From a virus: DNA of 46,215 nt. The notes beneath the pieces were generated by a model. The model was not told where the DNA came from, made no database searches, and saw only the letters and a program-made list of their open reading frames with translations. Below are positions 1 to 46,215 of the stretch, piece after piece. Position numbers and translations under genes: made by a program. Each line of letters begins with the position of its first letter. The stretch's first letter is position 1. The DNA lies in the IMG/VR virus record IMGVR_UViG_3300027754_000160, positions 1 through 46,215 of that record; one strand, written 5' to 3'.

Positions 1-745
1 CAAATGATTCTGGGAAGGTGCTCCGCATCCGGGCATCAATACGTTCAAAATACTCATCCGAGCGGGGGTCTACCCCCGAATTCACTAGTTTTTGGTGCAG
101 CCCTAGTGAAAAGCTGGTTAGTTCTTCATTCCCCGCAGCGCCAAACCACTGGTTTTTTGCCTGCCAGCGCAAGGTTTTGTCATCAGGTTCTACTGCTACA
201 GGTTCTGATTTCCGTATTTGTACACTATCTGAAGCCGTTTGTAAAGAGGCTGGTTTAAAATTTTCTGCTGAAATCATTCTCAGCTTGGCATCTGTCAGCG
301 CTTCCTGTGCCGCAATGATAGCATCAGTATCAAAAGCCTCCTGTGCCGCCTTGTAGTTACGCCTTGCCGTCTCAAGCTCACCGCTCACCGCATGTTTTAC
401 GGTTTCTGCGTACTGTTTAGCCCCGGTGTTGGCATATTCCTTCAGTTGCCGGTTTTCGGTCAGCAGTTGCTGGGCGAGATTCTCAAGCTCCTGCTTTTCG
501 CGGATTGTAGACTCTTTGGCACGGCGCTCATCGTGTCGGGCATGGGTCAATTCCTTGATCCTACCCTTTACTTTGTCCGAATATGAGTTGATTTCCTCAT
601 CCGAAGGGTCTTCAACGGGTCGGTCAAGGGCTGCTCGGCCCCTGTCTTGGGCTGGGGTGTCATCCACAACCTCAATTTCAACCTCAAGCTCTCTTTCATC
701 AGCTTTCGCTGCAATTTCATCAGGAAATTCAAACTTTTCAGTCAT
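1..745 (-). CDS. Phage capsid scaffolding protein, C-terminus cut by window edge
   Basis: The reading frame is open from an ATG at its right end to the left edge of the window, so about 248 residues of the N-terminal part are present. It begins MTEKFEFPDEIAAKADEREL and is strongly acidic for the first 60 residues. It then becomes a charged coiled coil (residues about 55-160, rich in E, K, R, Q) with the runs KGRIKELTHARHDERRAKES and NFKPASLQT. This acidic start, the 'RIKxLTxxxHDERRAKE' helix and the position after the portal match scaffolding proteins of P22-like podoviruses, which fill the procapsid and direct coat assembly. A strong ribosome site (GAGGAG) lies 6 nt before the start. The gene follows the GroES-like gene by 10 nt in the late operon. 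The major capsid gene is expected next, outside the window. The product is recognised by style, not by a computed search. Confidence 0.85.
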   Translation of the reverse strand, partial: MTEKFEFPDEIAAKADERELEVEIEVVDDTPAQDRGRAALDRPVEDPSDEEINSYSDKVKGRIKELTHARHDERRAKESTIREKQELENLAQQLLTENRQLKEYANTGAKQYAETVKHAVSGELETARRNYKAAQEAFDTDAIIAAQEALTDAKLRMISAENFKPASLQTASDSVQIRKSEPVAVEPDDKTLRWQAKNQWFGAAGNEELTSFSLGLHQKLVNSGVDPRSDEYFERIDARMRSTFPESF

Positions 746-755
746 TTCTTACTCC

Positions 756-1184
756 TCAAGCACGAGTTAAGCCTCGCGGGTCTTGCACAACAGCGTCTAC
801 TTGGTCGTCATTAAGCAGACGGAACTCTTTGCCGTAGATTTTGAAGCGCGTACCGGAATAGGTACGTACCAAAACAAAATCTCCAGCCTTACACCACGCA
901 CCACCGGGGAACTTGACCTGATCTTTGTACGCATCGGGGCCAATTTTTACAACAAAGAGCACGGTGGTGGCGTGTTCCTCTTGCCGCATGTAGGGATCAG
1001 CTTTGACAATGCTGGAATTCTCAAAGGTCTTCTCTACATCAGGCACGACACACAGCAATTTCCAACCTGTGGGGTCAGGCAACTGTGTGGCTTTCTCTTC
1101 TTGAGACGCATCTTCACTAGGGTTTTCCCTAGGTCGGATAGTTTTTGGCAAACTAATGCCGGGTGGAAGAATCAGATTACTCAT
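756..1184 (-). CDS. GroES-like co-chaperonin-type protein
   Basis: This 142-aa protein has a proline-rich, charged N-terminal 45 residues followed by a small beta-barrel-like region with GroES hallmarks: a PTGWKLLCVVP strand, a central glycine-containing loop (FPGGAWCKAGDFVLVRTYSG) and a closing KEFRLLNDDQVDAVVQDP strand. Bacterial GroES ends similarly, with a 'gxeyLilrExDILAvi' strand. Phage GroES-like proteins can assist GroEL in folding coat protein or form virion parts. The chosen ATG is preceded by AGAAAGAG. An in-frame start 10 codons upstream lies inside the previous gene and has no better ribosome site. It overlaps the upstream 64-aa gene by 8 nt and sits between portal and scaffold genes, which fits a head-assembly role. 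The assignment to the GroES fold is fairly firm; whether it partners host GroEL is inference. Confidence 0.8.
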   Translation of the reverse strand: MSNLILPPGISLPKTIRPRENPSEDASQEEKATQLPDPTGWKLLCVVPDVEKTFENSSIVKADPYMRQEEHATTVLFVVKIGPDAYKDQVKFPGGAWCKAGDFVLVRTYSGTRFKIYGKEFRLLNDDQVDAVVQDPRGLTRA

Positions 1185-1371
1185 CGGCTCTTTCTGCTTT
1201 GTCAGCAAGGTCAATTAAATAGCGCTCTGCAAGAGCTAGACCCTGAATAGTCCCGCAGAGTTTTTGGTACTCTTCAAAATTGCGACAAGCACCCCCCGCC
1301 AAGTCATCGGCGTAGTTGTTCATGTCGGTACGAATCTTTTCGCGCAGTACCCGCACAAAATCTTGGATCAT
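1177..1371 (-). CDS. Small conserved-looking protein between portal and GroES-like genes
   Basis: This 64-aa protein begins MIQDFVRVLREKIRTDMNNY and ends in an acidic helix (LADKAERADE). It is predicted to be all-helical, with one cysteine pair spaced far apart (C29, C39) and no membrane segment. Its start codon overlaps the portal stop as ATGA and its end overlaps the start of the GroES-like gene, so it is translationally coupled on both sides. That position suggests a head-assembly accessory or connector-associated peptide. I do not recognise a named family. Confidence 0.75.
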   Translation of the reverse strand: MIQDFVRVLREKIRTDMNNYADDLAGGACRNFEEYQKLCGTIQGLALAERYLIDLADKAERADE

Positions 1372-3908
1372 TTCGGAGCTTTCGGTTGTTGCGTGTCTTG
1401 TGATTTGCTCTTGGCAATATCAATACCCATCTTGACGCCAGCTTCTTGTTGCTGCGCTGCCAGTTTCGCTTTGCTGTCCTGTATCTGCGCCCCAACTTTC
1501 AACCCGGCAAGCTGGCTCTGCAACTGGGCTTTCTGCTGCTCCAGTTTTAGTTTGTCTGACTGCGTTGTGGCGTCTACCAGCAGTTTTTTCTCCTGCATAG
1601 CGGCTTGTTGAGCCATTTGTTGATTTTTAGCTTGTAGCTGCTGCATGGCAATTTGGTTCTTCATCTGGGAGTCTTGGGCTTTAAGCTGCAACTCCTGCTG
1701 CTTGATCTGAAGCTCCATCTGCTGCATTTGGATCAACGGGTCTTGCTGGTTCTGTTGGGCCTGCTGCTGTGCCGCTTGGGCTTGGTTCTGTTGCAAGACC
1801 TGTTGAGCAGCTTGGGCCATCATCCCAGACAGCGCGGTCTCAACTTCAGGTGGCAGCTTCTCATCTTGAGGTGGCAACGGCATCCCTAGCTGCTGCTCAA
1901 TCTGCTGTCGGTACTGGAACCCCACATGCTCTGCAATGTGCGCCATCATGGCGGACTGAATAAGCGGAGCCTTGGGGTTCTGGCCGATCAACTGCGTAAT
2001 CGACGGGTCTTGCATCATCGCCATGTGGACGCCAATGTGCGATTTCTGATCCTGATAGGAGAACGCCTTGACCGGCTCCCCCTTGATGATCATCATGTTC
2101 TCCGTCACCGGGTCTGTTGGTTTCTGGTCATCTGGCAGGGGAACCAATTTCTCTGCGTTCTTAATTCCCAAGACCTCCAGCATGTTGCGGTGCAACTGAG
2201 GCAAGTCATAAATATCAGGGGCCATCTGCGCCATCTGAATCACAGCTTGGTACTGGACAACCCGCTGGCTCATGGTAGCCGCATTCGGATCACTAACGGG
2301 GATCACATCCACATCGTCGTAGTCTTCCTTCTTGGCTTTCCGCTCACCCACCTCTGGCTCGTACGAATAGTCAGGGTCGGTGTAGTCTGCAATGATCCGG
2401 GCCAGCAGCTTCAGTTCTTGTTTAAACGCAGCGTGCACCCTAGCCTGCACTGCGGTCATCACCTTGAGTTGGCGCTCCAGCAACGCCAGTGTGGTTCCTA
2501 CCGGCGACTGCCCCGACATGTCGCTGATCTTTAAATCTGCGGTGGCGGCAAACCTACGGCCTTCCTCAACGATGTTCCCCAGCAGGGTGTAGAGAACTTG
2601 GCTTGGCTCCTTGTAGGGCAGGGGCAGGATGTTGTCCCGCATGACCCCAGAACCAATATCTACATCACGCCATTCACCGGGGGCAATGGGGGTGTCATCT
2701 CCCTTGATTCGGAGTCCTCTGGTCTTGAGACCACCCGGCAAGTTGGACAGTGTTCCTGCGTCCACAAGCTGTCGCATAATGCTGGTAGCCGACTTCGCAA
2801 ACCCACCAATGAGGTGGAAAAGGCCGAAGCCGTAAGCCCCAAAACCCGGGATGTATTGGTAGTGAACGAAGTGTTGTCGTTTAAGTCGGAGGTCGTCATC
2901 TTCTTCCCAGTTGCGGCGGATTGCCAAAACTTCGCCCGTACCCTTAATTAGGGTGACTACATACGGCAGCATGATCCCTGTCTCTTCGCCGTCTTTGTCG
3001 GTGTCCTCAAATCCTTTTAAATCGAGGTCTGCATGGATTTCATACAAGGTAAACCGGTCATCGTTTAAATCGCTGAACCCGGTCTCTTTGTCCTTGGCCT
3101 TCTCAATGTCGGTGGTCTCTTTGGTCGGATCACCAATATCACATTCCCGGTAAAACCCGGCGGCTTGCAGCTTTAATATCTCATTCTTGGTCTTGTGCAT
3201 CACATGGGTGACGCGATAGCAAGACTGAATGTCTGATGCCCCATAGGGCAACAGGATGTCTTCTGCTGGTATAAACACTGAAACCTGCCTGCCAAGGCTG
3301 GGGTCGTAGTACACCTTCTTGAACGCAGAGCCTGTTGCCGGTAGGCTCCACAGCATCCGCTCATGCTCTGCCCGGAACTCAACCATCTTCTCGGTCAGTT
3401 GATAGTTCATGTCCTCCCGAACCCTGACCGCCGACTCCTTCTTCTCCTTGGTCTCTTTACCAATGATCTTGGTCTTCACCGGGCCAGCAGCGGGGAATGT
3501 CTCGGTGATGGTCTCGCTTTGGAAGCGCACAACCGCCTCTGTGATCATGGGGTGGAACACACCGCAAGCACCGTTCCACGGCTCTGTGCGCTCTTCATAC
3601 TGTAGGCCCAACAGTTTCAAACCCTCTGTGTAGGCTTTCTCCCAATCCTTGCGCCCAGCTTTGTCGTTGTCAATTTCTGAGGTCAGGTCAGAACTCAGGG
3701 TCTGCATGGCCCCCTCAGTCATCTCCTCTGCAAGGTTTGCCGAGAAATCCTCTTCACTCATAGCATCTGGATCAATCTCAATCTCCATGCCGTCTATGCC
3801 AATCTTCACTGACTCCGGGTCAACAATCTCTATCTCAATTGCTTCCTCACCCATGTCATCCAAACCCATAGGGGCTTGGTACAACGCTTTATCAATGTTG
3901 GTTGCCAT
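1368..3908 (-). CDS. Portal protein (P22-like), with Q-rich coiled-coil C-terminus
   Basis: This 846-aa protein would form the dodecameric ring at the capsid vertex through which DNA is packaged and ejected. The N-terminal 70 residues are acidic. The core carries typical podovirus portal stretches: WEKAYTEGLKLLGLQYEERT and EPWNGACGVFHPMITEAVVRFQ (residues about 88-130), the ATGSAFKKVYYDP strand (near 190) and GFGAYGFGLFHLIGG followed by RQLVDAGTLSNLPGGLK (about 355-395). The region DMSGQSPVGTTLALLERQLK near 465 begins the tunnel-type helix. From about residue 650 the chain is dominated by Q, A and K (MQQMELQIKQQELQLKAQ) and should form a long helical barrel or coiled coil, as in the extended barrel of P22 gp1. 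P22 gp1 has 725 residues, so this is somewhat longer. It lies downstream of TerL and a 256-aa gene and upstream of scaffold, the normal order for packaging and head genes. Confidence 0.93.
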   Translation of the reverse strand: MATNIDKALYQAPMGLDDMGEEAIEIEIVDPESVKIGIDGMEIEIDPDAMSEEDFSANLAEEMTEGAMQTLSSDLTSEIDNDKAGRKDWEKAYTEGLKLLGLQYEERTEPWNGACGVFHPMITEAVVRFQSETITETFPAAGPVKTKIIGKETKEKKESAVRVREDMNYQLTEKMVEFRAEHERMLWSLPATGSAFKKVYYDPSLGRQVSVFIPAEDILLPYGASDIQSCYRVTHVMHKTKNEILKLQAAGFYRECDIGDPTKETTDIEKAKDKETGFSDLNDDRFTLYEIHADLDLKGFEDTDKDGEETGIMLPYVVTLIKGTGEVLAIRRNWEEDDDLRLKRQHFVHYQYIPGFGAYGFGLFHLIGGFAKSATSIMRQLVDAGTLSNLPGGLKTRGLRIKGDDTPIAPGEWRDVDIGSGVMRDNILPLPYKEPSQVLYTLLGNIVEEGRRFAATADLKISDMSGQSPVGTTLALLERQLKVMTAVQARVHAAFKQELKLLARIIADYTDPDYSYEPEVGERKAKKEDYDDVDVIPVSDPNAATMSQRVVQYQAVIQMAQMAPDIYDLPQLHRNMLEVLGIKNAEKLVPLPDDQKPTDPVTENMMIIKGEPVKAFSYQDQKSHIGVHMAMMQDPSITQLIGQNPKAPLIQSAMMAHIAEHVGFQYRQQIEQQLGMPLPPQDEKLPPEVETALSGMMAQAAQQVLQQNQAQAAQQQAQQNQQDPLIQMQQMELQIKQQELQLKAQDSQMKNQIAMQQLQAKNQQMAQQAAMQEKKLLVDATTQSDKLKLEQQKAQLQSQLAGLKVGAQIQDSKAKLAAQQQEAGVKMGIDIAKSKSQDTQQPKAPK

Positions 3909-3920
3909 GTCAGTGCTTTC

Positions 3921-4691
3921 TTAAATAATTTTATGCGTGCCAGCGTTTTCCACGTAGCCACCATTAGCGTAGCCAATCATTTTTCTTAGCTTGTCTATCA
4001 CACCCGGTTCCGCAGGCTCAGACTGTCTAGTATAAGGAGGTAGGTCTCGGGCATCCAGCCGTGTCTGGCGCAGCCCCGTAATTGCGTTGTACGTCTCCCG
4101 CACTTCTTTGTCTTTGAAAAGCGTTTTGCGTAAAACAGGGTCTTTGGTTAAGTCTACATTGTTTGCTGCTTCGTATCCAGCCAACGAAGCTAACTGCTCA
4201 TACAGCGCAGTGCCGCCTTGTTCTAACATCTGGGGGCTAAAATAAGCGTCCTCAATGCCGTACTTTGTTTTGAGGTGTTCCGCAGCGCCTATGGCGTCTT
4301 TAACAAATCGGTTCCGAACGGAGCTACTTTTTTTACCTACAAGTTCATCAAATTTACTGTTAATCGCGGCGGGTGTGCCTAATCCTTGCCGCGCTAACAA
4401 ATGCTCCTGCTCGTGAGCAATTGCGTATGGCCTTGCGTCTGGACGCATAAATACTGCCTGCGCCTGCCTGCGATTTTTGTCAAAGTCCGCATAAAGATTG
4501 CTGCCTAACATAAAGGCTTCAGTGTTTGTACCTTGCAATGCAGGCGTGTCAAATACCTGCAAAGATGGCAAACCCGCGCTTGTGTACGGCTGCTCCCTAC
4601 TTGGGATCTTGCGTTCTTTTAAACGGCTGGGGTCAACACCCTCGTCTCTAAGCTGCTCTTGTGTACGCGAGTCTAAGCTGCTGGTTGCCAT
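3921..4691 (-). CDS. Putative HExxH metalloprotease-like protein between terminase and portal
   Basis: This 256-aa protein has no clear named family. Residues 89-100 read YAIAHEQEHLLA, a classic zinc-protease helix with H93, E94 and H97; possible third ligands (E or H) follow in the next helices. The C-terminus, RKMIGYANGGYVENAGTHKII, contains an 'ANGG' motif that recurs in the other virion proteins of this phage. The start has AAGGAT as ribosome site, 10 nt after the TerL stop, and the stop is 12 nt before the portal start. Placement suggests a head-maturation or virion-associated hydrolase. Protease activity is an inference from a five-residue motif, and a structural role without catalysis is equally possible. 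Confidence 0.75.
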   Translation of the reverse strand: MATSSLDSRTQEQLRDEGVDPSRLKERKIPSREQPYTSAGLPSLQVFDTPALQGTNTEAFMLGSNLYADFDKNRRQAQAVFMRPDARPYAIAHEQEHLLARQGLGTPAAINSKFDELVGKKSSSVRNRFVKDAIGAAEHLKTKYGIEDAYFSPQMLEQGGTALYEQLASLAGYEAANNVDLTKDPVLRKTLFKDKEVRETYNAITGLRQTRLDARDLPPYTRQSEPAEPGVIDKLRKMIGYANGGYVENAGTHKII

Positions 4692-4700
4692 TCGGTATCC

Positions 4701-6245
4701 TTAGTAGTATGCAGCTTGTCTGCCGCGCCTAAATATTCTAGGCTCTTCTTTCTCATCGGAGTCCAATGAGATAAACCCACCTTGGCGGTAGCGCAGCAGC
4801 GCTTGTGTGGTGGTGTCAACGTAGTCGTCATGCTCCCCCACAGGGAACGCTGCCATTTCTTCTATGACTTCCCGTGCCCACCGGGTGTCTGGAGCCCATA
4901 CTTTACCCGAAGTGAATAGGTCGGCTACGGCGTTCATCCGCACCATCTTGTCGTTTCCCCGGCTGGGGGTGAACTCTTGCACGGGTATGCCCATTGCCCG
5001 AAGCTCTTGAATCAGGGGTGACCCGGCGGCTTTCTTTTCCACAATAATACTATCAGGTTCCCAATCCTTCCAGTGTTTCAGCGCGACCGCTTTCAACTCC
5101 GGAAAGGCCATCCGGTCTTTAAACGCATCCAGCAGTATGAGTTGGGGGGAGCCGTTTTCTTCGTCGTTGTACCAAATCCCCCATGTTGTGCACGCGCTGT
5201 AGTCAGCGGTGTTCTTGGTCTCAAAGGCGGTGTCCCACGACTGTATGATGTACTCGCATTTGGGCGCATCGTCATGGGGCCAGACCCGCCAATCTTTACG
5301 GGAGACCACAGCCGACATGTCCGATGTGGGCTGCTGCATGTACTGGGCGTTCCAGTACCGAGGCTCCAAACTGGCTTTTTTCTGCAGCATCGACTCAAGC
5401 GGCCACTGTTCAGGCCACAGTGCTTTACCAGAAGGCAGGATGGCGGGTAGCTCCACAATATCCCACGGCATGGAGTCCGGGTTTTTGGTCTGGTAGTCAA
5501 GCAGCCGCCCGGTCAAGTCCAGCAGCGACCAGCGGGTCATCACCACAATAATGGCTCCCCCCGGCATCAGTCGTTGTAGCGGCCCGGTCTGGAACCATGA
5601 CCATGCAGTATCAAATGCCAAGCGGCTGTTGACCTTTATGTCTTGTTCCGAATGCGGGTCATCAATAACGAATAGGTCAGCGCCGCGACCCGCAAGTGCT
5701 CCGCCAACACCTGCTGCGTAGTACTGGCCCCCGGCGGTAGTTGACCATTTGCCAGAGGCTTTTTGGTCGCTGGCAATAAGGGTCTTGGGAAAGATTTCAT
5801 GATACTCCTCCGAGTCAACCAAGTTACGCACTCGTCTGCCATAGTCTTCGGACAGGGACGCAGTGTGCGTGCCCATGATGATTTTCTTTTCTGGGTACTT
5901 GCCTAGAAAGTACGCAGGGAACAGGTATGAGGAGAACTCAGACTTTCCGTGCCGGGGGGCTATGTTAATGATCACCCTTTTCTTGTTGCCCTCAATCACA
6001 TCCGTAAATATCTTTGCCAGCTTGCGGTGGTGGGGGCCGATCTTAAATCCGGGGTACACACCTTGGGCAAATCCCAAGGGGCTGAGTTTGGCGGCGGTCA
6101 GTCTGGCGCGTTGCTCACGGATGCTCAAGTCATCAAATAGCTCAATCTTGTCCTGCAAGGACATGGACGGCAAAGCGCGTTGGAGCGCTTCCAGTTCCAC
6201 TTTACTTAGGCTGGTTAGTGTCTGTAGGTTCATTAACTGGGACAT
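4701..6245 (-). CDS. terL: Terminase large subunit
   Basis: This 514-aa DNA packaging motor has an N-terminal ATPase and a C-terminal RNase H-like nuclease. Visible motifs are the Walker A-type loop APRHGKSE (residues 96-103), the Walker B strand LFVIDDPHSE (191-200, catalytic acid region DD195-196) and a coupling-motif-like segment VVMTRWS (234-240). The nuclease acidic triad is in SWDTAFETKNTADYS (D338), IIVEKKAAGSPL (E403) and VGEHDDYVDTTTQALL (D473/D474). Length and motif order are those of phage large terminases. The start overlaps the end of the small-terminase gene by 44 nt. MSQLMN offers two ATGs (6245 and 6233), neither with a strong ribosome site, so coupling to TerS translation is likely. 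Confidence 0.97.
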   Translation of the reverse strand: MSQLMNLQTLTSLSKVELEALQRALPSMSLQDKIELFDDLSIREQRARLTAAKLSPLGFAQGVYPGFKIGPHHRKLAKIFTDVIEGNKKRVIINIAPRHGKSEFSSYLFPAYFLGKYPEKKIIMGTHTASLSEDYGRRVRNLVDSEEYHEIFPKTLIASDQKASGKWSTTAGGQYYAAGVGGALAGRGADLFVIDDPHSEQDIKVNSRLAFDTAWSWFQTGPLQRLMPGGAIIVVMTRWSLLDLTGRLLDYQTKNPDSMPWDIVELPAILPSGKALWPEQWPLESMLQKKASLEPRYWNAQYMQQPTSDMSAVVSRKDWRVWPHDDAPKCEYIIQSWDTAFETKNTADYSACTTWGIWYNDEENGSPQLILLDAFKDRMAFPELKAVALKHWKDWEPDSIIVEKKAAGSPLIQELRAMGIPVQEFTPSRGNDKMVRMNAVADLFTSGKVWAPDTRWAREVIEEMAAFPVGEHDDYVDTTTQALLRYRQGGFISLDSDEKEEPRIFRRGRQAAYY

Positions 6246-6801
6246 CCACTACGTCGATCACATGCATGAACTTGTTCAGCTTTTCTTTGATGCGTTGCTC
6301 CAACTCGTTGTCCGACATGTCGGTTTTCTTAATCTCCACACGTTCCGTAAATAGCGCCACCTCAGTTACCTTGCCCAACATCTCCAGCGCTTTGAGTCGG
6401 AAGCGGGTGTCCGGGTTTTTGGTTTCTTCAAGTATCTGTGACACGGCGTAGCCGCGAAGTTCTTTGGCCTGCTCTACAAAAGCCCAATCGTATGCAGTCA
6501 ACATCCCCACCAGATGCCGCACCGCTTGAGGTGTCTTGATGTTGGTAAGCGCTAACTTAGTATTTTGGGGTGGGCTTCCCGCAGCCATTGTGGCAAACGC
6601 CGCACGTACCGCCTGCGAGTCCGCAGCCGTCTCAATCTCTTCGTCTGGAATAGCGCCAAGCTGCTTTAACCAATCTGCCGTTTTAACTTTGGCGTCGATG
6701 ATGTCTGCGACCGCTTGATTTGCAATAGGGGTGACCACACTCCCGGCGGGAGTGTTTTCTATTTCGGGGTGGTATTCCCCGTTGATGAGGTGGTTAAACA
6801 T
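6202..6801 (-). CDS. terS: Probable terminase small subunit
   Basis: This 199-aa protein, counted from MFNHLINGEYHPEIENTPAG, is mostly helical. It contains LTNIKTPQAVRHLVGMLTAY, AKELRGYAVSQILEETKNP and RLKALEMLGKVTEVALFTER and ends with a charged helix (NELEQRIKEKLNKFM). Gene order (directly before and overlapping TerL) and the repeat-like helices support a DNA-recognising small terminase. The frame stays open upstream to 7080, with further ATGs at 6933 (adds 44 residues) and 7080. I chose 6801 because the upstream stretch contains an inverted repeat and a terminator-like hairpin and encodes low-complexity residues. None of the three starts has a clear ribosome site, so the start is uncertain. 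This would be the first late gene leftward from the control region. Confidence 0.8.
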   Translation of the reverse strand: MFNHLINGEYHPEIENTPAGSVVTPIANQAVADIIDAKVKTADWLKQLGAIPDEEIETAADSQAVRAAFATMAAGSPPQNTKLALTNIKTPQAVRHLVGMLTAYDWAFVEQAKELRGYAVSQILEETKNPDTRFRLKALEMLGKVTEVALFTERVEIKKTDMSDNELEQRIKEKLNKFMHVIDVVDVPVNEPTDTNQPK

Positions 6802-6883
6802 AGGCAGTACGTAATAGTGTACACTTCTTTTTGAGTAGCGGTAGTTTCCGTTGCTTCTCCTTGATAGGCATACCCTGTCTTTA

Positions 6884-6907
6884 CCCCCCGCACTGGGGGG
6901 TTTTTTT
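6884..6907 (+). terminator. Intrinsic terminator-like hairpin, plus-strand orientation
   Basis: Six C (6884-6889), loop GCACT, six G (6895-6900) and then seven T. This is a textbook Rho-independent terminator for rightward transcripts. On the minus strand the T-run becomes an A-run before the hairpin, so it should not stop late transcription. It would block rightward read-through into the early promoter region, or end a short antisense transcript over the late leader. Confidence 0.7.
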
Positions 6908-6917
6908 ATGGGTACTT

Positions 6918-6931
6918 GTCTAACATTAGAC
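6918..6931. promoter_or_regulatory. Inverted repeat GTCTAA-CA-TTAGAC, candidate operator
   Basis: Perfect 6-bp arms with a 2-bp centre lie in the divergent region between late (minus) and early (plus) genes. On the minus strand it begins right inside the upstream ATG at 6933. The half-site TTAGACAT also occurs at 8813-8820 and 13994-14001, in other noncoding control regions. Binding of a regulator is inferred only. Confidence 0.4.
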
Positions 6932-7106
6932 ATAGTATGGGTTGGTTTTTTATAATTTTTGTGGGGTAGGGGCTTTTGTTTGGAAGGGGGGTGGGTGGGC
7001 GATTTGGTGAAGATTTTGTAGAAATTGGAAAGATGGCTATGGATTAGTGTTGTTGTATGAGCGGTGCTGCTTGGCCCCAAAGGGGTGCTGGGGGTATGGT
7101 GGGGTC

Positions 7107-7144
7107 TGAGATTACTGCATTTCCACGTTCATGAGATTACTGCA
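7107..7144. repeat. Two direct copies of TGAGATTACTGCA, 25 bp apart
   Basis: Exact 13-bp copies lie at 7107-7119 and 7132-7144, with a start-to-start distance of 25 bp. The second copy covers the -35 position of the early promoter. Spacing of about 2.4 helical turns would place two bound proteins on nearly the same DNA face. They are candidate activator or repressor sites. Confidence 0.6.
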
Positions 7145-7164
7145 AAAGCCCTGTATGGTACAAT
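7137..7164 (+). promoter_or_regulatory. Probable early rightward promoter (extended -10)
   Basis: TGG-TACAAT at 7156-7164 matches an extended -10 (TGn plus TATAAT with one mismatch). A -35 is weak (TTACTG at 7137-7142, 16-bp spacing) and lies inside the duplicated 13-mer. A start near 7171 would give a leader carrying the first 23-bp palindrome and then the ribosome site AGGAA of the first early gene. This is the only good plus-strand promoter between the divergent gene blocks. Confidence 0.55.
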
Positions 7165-7193
7165 AGAGGCATCGGTTGGGGCTTCCAGCTGAT

Positions 7194-7216
7194 AGAGGGA
7201 GAACAGTTCTCCCTCT
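7194..7216. repeat. 23-bp palindrome, copy 1 of 7
   Basis: Arms AGAGGGAGAAC and GTTCTCCCTCT around a central A, perfect over 11 bp. It lies in the expected leader of the first early gene. No T-run follows, so it is not an intrinsic terminator. It could act as a DNA operator or as a 10-bp RNA stem with a three-base loop. Confidence 0.9.
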
Positions 7217-7243
7217 GGTTCATCAATGTAATCAGGAATCATC

Positions 7244-7645
7244 ATGTCAATCAAATCTACAGTAATCTCGCAGTTCATCCAGACTAATGCCGTGGCTTAC
7301 GCTGCTGCATCTGATGTGTTCAAGTCAATTGAGGGCAATACCTTTGCGGAGACCCTCGCTGCCTCCGGTGTTATCGGGGCGGATGTAAAAGTCTTTGCAA
7401 CGGTATGGGTGTCACAGACCAACGATGCAGGCGTGATGCCGCATGAGTACCGGGGCACATGGGTATTCACCAAAGACTCAGCAGAACATAGCAGGGTCAA
7501 GTACCTTTGCGCCGTGGTATCTGGTGCAGCAGCACGCAAAGCGGGGGAACGCAAGAGCGCCAAGGTTGACCCCGTGGATGCAGTCCTCAAGGCATACAAG
7601 GCGCTGACTGCTGCCCAGAAAAAGGCTTTCATTGCGGCTATCTAA
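7244..7645 (+). CDS. First early protein, unknown function
   Basis: This 133-aa protein (14 kDa class) begins MSIKSTVISQFIQTNAVAYA. It has an alanine-rich N-terminal helix region, a strand-rich middle (VKVFATVWVSQTND, EYRGTWVFTKDS) and a lysine/alanine-rich C-terminal helix (AVLKAYKALTAAQKKAFIAA). There is no membrane segment and no motif I recognise. It is the first gene after the early promoter and is bracketed by two copies of the 23-bp palindrome (before the start and 13 nt after the stop). First-position early phage genes often encode host take-over factors; that is context only. Confidence 0.8.
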   Translation: MSIKSTVISQFIQTNAVAYAAASDVFKSIEGNTFAETLAASGVIGADVKVFATVWVSQTNDAGVMPHEYRGTWVFTKDSAEHSRVKYLCAVVSGAAARKAGERKSAKVDPVDAVLKAYKALTAAQKKAFIAAI

Positions 7646-7658
7646 GCCGCTATCAATC

Positions 7659-7681
7659 AGAGGGAGAACAGTTCTCCCTCT
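7659..7681. repeat. 23-bp palindrome, copy 2 of 7
   Basis: The same perfect arms as copy 1 with central A. It is preceded by TATCAATC, a flank that partly recurs before copies 3 and 6, so the repeated unit is slightly longer than the palindrome on its left side. It sits between a stop codon and the next ribosome site. Confidence 0.9.
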
Positions 7682-7707
7682 AACCCCCACACTCTAGGAG
7701 ATACATC

Positions 7708-7887
7708 ATGAACTACACCGCCTCAATCCAAAACATCGAAGCTGCCCAAGCACACTACGACAAAGTGTGTGATCTAGCTGAAACAGACAACAACATAGGT
7801 GCTGCGCTGGACATACTTCATCGCGCCAAGGCAGACCACCGCGCATCCTTTGACTCATTGGTGCGCGTAAATGGGACTTGGACATAA
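7708..7887 (+). CDS. 59-aa small protein, unknown
   Basis: The product begins MNYTASIQNIEAAQAHYDKV and ends LVRVNGTWT. It looks like a two-helix hairpin, with a basic, histidine-containing second helix (HRAKADHRASF). A ribosome site TAGGAG precedes the ATG by 9 nt. It has 23-bp palindromes on both sides. No family is recognised; a short helical early protein could bind a host protein, but nothing shows this. Confidence 0.65.
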   Translation: MNYTASIQNIEAAQAHYDKVCDLAETDNNIGAALDILHRAKADHRASFDSLVRVNGTWT

Positions 7888-7899
7888 GCCGCACCAATC

Positions 7900-7922
7900 A
7901 GAGGGAGAACGGTTCTCCCTCT
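7900..7922. repeat. 23-bp palindrome, copy 3 of 7
   Basis: Perfect AGAGGGAGAAC/GTTCTCCCTCT arms with a central G, 12 nt after the stop of the 59-aa gene. The 72 nt to the next start hold only a short GGGCAA-TC-TTGCCC inverted repeat and the ribosome site TAGGAG. Confidence 0.9.
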
Positions 7923-7994
7923 AAGTCAACTCTCACAGCGCATCCGCAAGGGTGTGTTGTGGGGGCAATCTTGCCCTGACTGTAGGAGATATCA

Positions 7995-8135
7995 ATGAAC
8001 GTAGCACTTGGAATCATAGGTACGGCTTGCGTAGCCGTAGCCTTGGGTCAGCTTGTCCCCGAGGGGATGTGGTTGTGGTTGGCAGTCTTGGGATGGGGGT
8101 GTTGCACCCTCACGCTGGCCTTCGTCTGGGACTGA
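7995..8135 (+). CDS. 46-aa small hydrophobic membrane protein
   Basis: The sequence MNVALGIIGTACVAVALGQL, a PEGM turn and then WLWLAVLGWGCCTLTLAFVW predict two membrane-crossing segments separated by a short acidic turn, with almost no charged residues. The ribosome site is TAGGAG, 7 nt before the ATG. It lies between palindrome copies 3 and 4. Two-segment proteins of this size include phage holins and superinfection-exclusion peptides. Its early position argues against a simple holin, and no choice can be made from sequence alone. Confidence 0.6.
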   Translation: MNVALGIIGTACVAVALGQLVPEGMWLWLAVLGWGCCTLTLAFVWD

Positions 8136-8178
8136 ACACTCTATAGCCTTGTGACAGGGGGCTATGTAGTGCGCTGTT

Positions 8179-8201
8179 AGGGGGAGAACTGTTCTCCCCC
8201 T
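8179..8201. repeat. 23-bp palindrome, copy 4 of 7 (G-rich variant)
   Basis: Arms AGGGGGAGAAC and GTTCTCCCCCT around T. Both arms carry the same compensating change (A to G, T to C) relative to copies 1-3, so the symmetry has been preserved while the sequence changed. Confidence 0.9.
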
Positions 8202-8223
8202 GAGTGTCACGTTGGAGAGCATC

Positions 8224-8478
8224 ATGAAATCAGGAACTAAGCATTGGTATCGGGCCAACATCATGGGTGTTGAGTACACAGTCATCCGCAAGCAGCCATT
8301 GCGTAATGACCCGTCGTATTGGATCATCCATGCCGTGAGCACAGACGGCAGAACAACCCTTCACCACGACAACGACGCGTTTTTCAAGTGGGCAGAGAAC
8401 GAGGGCATGGCCCAACGCTCCGAACGCCGCCCTATGGGCGTGATGAGGGCCGCACTTTTGGATGCTGGTTTGCAGTAA
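8224..8478 (+). CDS. 84-aa small protein, unknown
   Basis: The product begins MKSGTKHWYRANIMGVEYTV. It has a strand-rich first half (EYTVIRKQPL, YWIIHAVSTDG) and an acidic/basic helical end (DAFFKWAENEGMAQRSERRP). The ATG is preceded by GGAGAG at 7 nt; an in-frame TTG four codons upstream overlaps that ribosome site and is less likely. The fold looks like a small alpha/beta domain. No motif is known to me. Confidence 0.7.
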   Translation: MKSGTKHWYRANIMGVEYTVIRKQPLRNDPSYWIIHAVSTDGRTTLHHDNDAFFKWAENEGMAQRSERRPMGVMRAALLDAGLQ

Positions 8479-8492
8479 TCTCGCCAGAGGGG

Positions 8493-8833
8493 GGTGGCCC
8501 ACCTTTTTCCTGCAATGTCCAAGACTAATGGGCGCGGTACAGGAAGTGGGCTACCCCTAAGTTGTTGTTCTATAAGCGTTTCCAGCAGGTGGTGTCCTAT
8601 ATATATAATTAAATAGATTTACTTTATATATACAGCAATCTCCTTTTATCCATTCGTTCTTTCTTTTGCGTTTGGTTTAAGATAAGATTACAAGGTCGAT
8701 GGTTTATTTATATTTGAGTGTATACTTGGGACAGGAACCACGCGAACCCTTGTGCCACAAGGGTTTGAAGGTAGCCCACCTCCTGACATGAGACCTTTAG
8801 TCTGGGACATCGTTAGACATTTACTGGGCCACC
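8493..8833. other. Noncoding locus: imperfect 63/64-bp inverted repeat around an AT-rich core
   Basis: This fills most of the 407-nt gap between genes. The left arm (8493-8555) and the reverse complement of the right arm (8770-8833) share GGTGGCCCA at one end, ATGTCC and AGACTAA in the middle and CAGGA-GTGGGCTACC at the other end; I count 32 matches in the last 42 aligned positions. The spacer contains a 35-bp stretch (8598-8632) with only two G/C bases (TATATATAATTAAATAG and so on), very unlike the surroundings, and a 21-bp palindrome next to the right arm. No convincing reading frame was found. It is a candidate replication origin, divergent control element or remnant mobile element. Confidence 0.65.
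8745..8765. repeat. 21-bp perfect palindrome AACCCTTGTG-C-CACAAGGGTT
   Basis: Ten-bp arms with a one-base centre, unrelated in sequence to the 23-bp family but of the same design. It lies inside the AT-rich-core locus, 4 bp from the right arm of the large inverted repeat. It could be a protein-binding site or a cruciform or hairpin at an origin. Confidence 0.75.
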
Positions 8834-8848
8834 CCCCACCCAAAAAGC

Positions 8849-8871
8849 AGCGGGAGAACGGTTCTCCCCCT
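8849..8871. repeat. 23-bp palindrome, copy 5 of 7 (one mismatch)
   Basis: Arms AGCGGGAGAAC and GTTCTCCCCCT with central G and one unpaired position. It lies 14 nt before the ATG at 8886 and abuts the ribosome site AAAAAGGAG, so an RNA stem here could influence translation. Confidence 0.85.
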
Positions 8872-8885
8872 AAAAAGGAGCTGAA

Positions 8886-9692
8886 ATGGTTGAATCTTAC
8901 GCAGCGCTAACGCCAAAAGCGTTAGCAAACCACCTTGCCAAGCGCAAGGTTCCGCTTGTTATGGTGCAAGCCATACAAGAGCGTGCTGCCCAACAGCGTG
9001 CGTTCAAGCGCTCCAATGAGGGAACCAAGAGGACTCACAAGGAACTGTGGGGCAATCTGCTGTTCCCGTTGCGTTATGAGCGCAACAATGTGAAGGCTGG
9101 CCTTAAGTATGCCGGTGGCGAAGCAAGGGGTGAGGCAATGCACAGTTATCTCATTGTGCTGGAGGAACTGCTCCATCGGCTGAACTATCACGCCACAACC
9201 CGTATCCTGACCCCACGCCAACTGTGCAAGGAACGCAATGAGTCGGGCCGAGGCGCACACATACCCAATGCAGGAACCCATTGGTCTGATTGGGTTCCGC
9301 AGCACATCAAACTGAGGGTATGCGTCCTGTTCGACGCCATACCCTATAAACAGCGTGCGAAACGCAAGCTACCTTTCCAGCGCGCCATACCCCCGCTGCT
9401 CTACAGCAGGCTGTACGTAGCCCTTGGCTTGCGGACACAGGGGTTCCTGAGTGCAGCACAGCGCAAGCATGCCGTTGCGCCCACAGAGGAGACAGCAGCT
9501 ACTGTTGCAGCCATACAACACGCGCTGGCGGTCTTACAAGAGTGGCCCCGCAACACAGCCCTGCCCTACGCATGGCAGAGCCTTGCGGCGGCAACGACCA
9601 GTATCAAACAGAGGGAGAACGGTTCTCCCTCTGCTGAAAGCGGACGACCGCTGAACAACGGGGGGGAAACCCCCCATAACCTAGGAGAGTGA
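8886..9692 (+). CDS. 268-aa basic protein, unknown; C-terminus runs through palindrome 6
   Basis: The product begins MVESYAALTPKALANHLAKR. It is rich in R, K, A and H with long amphipathic helices (VQAIQERAAQQRAFKRSNEG, SYLIVLEELLHRLNYHATTR) and no membrane segment. The basic, helical character suggests nucleic-acid binding, but no known motif is visible. The strong ribosome site AAGGAG precedes the ATG. The last 37 residues (from IKQRENGSPSAE) are encoded by palindrome copy 6 and the leader of the next gene, and the stop TGA ends one base before the next ATG. In the other copies the palindrome lies after a stop codon, so this tail is probably an extension caused by stop loss. Function unknown. 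Confidence 0.75.
   Translation: MVESYAALTPKALANHLAKRKVPLVMVQAIQERAAQQRAFKRSNEGTKRTHKELWGNLLFPLRYERNNVKAGLKYAGGEARGEAMHSYLIVLEELLHRLNYHATTRILTPRQLCKERNESGRGAHIPNAGTHWSDWVPQHIKLRVCVLFDAIPYKQRAKRKLPFQRAIPPLLYSRLYVALGLRTQGFLSAAQRKHAVAPTEETAATVAAIQHALAVLQEWPRNTALPYAWQSLAAATTSIKQRENGSPSAESGRPLNNGGETPHNLGE
9610..9632. repeat. 23-bp palindrome, copy 6 of 7, inside a coding frame
   Basis: Perfect AGAGGGAGAAC/GTTCTCCCTCT with central G, preceded by TATCAAAC as in copy 2 (TATCAATC). Unlike the other copies it lies before the stop codon of the upstream gene and is translated as QRENGSPS. Confidence 0.9.
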
Positions 9693-9693
9693 C

Positions 9694-10038
9694 ATGGGAC
9701 TAGACATTCAGATATTGAGCGTGCCTCGGGCAGTGGCTGTGAAAGCCACAGATGCGCGGCTTGGCTCACGCTACGACACGCACCCCCGATGGCAGCAAGT
9801 TGCCTACGAGCGCAACAACTGGGACTTGCACGCCTTGCTTGCTGCACTCTATGCCGAGCGAGGTGGGACGCAGGACGAGTTCAACGACACAACGGTGCGC
9901 TTGTACAAGCGCGACCTACGCCTGTTCCTTCAGACTTTTGAAGGAACATTGGCTCCTGCCATTAGCCCATCCACGGCAGAGCAAATTATCGAACACATGA
10001 GAAAAGGGCGAGTTGTGTACGCCGAATCTTGTTTTTAA
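9694..10038 (+). CDS. 114-aa protein beginning MGLDIQ, unknown
   Basis: The N-terminus MGLDIQILSVPRAVAVKATD and the C-terminal RKGRVVYAESCF recall a loose group of phage and bacterial proteins that start MGLDM/MGLDI and end near a V-Y-x-x-S strand; the resemblance is from memory and tentative. The middle is an acidic helical region (DLHALLAALYAERGGTQDEF). The ribosome site CTAGGAGAG overlaps the end of the previous gene, so translation is probably coupled. Soluble, no membrane segment. Confidence 0.75.
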   Translation: MGLDIQILSVPRAVAVKATDARLGSRYDTHPRWQQVAYERNNWDLHALLAALYAERGGTQDEFNDTTVRLYKRDLRLFLQTFEGTLAPAISPSTAEQIIEHMRKGRVVYAESCF

Positions 10039-10050
10039 AAGGAGAGTGAG

Positions 10051-10233
10051 ATGAAGACAGTATCAATTGGCAGATTCAAAGAAGACGGGACGTTCACAGT
10101 GGTGTGCACCCTGACCAACAACGGGGGGCACATGCCCCCTGCTGCGTTCGAAGCCCTTGTGGAGAACACAGCGCTAGCCTTGGCTGTGCATCTGGGGCGA
10201 GAGAGAACCGTAATCAAGGAGCAAGGAAAATGA
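10051..10233 (+). CDS. 60-aa small protein, unknown
   Basis: A beta-hairpin-like start (MKTVSIGRFKEDGTFTVVCT) is followed by an alanine-rich helix (AAFEALVENTALALAVHLG) and a basic tail. The ribosome site AAAAGGAGAG is 7 nt upstream. The stop overlaps the next start as ATGA. It is the first of four tightly coupled small genes leading to the NinX homologue. Confidence 0.7.
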   Translation: MKTVSIGRFKEDGTFTVVCTLTNNGGHMPPAAFEALVENTALALAVHLGRERTVIKEQGK

Positions 10234-10415
10234 AACCAAAAAACGTAAACGAAGCGCTGGACAGCGTGCATGCACGGCTGATCGCAGCAGGGGCTTATCT
10301 GGAGCGCTACTTGCTCAATCCGCAAGACTACTCGCCAGAGCATATCGAGGAAGTTAAAGACGCTGTGCTTGACGCACACATGCTGGTGACTTGGATTAAG
10401 GACAATATTAAATGA
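10230..10415 (+). CDS. 61-aa helical small protein, unknown
   Basis: The product begins MKPKNVNEALDSVHARLIAA, probably two or three helices (AGAYLERYLLNP, PEHIEEVKDAVLDAHMLVTW). Start and stop both overlap neighbours through ATGA. The ribosome site AAGGA lies in the end of the previous gene. No recognised family. Confidence 0.7.
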   Translation: MKPKNVNEALDSVHARLIAAGAYLERYLLNPQDYSPEHIEEVKDAVLDAHMLVTWIKDNIK

Positions 10416-10588
10416 AAACAAAACGCTGGACATACAAGGTGTACTACGCTGGCCGGTTCGTGGCTGCGTTCACATCACGCAAGAAAGCCAGAGAGTTCAT
10501 GGAGGGCATGACCGACTTCGATCTGCCCTTCCTCATCACGCCTGATATCGCTGGGCAGATACCAACCATGATAGGAGAACTGAAATGA
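10412..10588 (+). CDS. 58-aa basic small protein, unknown
   Basis: MKTKRWTYKVYYAGRFVAAF forms two strands, followed by TSRKKAREFMEG, a basic helix, and an aliphatic tail with ITPDIAGQIP. A strand-strand-helix peptide with an R/K patch could contact nucleic acid. It is coupled by ATGA overlaps on both sides; the end carries the ribosome site (AGGAG) of the next gene. Confidence 0.65.
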   Translation: MKTKRWTYKVYYAGRFVAAFTSRKKAREFMEGMTDFDLPFLITPDIAGQIPTMIGELK

Positions 10589-10851
10589 GTAAATGGATAA
10601 ATGTCAATGACGAAGACGACTGCGGGTATGTTGACTTCAACAAGGAGTTGTACGCGATGCCCGACAAGGGCAACACGAGCGTGGACATACGGCTGACGTT
10701 CAACACGGACAGGCGCACGTGCTACTACACGATCAGCCTGAAGAACGATGATGGCAACACGCATGATTGGCAACGAGATCACCACGTACCTTGGGCCGTG
10801 GGTGTTGCGATGTTGGGCGATGACGTTGAAATTTCGAAGGGTTGGAAATGA
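10585..10851 (+). CDS. 88-aa small protein, unknown
   Basis: The product begins MSKWINVNDEDDCGYVDFNK. The sequence is strand-rich (VDIRLTFNTD, RTCYYTISLKNDDG) with an acidic start, likely a small beta-sandwich or beta-barrel fold, and no membrane segment. The start follows AGGAGAAC at 6 nt. The stop overlaps the NinX start as ATGA. Confidence 0.75.
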   Translation: MSKWINVNDEDDCGYVDFNKELYAMPDKGNTSVDIRLTFNTDRRTCYYTISLKNDDGNTHDWQRDHHVPWAVGVAMLGDDVEISKGWK

Positions 10852-11213
10852 AAACATCAGAACTAACAGGCATCGCCCTTGATTGGGCAGTCATGAAGTG
10901 CGAGTGCGCTATCCCTGCGGCGTTCAAGTGCATACCTGCCCTGCTCAACGGCACGGTGCGGGGGTTTCGTGGGGACATCGGCGCATACAGTGAACCCGTG
11001 AGCCCATCGACCAACTGGGCGCACGGTGGGCCGATCATTGAGCGTGAGGGTATCTGCTTATGGTCTGAGGGGTACGACTGGGAGGCCAAGATACAGACAG
11101 GGGCAGGGCAATGGTTGACTGAATGGGCAGAGACCCCACTCATCGCAGCCATGCGGTGCTACGTTGCCAGCAAATTGGGCGATGAAGTCGAGATACCAGA
11201 GGAGTTGAAGTAA
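10848..11213 (+). CDS. ninX: NinX-like protein (DUF2591 family)
   Basis: This 121-aa protein has the features of the P22 NinX/DUF2591 family: the start MKTSELTGIALDWAVMKCE, the central YSEPVSPSTNWAHGGPIIER and the end TPLIAAMRCYVASKLGDEVE. Members are common in lambdoid and other phages in nin-type early regions. Their molecular function is not established, so none is claimed. The ATG overlaps the previous stop. A possible TTG two codons earlier is less likely. After the gene, a 54-nt spacer holds a short stem (CCGATG...CATCGG) and no terminator, so the amidoligase gene is probably on the same transcript. Confidence 0.9.
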   Translation: MKTSELTGIALDWAVMKCECAIPAAFKCIPALLNGTVRGFRGDIGAYSEPVSPSTNWAHGGPIIEREGICLWSEGYDWEAKIQTGAGQWLTEWAETPLIAAMRCYVASKLGDEVEIPEELK

Positions 11214-11267
11214 GAACCCGTTGCCGATGCGGTTCCATCGGTGTGTTAGTTATATCAAGGAAACAAA

Positions 11268-12878
11268 ATGAAAATCTATCTTAGTGATTGTGGAACTGTG
11301 CTCAAGGCACAGATCGTGGACGCCAGCACGCTGGTGCAGGTCACGGGCACGCTGGACGGGCGCTACAGTGAGATCAGGCACTACATGCCAGAGCCTGCGT
11401 TCTCCACCCCGGCGTTCACACCAGCGCAGGTGGGCATACTGAAGGCACGCAGCGGGGATGTCTACGGGCGGATGCTCAACAACATGGTGAACGAACTCAG
11501 CGCACCCGCAGCACGGCGTATGCGTTCGCTCTCCCGCCGTTGGGCAGACAGGGACGACTACCGCTCCCCCACAGCGCACTGTCGTGGGGGCCGCTACCAA
11601 CTGAACAACATGGGTGTCTATCGGTTCAAGGCACTGAAGGAGATGTGTCGTGAACTCGACGCGCATGTCAAAGCGGCCATCCAAGGTGATGAGGATGCGC
11701 TAGTCGAGTTCATCGTGGAGAACGAAGGGGACGACCTGATCGACCGGGTGTTCCACAAGATAAGCCATCTCGTTGCCGACCGCTTGGTCTTGGCAGACTG
11801 TGGGCACATCACCCGGCCCGATGACATGACAGATGTGCACCGCACCTCAAGGAACTCCAGCACCATGTGCATTGACTGCCGCAGCAATCAGGCGGTGTAC
11901 TGCGAGGACGCAGAGGAGTACTACTTTGAGGATCGTGCCTACCGCCACAGTGATGACAATTGGTACACCTACGAAGAAGAGCGGGATGAGGAGGAAGAAG
12001 AGGAAGATCCTGACAACGGGCGCTCTATGAGCTACTCTACATGCGTCTTGAAGCACACCGCTGCCGATGAGAGCATCCACAGTTCCAAGTATGGGGACTT
12101 CACGCTGGGCATTGAGTTGGAGATGGCCCCGGGGCGTGCGTCTAGGTACGATGCCATTGAGGATGTGCGGAACCAGCTTGGGCATGACTACTGCATCATT
12201 AAGGACGATGGCAGCATCAGCGGGGTCAATGGCTTTGAGGTAGTGACTGCCCCCCGTGGTCTGAAGGAGCACATCACACGCTTCAAAGCATGGGATGTCA
12301 ACAAAGCCTATCGTGCTTGGGATGTGGAGAAGTGCGGCACGCATGTGCACATCGACTCCCGTGCCTTCACTGAGTTGACCCTTGGCAAGTTCCTCATATT
12401 CATCAACTCCAACAACAACGCCGACTTCATCCGCAATATAGCAGGCAGGCATCCGCTCAAGGACAGCCAAGCACGGGAGTACTGTGCCAATGAAGAGCAG
12501 GGCATCTTGGAGAACCCCAAGCAGGCCATCCTTGGCAAGACGGCACAGCGCTACTACATGGTGAACCTGAACAACTTGGCGTATGCCGAGTCCCAGCGCT
12601 TGGGGTTCAAGAGTACGTACACAGATGGCAAGTACAACACGATAGAGCTACGCATCTTCCGGGCCACACTCAAGAAGGAGCGCTTGCTTGCACAGATAGA
12701 GTTCACCCATGCCAGTGTGCACTTCTGTCGCAGTGCGAGTTTCCGCGAACTCAACGGTACAGAGTTCGTGGCATGGCTCAAGACGACCAACAACGCATAC
12801 CCGCACCTGTCCGATTGGTACGGCACACGCCGCCCCAAGCAGGTTCCCCAGTCCCCCGCACTCGCAACAACTGAATAA
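11268..12878 (+). CDS. Predicted amidoligase (Amidoligase_2-type COOH-NH2 ligase) with zinc-ribbon-like insert
   Basis: This 536-aa protein is a predicted ATP-dependent ligase of the glutamine-synthetase/GCS-like fold that would form an amide or isopeptide bond. Catalytic-domain motifs, in order, are GIELEM (281-286), DDGSISG with GFEVVTAP (313-329), CGTHVHIDS (356-364), YYMVNL (429-434) and IELRIFRATL (459-468). These match the family's metal-binding Glu/His residues and its C-terminal R-x-x pattern. The N-terminal 270 residues are not part of the usual core: an unrecognised helical part, then cysteines C178, C201, C204 and C212 (a probable zinc-binding cluster), then an extreme acidic run (EEERDEEEEEEDPDNG, 236-251). 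The ribosome site is AAGGAAAC. The class II amidotransferase gene follows by 11 nt, and such pairings are described for this superfamily. The substrate is unknown. Confidence 0.85.
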   Translation: MKIYLSDCGTVLKAQIVDASTLVQVTGTLDGRYSEIRHYMPEPAFSTPAFTPAQVGILKARSGDVYGRMLNNMVNELSAPAARRMRSLSRRWADRDDYRSPTAHCRGGRYQLNNMGVYRFKALKEMCRELDAHVKAAIQGDEDALVEFIVENEGDDLIDRVFHKISHLVADRLVLADCGHITRPDDMTDVHRTSRNSSTMCIDCRSNQAVYCEDAEEYYFEDRAYRHSDDNWYTYEEERDEEEEEEDPDNGRSMSYSTCVLKHTAADESIHSSKYGDFTLGIELEMAPGRASRYDAIEDVRNQLGHDYCIIKDDGSISGVNGFEVVTAPRGLKEHITRFKAWDVNKAYRAWDVEKCGTHVHIDSRAFTELTLGKFLIFINSNNNADFIRNIAGRHPLKDSQAREYCANEEQGILENPKQAILGKTAQRYYMVNLNNLAYAESQRLGFKSTYTDGKYNTIELRIFRATLKKERLLAQIEFTHASVHFCRSASFRELNGTEFVAWLKTTNNAYPHLSDWYGTRRPKQVPQSPALATTE

Positions 12879-12889
12879 GGATATCAATC

Positions 12890-13924
12890 ATGTGTCTCAT
12901 CATTACTGGCAAGTCTGCCAAGATTCGCAACACCCTGCTCAACACAGCCGGGTTACTCGACACCATCTACACATCCAACCCTGACGGGATTGGGCTGATG
13001 TACAGCACCGCCAAGGGACTCAAGACCGTCAAGGTGTTGCCCAAGTCAGCGGCGGATGCACGCGCCATCATCAACAAGATACCCAAGGACGCCCGTGAGA
13101 TGGCAATCCACTTCCGCTGGGCGACACATGGCAAGACAGACTTGCATAACTGTCACCCGTACGATGTCATACCGGGCTACGTTGCCATGATGCACAACGG
13201 CGTGCTGCACACAGGCAATGAGGCTGACAAGGACAAGTCAGACACATGGCACTTCATCAAGGACTACCTGTCGGAGTCGGTGCACATGGCCCCGGAACTG
13301 GTGTTCGTTGATGGGTTCCTTGCCATGATCGCTGAGTTCATTGGGGACAATCGGTTTGTGTTTATGAATGGCGAGGGGCGCATCAGCCATGTCAACAAGG
13401 ACTCAGGCATTGAGCACGATGGCATGTGGTTCAGCAACACCTACGCATGGAACCCCGCGCTGCTGATACCCACGTACCGATCACGCCATACATCCCCACG
13501 CTACCTCGGGTCATGGAACGTGACAGACACAGACGAGGAAGACTACGGGTACTACAGCCGCAGCTTCCACGCACCCAAGCCCATAGCGCCATCGAAGCCG
13601 CTTGTCACTGTGGATGAGATCACCGCGCACCTTGAGTCATGCGATGCGCCGGGTCTGTGTCACTTGCTAGAGGCGTTCCCCAGCACGGCCATACACCTGC
13701 TGTGCAAGAACTTCATCCCAAGCCCCACCTCGGATGCGTATCGGGACGAGATCAGCGCACACGAGACGGCGGTGTACGACATGCTGCTGGAGCAGGACAT
13801 GACGGGGCTGCTGACCTACATAGCACACTCTGCGTCCTCCGCTGCCACAGTGGCGGATGTGATCTGTTACTACCTCAACTGGGAGCGATGCGTGAGCACC
13901 CAGCCCAGCGTAACAGCCGTTTGA
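12890..13924 (+). CDS. Class II glutamine amidotransferase-domain protein
   Basis: This 344-aa protein has an N-terminal nucleophile hydrolase (GATase II) domain, predicted to release ammonia from glutamine. Cys2 follows the initiator Met (MCLIITGK) and would become Cys1 after Met removal. RWATHG at 76-81 corresponds to the RWATHG loop of E. coli GlmS (R73-H77), and MHNGVLHTGN (101-110) carries the Asn-Gly oxyanion pair. D118 in KSDTWHF fits the substrate amine-binding Asp (D123 in GlmS). The domain occupies about residues 1-205. The remaining 140 residues (an acidic DTDEEDYG linker, then a helical region with several Cys) have no recognised fold and replace the synthase domain seen in GlmS or PurF. 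It lies 11 nt after the amidoligase, so the two probably act together. No leader peptide or membrane segment is present. Confidence 0.88.
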   Translation: MCLIITGKSAKIRNTLLNTAGLLDTIYTSNPDGIGLMYSTAKGLKTVKVLPKSAADARAIINKIPKDAREMAIHFRWATHGKTDLHNCHPYDVIPGYVAMMHNGVLHTGNEADKDKSDTWHFIKDYLSESVHMAPELVFVDGFLAMIAEFIGDNRFVFMNGEGRISHVNKDSGIEHDGMWFSNTYAWNPALLIPTYRSRHTSPRYLGSWNVTDTDEEDYGYYSRSFHAPKPIAPSKPLVTVDEITAHLESCDAPGLCHLLEAFPSTAIHLLCKNFIPSPTSDAYRDEISAHETAVYDMLLEQDMTGLLTYIAHSASSAATVADVICYYLNWERCVSTQPSVTAV

Positions 13925-13930
13925 CACCAT

Positions 13931-13948
13931 GCCGGGGGAGACCCCGGC
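13931..13948 (+). terminator. GC-rich stem-loop after the amidotransferase gene
   Basis: GCCGGGG, loop GAGA, CCCCGGC, followed by CTTTC rather than a T-run. A second small palindrome (CCTTTC-AA-GAAAGG) comes next. It starts 6 nt after the stop codon and lies upstream of a new promoter, so partial termination or a 3'-end stabilising role is likely. The missing T-run lowers confidence in true intrinsic termination. Confidence 0.5.
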
Positions 13949-13981
13949 CTTTCAAGAAAGGAAAATAAGTTTGTCCAAGGC

Positions 13982-14011
13982 TTGACAAACCGTTTAGACA
14001 TCGGATACGAT
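13982..14011 (+). promoter_or_regulatory. Probable promoter for the winged-helix gene
   Basis: TTGACA (13982-13987, perfect -35), 18-bp spacer, TACGAT (14006-14011; four of six matches to TATAAT). A start near 14018 would place palindrome copy 7 immediately after the transcription start, a typical position for an operator or leader hairpin. TTAGACAT lies within the spacer. Confidence 0.65.
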
Positions 14012-14022
14012 AAACACATAAC

Positions 14023-14045
14023 AGGTGGAGAACGGTTCTCCCCCT
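14023..14045. repeat. 23-bp palindrome, copy 7 of 7 (one mismatch)
   Basis: Arms AGGTGGAGAAC and GTTCTCCCCCT around G, one mispaired position. It is 4 kb from the other copies, immediately downstream of a good promoter and 18 nt before the start of the winged-helix gene. Confidence 0.85.
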
Positions 14046-14063
14046 AACAATTTTGGAGAAGCA

Positions 14064-14552
14064 ATGAGTAACAATAAGCCAGCATGGACTGAGGTTCTTA
14101 AACAATGGGAGCCCTCCGCTGGAAGCGAAGCGGTCACCACCACTGCCCCCGCTGCGGATGCATCACCGTCACTCTTCCCGGTGACAAATAACGTCACTCG
14201 TGAGACGTTTGAGTGCGTCAAGAAGAACCCCGGGATAACAGCGCTGCAAGTCGTGGCGATGCTGCCCAAACAAAAACCCACTTCGGTAACATCCCTCTTG
14301 GCGCAGATGGTCAAGAACGGGTTGTGCACCAAGCAAGACTTCGGGTTCTACGCCCTTGTTGACGAGTACCTGCCGTTGAAAAGAGCGTATGCCAAGTACG
14401 CAACGGCACAGAAGCCCAAGGCAAAGGCAAAGCCTTCGGCCCCCGCCCCTGCAAAGGAGCAACAACCTGCTACGGCAAGCAGCCTACTGATGTCCCTCAA
14501 CGTGGTTGAGGCGCGTCTTTTGTACGATGAACTCAAGAAAGTTTTTAACTAA
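14064..14552 (+). CDS. Winged-helix DNA-binding-like protein
   Basis: This 162-aa protein has a flexible N-terminus (1-40). A winged-helix-like domain spans about 43-100: ETFECVKKNPGITALQVVAM (helices 1-2), KQKPTSVTSLLAQMVKNGLC (recognition helix) and TKQDFGFYALVDEY (wing strands). A lysine/proline/alanine linker follows (PKAKAKPSAPAPAKEQQPA, 115-138), then a C-terminal helix (SLNVVEARLLYDELKKVF). The pattern 'helix, GIT turn, variable helix, LV-KNGL' is that of MarR/TrmB-like and phage replication-organiser winged helices. The ribosome site is TTGGAGAAGC. Its own promoter and palindrome 7 precede it, so it may be autoregulated through that palindrome; this is a hypothesis only. Confidence 0.75.
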   Translation: MSNNKPAWTEVLKQWEPSAGSEAVTTTAPAADASPSLFPVTNNVTRETFECVKKNPGITALQVVAMLPKQKPTSVTSLLAQMVKNGLCTKQDFGFYALVDEYLPLKRAYAKYATAQKPKAKAKPSAPAPAKEQQPATASSLLMSLNVVEARLLYDELKKVFN

Positions 14553-14560
14553 GGATTTAT

Positions 14561-15523
14561 ATGGCACACGAACTAACAACCAATCAGCAAGGGCAAGTCG
14601 AGTTTGCCTATCTTGAACAAGACGGCCTGCCTTGGCACGGCCTTGGTCAGCCGATGCCCGTGGGGGCAAGCATTGAAGAGTGGCGCAAGCAGGCAGGCAT
14701 GGACTGGCGCATCCAGCGCTCTGAGGTGCGGTTCAACACGAGCCGCACTGAGGAGGTACTGATGAAGATGCCCGAGCAGCATGTGCTGTTCCGCTCTGAC
14801 AACCACGAAGCACTTGGGCTGGTGTCCAAGAAGTACCAAGTGGTGCAGCCCAGTGAGGTGATTGAGTTCTTCCGGGACATCGCCAAGGCCGGGGGTCTGG
14901 AGTTGTCTGCGGCAGGGACGATCTACGGAGGCAAGCGCTTCTGGGCCACAGCCAAGATAGGCGAGGCAAGTCCGACCAGTATTAAAGACAAGATCAGCGG
15001 GTTCCTGCTCATCAGCACCAGCGCCGATGGCTCACTGGCAACCGAGGTGAGGCGCACAACTGTACGCACTGTGTGCTCCAACACGCTGGCTATGGCGATG
15101 GCAGATGCTCATGCATCTGTGCGAGTCACGCACAAGTCAGTGTTCGACCCGGCAGCAGTGAAGGACTTCATGGGACTCAACGAGGCTGCATGGGCAGCGT
15201 TCAAGCATCAGGTGGTGCGGCTGGCTAACAAGCCTGTCGTCCTTGAGGAGGCAGAGCAGCTAACCGCCTTCATACTAGGTGGTGGAGAGAAAGTGCAGGC
15301 GACAGCAGGGTACAACAAGATACTCGACCTGTTCCAAGGCGAGGCCAAGGGGTCTGGTCTTGAGGGTGTGCAGGGCACAGCGTGGGGCTACATCAACGCC
15401 GTGACTGAGTATGCCGATTGGTTCTCACGGGCACGTAGCCAAGAGAACCGCTTTGTGTCCGCACAGTGGGGGCCGGGTGCTGACCTCAAGCAGCGTGCAC
15501 TGGACGCTGTGTTAGCTGTGTGA
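14561..15523 (+). CDS. DUF932 family protein (phage/plasmid-like TIGR03299 type)
   Basis: This 320-aa protein shows the DUF932/TIGR03299 hallmarks: PWHGLGQPMPVGASIEEW near the start (29-46), EALGLVSKKYQVVQPSEVIE (83-102), a central strand region ending in RRTTVRTVCSNTLAMAMADA (164-183) and the C-terminal TAWGYINAVTEYADWFSRAR (274-293). The family is widespread on phages and conjugative plasmids. Its biochemical role is not established; links to DNA handling or host-defence evasion have been proposed but cannot be read from sequence. It follows the winged-helix gene by 8 nt with ribosome site AAGGA, so both share the 14.0 kb promoter. A UUCG-loop hairpin follows its stop. Confidence 0.9.
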   Translation: MAHELTTNQQGQVEFAYLEQDGLPWHGLGQPMPVGASIEEWRKQAGMDWRIQRSEVRFNTSRTEEVLMKMPEQHVLFRSDNHEALGLVSKKYQVVQPSEVIEFFRDIAKAGGLELSAAGTIYGGKRFWATAKIGEASPTSIKDKISGFLLISTSADGSLATEVRRTTVRTVCSNTLAMAMADAHASVRVTHKSVFDPAAVKDFMGLNEAAWAAFKHQVVRLANKPVVLEEAEQLTAFILGGGEKVQATAGYNKILDLFQGEAKGSGLEGVQGTAWGYINAVTEYADWFSRARSQENRFVSAQWGPGADLKQRALDAVLAV

Positions 15524-15529
15524 TTAACC

Positions 15530-15545
15530 GGGGGCTTCGGCCCCC
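15530..15545 (+). terminator. UUCG tetraloop hairpin after the DUF932 gene
   Basis: GGGGGC-TTCG-GCCCCC, six GC pairs closed by the very stable cUUCGg loop, without a following T-run. It lies 7 nt after the stop and before the ribosome site of the next gene. It probably acts as a 3'-end protection or processing hairpin, or a weak terminator. Confidence 0.5.
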
Positions 15546-15560
15546 ATAACAGGAGAAGCA

Positions 15561-15755
15561 ATGCTTACATTTATCAAGAACTATTTACGCAAACCCACAC
15601 CGCTGGAGATGGTTGCCAAGGAGTTGGCTGTCGCACACTTGTGCAAGCTAGAGGCAGAGACAGCGGTGGACTATGCAGTGAGTGTCGTGCGCTACAACGA
15701 CACCCGCATCAAACGGCTAGAGCAACACATCAACAACCACAAGGAGTGTGTATGA
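15561..15755 (+). CDS. 64-aa small protein, unknown; start of the small-gene train
   Basis: MLTFIKNYLRKPTPLEMVAK is followed by a long helix with many E, A and R residues and a basic C-terminal part (DTRIKRLEQHINNHKECV). The ribosome site CAGGAGAAGC is 5 nt upstream. It ends in ATGA overlap with the next gene and begins a series of coupled genes reaching 21.7 kb. A helical coiled-coil peptide; function unknown. Confidence 0.7.
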   Translation: MLTFIKNYLRKPTPLEMVAKELAVAHLCKLEAETAVDYAVSVVRYNDTRIKRLEQHINNHKECV

Positions 15756-15988
15756 GTGACACCCCAGAGACGGTGCTGCTTGTCAGCAACCTGCTGGTGC
15801 AGCAAGCGATTGAGTCACGGGCGAGAAAGCCCGAGTCAGTGTGGCTCCCTCATTCGTTTGAAGAGGCCGAGGCCAATGCAAACTTGTTCGCCAAGACACA
15901 ACTGCCTATGAGCAACCCCGACCGCAACCGTAGCCTGATACGGGCGTACGACCGAGTAACCAAATCAAGGGAGACATACCATGTATGA
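15752..15988 (+). CDS. 78-aa small protein, unknown
   Basis: The product begins MSDTPETVLLVSNLLVQQAI. The first half is an amphipathic helix; the second half has a basic, arginine-rich end (NPDRNRSLIRAYDRVTKSRE). The start overlaps the previous stop; the ribosome site AAGGAG is inside the previous gene. It overlaps the next gene by 8 nt. No recognised family. Confidence 0.7.
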   Translation: MSDTPETVLLVSNLLVQQAIESRARKPESVWLPHSFEEAEANANLFAKTQLPMSNPDRNRSLIRAYDRVTKSRETYHV

Positions 15989-16109
15989 CGATGGCGACTA
16001 TGGCGGCATTGATGAGTTCATGTACTACGTGACTATCGCTGTTTTATTCTTGATGACTACTGTCTTTCTGGGCGCGGTGGTTGGACTTATGTATTGGGCC
16101 ATGCTATGA
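15981..16109 (+). CDS. 42-aa single-pass membrane peptide
   Basis: The acidic N-terminus MYDDGDYGGIDEF is followed by one hydrophobic segment of about 25 residues (VTIAVLFLMTTVFLGAVVGL) that ends in MYWAML. It is likely inserted in the inner membrane with the acidic end on one side. The start lies inside the previous gene with a GGGAGA-like ribosome site. Size and topology resemble phage membrane effectors or pinholin-like peptides, without specific evidence. Confidence 0.55.
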   Translation: MYDDGDYGGIDEFMYYVTIAVLFLMTTVFLGAVVGLMYWAML

Positions 16110-16399
16110 ACAATGAAGAAGACGAATTCAAACGCATCGAAGCAGAGGCCCAGCGCCAAGCAGCGTTCCAGCGCAAAGTGGACGATGCTATAAGGATTGC
16201 GTTCGAAGCAAAGTGGGACGATGACGACACGCAGGGGTACGCAAGTGAGTTCGCCCTGCCACAACTGAGAACCTTCTTGGACAGTCTCAAGGAACGCATC
16301 GTTAAGCGTTACGTAGGTAGCCCATCAGACAGGGACATAGGCTACGGCATGGAGATTGTGTATTTTGATCTGATCGACTTAATTGAGGGGAAGAAATGA
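16106..16399 (+). CDS. 97-aa acidic protein, unknown
   Basis: The product begins MNNEEDEFKRIEAEAQRQAA. A charged helix is followed by DAIRIAFEAKWDDDDTQGYA and a second helical part (LRTFLDSLKERIVKRY), ending with YFDLIDLIEGKK. Likely a soluble, helical, acidic protein. The ATG overlaps the previous stop; an in-frame TTG four codons upstream is disfavoured. It is coupled to the next gene by ATGA. Confidence 0.75.
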   Translation: MNNEEDEFKRIEAEAQRQAAFQRKVDDAIRIAFEAKWDDDDTQGYASEFALPQLRTFLDSLKERIVKRYVGSPSDRDIGYGMEIVYFDLIDLIEGKK

Positions 16400-16542
16400 C
16401 TAAGCAAGAACTACTGGCCCTACTCAAGCTGTTGTCGGCGATAGAGAGCGCAATGTCCGTCAACAAAGCGCAATTACCTAACTATTTGTTTGAGCAGATT
16501 GACGCTGCGGTTGCAGTGCTGGAACGGGAGATATTGAAATGA
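16396..16542 (+). CDS. 48-aa helical peptide, unknown
   Basis: MTKQELLALLKLLSAIESAM then a second helix ending AVLEREILK: a two-helix hairpin. It is preceded by GGGGAAG as ribosome site within the previous gene and overlaps the next gene through ATGA. It was located by translating between coupled neighbours. No recognised family. Confidence 0.65.
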   Translation: MTKQELLALLKLLSAIESAMSVNKAQLPNYLFEQIDAAVAVLEREILK

Positions 16543-16760
16543 CACAAGACGACATCAATCGCATGGCGCGGGAGGCGGGGTTAATTGTCGACGGCAATAA
16601 TTCGGGACATGACGACCTCCTCGCCTTTGCCAACCTTGTCGCCGCTGCCGAACGTGAGTCTTGCGCGGAGTTGTGTGACGGTTTGGATGATGGGTTGGTT
16701 GACGGATTAGCTGGCTGGCAATACGGCGAAGCCATCAGAGCAAGAGGAGAGCAAGCATGA
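16539..16760 (+). CDS. Tandem paralogue 1 (MTQDD...ERESCAELC...AIRARG)
   Basis: This 73-aa protein is the first of three adjacent related genes. It shares MTQDDI at the start, a FANLVAAAERESCAELCDG segment and the ending YGEAIRARGEQA. The cysteine pair spaced C-x3-C in the second helix (ESCAELC) is conserved in all three copies and could bind metal or form a redox pair. Start overlaps stop on both sides. Proteins with the 'AERExCAxLC...AIRAR' signature are common small accessory proteins in phages of proteobacteria; their role is unknown. Confidence 0.75.
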   Translation: MTQDDINRMAREAGLIVDGNNSGHDDLLAFANLVAAAERESCAELCDGLDDGLVDGLAGWQYGEAIRARGEQA

Positions 16761-16972
16761 CACAAGACGACATCATCAAGATGGCAGACGCATCCGGGAT
16801 TTCATACTACGGCATGGGCAAGGACAGTGATAGGTTTTTGCATCACGTTGAAACCTTTGCCGACCTTGTCGCATCAGCCGAGCGTGAGGCTTGTGCGCGG
16901 CTGTGTGAAGCACAGGGGGAATATGGCGATGAGCAATACGCCGCTGCTATCAGAGCAAGGAGCCAAGCATGA
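16757..16972 (+). CDS. Tandem paralogue 2
   Basis: This 71-aa protein begins MTQDDIIKMADASGISYYGM. The shared block is FADLVASAEREACARLCEAQ, ending YAAAIRARSQA. The middle (GKDSDRFLHHVE) differs from copy 1, so conservation is limited to the two ends and the cysteine helix. The ribosome site (GAGGAGAGC) is inside the end of copy 1. ATGA overlaps on both sides. Confidence 0.75.
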   Translation: MTQDDIIKMADASGISYYGMGKDSDRFLHHVETFADLVASAEREACARLCEAQGEYGDEQYAAAIRARSQA

Positions 16973-17226
16973 CGCAAGATGAACTCATTAAGCTGGCGCT
17001 GATCAAGCTGGCGCAGGAATCTGGGCTTGCAAAAGTTCTCGACGAACACGCCAGTGAGTACCGCGATGGCTGGTTTGAAAACTCGGAATACCCAGAACTC
17101 TTGGCCTTTGTCAAACTTGTAGCTGGGCATGAGCGTGAGGCTTGTGCGCGGCTGTGTGAAAACCATGTCAGCTACCCATCACGAGTGCATTTTGCTGCTG
17201 CTATCAGAGCAAGAGGAAACACATGA
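16969..17226 (+). CDS. Tandem paralogue 3
   Basis: This 85-aa protein begins MTQDELIKLALIKLAQESGL. It contains a small internal duplication (LIKLA twice) and the block FVKLVAGHEREACARLCENH, ending HFAAAIRARGNT. It is slightly longer than the other two because of the central stretch (DEHASEYRDGWFENSEYPEL). The ribosome site AAGGAGCC is in the end of copy 2. This copy looks functional, with no frameshift. Confidence 0.75.
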   Translation: MTQDELIKLALIKLAQESGLAKVLDEHASEYRDGWFENSEYPELLAFVKLVAGHEREACARLCENHVSYPSRVHFAAAIRARGNT

Positions 17227-17333
17227 AATTTGACAAATTTATTGAGTGGTGGTTTACAGGGCGTTGTCTTACACACCCCGTGGTCGTGGCAGTAACTTGG
17301 TTTATAGCTGGATACACAGTGGGGAAATTATGA
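17223..17333 (+). CDS. 36-aa membrane peptide
   Basis: MKFDKFIEWWFTGRCLTHPV followed by VVAVTWFIAGYTVGKL gives one probable membrane segment in the second half with an aromatic-rich start. The start overlaps the stop of paralogue 3 (ATGA), and the end overlaps a 16-codon frame in the same way. Small single-pass phage peptide of unknown role. Confidence 0.5.
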   Translation: MKFDKFIEWWFTGRCLTHPVVVAVTWFIAGYTVGKL

Positions 17334-17380
17334 GCCGCTTACTACACGCTGCCGCTGAAATTGGAAGGAGTATGAAATGA
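17330..17380 (+). CDS. Possible 16-aa mini-gene
   Basis: MSRLLHAAAEIGRSMK lies between two ATGA overlaps (stop of the upstream peptide and start of the downstream gene). Its end supplies GGAAGGAG as the ribosome site of the next gene. It may be a translated coupling bridge with no product role. It is reported because it makes the chain of overlaps continuous. Confidence 0.3.
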   Translation: MSRLLHAAAEIGRSMK

Positions 17381-17544
17381 CTGATATGCCAGAATTACTT
17401 GTTGTTTTGTTTGTTATTGCAATGCTTAACGGGTTTGCGTACACCATCGGCAACTACGTTGGCGCCGAAAAGGCTTGCGAGTCTGTAAAGATGGAGTGGG
17501 TCAAAGACAAGTGCGTGAAAGTAACACGGGAGGTAATGCAATGA
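17377..17544 (+). CDS. 55-aa membrane-anchored small protein
   Basis: MTDMPELLVVLFVIAMLNGF gives one N-terminal membrane segment, followed by AYTIGNYVGAEKACESVK and a basic C-terminal part with a second cysteine (KDKCVKVTREVMQ). The two cysteines 13 residues apart outside the membrane could form a disulfide if periplasmic. The ribosome site GGAAGGAG is strong. It overlaps the next gene by 4 nt. Confidence 0.6.
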   Translation: MTDMPELLVVLFVIAMLNGFAYTIGNYVGAEKACESVKMEWVKDKCVKVTREVMQ

Positions 17545-18164
17545 CAAGAGAAGTAATGCAGCAGGCGCTAGAGGCGCTGGAAAACGCTGTTAGATACCAC
17601 GGCATCATGTTGATGTCCGACCCGCCACAAGCTGCGTGGAAATATTACAGAGTTGAAGACAATGCAAAACAAGCCATCACTGCCATCAAAGAAGCCTTGG
17701 CACAGCCAGTGCAGCCAGAAGCGAAAGTACAAAACACCGAAGATGCAGCTAACGAGGCAGCAGCGAAAGCGCTTTACGAAACGTGGCACAGCCAGCCGGG
17801 ATACTTGCCGTGGCAAGACGGCGGAAACTCACATAAACAAGACGAGGCTAGAGAGCTAGTTCGCCTTGCTGCCCACAATTTAAAGCCACCCCTGCCAGTG
17901 CAGGAGCCGGTGGCGTGGACAACAATGCCAGAGGCAGATGATTGGGATTTTGTTTCTGGGAACAAAGACCCTACCGGCAAGCTAGAGGGCAAGTGGTTTC
18001 CGCTCTACACCACCCCACCCGCAGCACAGCGCAAGCCGCTGACGGATGAGGAGATTGATGCGTTGGCAAATAACAATGGGACTGTTGACCTCGTGACGTG
18101 GTGGCGTCAACTTGCCCGAGCCATCGAAGCCGCCCACAACATTAAGGAGAAGACCAATGACTGA
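17541..18164 (+). CDS. 207-aa modular small-train protein with PLTDEEI motif
   Basis: An N-terminal helical module, MTREVMQQALEALENAVRYH with AKQAITAIKEALAQP, is followed by an acidic alanine-rich region, a proline-rich linker (PVQEPVAWTTMP), a TTPPAAQRKPLTDEEIDALA segment and the tail AHNIKEKTND. The 'QALEALE...AI-AL--AL-QP' start and the 'PAAQR-LTDEEI' segment recur in the next gene. Such proteins are frequent phage accessory proteins built from exchangeable modules, and their function is not known. The start chosen (17541) has the ribosome site GGGAGG and ATGA overlap. It overlaps the next gene by 8 nt. Confidence 0.75.
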   Translation: MTREVMQQALEALENAVRYHGIMLMSDPPQAAWKYYRVEDNAKQAITAIKEALAQPVQPEAKVQNTEDAANEAAAKALYETWHSQPGYLPWQDGGNSHKQDEARELVRLAAHNLKPPLPVQEPVAWTTMPEADDWDFVSGNKDPTGKLEGKWFPLYTTPPAAQRKPLTDEEIDALANNNGTVDLVTWWRQLARAIEAAHNIKEKTND

Positions 18165-18573
18165 CTTAAGACAAGCCGCGCAGCAGGCGTTGGAGGCGTT
18201 GGAAACCTGTAGAGAAGACGAGTGGCACAGCGAGGATGATTTTGGAATGGAACAAACATACGACGAAGATAAAGTTGCCAAAGCCCTCACCGCCCTACGC
18301 ACCACACTGAAACAGCCAAGGCAGGAGCCGAAGCCTGTGGCGTGTCGTTTTTGTCACAGCAAAAAAGGTTGCTATACATGGCTGTGTGATAGCTGCGGAG
18401 AGATTGACGATGTTCAACAACCCGCAGCCCAGCGCCCGTGGGTAGGGCTGACGGATGAGGAGATTTTGAGCGCAGACCCTCGGATTGGAAAACCAGAGTC
18501 TGATGTCAATCCGTATCAGATACTCGGCAGCGCCCGAGACTTGGAAGCCCTTTTGAAGGAGCGCAACACATGA
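18157..18573 (+). CDS. 138-aa zinc-ribbon-containing GLTDEE protein
   Basis: The N-terminal module MTDLRQAAQQALEALETCRE matches that of the preceding gene. A central zinc-ribbon-like element, CRFCHSKKGCYTWLCDSCG (residues about 67-85, Cys pairs C-x2-C and C-x2-C), is followed by [20 protein letters not shown] and the tail LEALLKERNT. The ribosome site AAGGAGAAG is encoded in the tail of the previous gene. The zinc ribbon suggests nucleic-acid or protein binding. The last bases encode KERNT and form the next gene's ribosome site and start. Confidence 0.75.
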   Translation: MTDLRQAAQQALEALETCREDEWHSEDDFGMEQTYDEDKVAKALTALRTTLKQPRQEPKPVACRFCHSKKGCYTWLCDSCGEIDDVQQPAAQRPWVGLTDEEILSADPRIGKPESDVNPYQILGSARDLEALLKERNT

Positions 18574-18785
18574 CACCGCAAGAACACAAATGGGTTGAGA
18601 CCAACAACAGTCTGTGCGCCGTGCTTAGACAAGTGCATGATGTGCTGGCATTGTCGTCCCTGCCGCCCAAGCGTGAATGGCAAGGGCTGACGGATGAGGA
18701 TAAGCAGACCGCAGTCTGGACAAATGGGACTTTTGGTGGTGGCGCACTGTGGGCCGAAGCCCTTTTGAAGGAGCGCAACACATGA
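18570..18785 (+). CDS. 71-aa GLTDED/KERNT protein
   Basis: The product begins MTPQEHKWVETNNSLCAVLR. The shared element REWQGLTDEDKQTAVW is followed by GGALWAEALLKERNT. It lacks the zinc ribbon of its neighbour and looks like the minimal form of the module. ATGA overlap on both sides. Function unknown. Confidence 0.7.
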   Translation: MTPQEHKWVETNNSLCAVLRQVHDVLALSSLPPKREWQGLTDEDKQTAVWTNGTFGGGALWAEALLKERNT

Positions 18786-18952
18786 TTGAATACTTCCACC
18801 CCGCCTTCCCAAAGTTGTACCGCATTGGTGGTGAGTACGCGCCGGGGCTGGCTAGGCTGTTCGGGGCGCATGAGTGCCATGAGGGTAAGGCGCATGACAT
18901 TGTTGATGGCAAGTGCACCAAGTGCGGTGTGCATGTAAAGGAGAACAAATGA
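18782..18952 (+). CDS. 56-aa His/Cys-rich small protein
   Basis: MIEYFHPAFPKLYRIGGEYA precedes a compact HECHEGKAHDIVDGKCTKCG region with ligands H, C, H, C-x2-C and a following H (CGVHV), a plausible single zinc site. The product does not carry the GLTDEE motif but keeps the coupled ending (KENK, encoding AAGGAGAAC for the next gene). Possibly a zinc-knuckle binding peptide. Confidence 0.65.
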   Translation: MIEYFHPAFPKLYRIGGEYAPGLARLFGAHECHEGKAHDIVDGKCTKCGVHVKENK

Positions 18953-19245
18953 CACAAGATAAACATGAATGGTATTGCAGATGCGTGGACTGCCTTGAGG
19001 TAAAACTTAAACAAGCCAACAAAGAAATAGTAATGCTGCACAAAATCTGTGCCAGTAAAAAACAACGCTGGGTTGATTTAAACGAAGATGAAGTTTTGAG
19101 CTTGTGGCAGATATGCAAGATACCTGTTTATCTTGAGAAGCCGAATGACATTGGTCATAGGTTTGCACAGGCGCTTAGTTTTCGTTTGCATGAGGTTAGC
19201 TATGATGCGTTTTGTATTGACGCAAGAGAGGAGAAGAACACGTGA
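18949..19245 (+). CDS. 98-aa small-train protein with divergent motif
   Basis: The product begins MTQDKHEWYCRCVDCLEVKL, with three cysteines (C-x-C-x2-C) in the first 15 residues. A helix follows, then RWVDLNEDEVLSLWQICKIP, a divergent form of the WxGLTDEE element, and DDAREEKNT-like ending (IDAREEKNT). The cysteine cluster may bind metal. It is coupled to both neighbours; the next gene starts with GTG instead of ATG. Confidence 0.7.
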   Translation: MTQDKHEWYCRCVDCLEVKLKQANKEIVMLHKICASKKQRWVDLNEDEVLSLWQICKIPVYLEKPNDIGHRFAQALSFRLHEVSYDAFCIDAREEKNT

Positions 19246-19424
19246 CTGATCTAACAGAAGCTAGTTTGGAAGCCGCGCTCATAGAAATTCGCAAACACAT
19301 AGATGAGATGGGAGAAACGATCAAATTGACACCAACCCATTTTATTTTTAGACCCGCAGATTTAGAGGCGCTTGGACTCACTGTGGATGATGTTGCGAAG
19401 ATGATTAAGGAGAAGAACACATGA
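19242..19424 (+). CDS. 60-aa protein with GTG start
   Basis: (GTG)TDLTEASLEAALIEIRKHI, then a strand and an acidic helix (LEALGLTVDDVAKMIKEKNT). The GTG sits exactly where its neighbours have ATG after GAGGAGAAGAACAC, which supports this start. The tail KEKNT is the ribosome site and start for the next gene. Soluble, helical; function unknown. Confidence 0.65.
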   Translation: MTDLTEASLEAALIEIRKHIDEMGETIKLTPTHFIFRPADLEALGLTVDDVAKMIKEKNT

Positions 19425-19702
19425 ACCCAACAAAGACAGGACTCTACACAACCAACGCCGATGGTAGGAGCATCCTGCTGTACTGGGACGGCAAAGATTG
19501 GGTTAATGCAGACGGCCTACGCCCACGCTTCAAAACAGTGCAATGGTCAAGAGGCCCGTGGTTTGTCCCTGCGCTAAGAACTTGGCAGGGGCTGACGGAT
19601 GAAGAGATTGAACAAGGTAACAAAGAGTCTTGGGTAACTGAACAGGCTTGGCAATCAGCAGTCTGGTGGGCAGAAGCCAAACTGAAGGAGAAGAACACAT
19701 GA
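19421..19702 (+). CDS. 93-aa GLTDEE/KEKNT protein
   Basis: An N-terminal strand-rich module, MNPTKTGLYTTNADGRSILL with YWDGKDWVNADG, resembles small 'display' type beta domains. It is followed by RTWQGLTDEEIEQGNKESWV and WWAEAKLKEKNT. The beta module is not found in the neighbouring genes, so a different N-terminal part is joined to the same C-terminal element. ATGA overlaps on both sides. Confidence 0.7.
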   Translation: MNPTKTGLYTTNADGRSILLYWDGKDWVNADGLRPRFKTVQWSRGPWFVPALRTWQGLTDEEIEQGNKESWVTEQAWQSAVWWAEAKLKEKNT

Positions 19703-19890
19703 CTCAACCCATTGACTACTTAGAGTTTTACAAGACCTACATTCCACCGCCGCCGATAAGCACATTGGAAGACGCCTATGTAAAACACCACCGCAAGTAC
19801 GGCGACAGGTTCAATGCGTTTTACACGCAGATTCCCTTGTGGATGAAAGAATTATTTTGGTACGATTTTTGGAAGGAGAAGAAAATATGA
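19699..19890 (+). CDS. 63-aa aromatic-rich small protein
   Basis: MTQPIDYLEFYKTYIPPPPI, then a helix and an unusually aromatic end ([15 protein letters not shown]). The four-proline run and the Y/F/W content stand out. The tail KEKKI is a variant of KEKNT and contains AAGGAGAAG for the next gene. Unknown function. Confidence 0.65.
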   Translation: MTQPIDYLEFYKTYIPPPPISTLEDAYVKHHRKYGDRFNAFYTQIPLWMKELFWYDFWKEKKI

Positions 19891-20162
19891 TTAAGCGAGT
19901 GTCACAGCGTGACGTAATCGGCAAGCTATTAAAAGACAACAACATGCCTGATACACCTACTGCTAGGGCGATATACAGAAAGATGTTGGAGCCAGATGAG
20001 GACGATGACACACAGGTCTACCGGAAGCCGTGGGTAGGGCTGACGGATGAAGAAAAAAAGAACCTTGCGAAGGCAGCGGGGTGCACTGAGGACGATGACG
20101 GACATATCATCATGGAGATTTTTAGACTTGTTGAAGCCGCCCTGAAGGAGAAGAACGGATGA
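19887..20162 (+). CDS. 91-aa GLTDEE/KEKNG protein
   Basis: A basic N-terminal helix region ([20 protein letters not shown]) is followed by an acidic stretch ([10 protein letters not shown]), [20 protein letters not shown] and a helical end, [12 protein letters not shown]. The last element again encodes the ribosome site and start (ATGA) of the following sigma-like gene, so that gene's translation depends on this train. Confidence 0.7.
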
Positions 20163-20767
20163 AGCGGCCATACGGCAGGACGCTGACCGGGCACACCATA
20201 CCCTATGGCACTTTTGTAAATGCAAGTAAGGAACTGCTCAGTGCGTACTACAACTACGGCTACCTACGTGATGAGGATATACCGGAGTTGCCGTGCATAC
20301 CCATGATGGAGGGAGAACATGTTGATCCCATAGAAGAGTTGTACAAGAAAGAATTGATTGCTGGGGTTCAAGAGGTGTTGGAAACTTTGACCCCGAGAGC
20401 AATAAAAGTTTTACAAATGCGGTTTGGGATTGGCCTGACACAAGACTACACATTGGAAGAAGTTGGTAGGACGTTTGATGTAACACGCGAACGCATCAGG
20501 CAGATCGAAGCCAAGGCGCTACGCTATATGAAGAACCCGCTACGTTCAGACAAACTTGCAGAGTTGGCTGGGTACTACGTAACAACCGCAGAGAAGAAAG
20601 CGGAGATGAAGTCAAAACAAACGCAGTGGGAAAAAGAACGGGCGCGCGCCGAAGAGCAAGCGAGAGCCGAAGAGCAAGGACGTAACCACATGCTAAAAGA
20701 AATTTTGCATATACACACAACAAGGAGAAGACCGCTTGAGATGCCCCATATGCAACGCACAGACTGA
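20159..20767 (+). CDS. Sigma-70 region 4-like protein (no region 2)
   Basis: In this 202-aa protein, residues about 60-132 match sigma-70 region 4: [40 protein letters not shown] and the helix-turn-helix [20 protein letters not shown], nearly identical to the RpoD signature that contacts the -35 element. Before it are 55 residues without similarity to regions 2 or 3 (no -10 binding segment). After it is a highly charged helix ([20 protein letters not shown]) and a basic tail. A region-4-only protein could remodel host RNA polymerase, compete for the flap or -35, or act as a DNA-binding regulator. It is coupled to the previous gene by ATGA. Its end overlaps the NrdR-like gene by 32 nt. Confidence 0.88.
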
Positions 20768-20945
20768 TGTAAAAGACTCACGACTAAGAAAGGAAACCAA
20801 CAGTGTTATCAGAAAACGCAAGTGCTTCAACGACCACACCTTCCAAACAGAAGAAAAAGTCAATCAACTTCTACGACCCGTTCACGAGGGTAGACCCCAA
20901 GCTGCTGGAGCAGATGTACCGAGCAGCGCAGAAAGAAAAACTTAA
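20736..20945 (+). CDS. NrdR-like zinc-ribbon protein (TTG start)
   Basis: This 69-aa protein, (TTG)[19 protein letters not shown] and then [20 protein letters not shown], matches the N-terminal zinc ribbon of NrdR, including DSR and the RKRKC region. In place of the second C-x2-C it has C-x3-H (C31, H35), a form I associate with short phage homologues. Bacterial NrdR goes on to an ATP-cone domain, absent here. AAGGAG stands 8 nt before the TTG. Residues after about 45 (from [14 protein letters not shown]) look unlike a conserved protein and overlap another coding frame. A role in regulating or sensing nucleotide reduction is not supported by more than the ribbon. Confidence 0.7.
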
Positions 20946-20970
20946 ACAACTACCAGAGGCATTACTATGA
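20803..20970 (+). CDS. 55-aa basic protein in a second frame over the NrdR-like gene (GTG start)
   Basis: (GTG)[20 protein letters not shown] followed by [20 protein letters not shown] and the helix [20 protein letters not shown] lies about 8 nt before the GTG, and the stop overlaps the next start as ATGA, the normal linkage of this region. The second half reads like a genuine helical protein, so the 143 nt shared with the NrdR-like frame may be dual coding. Function unknown. Confidence 0.5.
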   Translation: MLSENASASTTTPSKQKKKSINFYDPFTRVDPKLLEQMYRAAQKEKLKQLPEALL

Positions 20971-21143
20971 ATGGCATACCCACATTCAGCACTTGGGACA
21001 GGGCAACGCTAGATCAGTTTGCGCTGGACGCATGCGTCAGGATGCAACAGCAGCAAGAGACGATTGAGCAATTGACGCTGGATAAAAAAACTGCCCTTGA
21101 AGCGTACCGCATGTTAATAAAAGAGGCTTCCCATGACGCCTGA
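20967..21143 (+). CDS. 58-aa helical protein, unknown
   Basis: MNGIPTFSTWDRATLDQFAL, then a glutamine-rich helix (RMQQQQETIEQLTLDKKTAL) and a basic end (YRMLIKEASHDA). A single long helix or coiled coil is likely. The start overlaps the previous stop; the stop lies 11 nt inside the VRR-NUC gene. No recognised family. Confidence 0.65.
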   Translation: MNGIPTFSTWDRATLDQFALDACVRMQQQQETIEQLTLDKKTALEAYRMLIKEASHDA

Positions 21144-21435
21144 AGCAAAAGTTAAAACGGCAATCAAGAAGCTGTTGGACGCCCATGAGGTGTACTACTT
21201 CATGCCAGCAGCCAACGGATACGGACGCGCAGGGATACCCGACATCGTGTGCTGCATCAACGGGTGCTTCCTTGCAATTGAGTGCAAGGCAGGCAAAGGA
21301 AAAACAACAGCCTTGCAAGACCGAGAGTTGATAGCCATCCACAAGGCAGGAGGTAGCGCTGTGGTTATCAACGAGACATCCCTGCACACACTGCCGGGAA
21401 TCATTACAGACATCAAACAAAGGACAATTACATGA
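21133..21435 (+). CDS. VRR-NUC domain nuclease
   Basis: This 100-aa protein covers the minimal VRR-NUC (PD-(D/E)xK superfamily) fold. EAKVKTAIKKLLDAHEVYYF carries the first helix with an acidic residue, GRAGIPDIVCCINGCFLAIE contains the PD of the active site (PDIV), and the E-x-K motif is in IECKAGKGKTTALQD. The closing GGSAVVINE matches the typical final strand. Stand-alone VRR-NUC proteins in phages are often Holliday-junction or structure-specific nucleases; here it is next to DNA polymerase. Overlaps both neighbours. Confidence 0.9.
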   Translation: MTPEAKVKTAIKKLLDAHEVYYFMPAANGYGRAGIPDIVCCINGCFLAIECKAGKGKTTALQDRELIAIHKAGGSAVVINETSLHTLPGIITDIKQRTIT

Positions 21436-21716
21436 ACTTAGCCAAACGAATGCTCGACATGGAGAGTGAGATGAACGAGCGTCTTGATACCTTGTCGTCG
21501 GAAGAAAGAATACATCTGGCAGAACTCATACTTATACTGACCCGGTGCTACGGCACTGACCCAAACTGCGCCGTGGTGCTAACCCACAACAACGGCAAAC
21601 TTTCAATTCTGTCAATGAACAACACAGAGCTAGAAGCACAAACGCTTTGCAAAGATGCAGCCAATATCTTGGCCGACAGCTTGGGCAGCAACAACCAACC
21701 AAAGGACATACATTGA
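21432..21716 (+). CDS. 94-aa protein, unknown, preceding DNA polymerase
   Basis: MNLAKRMLDMESEMNERLDT forms an acidic helix. A central CYGTDPNCAVVLTHNNGKLS beta region is followed by an acidic helix and SNNQPKDIH. Its end contains AAAGGA, the ribosome site for the polymerase, and its stop overlaps the polymerase TTG start (TTGA). Soluble; role unknown. Confidence 0.7.
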   Translation: MNLAKRMLDMESEMNERLDTLSSEERIHLAELILILTRCYGTDPNCAVVLTHNNGKLSILSMNNTELEAQTLCKDAANILADSLGSNNQPKDIH

Positions 21717-23680
21717 GCCAGCCATACGACACCATCCTGACCATCGACTTTGAAACCCGATGGGACAAGACCAACTATACCCTCTCCAAGATGACCACCG
21801 AGGAGTACATTAGGCATGAGAAGTTCAAAGCGTTCGGCGCATGCATCCATGAGTACGGTAGCAGCACGCCCATCCAGTGGTACACCCACGAGGAACTCCC
21901 CAAGATATTTGGCATGTACGATTGGACGAAGACCGCCGTGCTTGCCCACAACGCACAGTTCGATATTGCCGTCCTCTCATGGGTGTACGGGGCACGCCCC
22001 TGCTTTATCTTTGACTCACTGTCGATGGGCCGTGCGCTACGTGGCGTGGAGGTTGGCAACTCCCTAGCCAAACTTGCGGAACACTTCGGGCTTCCCCCCA
22101 AAGGCAATGCGGTGTATTCCACGGACGGGCTTGCGGACATCAGCCCGGAGATTGAGGCTGAACTTGCTGCCTACTGCAAGCACGATGTGTATCTGTGCGA
22201 GGAGATATTCACACGCCTTGTCGCTGACTACCCCACCAAAGAACTCAGGCTCATCGACATGACCATGCAGATGTTCACTGACCCCACGCTGGTGCTTGAC
22301 CCAGACATGCTGGCAGACGCACTGCTGGATGAGAAGGAGCAGCGGGAGGCACTGCTGCTGCGGCTCAAGATCAACGAGTCTCAGTTGGCATCCAACCCAC
22401 AGTTCGCCGCCGTACTGAATGCGCTTGGTGTGCCTACCCCATACAAGACGAGCAAGACCACGGGTGAGCAGACCTTGGCGCTGGCTAAGACAGACGCGCT
22501 GTTCCAAGCCATGCTCAACGGAGACAACGAGGAGGTGGCGCTGCTGTGTGAGGCTAGGCTGAAGGTGAAGTCCACAACGGAGCGCACACGGGCGCAGCGC
22601 TTTCTTGAGATCAGCACACGGGGCACGCTGCCTGTGCCACTGTCCTACTACGGAGCCTCAACGGGACGCTGGACAGCCGCAAGGGGGAGCGCCATCAACA
22701 TGCAGAACCTCAAGCGGGGGAGCTTCCTGCGTAGGTCAGTCATGGCCCCGGAGGGACACCAGTTGGTGGTGGGTGACCTGTCTCAGATTGAGCCCCGGGT
22801 GCTGGCATGGCTGGCTGACTACAAGGGCTTGCTGGACATATTCGAAGCCGGGGGTGATCCGTATGCTGCCTTCGGTGCACAGATGTTCAACATCCCCGGC
22901 TTGACCAAGGAGAGTCACCCTGACTTGAGGCAGTCAGCCAAGTCAGCGCTGTTGGGTGCAGGGTACGGGTTGGGGTGGGCCAGCTTTGCTGCACAACTGC
23001 TGGTTGGGTTCCTTGGTGCACCACCTGTGCGCTACACCAAGGAGGTTGCCAAGCAGTTGGGCGTGACAAAGACATCCGTAGAGGAGTTTGTTGAGTGGGA
23101 GGACAACCTAGAGAAGATGCAAGCAGTGCCGCATATCTGTACCGAGCCTGAGTTGCTGATACATTGTGTTGCAGCCAAAGCAATCATTGACAACTACCGC
23201 AAGACCGCCGCGCCGGTTGTGAAGTTTTGGAACCTGTGTGGGGATTTGATACACCGCAGCCTACTCAGCGGTGAGGTGTACACGCACAAGTGCCTGACCT
23301 TTAGCAAGGGACGGATAAAGCTGCCCAATGGCATGAGCTTGCTGTACCCCAACTTGCGGCGGGGGAAGGACGAGGAAGGGAAGTTGCAGTGGACGTACGG
23401 CTTAGATGCGAGTAAGATATACGCTGGCAAGATAACAAACAACGTCACGCAGGGCGTAGCGAGATGCGTGATGACAGACGGGATGCTTCGCGTAGCAAAG
23501 AGATATCCCGTCAAAGGCACAGTACACGATGAGTTGATCGCCGTTGTACCGGATGCGGAGGTTGAAGAAGCTAAGACTTGGGTCTTGGCGCAAATGACTA
23601 TGGAGCCACGGTATCTGCCGGGGATTCCGTTGAACGCTGACGGTGGCGCACACCGTAGGTATGGACTAGCCAAAGGGTAA
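21713..23680 (+). CDS. polA: DNA polymerase A family (3'-5' exonuclease plus polymerase), TTG start
   Basis: This 655-aa protein would replicate the phage genome. Exonuclease motifs are IDFETRWD (D12, E14), AHNAQFD (78-84) and YCKHDVYL (154-161). Polymerase motifs are the template and dNTP-binding STGRWTAARG (316-325), motif A GDLSQIEPRVLAWL (354-367, catalytic Asp355), the finger helix RQSAKSALLGAGYGLG (406-421, K410) and motif C TVHDELIAVV (603-612, Asp605). It lacks the 5'-nuclease domain of bacterial Pol I. The TTG is preceded by AAAGGA at 6-7 nt and yields a natural start (SQPYDTILTIDFET). The next ATG (residue 27) would remove exonuclease motif I. The Pro at position 361 replaces the usual Leu of QIELRV. 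Confidence 0.96.
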   Translation: MSQPYDTILTIDFETRWDKTNYTLSKMTTEEYIRHEKFKAFGACIHEYGSSTPIQWYTHEELPKIFGMYDWTKTAVLAHNAQFDIAVLSWVYGARPCFIFDSLSMGRALRGVEVGNSLAKLAEHFGLPPKGNAVYSTDGLADISPEIEAELAAYCKHDVYLCEEIFTRLVADYPTKELRLIDMTMQMFTDPTLVLDPDMLADALLDEKEQREALLLRLKINESQLASNPQFAAVLNALGVPTPYKTSKTTGEQTLALAKTDALFQAMLNGDNEEVALLCEARLKVKSTTERTRAQRFLEISTRGTLPVPLSYYGASTGRWTAARGSAINMQNLKRGSFLRRSVMAPEGHQLVVGDLSQIEPRVLAWLADYKGLLDIFEAGGDPYAAFGAQMFNIPGLTKESHPDLRQSAKSALLGAGYGLGWASFAAQLLVGFLGAPPVRYTKEVAKQLGVTKTSVEEFVEWEDNLEKMQAVPHICTEPELLIHCVAAKAIIDNYRKTAAPVVKFWNLCGDLIHRSLLSGEVYTHKCLTFSKGRIKLPNGMSLLYPNLRRGKDEEGKLQWTYGLDASKIYAGKITNNVTQGVARCVMTDGMLRVAKRYPVKGTVHDELIAVVPDAEVEEAKTWVLAQMTMEPRYLPGIPLNADGGAHRRYGLAKG

Positions 23681-23685
23681 TCACA

Positions 23686-23988
23686 TTGAAGATACCAAAG
23701 AAAATCAAGATAGGTAGACGGTGGTACACCATCGAAGTTGTCGAGCAGATGCCAAAAGCAGGGCACATGGGGGACATCGACTATCCCCCAAGCCAGCACA
23801 TCCGTGTCGGCTTGCGTAGCAGCAGGACAGGCCAGAGTTTTAAGCAAGAAGAAGTTGCTGACACGTTCTGGCACGAAGTGGTGCACGCCATACTGCATGA
23901 CATGGACAGCAAGCTGTACCGCAACGAGACATTTGTTGGTGCGTTTGCTGCCCGTCTAACCAAAGCAATCAACTCAGCGAGGTTCTAA
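23686..23988 (+). CDS. HExxH metallopeptidase-like protein (TTG start)
   Basis: This 100-aa protein reads (TTG)KIPKKIKIGRRWYTIEVVEQ, then a beta region and the helix DTFWHEVVHAILHDMD with zinc ligands H63 and H67 and catalytic E64. E81 in NETFVGAFAARL is a plausible third ligand. The arrangement resembles small SprT- or ImmA-like metallopeptidase domains carried by phages. AAAGGG precedes the TTG by 8 nt. The gene lies 5 nt after DNA polymerase and abuts the Fe-S nuclease, suggesting a DNA-metabolism-linked role. Proteolysis itself is unproven. Confidence 0.75.
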   Translation: MKIPKKIKIGRRWYTIEVVEQMPKAGHMGDIDYPPSQHIRVGLRSSRTGQSFKQEEVADTFWHEVVHAILHDMDSKLYRNETFVGAFAARLTKAINSARF

Positions 23989-24654
23989 ATGACCAAGGTA
24001 GTATGGAGCCACTCATCCCTCAAAGACTTTGAGGGGTGCGCCCGTAGGTATCACGAAATCAAAGTTCTTAAAAAATACAAGTTTCAAGAAACAGACGCAA
24101 CGCGATACGGCACGGACTTGCACAAAGCGGCAGAAGACTACCTTGCTGATGGGGTGGTACTGCCATCCCGGTTTGCCTTTGTCAAGGACGTTCTGGATGT
24201 GCTCGACAAGAAGCCCGGACGCAAGCTGACGGAACACAAGATGGCGCTAACAGAGAAGCTGCGTACCTGTGCGTGGGACGCGCCTGATGTGTGGGTGCGC
24301 GGCATAGCTGACTTGCTCATCATTGACGATGAGAACCTGACGGCGTGGGTGGTGGACTACAAGACGGGCAACAACAGATACCCTGACAGAGAGCAGCTTG
24401 TGCTGATGTCACTGCTGGTGTTTGCCCACTTCCCCCACATCAGGCAGGTTAAGTCGGCCTTGCTGTTTGTTGTTAAGAACGACATGGTTAAGCACAACAT
24501 GTCTGTCGATGAAACCAAAGAGCAGTGGCAGCGCTATCGTGAGCGTTCAGCACGCATTTCCGCATGCATTGACAGCGGCGTGTGGAACCCCAAACAAACA
24601 CCACTATGCGGGTGGTGTGCAGTGAAGAGTTGTGAATTTAACCCCAAGCACTAG
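23989..24654 (+). CDS. Cas4/RecB-like Fe-S PD-(D/E)xK nuclease
   Basis: In this 221-aa protein, YGTDLHKAAEDYL (40-52) holds the active-site histidine. RGIADLLIIDDENLTAWVVD (104-123) supplies the catalytic Asp and the E/D-x-K motif in VVDYKTG (121-127). YPDREQLVLMSL (131-142) is motif QhxxY-like. C17 near the N-terminus plus C207, C210 and C215 at the end (LCGWCAVKSC) give the one-plus-three cysteine pattern of 4Fe-4S cluster nucleases such as Cas4 and AddB. A 5'-3' exonuclease or end-processing role in recombination or replication is likely. It starts directly after the stop of the HExxH gene. This is not part of a CRISPR locus. Confidence 0.9.
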   Translation: MTKVVWSHSSLKDFEGCARRYHEIKVLKKYKFQETDATRYGTDLHKAAEDYLADGVVLPSRFAFVKDVLDVLDKKPGRKLTEHKMALTEKLRTCAWDAPDVWVRGIADLLIIDDENLTAWVVDYKTGNNRYPDREQLVLMSLLVFAHFPHIRQVKSALLFVVKNDMVKHNMSVDETKEQWQRYRERSARISACIDSGVWNPKQTPLCGWCAVKSCEFNPKH

Positions 24655-24663
24655 GAGAAAAAT

Positions 24664-24909
24664 ATGCTTGACACACACCCCGAGCAAGTTAAAAACGCTA
24701 AGTTATGGATCGCAAGTCATGCACACATTCGTAAAACATTGAACCGGCGCATCACAAGCTACGGCTTAAAACATCTGGCCGAAAGATATGCGAGTAGCTA
24801 CATCACCAACCATTCAATGGTACAAGCAATGCTTGAAAGCGGCTACCGTGCCAAGCAAATAGACGGTTCGCCAAACTATTTTTTCAACATCAAATTTAAA
24901 GAGGTGTGA
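24664..24909 (+). CDS. 81-aa basic protein, unknown
   Basis: The product begins MLDTHPEQVKNAKLWIASHA. Helical with basic patches (IRKTLNRRITSYGLKHLAER) and a strand at the end (YFFNIKFKEV). The 'MVQAMLESGYRAKQIDGSPN' part has a helix-turn-helix-like spacing, but I cannot support DNA binding further. The ribosome site is TAGGAGAAAA. It lies between two nuclease-like genes. Confidence 0.7.
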   Translation: MLDTHPEQVKNAKLWIASHAHIRKTLNRRITSYGLKHLAERYASSYITNHSMVQAMLESGYRAKQIDGSPNYFFNIKFKEV

Positions 24910-24911
24910 AC

Positions 24912-25148
24912 ATGACACAAGTCAACGGCAAGCGTGACTACAAACACGCATATGTTTTGCAAAAGAAAAGTGGCGAGACCAAAGACTTTCTTGAACGACA
25001 GAAGGCACGCCAAGCATACGATGCCAAAGGCATTGATCGAACAGGGAAAGACATTGACCACATCCTACCGATACGCAAGGGAGGCAAGTCAACACCGGGC
25101 AACACCCGACTGCGTAGCCCCAAAGCAAATCAAAGCGATAACAAATAA
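24912..25148 (+). CDS. Small HNH-endonuclease-like protein
   Basis: In this 78-aa protein, the second half has the HNH core pattern, GKDIDHILPIRKGGKSTPGN with Asp-His, GG and N, followed by RLRSPKANQSDNK (Asn near the end of the second helix). This matches short phage HNH proteins of the 'DHI-P--kGG-----Nl+----N' type without the usual extra Cys-x2-Cys pairs. It may be an active nicking nuclease or a degenerate homing endonuclease. The ATG with GAGGTGTGAAC upstream was preferred to the in-frame GTG two codons earlier. Confidence 0.72.
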   Translation: MTQVNGKRDYKHAYVLQKKSGETKDFLERQKARQAYDAKGIDRTGKDIDHILPIRKGGKSTPGNTRLRSPKANQSDNK

Positions 25149-25160
25149 CACGGAGAAGCA

Positions 25161-26741
25161 ATGGAAATCATAGAAAACAAGGCGCTGCTACTACGAACTC
25201 GTGACCCCGGTAAATACGGCATCATCCCCAAGAGTCGTGTTGTTGAGCAGCACGCAGATGGGTCGGCATCGGTAGCAGTTTACTGGGGGTTGGAAGAAGC
25301 AAAGGTGCTTAGAAACTTAGGCGTCAAAGATGTACCCTCGCCCATAACCAAGCGCTATCACTGGCCCGGACGTTACATACCGATGGCGCACCAGATTGAG
25401 ACAGCGGGGTTCCTGACCATGAACCGCAAGGCGTTTTGTTTCAGTGAGCCGGGTACGGGCAAGACCTTGAGTGCGCTGTGGGCCGCAGACTACTTGATGT
25501 CACAGGGCGTGGTGCGAAGGTGTCTGATACTGTGCCCCCTGTCCATCATGCACAGCGCGTGGTTGTCGGATATGACCAGCAGCATCATCCATCGTTCTGC
25601 CATCGTCGCCCACCATGCTCAAGCTAGTCGGCGCATTGAGATGGTGCAGCAGAACTACGAGTTCGTCATTACCAACTACGATGGGCTGAACCTGATTGCG
25701 GACGAAGTGCGTAACGATGGGCGGTTCGATTTGGTGATCGCGGATGAGGCCAACGCCTACAAGATGCCCACCACCAAAAGGTGGAAGTCGTTGCAGAAAG
25801 TTGTCACACCGGACACGTACCTGTGGATGATGACGGGCACACCTGCTGCACAGTCTCCCGTAGATGCATACGGGCTTGCCAAGTTCGTTAACCCCAACGG
25901 CGTGCCGAAGTTCTACACAGCGTGGCGGGATCAGGTGATGAACAAAGTCACGATGTTCAAGTGGGCTCCCAAACCCAGTGCGCCTGAGACTGTGTTTGCT
26001 GCCTTGCAGCCTGCAATACGTTTCACCAAAGCACAGTGCCTTGACCTACCACCTGTCATCACAATGGTGCGCGAAGTGCCGCTGACCCCACAGCAAAACA
26101 AGTACTACGTGATGCTCAAAGAGCAGATGCTGGTGCAAGCCGCAGGGGAGACCATCACGGCTGTGAACGCTGCTGCGGGTGTGAGCAAGCTGTTGCAGAT
26201 CAGTTGCGGGGCTGCGTATACAGACACAAAGGAAGTGGTGGAGTTCGACTCCTCCCCGCGCCTTGCTGTGCTGGAGGAAATACTAGGAGAGACACAGCGC
26301 AAGGTCATCATCTTTGCCTTGTTTCGTAGCACCATCTCAGCGATACACGCGCACCTGTTGAAGCACCACATAGCAACTGAAATGATCCACGGCGACATAC
26401 CGCCCATCAAACGGGGCGACATCATCAGGCGCTTTCAAAACGAGCCTGAACCAAGGGTGTTGGTGATGCAGCCAGCGGCTTCCGCACACGGCATCACACT
26501 GACCGCTGCCGACACGGTGGTGTTCTACGGCCCCCTGATGTCTGTGGAGCAGTACACCCAGTGCATTGCCCGAGCCGACCGCAAGGGGCAGGACTCAGAC
26601 AAAGTTACGGTGGTGCACATTCAGGGATCGCCCATAGAAAGACGCATGTTTAAAGCCCTTGGAGAAAAAGTGAGTGACCACTCCCTACTAACCAAGCTGT
26701 TCGACATTGAAATTAAAACAGGAAAGGGGTTGCAAATGTAA
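25161..26741 (+). CDS. SNF2-type superfamily 2 DNA helicase
   Basis: In this 526-aa protein, domain 1 shows the Q-like AHQIETAGFL (76-85), Walker A SEPGTGKTLSALWA (95-108), motif Ia LILCPLSIMHSAW (122-134) and the DEAx box VIADEANAYK (192-201). The SNF2-like motif III MTGTPAAQSPVDAYGL follows. Domain 2 has a KVIIFALFRSTISAI-type motif IV and ends in motif VI QCIARADRKGQDSDKV. It would use ATP to translocate on double-stranded DNA, for replication, recombination or fork remodelling. About 70 N-terminal residues are extra. The ribosome site CGGAGAAGC is 4 nt from the ATG. A 50-nt spacer separates it from the next gene. Confidence 0.93.
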   Translation: MEIIENKALLLRTRDPGKYGIIPKSRVVEQHADGSASVAVYWGLEEAKVLRNLGVKDVPSPITKRYHWPGRYIPMAHQIETAGFLTMNRKAFCFSEPGTGKTLSALWAADYLMSQGVVRRCLILCPLSIMHSAWLSDMTSSIIHRSAIVAHHAQASRRIEMVQQNYEFVITNYDGLNLIADEVRNDGRFDLVIADEANAYKMPTTKRWKSLQKVVTPDTYLWMMTGTPAAQSPVDAYGLAKFVNPNGVPKFYTAWRDQVMNKVTMFKWAPKPSAPETVFAALQPAIRFTKAQCLDLPPVITMVREVPLTPQQNKYYVMLKEQMLVQAAGETITAVNAAAGVSKLLQISCGAAYTDTKEVVEFDSSPRLAVLEEILGETQRKVIIFALFRSTISAIHAHLLKHHIATEMIHGDIPPIKRGDIIRRFQNEPEPRVLVMQPAASAHGITLTAADTVVFYGPLMSVEQYTQCIARADRKGQDSDKVTVVHIQGSPIERRMFKALGEKVSDHSLLTKLFDIEIKTGKGLQM

Positions 26742-26791
26742 AAAAAACTACTACACTGTCCAACCCTTGACAAAACTACATGGAGAAGCAA

Positions 26792-27202
26792 ATGGAAACA
26801 GAAGTGATTGAGGTGCTGCCGCTTGATCGGCTTGCCAAAATCTACCGTAAGATGCGTTCCGCAATGGAGGTCTTGACGAAAGAGTACGACACTCAAATTG
26901 AGACCATCAAGGAACAGCAGGAGGGCGTGAAGAACGCCATGAAAGACCAGATGAAGGCGCTGGGCGTCACATCTGTGAAAACAGCAGAGGGCACGGTCAT
27001 ACTCTCCGTGAAGACCCGCTACAACACGCAGGATTGGGACTCGTTCAAACGATTCATCATCGAGAACGAAGCCGTTGACTTGCTGGAGAAGCGGATCGCA
27101 CAGAGCAACATGGCGCAATTCTTGACAGAAAACCCCGGACTCGTACCTCCGGGACTCAACTCATCGTCTGAGTATGACGTAAGCGTACGCAAACCAACTT
27201 AA
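26792..27202 (+). CDS. Gp157-like coiled-coil protein
   Basis: In this 136-aa protein, after METEVIEVLPLDR, a long coiled coil (IYRKMRSAMEVLTKEYDTQI and ETIKEQQEGVKNAMKDQMKA) leads to a strand pair, VTSVKTAEGTVILSVKTRYN, and a small domain ending NPGLVPPGLNSSSEYDVSVR. This layout (coiled coil, 'ALGv-svKT--gt--v' strand, then a short domain) resembles Siphovirus Gp157-type and other phage recombination-associated proteins. The match is architectural, not residue-exact. It directly precedes the ssDNA-binding protein. I chose the second ATG (26792) because GGAGA sits 6 nt before it. Confidence 0.65.
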   Translation: METEVIEVLPLDRLAKIYRKMRSAMEVLTKEYDTQIETIKEQQEGVKNAMKDQMKALGVTSVKTAEGTVILSVKTRYNTQDWDSFKRFIIENEAVDLLEKRIAQSNMAQFLTENPGLVPPGLNSSSEYDVSVRKPT

Positions 27203-27213
27203 CAGGAACCTCA

Positions 27214-28188
27214 ATGGAAATTATGCTTTTTAACTCTAAGACTGCCCCCGCTCACGTTCGCGCAGGGCAGCTTTCCGAAACTGCCAGAGCCTTGTCGGGT
27301 GGTGCAGGTAACAACATGAAGCGCGTCAGTACAAAGGGTGGTGTGTTTCGTTTGATGGCTGGCGGCAAAGAGGTTGCCAACATTGAGGAGCGCCACCTTG
27401 ATATCGTAATCGTACTAGCTGCCCCCAAGGTCAGCCGCATTTTCTATGCATCAGCGTACGACAGCGACAAGATTGCGCCCCCTGACTGTTCTTCCACAGA
27501 TGGCGAAACGCCTGATGCGGGTGTGCCCAACAAGCAGTCCGACAGTTGCATGGGTTGCCCCCAGAACATCGCGGGCTCTGGCAATGGCAACAGCCGTGCG
27601 TGCCGCTACCAACAGCGTCTGGCTGTGGTGCTGGAGGATGCTGTTGATGGTGATGTGCTGCAACTCACGCTGCCAGCAACGTCCATCTTTGGTAAGGATG
27701 AAGGCGACAAGCGCCCCCTGCAAGCCTACGCACGGTTCTTGGCGAACCAGAACCCCCCGGTGAACCCCGAGGCGGTTGTGACCCGCATGCGCTTTGATAC
27801 CAAGGCAGAAGCCCCCAAGCTGTTCTTCCAACCCATGCGCTGGCTGACAGACGCCGAGTATGCTACCGTCATGCAGCAGGCTGCTACGCCTGATGCCAAG
27901 CGTGCGATTGCATCCACAGTGGCGGCGGCAGACGGTGTTAAAGTTGAGCCGCTGACTCTGGCAGGCAAGGCTCCTAGCAAGCCCCCCGTTGTTGCCGAGG
28001 AAGAGGATGAGGAGGTGGTTGTGCCGACACCGCCAAAAGCGAAGAAGGCCAAGCCTGCTCCAGCAGCGGCAGCAGTAGAGGAGGAGGAGGCAGAACCCGA
28101 GGTGCGTAAAACCGCAACCAAGGTAACGGCTGTCCCGGCTAAAAAGGGAAGCCTGTCCTCTATTGTGGCTGATTGGGACGACGAGTAA
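27214..28188 (+). CDS. Probable single-stranded DNA-binding protein
   Basis: In this 324-aa protein, residues 1-240 form a beta-rich core with VFRLMAGGKEVANIEERHLD (44-63) and four cysteines suited to a zinc site: C92 (PPDCSS), C112 and C115 (SCMGCPQN) and C130 (ACRYQQR). The rest is an acidic, alanine/proline/lysine-rich linker (EEEDEEVVVPTPPKAKKAKP, 265-284) ending in SSIVADWDDE. The acidic tip with a conserved aromatic is the hallmark of SSB-like proteins that recruit partners, and the neighbours are helicase and primase. This type is seen in environmental phages without a firm name, so identity is likely but inferred. The ribosome site AGGAA supports the first ATG. Confidence 0.7.
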   Translation: MEIMLFNSKTAPAHVRAGQLSETARALSGGAGNNMKRVSTKGGVFRLMAGGKEVANIEERHLDIVIVLAAPKVSRIFYASAYDSDKIAPPDCSSTDGETPDAGVPNKQSDSCMGCPQNIAGSGNGNSRACRYQQRLAVVLEDAVDGDVLQLTLPATSIFGKDEGDKRPLQAYARFLANQNPPVNPEAVVTRMRFDTKAEAPKLFFQPMRWLTDAEYATVMQQAATPDAKRAIASTVAAADGVKVEPLTLAGKAPSKPPVVAEEEDEEVVVPTPPKAKKAKPAPAAAAVEEEEAEPEVRKTATKVTAVPAKKGSLSSIVADWDDE

Positions 28189-28196
28189 TATGCTGC

Positions 28197-28297
28197 TGGG
28201 GTACAAGCAGCGGTCGCACTGCGTGGGTCGGGGTTCGTAGATTCCTCGTTAATTGATACACACATATCCACGACTGCGTTTCCTGACTTGTACCCCA
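28197..28297. promoter_or_regulatory. 11-bp inverted repeat flanking a noncoding control segment
   Basis: TGGGGTACAAG at 28197-28207 and CTTGTACCCCA at 28287-28297 are exact reverse complements separated by 79 nt. They enclose nearly all of the 121-nt gap between the ssDNA-binding and HTH genes. No terminator T-run and no strong promoter were found. A looped DNA operator or a long-range RNA stem closing a structured leader is possible. Confidence 0.5.
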
Positions 28298-28309
28298 CAC
28301 TTAATACCT

Positions 28310-28588
28310 ATGGCCTACTCACAAAAAATTATCGGACTCGTGGCGTCCACCCCTAAAACACTGGGCAACCAGCTAGGGCGGTGGGCAGTCCATCTCGATT
28401 TTCCCGTCACCAAGATCGCCCGTGCACTGGGTGTCACCCGTCAAACAGTCTATAACTGGTTCACAGGTACTGAAGTGTTCGTTGGCTATCGTGGGCGCGT
28501 GGAACTGCTTTTAAAAATTATGCAAGCCTCATCCACAGCAGATGAAGCATGGAGAAAAATATGCAAGGAATACAACCTCAAACCCTGA
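28310..28588 (+). CDS. Helix-turn-helix protein
   Basis: In this 92-aa protein, the central region FPVTKIARALGVTRQTVYNW (31-50) is a clear helix-turn-helix: helix VTKIARAL, turn GVT, recognition helix RQTVYNWFTG. Flanking parts (LGNQLGRWAVHLD before, GRVELLLKIMQASSTADEAW after) complete a small XRE-like or transposase-like fold. No ribosome site precedes the ATG, which is unusual here and may mean weak or leaderless translation. The inverted repeat just upstream is a candidate autoregulatory site. It overlaps the next gene by 28 nt. Confidence 0.8.
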   Translation: MAYSQKIIGLVASTPKTLGNQLGRWAVHLDFPVTKIARALGVTRQTVYNWFTGTEVFVGYRGRVELLLKIMQASSTADEAWRKICKEYNLKP

Positions 28589-28731
28589 CCGATGCAGAAC
28601 TGGCGAAGTATGCTCACCTGCAAGGAGCGAAGGGATTAAGCCCGGAATGGGTAACAGAACTCATCACACGATTTGAATCGTTGCTGATGGACTATGAGGA
28701 GTTAGAAGCCAAGCTAGAAGCAATACTGTAA
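28561..28731 (+). CDS. 56-aa acidic helical peptide
   Basis: MQGIQPQTLTDAELAKYAHL followed by an acidic coiled coil (FESLLMDYEELEAKLEAIL). The start lies inside the HTH gene with GGAGA 6 nt upstream; an ATG four codons earlier overlaps that ribosome site. It ends 12 nt before the primase-helicase. Possibly a partner of the HTH protein or of the primase; unproven. Confidence 0.65.
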   Translation: MQGIQPQTLTDAELAKYAHLQGAKGLSPEWVTELITRFESLLMDYEELEAKLEAIL

Positions 28732-28743
28732 ACAAGGACAGAC

Positions 28744-31677
28744 ATGACCCCGCTTGAATTCCTAGCGGTTGTTTTACCGTCCCCACAATACGGCTTGTAT
28801 TGCGCGGCAGAACTCAGCACAAATAAAAGAGAGCACACCTTTGTTCAAAACTTGGAGGACATGTATCCCACCGTAACCAACTGGGTGGGGGACAACAAAA
28901 ACGTCTACTTTGCGTTGGCATCTTACGACCCTGCGGTTGCAAAAATCAAAGGGAACAAGGACAGACGCACTGCCGATAACGCACGCTGGATAAAAGCGTT
29001 CTTCATCGACATGGATAACTACACATCCAAGAAGGCGGCAGCTACGGCACTTGATGGGTTCCTGACCAAGACAGGTCTGGGAGCGCTGGGTGTACCGTGG
29101 ATCATTGACTCTGGCGGTGGGCTGCATTGTTACTGGCCCTTGAAGGATGCCGTTGACATCACAACGTGGAAGCCAATCGCAGAGAACCTGAAGCGCCTCT
29201 GCAAGCAGGAGCAACTCACCATCGACATGACGGTGACCGCCGATGCCGCACGGGTGCTACGCATCCCTGACACCACCAACTTCAAACCGAAGTACACAAC
29301 GCCGCGCCCCGTGCGCTTGGTGGCGGAAGGTGATGTGTTTGTCCTTGCTCAGTTTGCCAGCGTCATCCGGGGGCAGCTACTGGGATCGGTTTATGAGACC
29401 AAACCCACTAGCACGCTGGGGCTGGCGGGGGTGCGCCCTACGGCATCAGTGACGCCAACCAGTATCAAACTGTTTGAGAACAGCGCAACACGGTTCAAAA
29501 CAATCTGGCTGGCTACACAGAACGGCAGGGGCTGCGGACAGTTGGCGCACTACGCACTGCACGCTTCAGAGGAGGGCATGGAACCGTTGTGGCGGGGCAT
29601 GTTGTCGCTCACCCAGAAATGTGTGGACGGGGACAAAGCCTCGACATGGTTGAGCAACATGCACCCCTACGACCCTGACCGCATGCATGACAAACTGCGG
29701 CAGATCAAAGGCCCGTACCCATGCACCAAGTTCGACTCTGAGAACCCCGGTGTCTGTCCCCAGTGTGAGCATTGGGGGCGGCTTACCAATCCACTGGCAC
29801 TGGGGCGTGAGGTGATGACGGACAACACCGAGCGTGAGATTGAGATTAAAACGGTAGCCGCCAGCACCGTTGTGGAAGACGCCCCGGTCAAAGTAACCCG
29901 CCCCAAACCACCTCGGGGCTACAGCTACGGCGCTCGTGGTGGTGTTTTTTGTGAACGTATTGTGGAGGACGCAGATGGTGTTAAATCAAAGAAGCAAATA
30001 ATGATATTGCCGTACGACATGTTCGTGGTAGACATACTCAACCACAACGCTGAACATACGGTGCACTTAATGGCGCTTCGTCCCGAAGCCGCTACCGATG
30101 TAACCATGCCCATGAAGGCGATTGTAAGTAAGGATGAAACTGTGAAATCACTAGCCCAACAAAACATAATCTCCTCGTTTGGAGCAAACAACGACAAGAA
30201 CCTTGCGGATTACGTTCGCGCCTGCGTAGAGCAATCCAGCACCACCAAGGTAGCGGTCAAAGTACCCGACAGCTACGGATGGCAACCAGACAACTCGTAT
30301 GTGTTTGCTGGCCGTATTTTTACCAAGGACGCAGCGCCTGTCTGTGTGCCCATGCCGGGGCTGGAGAATCTGACGGTCAACACCGAACCCAAAGGCACAC
30401 TGGACAACTGGCGCAAGTTCATACAGATGCTCATCAACCGCAGGATGTACTCGCACCTCGCCATCATGCTGGCAGGAGCCAGCGCCCCCTTCATGCGCTT
30501 CACAGGCATCTACGGGCTGACGTACCACTGTGCTTCCACAGACTCAGGCACAGGCAAGTCACTGGCGCTGGAAGCGGCAGCATCCATCTGGGGCCACCCC
30601 ACCCACTACCGCACAGGCAAGGGCACTTCTCCAGTTGCCATGCAGCAGCGTCTAGGTCTGCTCAACAGCCTACCGCTCATCACGGATGAGATCACCAGCA
30701 AGAACCGGGCAGACTTCGAATGGTTCCCAGCGTTTCTGTTGGATATGACTGAGGGGCGCGGCAAGGAGCGTATGGAGTCCGGGGCCAACAAGGAGCGTTT
30801 GAACCTGTCCACATGGATGACAACCTGCTTGATGTCCTCCAACACCAACGCCGTGGACTACCTGACAGGTGGACGCAAACATGCCTCTGAGGGAGAACTG
30901 CGGCGGCTGCTGGAGTTTGTGCAGAACGAGAAACTGAAATGGGAACCGCATGAGATCGAGGTCATCAAGTCTCTGCAAGAGAACTACGGCGTGGCTGGCT
31001 ACGTGCTGTCTGACTACTTGGCTAAAAACTTTGATGCCTTCCCGGAACTGGTGTCTGGCAGCGTCAGACGCATGTACGTGGAATTCAAAGCCACCAACGA
31101 TGAGCGCTTCTGGATGGCAGGTGTCGGTGCGCTGGTAACCGCTGGGCTTGTCATGGGCAGCAAGCACGCGAACATCATCGACTTGCCTATGGCCCACATC
31201 ATCGCCCACCTCAAGACCGTTGTAGAAGGCATGAGGGCAAACATGAAGCACAGCGCAAAGACCGCAGAGGATGTGCTGAACGCCTACACCCGCGAGTCAT
31301 ACGGCAACTTCATCGTGATCCACGAGGTGGTCGGGGGCTACATGGCAACGCTTGGATTGGAGGATGACCAGAAGATCAACTGGCGCGAACTCACCCGATC
31401 TAACGTGGCAGGGCGCATCGAACACGGCGTCACCGAGGGGTACATCGACTACTTCATTGAAGAGCAACTGCTCAAGGCGTACTGCTCATCCATGAGCTTT
31501 GGGTATGCCGAATTCAAACGCCAGTTGTCGGGCATGTGCCGGGTGGAGTTTATAAAGAAGGACATGATGGCACGCACCAAGGGGCCACAGATGCGGGTTA
31601 ACGTGATGAAGATAAGCCGCCGAATAGGGGAGGTCGATGATGCCATTGGTGATTCGCTATCCGTGGCGACTGATTGA
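28744..31677 (+). CDS. Primase-helicase (AEP-like primase plus DUF927-like/SF3-type helicase)
   Basis: In this 977-aa protein, the N-terminal primase region has FFIDMDNY (D89, D91), SGGGLHCYWPL (123-133, with the catalytic-type His128) and TIDMTVTADAARVLRIP (159-175), as in RepB/AEP-like primases. A cysteine cluster at C327, C338 and C341 is a likely zinc site. The C-terminal half is an ATPase: CASTDSGTGKSLALEAAASI carries Walker A (about residue 600), LPLITDEITSKN the Walker B-type acid, and TTCLMSSNTNAVDYL the sensor region, followed by an arginine finger-like GELRRLLEF. It would unwind the origin and prime synthesis. The start follows a 12-nt spacer with AAGGA. It is the last large early gene. 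Confidence 0.9.
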   Translation: MTPLEFLAVVLPSPQYGLYCAAELSTNKREHTFVQNLEDMYPTVTNWVGDNKNVYFALASYDPAVAKIKGNKDRRTADNARWIKAFFIDMDNYTSKKAAATALDGFLTKTGLGALGVPWIIDSGGGLHCYWPLKDAVDITTWKPIAENLKRLCKQEQLTIDMTVTADAARVLRIPDTTNFKPKYTTPRPVRLVAEGDVFVLAQFASVIRGQLLGSVYETKPTSTLGLAGVRPTASVTPTSIKLFENSATRFKTIWLATQNGRGCGQLAHYALHASEEGMEPLWRGMLSLTQKCVDGDKASTWLSNMHPYDPDRMHDKLRQIKGPYPCTKFDSENPGVCPQCEHWGRLTNPLALGREVMTDNTEREIEIKTVAASTVVEDAPVKVTRPKPPRGYSYGARGGVFCERIVEDADGVKSKKQIMILPYDMFVVDILNHNAEHTVHLMALRPEAATDVTMPMKAIVSKDETVKSLAQQNIISSFGANNDKNLADYVRACVEQSSTTKVAVKVPDSYGWQPDNSYVFAGRIFTKDAAPVCVPMPGLENLTVNTEPKGTLDNWRKFIQMLINRRMYSHLAIMLAGASAPFMRFTGIYGLTYHCASTDSGTGKSLALEAAASIWGHPTHYRTGKGTSPVAMQQRLGLLNSLPLITDEITSKNRADFEWFPAFLLDMTEGRGKERMESGANKERLNLSTWMTTCLMSSNTNAVDYLTGGRKHASEGELRRLLEFVQNEKLKWEPHEIEVIKSLQENYGVAGYVLSDYLAKNFDAFPELVSGSVRRMYVEFKATNDERFWMAGVGALVTAGLVMGSKHANIIDLPMAHIIAHLKTVVEGMRANMKHSAKTAEDVLNAYTRESYGNFIVIHEVVGGYMATLGLEDDQKINWRELTRSNVAGRIEHGVTEGYIDYFIEEQLLKAYCSSMSFGYAEFKRQLSGMCRVEFIKKDMMARTKGPQMRVNVMKISRRIGEVDDAIGDSLSVATD

Positions 31678-31831
31678 ACGGGGGCAGGGGTTTTTCATCC
31701 CCTGCCTTGATATTGAGGCGGTAAGGGAGGAGGGGTTAAAGAAAGCGCTCTCCCTCCGCATGCTGGATGCCCGTGGTGTTACGGGCATCCGCAATGGGTT
31801 TACGGGCGTGTGGTTTTATCGACGTTCTTAG
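31637..31831 (+). CDS. 64-aa basic protein, last plus-strand gene
   Basis: M(M)PLVIRYPWRLIERGQGFFI, then a helix (EAVREEGLKKALSLRM) and the end TGIRNGFTGVWFYRRS. The strong ribosome site AGGGGAGG is inside the end of the primase-helicase gene, 5-8 nt from two consecutive ATGs. The last 32 nt overlap the end of the giant minus-strand gene tail to tail. Function unknown; the G-VWFYR ending is typical of small single-domain phage proteins that follow replication genes. Confidence 0.7.
   Translation: MMPLVIRYPWRLIERGQGFFIPCLDIEAVREEGLKKALSLRMLDARGVTGIRNGFTGVWFYRRS
31765..31790. terminator. Strong hairpin at the convergence of early and late genes
   Basis: GGATGCCCGT, loop GGTGTT, ACGGGCATCC: a perfect 10-bp stem within the last plus-strand gene, 10 nt beyond the end of the minus-strand gene. 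No T-run on either side, so intrinsic termination is doubtful. Its position between converging units suggests a role in bidirectional 3'-end formation or in limiting antisense read-through. Confidence 0.45.
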
Positions 31832-34800
31832 CTGCGTCTGTTGCTTGGCGCACCGTCTCCGCAAGGCGAATCTTTAGCTGGCGCATCTCGGCCAGCTTGG
31901 CCTGCTTCTCATCGCCGGTCAGGTTCGATGCCCGGATGGCGTTCTCGTACTTGGTGATCTGCTGCATGTTCGATGTGAAGTAGTCCGCCACACCAGCCTG
32001 CGCAAACTCTTCGCTACGCTGGCTTACCAATTCCTTGGCTTCCGCAACACGCCCCTCAGACAGCATGCGGTCTACGGTGGTCTTGACTTTCTTGACATCG
32101 TTCATGCGCTCATACACAGCGTTGATGATGCCGCCAGCATCGTTGGGCTGGAACGAACTGCCGATCACCGGCATATCCGACAGGCGCTTCGTGGTCTTCT
32201 CTGGCGACTCCCCGGTAGGCACACCCATACTGAGCACCTGCATGAGTGCCAGACCCATCGTGCCGGTGTAGCCGCTTACCAGCGCCTCAATCTTGATTGG
32301 GGACAGCCCGAGCCCGGAGCCCATCATCTTGCTGATCTCGCTGCTGCTCTCGCGGAACTGCTGTTCAGGAAGCACCGCCTGCTCACGCCTAGAAAGAATG
32401 TCTTGCCGGGTGTAGAACGACTTGCCAAGTGCCGCTTCAATCCCGGGCTTGAGCGCTTGTGGGATAGGCGGTGTGATTGGTATGTTGACGCCTTTGTACT
32501 GCACAGTCGCCATACTCGTCCCGCCCGGAAGCGTCTGCAAAATGATAGCGTTGAGCGCCTTGAACGCCTCTTCTGCTCCGTTCTCATTTGCCAGCGAGTT
32601 GTATATTGCTTCGGGCAACGCCTTGAACAAGTAGCCCACCTCAAATGGAATTGGGGCCTTGATGGGCTCGTCAATACCGGGAATGCGTATAAACCAGTTC
32701 CCGTACTTCTGCTCTGGCGTGGCGTTCTTGTAAGCCTCGTCATCCTGCATCATGGCAGCGTACGCCAAGGACGCACCAAACATAAGCGCACCGTTAGTGA
32801 TCAACTTCTCCTGAATCTTCAGCCGTTTGTCGAATGGCAGCTTGCCTGTCAGCGCCTTGTACAGCACGTTCAAACCCTGAATCTGCGAGTTGAAGAACGG
32901 AATCAGCGCATTTGCCATGTGAATGCTGGGGGATGCACCACGCTTGTTAAAGTTCATTGACTCCAAGGACATCAACGTGGCCTCCATCTCCGACAGCCCT
33001 TGCTTGATGTAGCTGTTGTACTGTGCGCGGCGGGTGGCAGCATCAGCCTCCATGTTGAGCGCTTCGGCCTTGGATATGAGTTGCCCCAAGTTGCCTTTGC
33101 CTGACATCATGTCGTTCAGTATCTTGGTCATGGCCTCGCTGCTGCTGCCACCGGCAAAGATTTGCCCCCCTGTAATGCCACGTTTCTCCAGCGTTGATTT
33201 GGCAGCAGAAGGCTTGCCGAATATGTTAATTTCTTTCAATGCACCAAGCACGGGAACAAAATCCGCACCAGACAAAAGCGAAGCGGCCAATGAGTCTCGG
33301 AACAACTGGCGTGCCGCATACGTGGGGCTCAGCGTGACCGCCCTGCGCAGCAACGTAGCGGGGAACCCCAACGCCCGGACAAGCACATTGAATTGTGTTG
33401 GAATGCCCTGCATGCCTTTGACCAAAAGATCAGCAGGAACGCCAGCCTTGTCGGTGTCCACGATGGCGTGGTAGTCATCCCCATCTATTTTGAACCGAAC
33501 AACTTTTGGGTCTGCCGTACCCGGCCCTCGCCGAATCTGCGCTAACCCCATGTCCTCAAGCTCGTTCATGGAGTTCTTAGTCGCCAGATTGCGCAGGCCC
33601 ATGTCCGTAATCAAGGCCGTGTTCTGCACCGAGCTTGTCAGGAAATCCAGAATCGGACGGTCACCGCCAACCAACTCGTGCAAATAGGGCTGCTCAGCAA
33701 TGCTACCAACCCGGATGGGGGTCTCACCGCCGATGGTAAGCAGCGCTACGCCGTTCTGTTCCCGGTAGAAGGGGATGTAGTCGTTCTCTTTGGTTAGCCG
33801 CGCTGCGTGTGCTTTTGATATAGCCCCCGACTGTTCAAGAAAACCGACCATGTTGCGGTTGTATTCGTTGTACACATCACGGGCTTGCTTGAAATTCTCT
33901 TCCAGCCCGGGCGTAGCGCGGATGTTTGCCATAGCGCTGTCAAGCTGCGCCTCTGTCAATGCATCACCAAAGTGCAGTGTTTGGAACCCCTTGTTCTTGG
34001 CACGGATGCCAGCCAGATACATTGTGAACAAGCGGTTGGCTGCGTCTGGACTGCCAGCGGGAGCCTTCTTCAGGATGTCCACAACCTGCTGGATATTGGC
34101 TCCGTCAACGCTCTCAACAACGTACTCGGTGCGCCCGTCTTTGCGTTGTTTGGCAACCCGCTGAATCGCCCCATTGGCAACAGACTGCGCGGTGAAGTTC
34201 ATCCGCTGGTCGTACATCCGCAGGTAGTACATCATCTGCGAACCCTTGAGCGCTTCCATTCCCTTGGACACCCGCTCCAGTGGCGCAAACCGATCTACAA
34301 ACTGCGTTTCCGCACCCAGCCAACCACCCGATGCTGCGCGAACCCTGTCAATGACACCGCGCTCCTTGGCAATGAATGTGTCGCCGATGACTCCTGCGGC
34401 AGCAAGTCCCGGGTTGGCATACTTTACGTCTTTGGGGGACAGCAAGGAGCCGACTGACCTGAGTTTTGTTTTCTCTACCGAAGGTGCGTTCTCTGCTTTT
34501 GCTGCTATGAAATTCTCAGCCAAGTCCAAGAAACGGTCTAGCATGGGGCCTTTGGCGGGTGTGTTAACACCTATCAAACGCAGTAGCCCATCTTTAAACC
34601 GTTGCCACAGACTGCGGCCCTCCCACTGCTTGCCGCGCATGTACGTTTGCACCGCCCGACTTGCCAAACCCTCGGCTACAAACTCGTGGATGTCGCCGTC
34701 TTTTATAACCTTGTTGTCAAAATCTTTATCGGCCAAAACGCTGTCGCGCATGCGGTTCAACTCATCTTTGGCTTTGCGTTGATTTGGAGTAAGTTTGTCG

Positions 34801-37800
34801 TCCGCCTTGTCCAACTCAAACATGGTGGCTGCGTGCGCTGCCTCATGCACCACGGTCTCTTCAGACAGGCCGGTGTTCTCGTTGATGCGAACCCGGTTGC
34901 CATCTCTAGACGTACTCCCGGGAGCGTCAGGGCTGTCTTGCGCCGTCACTTCCACCAGCTTGACGTTGACACCATTGACTTCAACAACGGCGGCTAATTT
35001 ACCCGCTATGCGGCGTGCAACATGGTTGCTGCTTTTCTCTGAGATGTTGGTAAGTACCGCTGCCAGCTTATTGCCGCCCAGCAGATCTACATTCTTTGCA
35101 GACAGCGGCGTGTCATTCGGCCCGGAAGTACCGCGCATCTTTCCTTCAAATTCACCGCCGTATATCTCACCCTCAGATTTCTGACTAATTGTCCCGGTCT
35201 TGGGTGCAGCCTGCGCGGCATCGGTTTTGGCTGCAGATAATTCGGCTGTGATACGCGTCTGCTCCACATTCAGACTATCAACAAGCGTTTGTTTTCGAGT
35301 TCTGGGGTCTAACCTTCCAACTGCAGCAACACGCTCTTTGATATTTGTTAGCTTAGCGCTCAAATCCTCAACTTTCTTTTGAGCAATTTCAAAAAGCTGC
35401 TGTTCTTGTGCACGTGCGTCAAATGCTTCTTTTTTTTGTTGCTGTAACTTATTAGAAGATTCCATCTCAGCTTTGCTGATCTGTACATCCCGTTGTTTGA
35501 CCCCGCGCGTTTCAGTTAACCGCATATCCGGTCTTGTATACGTGCGCTTCTCAGTTTCTTTAACGCCACCTTCTTCGCCTGAGTAAAACACTGTGGCGGG
35601 GAAAACCTCTTTACGTGCCACGGCCCCCAACGCCCGACCTTTGGTTTTATTTAGCTCAACTTGTTGCTCTTCAGAAACCGCCTGCCCGTAAGTCTCGCGG
35701 AATAACGTATCAAGCGTTTGCGACCGCTGCTCGGGTGTTTCAACGGCTTCAATCTCTACGCCGCGCAAGCGTGCAAGCTGTTCGTCGCGTTTGTTGAGTT
35801 GGTCTTGTGCTTTGCGGAAACGGGTTTGCAACCCCTTGCGCTTGGCGTCCGTAAGCCCCGGGGCTTCCAATTTCTTTTTCAAGTCTTGAGTTTTTTGAGA
35901 CTCTTCACCGCGAAGGCGGTACGCTGTTGCGTAGCTTGCATCCTTGTTCTCCGCCCTCTTACGAAGTTTTACAAGGTACGTGGTAAGCTGCGTCCGTGCA
36001 ACATCCCGCTCTTCCTGTGACAGGTTAGCATCATTGATTGCGTCTTCAAACGCCTGCCGCTTAAGCGGAGCTTCGTCAATAGCAGCCAGCATAGCGCGGC
36101 GGCGCTCAAAAGAAATTTGTTTTCCAGGCAACGCACTTAGGTCGCCGGTCAGCTTGCGTTCTTTACTGGATTCTTTTTGTTTCTCAGCGCGGGTTTCGGC
36201 CACAGTGGGTTTCTGCTCGCTAAACAAGTCCTCGTACATACCTCGCGTCTCTTCGCGTCGAACCTCTTGCTCGCGCTCCGCCGGGAACATGTCCTCTTGT
36301 GCTGCTGGAGCCGCCTTTTCAGCAACGCCAAAATACTTCCGCAAATCCTGAGTTGCATCTCCAATACCCTGCCCAACATCTGACGACAGCCACCGAGCTA
36401 CGGTCATCCGCGCTGCTGGATCGGCCATGATGGCGGCTTGGTTTTCTCCGACAAGCCGTAGCAGTCCTCGCTCATTTCGAGAAAGTTCTGCGGTGTTATC
36501 AAGCGCAGCTTTTTCTGGCGCTTTAAATTTTCTATAAGAAGCTTGCGTTCTTTCTGCTAGTGGTGCTGCATACACATCACGAGTTGCAGTTGCTGAACTT
36601 TTTGGCTTACTGACTTTTGCCAGCATGCCTTGCAACTCACGGGGGGAAACTTCTTGCTGTGCTTGGCGTTCGATCTGAGCAAGTTGCTGCTGCAGGTTAC
36701 GCGCTTCTGTCTCAGCGGGTAGGCCCTGTCTCAGGCTGTCAAGAAAGTCAACAATCCGCACCCTCGTATCGCCTGCGCCACGCGCAGCTTCTGGCACGGC
36801 AGGGACGGTTTCCAAGCCGGGGATTCGCCCCGTTGTAGGCGCTTTGTATTGAAGCAGCGCTGGCAGATTCTGTTGCAGTTTGTCCAGTAACTTGGCGTTG
36901 GTGTCCGACAGATTTGGCAACGCCTGTGCACGTTCAATGTCTTGCTGCAGTGCTCGGGGAGATGTCCGCTCTGCCGGTTGTTTTTCTATCGTTTCACTTT
37001 CCTTCGTACCCGCTGCGCCCTCCCAAACAGGACGAACGCTGGCTGCACGCCCTTGGTCTTGCAGGTAGCGCATCCGAGCAATAATTTCTAGCGCATCCCC
37101 CTTACGCCCCTCTTGTCGCGCTACAGTAAGATTTTTGCTAAGCTGCGTCAGTTCTGTCCGAATTTCTTGCGTTAGCTCTTGCGTCTGCACTGCACGTGTT
37201 CGGTTAAGCTGCGCTGCACCGGGGATCATGTACTGGCTTCCCACCGGGATTTCTTTGGGCTTTTGCGTTGTGGCAAATGCCTGCTCAAGCGTTTTGGGTT
37301 CCGTTGGTTCGACCGTGGTATCTTCAACTACCGGAGCTTCAACTACCGGAGCTTCAACTACCGGAGCTTTAACTACCGGAGCTTTAACTACCGGAGCTTC
37401 TGCAACGGCTTTCTTGGCACGTGGCTTTTTGACCGGCTCAACTTCGGTCTCGGCAACCTCTGGGGGAACTGCGGGAACTGGGGGAGTAACCTCATCCACT
37501 GGCGCAGACACCGTGCCTTCAACAGTTTGGGCTTTAGGTAGGGGCGCAGTCGTTGCCTCGGGCATTGGCGTAGTGGTGACCACAGGCTCAGCAACCGCAG
37601 GCTGAACCGCCATAGGTTCAACAGGCGCAACGGTAGGCTCAGCAGCCGCAACGGCAGGCGCAACGGCAGCGGGGGGACGGAAGTCAACCCCGGGGTGTAG
37701 CTGGCGTACACGGCGAATCTCGTTCACCAGCGGCTGCATGGTTTCTTTGGCGTACGCATCCCGGGCTACACGCGCATCCTTGGCGTCTGCTACGGACAGC

Positions 37801-38936
37801 GGGTCTTTCGCGGCACTGAGCGCCCTGACTGCATCATTGAGCCGCTGCATCTCGACGTTGGCAGCAACGTAGTCCTTCCGCAACTTTTCTGCGTAGTTGG
37901 GATCAGCATCGTCTGTCGCCTTTTGCTGCGCTGCAACAGCGGCTTGCTGTTGCTGAACTTCAGCAGCCTTGGTGGCTTCTTCTTGTGCTTTCTGCTCAAC
38001 CTGTGCTCGTGCACCGCCACGCTCTGACAACCGGCCCACTGCACCAAGTGGAGCCAACAGCCCTACCTGATACGCAGTCTCGCCGTACTCTCTGAGCGCA
38101 TCAGGACTTGAGAGCGACAGCCCCGCCTGTGCACGCTCCAGCATCTGCTGGGTGATTTCCGTGGGAATCTCGGCCAGCGCACCAACGCCCACGCCTTTGG
38201 CAAGCACCGTCAGCAACCGCTCATCAGCCAGCTTGGCTGCACCCTCGGCACTGCGACCCAGCAGCGCTCCCATAGGGATGCCGGTCAACTTCTGCACCAG
38301 CCTGCCACCAAACGGGATTAGCGAACCTGCTACGTCCAAACCAGCTTGAGGAACGGCGGCGGCTAGGGCACGCCCTGCATTTACGGGAACGCCTTCTTGC
38401 GCTTGCCGCTCAACATTCCCGCTGAACTGCTGTATCAGAGACGGTAGCAGCGCCCCGCCAATGCCGCCAACGGTTGCCCCAACAGGGCCAAGAACACTAC
38501 CCGCTGTCGCCCCGAGTCGCGCACTACCTGCCATTGCAGCTAGGTTAGGTGCTTGTTCTGCAAGTGCCGCTGGGATTTGACTTAACGCTTCGCCTGCCGC
38601 AGACAGCACGCCGTCTTTGTTGTATGCGTCTTTGACTTTCTGCAAGCTGACTTGATCAGCGTACTTCTTGCCCATCGCCTCGCCGCGCTCAAGTCCTGCG
38701 CGTGCTGCCGCTTCGGCATCCCCGGTAGCAGCACCAAGGGCTGTGCGTCCGCTGGAGATGAGGGACTCAACGCCTTTGCCTATAGCAGCGCCAATCCCAG
38801 TTTTTGGTTTGGGGGCTTCCTCGGGGGGTTGTGCAGCCATTAGCTGCTGTGCAATTCTGGCTAACTGTCTCGCATCCTCTACATTACCCGCTGCATCTGC
38901 ATTGCGCAACGCTGTGAGGACTTGCTCAAGTTCCAT
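31800..38936 (-). CDS. Giant polyvalent virion protein with HExxH domain (about 2380 aa)
   Basis: This is probably carried in the virion and ejected with DNA. The N-terminal 45 residues are a helical MELEQVLTALRNADAAGNVE segment. Gly/Ala-rich, membrane-active-like stretches follow (90-300, e.g. GATAGSVLGPVGATVGGIGG), then P/V/A-rich linker repeats APVVK/E (about 513-538) and a very long charged coiled coil (about 560-1250). A zinc-protease motif lies in ETVVHEAAHAATMFE (H1364, E1365, H1368). The C-terminal third contains SPSIHMANALIPFFNSQIQG and PIKAPIPFEVGYLFKALPEA, which match large polyvalent protein-associated (LPD38-like) regions of phage 'DarB-like' proteins. The ATG at 38936 has AGGTG upstream; a GTG three codons earlier touches the previous stop. 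At over 7 kb it is 15% of the window. Confidence 0.85.
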   Translation of the reverse strand: MELEQVLTALRNADAAGNVEDARQLARIAQQLMAAQPPEEAPKPKTGIGAAIGKGVESLISSGRTALGAATGDAEAAARAGLERGEAMGKKYADQVSLQKVKDAYNKDGVLSAAGEALSQIPAALAEQAPNLAAMAGSARLGATAGSVLGPVGATVGGIGGALLPSLIQQFSGNVERQAQEGVPVNAGRALAAAVPQAGLDVAGSLIPFGGRLVQKLTGIPMGALLGRSAEGAAKLADERLLTVLAKGVGVGALAEIPTEITQQMLERAQAGLSLSSPDALREYGETAYQVGLLAPLGAVGRLSERGGARAQVEQKAQEEATKAAEVQQQQAAVAAQQKATDDADPNYAEKLRKDYVAANVEMQRLNDAVRALSAAKDPLSVADAKDARVARDAYAKETMQPLVNEIRRVRQLHPGVDFRPPAAVAPAVAAAEPTVAPVEPMAVQPAVAEPVVTTTPMPEATTAPLPKAQTVEGTVSAPVDEVTPPVPAVPPEVAETEVEPVKKPRAKKAVAEAPVVKAPVVKAPVVEAPVVEAPVVEDTTVEPTEPKTLEQAFATTQKPKEIPVGSQYMIPGAAQLNRTRAVQTQELTQEIRTELTQLSKNLTVARQEGRKGDALEIIARMRYLQDQGRAASVRPVWEGAAGTKESETIEKQPAERTSPRALQQDIERAQALPNLSDTNAKLLDKLQQNLPALLQYKAPTTGRIPGLETVPAVPEAARGAGDTRVRIVDFLDSLRQGLPAETEARNLQQQLAQIERQAQQEVSPRELQGMLAKVSKPKSSATATRDVYAAPLAERTQASYRKFKAPEKAALDNTAELSRNERGLLRLVGENQAAIMADPAARMTVARWLSSDVGQGIGDATQDLRKYFGVAEKAAPAAQEDMFPAEREQEVRREETRGMYEDLFSEQKPTVAETRAEKQKESSKERKLTGDLSALPGKQISFERRRAMLAAIDEAPLKRQAFEDAINDANLSQEERDVARTQLTTYLVKLRKRAENKDASYATAYRLRGEESQKTQDLKKKLEAPGLTDAKRKGLQTRFRKAQDQLNKRDEQLARLRGVEIEAVETPEQRSQTLDTLFRETYGQAVSEEQQVELNKTKGRALGAVARKEVFPATVFYSGEEGGVKETEKRTYTRPDMRLTETRGVKQRDVQISKAEMESSNKLQQQKKEAFDARAQEQQLFEIAQKKVEDLSAKLTNIKERVAAVGRLDPRTRKQTLVDSLNVEQTRITAELSAAKTDAAQAAPKTGTISQKSEGEIYGGEFEGKMRGTSGPNDTPLSAKNVDLLGGNKLAAVLTNISEKSSNHVARRIAGKLAAVVEVNGVNVKLVEVTAQDSPDAPGSTSRDGNRVRINENTGLSEETVVHEAAHAATMFELDKADDKLTPNQRKAKDELNRMRDSVLADKDFDNKVIKDGDIHEFVAEGLASRAVQTYMRGKQWEGRSLWQRFKDGLLRLIGVNTPAKGPMLDRFLDLAENFIAAKAENAPSVEKTKLRSVGSLLSPKDVKYANPGLAAAGVIGDTFIAKERGVIDRVRAASGGWLGAETQFVDRFAPLERVSKGMEALKGSQMMYYLRMYDQRMNFTAQSVANGAIQRVAKQRKDGRTEYVVESVDGANIQQVVDILKKAPAGSPDAANRLFTMYLAGIRAKNKGFQTLHFGDALTEAQLDSAMANIRATPGLEENFKQARDVYNEYNRNMVGFLEQSGAISKAHAARLTKENDYIPFYREQNGVALLTIGGETPIRVGSIAEQPYLHELVGGDRPILDFLTSSVQNTALITDMGLRNLATKNSMNELEDMGLAQIRRGPGTADPKVVRFKIDGDDYHAIVDTDKAGVPADLLVKGMQGIPTQFNVLVRALGFPATLLRRAVTLSPTYAARQLFRDSLAASLLSGADFVPVLGALKEINIFGKPSAAKSTLEKRGITGGQIFAGGSSSEAMTKILNDMMSGKGNLGQLISKAEALNMEADAATRRAQYNSYIKQGLSEMEATLMSLESMNFNKRGASPSIHMANALIPFFNSQIQGLNVLYKALTGKLPFDKRLKIQEKLITNGALMFGASLAYAAMMQDDEAYKNATPEQKYGNWFIRIPGIDEPIKAPIPFEVGYLFKALPEAIYNSLANENGAEEAFKALNAIILQTLPGGTSMATVQYKGVNIPITPPIPQALKPGIEAALGKSFYTRQDILSRREQAVLPEQQFRESSSEISKMMGSGLGLSPIKIEALVSGYTGTMGLALMQVLSMGVPTGESPEKTTKRLSDMPVIGSSFQPNDAGGIINAVYERMNDVKKVKTTVDRMLSEGRVAEAKELVSQRSEEFAQAGVADYFTSNMQQITKYENAIRASNLTGDEKQAKLAEMRQLKIRLAETVRQATDAAKNVDKTTRP
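37322..37396 (-). repeat. Five tandem 15-bp repeats encoding APVV(K/E)
   Basis: Plus-strand unit CTTCAACTACCGGAG three times, then CTTTAACTACCGGAG twice. Read on the minus strand they encode the pentapeptide (A/K/E)PVV repeat in the linker of the giant virion protein. Because 15 bp is a multiple of three, copy number can vary without frameshift. Flanking partial units suggest slippage. Confidence 0.9.
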
Positions 38937-38945
38937 AAACTGCAC

Positions 38946-41456
38946 CTATTGTAAATATTTATCCACCAGTGGATTGCCAGTTTTGCCACCAGCACCGCCC
39001 ATTGTACCCATAAGCTCTGGGTAACTATTAAGCAATTCTGCTCGAGCTTGCCGTTTTGCTGCAGCCATCTTGACGGGGTCGAGACTGAGCATTTGATTGG
39101 CTTCAAGTTTTAAAAACTCTGTTGCAAGTTCTTTACGAAACTGAGCCAGTGGCTTGTCGTCTTCAGCCTTACGGCCAGCCTCTGACTCAAGGTAGTTGCC
39201 ATATTTCTCGTAGTACTTAGCCATTGCCGCTTCTTTTTTCTCATCGGCTGCGGCTTTTGCCCTTGCTTGTTTAGAAGCTAGGGCAGCAACACCCGCTTCG
39301 CCCACATTCTGTAGCGCATACTGCGACTTGCCTGCCATCAGTTGCAGGCCAAACATCATCAGGTCTTCGTAACCAAACCCTTTTAGGCGATCTGGTTCTG
39401 GGCTTGCCATGATTGCTTTGGTAGCCTCTGCCACAGCTTCTTTTTTAACTGGGTTTGGAACATCCGCAAAATCACGGTCTGTGATTTGTTTGTCCCAAGA
39501 TGCCGTAGGTTCTGGTGCGCTACTAGCCCCTTCAGTTGCTGCTGCACCTGCTGCACCTGCTCCCACTGCCCCCGCACCTACAAGTGAAGGAGTAGGAAAT
39601 TTTAATGGTGCTGGTCGTTCTTGTAACGCTGCCATAGATCCTGCGGCTACCTGTGCATCTGCTTTTGCCGCTTCTGCTGCTTTTGCTGCTTCTGCCGCTT
39701 TTGCTGCTTCTGCGGCTGCTACTGCTGCAGGTTCAACTACAACTGGTTTTTCTGCTACTACAACGGGTTTTTCTGCGGTTGCCTTCGCTCTTTCTGCCGC
39801 TCTAAAGTCTGCTCTAGCAACGGCTTCTGCTTTAAGTTTTGCTGCTTCAGGAAGTAGGGTGGGTATACCACCGGTAACGACAGGTGGAGGTGTAGGAACA
39901 ATTGTTTTTGGTGCTGCCGCTGGAGCGGGTGCTGCCGCTGGAGCGGGTGCGGGTGCGGGTGCAGGTGCAGGTGCGGGTGCGGGTGCAGGCGTTGGTGCGG
40001 CTTTTGGTGGTGCTGCCGCTGGTGTTGGTGCTGGTGCTGGTGCTGGTGCGGGTACAGGTGCTGCTTCTGCGGTTTTTAATGGTGTTTTTCCTTTGCGACC
40101 AACAGGTATAAGCGCTGGCAAAAAATCTGAAATTCTTGTTGCTATATCTCCAGCAGTGACTGAACCTGTAGCCTTGTCTATTGCTTCTCCAACGGGTTTT
40201 GATACATATTCTGAGAATTTATTTGGCAAATACCCAAGAGCATCTAGTATTCCCTTACTTGCTTCTGAAGTTGGGCTGGAACCGCCTGCTATATTGCCTA
40301 CATATTGTTCAGCGCGTTTTGCATAATCGGCACCTTGCCCTTCTTTCCCCGGCATAACTGCGCCAGCAACATTCCCAGCAAGACCAGCAATTTGTGAAGC
40401 CAAACCTTGAACAATACCCCGAGGCACTTCAGAAATTGGTTTGATATCTATTGGAGGAAGCAGAGTTTTTCTTATTTTGTCTGCTGTTGTACCGCCAAAA
40501 GGATTGGTTGTGTCTTTGGGTTTATCTACGGTTCGTTTGAGGTAGTTTACAGGTTCAACGGCCCGTTGTGCTACTTGTTCTGGTGTAAGGTTGCCTTTTT
40601 TGGTTAGACTTTCAGCTATCTCTTTTCTTAAATTATCGGGAACTAACACACCGTCATTTTTCTTTAGGTGGTTATTTAATACCGTTTCTCCTTGGTTGTA
40701 CGCTACCGCCATTAAACGAGGATCATTATTATATTTTTTCTGTAAATCTTTCATAAACCGCAACGATGCGTCTATATTTTTGATAGGGTTTGTGCGTTCT
40801 TCTGGTGCTACCCCGTAGGCTTTGCCCGTTGCTGATATTAACTGCCCAATACCAACAGAACCACTTCCTGAAGCGGCATTAGGATCATACCCAGTGGGGT
40901 ACGCTTTGGTTCTAGACTCGTGCGAAAAAATGCTGTCCACAAACTGTGGATCAAGCCCCATTTTTGCTGCTTGTGTAAGCGCGTATCTACGATAGTCTGC
41001 TGTTGTTCCCGGCCCAGAATCTCCGCCTTTAGCAAACCCAACGATCCCACCATCAGCCATGTTAGACAGGCTGCGTTCGGGTAAAGCGCCTATGCCCATT
41101 TCTTCGGGCAGTTGAGAGTCCATGTAGCCACCGTTTGCTGCCATTTGGGGTGGCATACCTTGCGGTGCTTGCTGCTGCGGTGCTTGTGGCTGCCCCTGTA
41201 GGGGCATACCTTGTGGCGGCATACCCTGTGGCATCCTTGGCTGGTTCATGGCTTGAATAGCCTGCTGAACTACCGGGGCCTGCATCTCAGGCTCACCCCG
41301 TTTGCCTTGTGTAATTTCTTTGGCAATGTTGTTTACAAACAACGCCATTGACACCGCAATAGGATCATCTGAATGTTCTGCGGCGTATCTCTGCCTGCCT
41401 TCTGGCCCCATCCTAGCCAGCATCTTTTGCAGGTTACCAATTCGATCATCAAACAT
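38946..41456 (-). CDS. Virion-associated lytic transglycosylase protein
   Basis: In this 836-aa protein, residues about 155-260 form an SLT-type lytic transglycosylase domain: SIFSHESRTKAYPTGYDPNA with catalytic Glu180, the substrate-binding GSVGIGQLISATGKAYG (199-215) and AVAYNQGE (250-257). It would cleave peptidoglycan during DNA entry. Before it are a Q/P/M-rich stretch (MPPQGMPLQGQPQAPQQQ) and two 'ANGG/AKGG' motifs (AANGGYM, FAKGGDSG). After it come Gly/Ala helical regions, an Ala-Pro repeat linker (about 465-515), an alanine-rich helix (AEAAKAAEAAKAAEAAK) and a C-terminal helical domain. The ribosome site AAGGAA overlaps the end of the upstream gene. It is followed at once by the giant protein, a common pairing of cell-wall opener and ejected protein. 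Confidence 0.88.
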   Translation of the reverse strand: MFDDRIGNLQKMLARMGPEGRQRYAAEHSDDPIAVSMALFVNNIAKEITQGKRGEPEMQAPVVQQAIQAMNQPRMPQGMPPQGMPLQGQPQAPQQQAPQGMPPQMAANGGYMDSQLPEEMGIGALPERSLSNMADGGIVGFAKGGDSGPGTTADYRRYALTQAAKMGLDPQFVDSIFSHESRTKAYPTGYDPNAASGSGSVGIGQLISATGKAYGVAPEERTNPIKNIDASLRFMKDLQKKYNNDPRLMAVAYNQGETVLNNHLKKNDGVLVPDNLRKEIAESLTKKGNLTPEQVAQRAVEPVNYLKRTVDKPKDTTNPFGGTTADKIRKTLLPPIDIKPISEVPRGIVQGLASQIAGLAGNVAGAVMPGKEGQGADYAKRAEQYVGNIAGGSSPTSEASKGILDALGYLPNKFSEYVSKPVGEAIDKATGSVTAGDIATRISDFLPALIPVGRKGKTPLKTAEAAPVPAPAPAPAPTPAAAPPKAAPTPAPAPAPAPAPAPAPAPAAAPAPAAAPKTIVPTPPPVVTGGIPTLLPEAAKLKAEAVARADFRAAERAKATAEKPVVVAEKPVVVEPAAVAAAEAAKAAEAAKAAEAAKADAQVAAGSMAALQERPAPLKFPTPSLVGAGAVGAGAAGAAATEGASSAPEPTASWDKQITDRDFADVPNPVKKEAVAEATKAIMASPEPDRLKGFGYEDLMMFGLQLMAGKSQYALQNVGEAGVAALASKQARAKAAADEKKEAAMAKYYEKYGNYLESEAGRKAEDDKPLAQFRKELATEFLKLEANQMLSLDPVKMAAAKRQARAELLNSYPELMGTMGGAGGKTGNPLVDKYLQ
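39911..40062 (-). repeat. Low-complexity Ala-Pro coding repeat
   Basis: Degenerate GCTGCCGCTGGAGCGGGT and GCGGGT/GCAGGT units (plus strand) encode alternating Ala-Pro in the linker of the transglycosylase protein. Such AP repeats form extended stiff spacers. Near-exact units indicate recent expansion, and the stretch also leaves long spurious open frames on the plus strand. Confidence 0.8.
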
Positions 41457-41465
41457 TTTGATTCC

Positions 41466-42587
41466 TTATGCCATGCTGTGGATAGCCAACGCAACAAGAC
41501 CTTGTGGTTTTGATTTTACCAAACCACCTTTGGCATAACTTCCAACCATACCACCGTTTGCTTTGCCGCCAAAAGCACCGAACGCTCCCAGTGCAGTAGC
41601 TCCCAAACCGCCTATCTGGCTCAACATGCTAGGAGGGGCTTGGTAGTTGTACATTGTGCTACCAGCATTGGTGGTTGGTGCTCCACGCAAGATGTCGGAC
41701 ATAAACCCAATTTGTTTGTACGGATAGTTCTGGGAGCTTTGAAAATCTTGGTACTGATTGTTTAAATCAGTCTGCTGCTGTTGCTGCTGTTGAGCGCCCA
41801 GTTGGTTCTGCATCTGGTTGATGCCCATATTCTGGTTGTACTGCGTGTTGCCTAGATTGCCCAGTGTGGTTGCCCCGGTCAAAGCCGTCTGAAGTCCTTG
41901 TAGGCCAAGTCCAGCGCCGTACTGTCCTTGCTGCGCGTTTAGTTGCGCTGCGTTCTGACGGGCTTGCTGTTCCGCATTGAACTGTTGCTGACCTTGTGAG
42001 TAGGCAGTGTTTAACCCCTGTGCTTGGATGTCGCCTTTTTGCAACGCAAGATTACGAGCAGCTTCTGCATCCATGATGGCTGATCGAGAACCGCCAAAAG
42101 CGCCCTTGCTTACTTGATCAGCTTGTCGCCCAGTTGATGCAATGTCAGCTTGCCGCTGCGCTTCACGCAGTTGAATGTCCGTTACATTCTGCTGGTACGG
42201 GGTCATGTACTGCCCAGCAGCACCCGTACCGGGTGTCATCGCCCCTGTTTGTGCGTTATACGTTGGGCCTGAACCACTGGTAAAGGATTGCGTAGTGAAC
42301 GGGTTGTAGGTGTACCCGGTGTTTAAAGCACCTAGTGATGCCAACCCTGCCGTTGCTGTGGCATCTTTCAGTTGCCCAGAACCCTGCATAAGAGCAGCGT
42401 TGTCATAGGACAACTGTTGCAAGGGACTGAACTGCGCTACCCGATCCCCCATGTACGTCATGAAGGGGTTGTTTTCCAGATCAGTTAGGTTGGAGGCATC
42501 CCCCAACATCTGGTTGGCATATTCCTCTAGCTCTGGCGCAAAGCCGTACTGGTTTTGTTGTATTGTTGTTGAGGTTGGATCTGGCAT
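41466..42587 (-). CDS. Virion/internal protein with glutamine-rich helices
   Basis: In this 373-aa protein, after PELEEYANQMLGDASNLTDL the middle has MTPYQQNVTDIQLREAQRQA, SKGAFGGSRSAIMDAEAARN and a long Q/A/N helix (AEQQARQNAAQLNAQQGQYG). The end, GALGAFGGKANGGMVGSYAK, contains hydrophobic glycines and the recurring 'ANGG/AKGG' motifs. The 'YQQNVTDIQ-REA-RQ' and 'GAFGGSR-A' blocks are familiar from internal or ejection-type proteins of podoviruses from aquatic samples; exact role not established. The ribosome site AAGGAC precedes the ATG; 9-nt spacing to neighbours on both sides. Confidence 0.75.
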   Translation of the reverse strand: MPDPTSTTIQQNQYGFAPELEEYANQMLGDASNLTDLENNPFMTYMGDRVAQFSPLQQLSYDNAALMQGSGQLKDATATAGLASLGALNTGYTYNPFTTQSFTSGSGPTYNAQTGAMTPGTGAAGQYMTPYQQNVTDIQLREAQRQADIASTGRQADQVSKGAFGGSRSAIMDAEAARNLALQKGDIQAQGLNTAYSQGQQQFNAEQQARQNAAQLNAQQGQYGAGLGLQGLQTALTGATTLGNLGNTQYNQNMGINQMQNQLGAQQQQQQQTDLNNQYQDFQSSQNYPYKQIGFMSDILRGAPTTNAGSTMYNYQAPPSMLSQIGGLGATALGAFGAFGGKANGGMVGSYAKGGLVKSKPQGLVALAIHSMA

Positions 42588-42596
42588 GATGCGTCC

Positions 42597-45500
42597 TTAT
42601 GCGGGAAGATATTTGTGTGCTTTGGAATCCACAGCCACACTGTTTTTGCCGGTAGTTTTACGGCGGTTGGCTTGTATACGATCCATCATTTTGTACAGTG
42701 CCCGTGCACCAGCTTCGGTGGAGCCGTTGCCAAGCTCAGACACAATCCGGGCAGGTACAACAAACTCACCATCTGCGAGTCGAGCGGGTTGACGATCTCC
42801 AATGCTTGCTGGGATGCTGTCTGACACACCATCACCGGGGCCGCGCAGGAGCCTGCCACCGTCTGAGTAGCCACCGAGGGAGCCTAGACCACCTTGGGCG
42901 TAGCCTGCCATGCCACCAGAAGCCATGTAACCACTACCACTACCAATATCGCCTCGATCACCTTCAGCAATATCCCCGCCTCCGGGTTGCCCGTTTTGTG
43001 CGGCTGTTGCTGCTGCGTCTGCTCGATCTGAAGCACCAAAACGGGCTTCATAAGAATCTCTTGCTTTTATTTCAGCAGAATTAGGGGTGTTAAGTGCGTT
43101 GTTTAGGTCTCTAGCTTCTCTATCATCCGCTATGGCTGCTCGTGCTGCTTGTGCTGCTTCTGCTATCGCTGCTTGATCTGCGCTACTACCTCGGCCTAAT
43201 CGTCCTTCATGGCTAAAGTTAGGGTCTATATTTCTAGCAAGAGTGTCTGATATTGCTCCCAGTAAACCTTTGCCACCACTCATATTTCCCAAGGTTGCAG
43301 CTAAAGAGTTTGCTCCAGATGCAAGCCCTGTGGTCGGGCCACTAATACCGCCAACCATAGTTGCTCCGGGAATGCCGTATCCTCCACCGGGGCCAGACTC
43401 AGTTCCCGGCCCACGCGCATCCCCAGCATTGCTGCCACCTGACATATCCATCAAGCCTGCTATGCCAGAACCACTAGCTGAACCGGTTTCATATTTGTTA
43501 GTTAACGGGTTCCACCTGTAAGTAACACCATCTTTTACGGTTGTTTCAGAACGATATATGCCATTAGGGAAGTCAAAATAATATTTAATACCCGTGGTGT
43601 TATCCGTAAATTCTTTGTCTGGCAACCCACCACTTGCATACCCAACGCCTGCAAGACCACCGTTGGCAAGAGCCATTAAACCACCTTCTGCTTTACCAAA
43701 TGCTTTGTCAGCTTTTGCGTTTGCCAACAGTGTAGTAATTTGATTTTTGGTCATACCCGTGGCCTCGGCCAAAGTATCAGGATCTACAAAGTTTGTAATA
43801 GACCAATTAGCCAAAGCATTACCCTCTAAGGGTGTTTTTGCTAGTGCGGCTTTAGCTTGGTTAATCGACATGTAGTTAATAGTTGACTTTTCTTTTGTAG
43901 TCGGGTCTGTTATGGTTTTCTGCCGCATATAATCTAGATTGCGGTCATACTTGCCGGTTTCTTTATTCCAATTAAGCTTTGTGTTTGTGTTGACGGGAAG
44001 CCCTAGTACGGCTTCTTTGTACGGGCGCATGATCTCGCGGTACGTCTCTTTGCCCGTTTCATCTACGTCCGTCATCTTGGTTGGCTTCGGCCCCTTGCCC
44101 CTCAAGTAGTCATACATTTTTTTGCTGTAACCAGTATTTGAATACTTGGCATCAAACTCGGCGGTTGTTGTTGGCACAAATTTAGGGGTGTATCCAAGGT
44201 TACCACCGCCTGCCTCGTATGTATCTCGCACACCTGTCATACCCGTGAAACCACCAACAGGAATACCGGGAATGCGTGGGGACGTTGTGATTGTCCCGTT
44301 GGGGTTGATAGTTGTCCCACCGCCTACTTGACCAGCACCTGTGCTACCGCCAACACCGGGTGCTATGTACTGTGTACCTGCTGTTGTTAGGTCTGTAACT
44401 ACTGCGGGGTTTTGTACTACGGGGTTAACTACAACGGGTCTTGCTGCGCGCTCTCTGGCAGCGTGTTCTTTAAACCCAGCCAGTTCTGTTGGGTCAATGT
44501 AATCACCAAAAGTTTTTTGCCAAAAAGCCATGCCCTCTGGGTCTGCTGTGCCGGGACGACCTAGTTCTGATTGATACAGCGCGTTAAGGCCAGAAATTGG
44601 TATGTAGTTCTGTTGATTGGCGCGAGTAGAAGTTTCAGGTACAGCAGCGGCTCTAAAAATATCCCTCTCACTGTCATCAATGGTAGCGCCAAATTTAGTA
44701 GCCCAGTTTTGTAAAACTTCAGGACTTTCTGCTTTACGATCTAGAACAGACCCGTACAGACCTTGAGCCGCTACTAAAGCGGCATTGTTTGTATTATCTT
44801 TAGCAAGCTGTTCTGCAAATGTTCTTCTAACATCTTGTATGTCTTTTCCAGTATCAAAAAAGTCAGGTGGAGAGTATTGTGGTGCTTGTGGCAATACTTG
44901 TGCTACAGGTGCTGGTGCTGTTTCTGCTACGGGTGTTGCCGGTGCTGCTTGTGCATTAGATAGCGCCGCTATACCTGCTCCTGCTTGGGGCGATACTTGT
45001 GCTGCAGCTAACGGTGCTGTTTCTGCTACGGGTGCTGCTGGTGTTGCAGCAAACCCTGACCCTGCATTTGTATTGGTTACTACAGGGGCTGCTGGTTGAG
45101 GATAGTTTGTTGCTATGTAATTTCTAAGCCATGCATCCTCATCAAAAGGGGCCGCCGCTGCTCCCACTGGCCCACCCCCCTCATAGTGAACTGCCCCACC
45201 GTGAGCCAAACTCATCAACCCACCTTTTGCGGCAGAACGGCTGTACAGTTGTGAAATTGGGTCGTACCCATCGTTTGATCTAGGCTGATTACGCTCAAAT
45301 GTTTGTGAGCGCGGATCAAACTTTTCGTTTGAAATTGGCGTTGAAGGCCGTCTTGGCGTGACTGTTGGAACTGTGTTACCTACGTCCCCCGCAAAAATAG
45401 CTGGGGATGCTGCTGCTGCCAAATATTTAGCACCTGTTTTTAAAGCTGTCATGGGATTGCTACCCGCAAAAGACAAACCTGCCCCAAGTTTGTCTGACAT

Positions 45501-45995
45501 CGTTGCTGATGCCATGCGGTTAGCTACACTATCCTGAAGAGCTTGATCGGACAGTTTCTGCCCTACTCCTTCTTCCATTGCTTGAGCGCCAAGTTGTCCA
45601 GCACCCATTCCAACAAGAGTGTCTGTGATACCCGCACCACCATAAGCACCAAGACCAGCTTGCAAGCCTTTTCCTAAATCTCCAGAAATAGCCGCAGTAG
45701 CAGCCCCAACAGCAAGACCTGTTCCAGCAGCACCGCTTAGACCTAATACACCCCCAACGGCTGTGCCAACGCCGGGAGCAAAATAATTAAGCGCGGCTCC
45801 CGCAAGGGTGGGCAGCAAGTCTTTTAGGCTAAACGCTTCTGGCAAACCTGTGTCGGGGTTGATCGTTAGGGATGTACCGTGCGCCACAGCCAGTTTTTGT
45901 AGCCCCTCCACCTCGCGGGGGGACATGTGCACGAGGGTCGAGTCCGGGCCTCTGCCTCGGGCAGACATGTGGTTGGCAAGTTGGTGTAGGCTCAT
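42597..45995 (-). CDS. Large virion protein (1132 aa), probable internal or tail-associated
   Basis: The N-terminus MSLHQLANHMSARGRGPDST with LVHMSPREVEGLQKLAVAHG is followed by a 110-residue Gly/Ala hydrophobic region (AGAALNYFAPGVGTAVGGVL), likely membrane-interacting. Pro/Ala linkers contain a duplicated TPVAETAP/APVAETAP block. Several GG motifs are spread along it (AAKGGLMSLAHGGAVHYEGG, EGGLMALANGGLAGVGYASG, YAQGGLGSLGGYSDGG). The C-terminus DGVSDSIPASIGDRQPARLA with DGEFVVPARIVSELGNGSTE is a conserved phage structural end, often with 'SDSIPA-L--GEFV'. The start is inside the upstream gene's end (ATGA overlap). A DNA-ejection or tail-tip role is plausible. Protein family unnamed. Confidence 0.8.
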   Translation of the reverse strand: MSLHQLANHMSARGRGPDSTLVHMSPREVEGLQKLAVAHGTSLTINPDTGLPEAFSLKDLLPTLAGAALNYFAPGVGTAVGGVLGLSGAAGTGLAVGAATAAISGDLGKGLQAGLGAYGGAGITDTLVGMGAGQLGAQAMEEGVGQKLSDQALQDSVANRMASATMSDKLGAGLSFAGSNPMTALKTGAKYLAAAASPAIFAGDVGNTVPTVTPRRPSTPISNEKFDPRSQTFERNQPRSNDGYDPISQLYSRSAAKGGLMSLAHGGAVHYEGGGPVGAAAAPFDEDAWLRNYIATNYPQPAAPVVTNTNAGSGFAATPAAPVAETAPLAAAQVSPQAGAGIAALSNAQAAPATPVAETAPAPVAQVLPQAPQYSPPDFFDTGKDIQDVRRTFAEQLAKDNTNNAALVAAQGLYGSVLDRKAESPEVLQNWATKFGATIDDSERDIFRAAAVPETSTRANQQNYIPISGLNALYQSELGRPGTADPEGMAFWQKTFGDYIDPTELAGFKEHAARERAARPVVVNPVVQNPAVVTDLTTAGTQYIAPGVGGSTGAGQVGGGTTINPNGTITTSPRIPGIPVGGFTGMTGVRDTYEAGGGNLGYTPKFVPTTTAEFDAKYSNTGYSKKMYDYLRGKGPKPTKMTDVDETGKETYREIMRPYKEAVLGLPVNTNTKLNWNKETGKYDRNLDYMRQKTITDPTTKEKSTINYMSINQAKAALAKTPLEGNALANWSITNFVDPDTLAEATGMTKNQITTLLANAKADKAFGKAEGGLMALANGGLAGVGYASGGLPDKEFTDNTTGIKYYFDFPNGIYRSETTVKDGVTYRWNPLTNKYETGSASGSGIAGLMDMSGGSNAGDARGPGTESGPGGGYGIPGATMVGGISGPTTGLASGANSLAATLGNMSGGKGLLGAISDTLARNIDPNFSHEGRLGRGSSADQAAIAEAAQAARAAIADDREARDLNNALNTPNSAEIKARDSYEARFGASDRADAAATAAQNGQPGGGDIAEGDRGDIGSGSGYMASGGMAGYAQGGLGSLGGYSDGGRLLRGPGDGVSDSIPASIGDRQPARLADGEFVVPARIVSELGNGSTEAGARALYKMMDRIQANRRKTTGKNSVAVDSKAHKYLPA

Positions 45996-46215
45996 AGTGC
46001 AGTCTTTATTTTAAGCGTTTGGTTGTTGCTCATCACCCCGTTCTGGGTGTCTCTGTAAACGTCCCCGATCCGCAGATTGGCAAATTCAGCGTCTGTTGGC
46101 AGGCTGGGGGCTGTGCCAGACGTAGGGAAAAAACTCAATCCCGATACTACATCGGTTCCGTTAGTTTGGGTAGACCCCGCCATTGGCCCTGCGTTGTCCA
46201 GTTGGTTGAAGTACA
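45992..46215 (-). CDS. Virion gene truncated at the right window edge (C-terminal part)
   Basis: The frame is open beyond the window. The visible part reads YFNQLDNAGPMAGSTQTNGT, then SGLSFFPTSGTAPSLPTDAE, FANLRIGDVYRDTQNG and NNQTLKIKTAL. The in-frame ATG at 46183 could in theory start a 63-aa protein, but no ribosome site precedes it, and the codons upstream continue like coding sequence (YFNQLDNAGP). I therefore treat it as the C-terminus of a longer virion protein. Its stop overlaps the start of the 1132-aa gene. Rich in S, T and G, as in tail or fibre-linked proteins. Confidence 0.6.
   Translation of the reverse strand, partial: YFNQLDNAGPMAGSTQTNGTDVVSGLSFFPTSGTAPSLPTDAEFANLRIGDVYRDTQNGVMSNNQTLKIKTAL

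Follow-up and report, generated by a model that had tools for sequence, protein, structure and literature searches.

In the herpesvirus origin HSV OriS, an AT-rich spacer lies between inversely oriented protein boxes that are bound by UL9, and an extra inverted box allows one side to fold as a hairpin (PMC12543377). Initiator sites beside an AT-rich unwinding element have also been described for the RepA origin of the phage satellite PLE (PMC7145576) and in a review (PMC5043065). Our analysis of an uncultured tailed phage revealed an element of about 350 bases, gene-free and present as a single copy in its record, in which two long inverted arms flank an AT-rich core. The element shared with HSV OriS the inverted boxes around an AT spacer and the hairpin between outer and inner boxes; the likeness is an analogy of layout, not homology. 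Unlike HSV OriS, it belongs to a bacteriophage, has two boxes on each side, and has arms of 60-130 bp that are lineage-specific. UL9 is a helicase, whereas the protein linked to the element, a putative binder, contained no recognised helicase domain. With the iteron origins of phage satellites and plasmids, the element shared initiator-type sites (putative here) beside an AT-rich element, but those origins contain direct-repeat iterons and use known initiator folds, whereas the present one has long dyad arms and an unrecognised protein. Origins of bacteria, plasmids and satellites are, by analogy, built from the same general ingredients (PMC5043065, PMC7145576). Literature searches turned up no account of this element.

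The window, which is the whole stretch of DNA that was analysed, is a 46,215-bp fragment of the phage genome. The late genes, including those for terminase and portal, lay on the minus strand at both window ends, and the plus strand from 7244 to 31677 carried the early and replication genes, including those for a sigma factor, DNA polymerase A, an exonuclease, a helicase and a primase-helicase. Hundreds of IMG/VR contigs matched the polymerase, with identities of 70-100% among the top 80, while the polymerases of cultured phages reached only about 31% identity or less. Positions 7000-10500 gave no blastn match against cultured phages, and a tRNA search found none. Two further observations concern the coding regions. 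An amidoligase-like protein (11268-12878) adjoined a weak match to the glutamine-fructose-6-phosphate aminotransferase family (12890-13924); together these two early-region proteins may form a peptide-ligase or amide-forming pair. A late protein of 2381 aa (31800-38945) carried an LPD38 domain near its C-terminus, its only other match being a PHROG of unknown function.

A preliminary description of this DNA had reported an imperfect inverted repeat with arms of 63/64 bp in a gap without genes. The repeat was recovered with slightly longer arms (Table 1), and its local alignment scored 43, whereas the 407-bp gap after dinucleotide shuffling reached no more than 28 in 1000 trials (mean 16.7, sd 2.3). 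When the gap was searched by blastn against its own record, the arms matched each other in inverted orientation (72% identity, E 8e-4), and the end sequences GGGGGGTGGCCCA/TGGGCCACCCCCC were perfectly complementary (8489-8501 and 8825-8837). No convincing gene was present in the gap (8479-8885). Each arm was also a hairpin in itself, a feature that had been missed, because its outer and inner ends carried inverted copies of TGGGC[CT]ACC; folded as RNA, the left arm reached -40 kcal/mol and the right arm -18 kcal/mol. Among the five copies of TGGGC[CT]ACC in the 46-kb window, four were the four arm ends, in alternating orientation, and the sole copy outside the element was at 16316.

Table 1. 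Positions of the parts of the element and of the linked gene in the window (a dot in the strand column means that no strand is assigned)
Feature	Position	Strand	Basis
Left arm of the inverted repeat, also a hairpin	8489-8555	.	Alignment, blastn, folding
Outer left TGGGCCACC box	8493-8501	-	TGGGC[CT]ACC motif search
Inner left TGGGCTACC box	8547-8555	+	TGGGC[CT]ACC motif search
AT-rich core carrying a pair of TATATATA boxes at 8598-8632; candidate DNA unwinding element	8595-8634	.	Stability, uniqueness, conservation
Pyrimidine-rich tract right of the core, (nearly) invariant in close relatives	8640-8680	+	Putative role
Palindrome of 21 bp, AACCCTTGTGCCACAAGGGTT, next to the inner end of the right arm	8745-8765	.	
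Right arm of the inverted repeat, weaker hairpin	8770-8837	.	Alignment, blastn, folding
Inner right TGGGCTACC box	8770-8778	-	TGGGC[CT]ACC motif search
Outer right TGGGCCACC box	8825-8833	+	TGGGC[CT]ACC motif search
Gene for a helical protein of 268 aa, basic (pI 10.2); candidate origin binder	8886-9692	+	Linkage, model

The interior of the element also agreed with what had been described, since both the 35-bp block with two G/C bases and the 21-bp palindrome were present. The proposed DNA-unwinding calculation, carried out by the nearest-neighbour method, identified the core as the least stable DNA of the 46-kb window, and it was the stretch of lowest stability at both 40 bp and 100 bp in the window and in every homologous locus tested. 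All six occurrences of ATATATA in the window fell inside the element. The paired pattern TATATATA-N-TATATATA occurred in the window's record at the core only, and it marked a single place in 7 of the 10 records tested, this one included.

Palindromes of another kind were dispersed over the early region. Seven near-identical copies with the core GGGAGAACNGTTCTCCC, up to 25 bp perfect and mostly intergenic, were located at 7194-7216, 7659-7681, 7900-7922, 8179-8201, 8852-8868, 9609-9633 and 14026-14042 (0.2 expected by chance). The copy beside the element (8852-8868) was cleanly absent in the relative L089, in which the element was kept. Other lineages had other palindromes in similar places, for example two copies each of GGGGAGATATCTCCCC in L122 and of GTGGGACACNGTGTCCCAC in L123.

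Alignment of the gap in related phages, a check suggested in the preliminary description, found this arrangement again in a conserved syntenic position, just to the right of the terminase genes on the minus strand. In close relatives the arms, core and pyrimidine tract were kept (five non-identical contigs and one identical), with a block identity of 93% in the two best-matched ones. In distant relatives (about 73% polymerase identity) the place and plan were kept and the arm sequence was not; in G005/G006, G008, G010, G012 and G013, a TATATATA-type core lay between inverted arms of 32-101 bp whose outer sequence was largely unrelated to that of the window. For a systematic test, the gene on the right side of the element was used to collect 80 loci, and the upstream DNA could be read in 79. 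Of these 79, 78 had an AT core 216-267 bp upstream of that gene, and in 67/78 loci and 23/28 sequence clusters the inverted repeat scored above every one of about 50 randomly chosen sites; these are counts of contigs, not of independent evolutionary events, because the loci were gathered by conserved sequence. The arms were weak in several lineages whose linked protein has a zinc finger (the null maximum was exceeded by 7 of the 11 distinct elements), and G009, with the linked gene about 3.4 kb away, had almost no arms.

The outer arms fell into about 11 unrelated sequence families and yet matched within each element: own left and right arms aligned at a median of 40 versus 18 when swapped, and none of 5000 permutations reached the observed sum. 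Among elements 78-88% identical, both partners had changed in 197 pairs versus 92 in a shifted control, and 124 of the 197 doubly changed pairs were still complementary; most single changes in the arms were uncompensated. Selection for dyad symmetry or pairing, or homogenisation by template switching, would each fit this matching of the arms. Similarity between arms was more closely correlated with the linked protein (partial rank correlation 0.49) than with TerS (0.20), a comparison confounded by linkage because the gene of the linked protein is nearer to the element.

A 20-mer, AACCCGCATGRAYACTRGCG, was found in the arms of many relatives, and the element of the window had a degenerate version at best. 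AACCCGCATGRAYACTRGCG was rejected as a phage-specific motif since single intergenic copies were present in bacteria too. It occurred in Burkholderiales, Acidobacteria and others at 52 places, versus about 4 expected from length alone (L311-L362, bacterial genomes; further places were L214, L231, L233, L238, L243, L246, L254, L264, L271, L283 and L284). Outside the phage group there was usually one copy per genome, apparently intergenic, and some copies lay beside tRNA genes or an integrase.

The linkage of element and gene was tested independently on loci found by AACCCGCATGRAYACTRGCG alone and not by the gene. A homologue of the protein lay directly to the right of the element in all 64 testable loci; the other 5 of the 69 in-group loci were cut by a contig end within 530 bp, and 11 unrelated contigs with AACCCGCATGRAYACTRGCG had no homologue. 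In many of these loci the homologue was of a sister subfamily with an N-terminal CxxC-CxxC finger, which resembles the finger of endonuclease VII/HNH proteins (weak match, phrog_1035, E 9e-5). Independence of the element from the linked gene (22/64 loci) was considered and rejected, the remaining loci carrying this diverged zinc-finger homologue. Profile comparison united the two subfamilies (probability 97, E 4e-11), and the structures predicted for both contained a very long helix followed by a second helix. The linked protein matched no Pfam or PHROG family, and tblastn against cultured phages gave no hit. Comparison with the PDB by Foldseek and VIA-align returned generic helical bundles only for the protein of the window (best E 0.59, Z 7), as did PDB comparison for the zinc-finger subfamily (best E 0.58); the lack of a clear match in these predicted models does not show a new fold.

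An analogous site was found in cultured phages. In the Pseudomonas phages KPP25 and CRPAP1904 (Kochitakasuvirus), as in the window, the corresponding gap, where the rightward genes begin, contained an AT core flanked by the two arms of a long inverted repeat (26419-26664 of NC_024123 in KPP25). Unlike the window, these phages had two copies and a different core sequence, and origin function is putative there too. The second copy of the dyad was about 31.9 kb away in KPP25 and about 30.4 kb away in CRPAP1904. In the 39 kb of KPP25 examined, the two cores were the two least stable sites, and 13 of 14 GTTACGA fell in the two sites; in CRPAP1904, too, nearly every GTTACGA repeat belonged to the analogous sites. 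The elements extended over about 26395-26826 and 58258-58543 in NC_024123 (KPP25) and about 1942-2293 and 32368-32652 in L132 (CRPAP1904); these paired AT-core elements, roughly half a genome apart, are candidate double origins. Neither phage had a homologue of the linked protein, and the CRPAP1904 paper made no mention of such a site (PMC13340246).

The preliminary description had offered a replication origin, a divergent control locus or the remnant of a mobile element, and of these the origin was best supported, by the stability minimum, single copy, conserved core, inverted sites, linked gene of a basic protein and KPP25 analogue. The replication proteins encoded by the phage itself were also counted in its favour. 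The weak arms of several zinc-finger lineages and of G009, the lack of a recognised initiator or ATPase domain in the linked protein and the lack of its homologue in KPP25 were counted against it. GC skew, another suggested check, was uninformative as origin evidence, the minimum of the window (6679) following gene direction; KPP25 had no skew minimum at its site. A core suited to unwinding, repeated sites in opposite orientations and a basic protein always encoded beside them make up the anatomy of an origin and its binder, and we consider it probable, judging from sequence, that the element is the replication origin of the phage, with the adjacent protein as its likely binder. The TATATATA core would act as the DNA unwinding element and the inverted arms as paired, oppositely oriented binding regions for an origin-binding protein; in this lineage each arm would offer two TGGGC[CT]ACC boxes able to extrude as a hairpin. 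The most likely binder is the basic product of the adjoining gene on the right. By attaching to both arms it would bend the core and melt it, and the melted core would permit loading of the phage primase-helicase and the family-A DNA polymerase, with replication starting at the element.

The main rival is an autoregulated transcription hub, in which the arms would serve as operators, the promoter region of the linked gene would be the AT block, and the basic product of that gene would bind the arms and control its own and other early genes. In many relatives the right arm extended as far as the ribosome-binding region of the gene, a site and a gene that always stay together are likewise a usual feature of self-regulation, and the closer agreement of the arms with the protein than with TerS would fit too, linkage being a confounder. 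However, promoter-like matches in 7000-10000 were not above shuffles (2 versus 1.8), matched arms of 60-130 bp flanking a 40-bp melting core far exceed the needs of an operator, and KPP25 has two analogous copies without the linked protein. We regard such a hub as rather unlikely. The control locus as previously described was not "divergent", because the genes on either side both point rightward and the gene directions actually diverge about 1.4 kb farther left, at 7080/7244.

Co-variation of the arms and the strong RNA folding of the left arm could also point to a structured RNA or attenuator, a transcribed dyad whose long stem would regulate the downstream gene or act as a phage RNA. This seems improbable: there were 0 Rfam matches, single changes were mostly uncompensated, and a TATATATA core has no obvious RNA role as a loop. 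Nor did the arm mismatches prefer G-U on the plus strand (58 versus 118 of the opposite kind, a skew due to the C-rich composition of the strand). A packaging (cos/pac), genome-end or recombination site, to which the small terminase gene 1.1-2.1 kb from the element might point, is likewise improbable, because contigs did not end there and no protelomerase was found. Only 1 of 78 cores lay within 300 bp of a locus edge, genome-sized contigs broke at scattered places, and the search of the record, itself a fragment, for a protelomerase (PF16684) gave none. For a hairpin telomere (telRL), moreover, the core is asymmetric and not a perfect palindrome. A small mobile element that has decayed and left its terminal inverted repeats, suggested by shape only (two arms around a gene-free spacer), is excluded with near certainty by synteny, the same place and architecture being present in 78/79 relatives with no second copy, and neither an empty site among relatives nor a flanking target duplication was seen, the spacer was strongly conserved, and the arm families differed by lineage yet matched within each element.

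If the element is an origin, a broader and distinctly more tentative proposal is that it represents an origin-initiator module not described before, belonging to an abundant clade of uncultured phages, in which small basic ATPase-less proteins of a new family would recognise paired, lineage-specific inverted arms and open the TATATATA core, with arms and protein co-evolving; it would be a phage counterpart of herpesvirus OriS. The arms would perhaps be recognised as extruded hairpins rather than as a fixed sequence. To our knowledge, the origins of tailed phages are mostly unmapped beyond a few models. A cis element and a linked protein family shared by many uncultured phages would provide a searchable origin signature, and the family would be a new candidate class of origin-binding proteins. 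KPP25 is a cultured phage in which the analogous site may be tested directly, and the roughly 11 arm families offer a natural data set on how the two halves of a site stay matched while their sequence is replaced.
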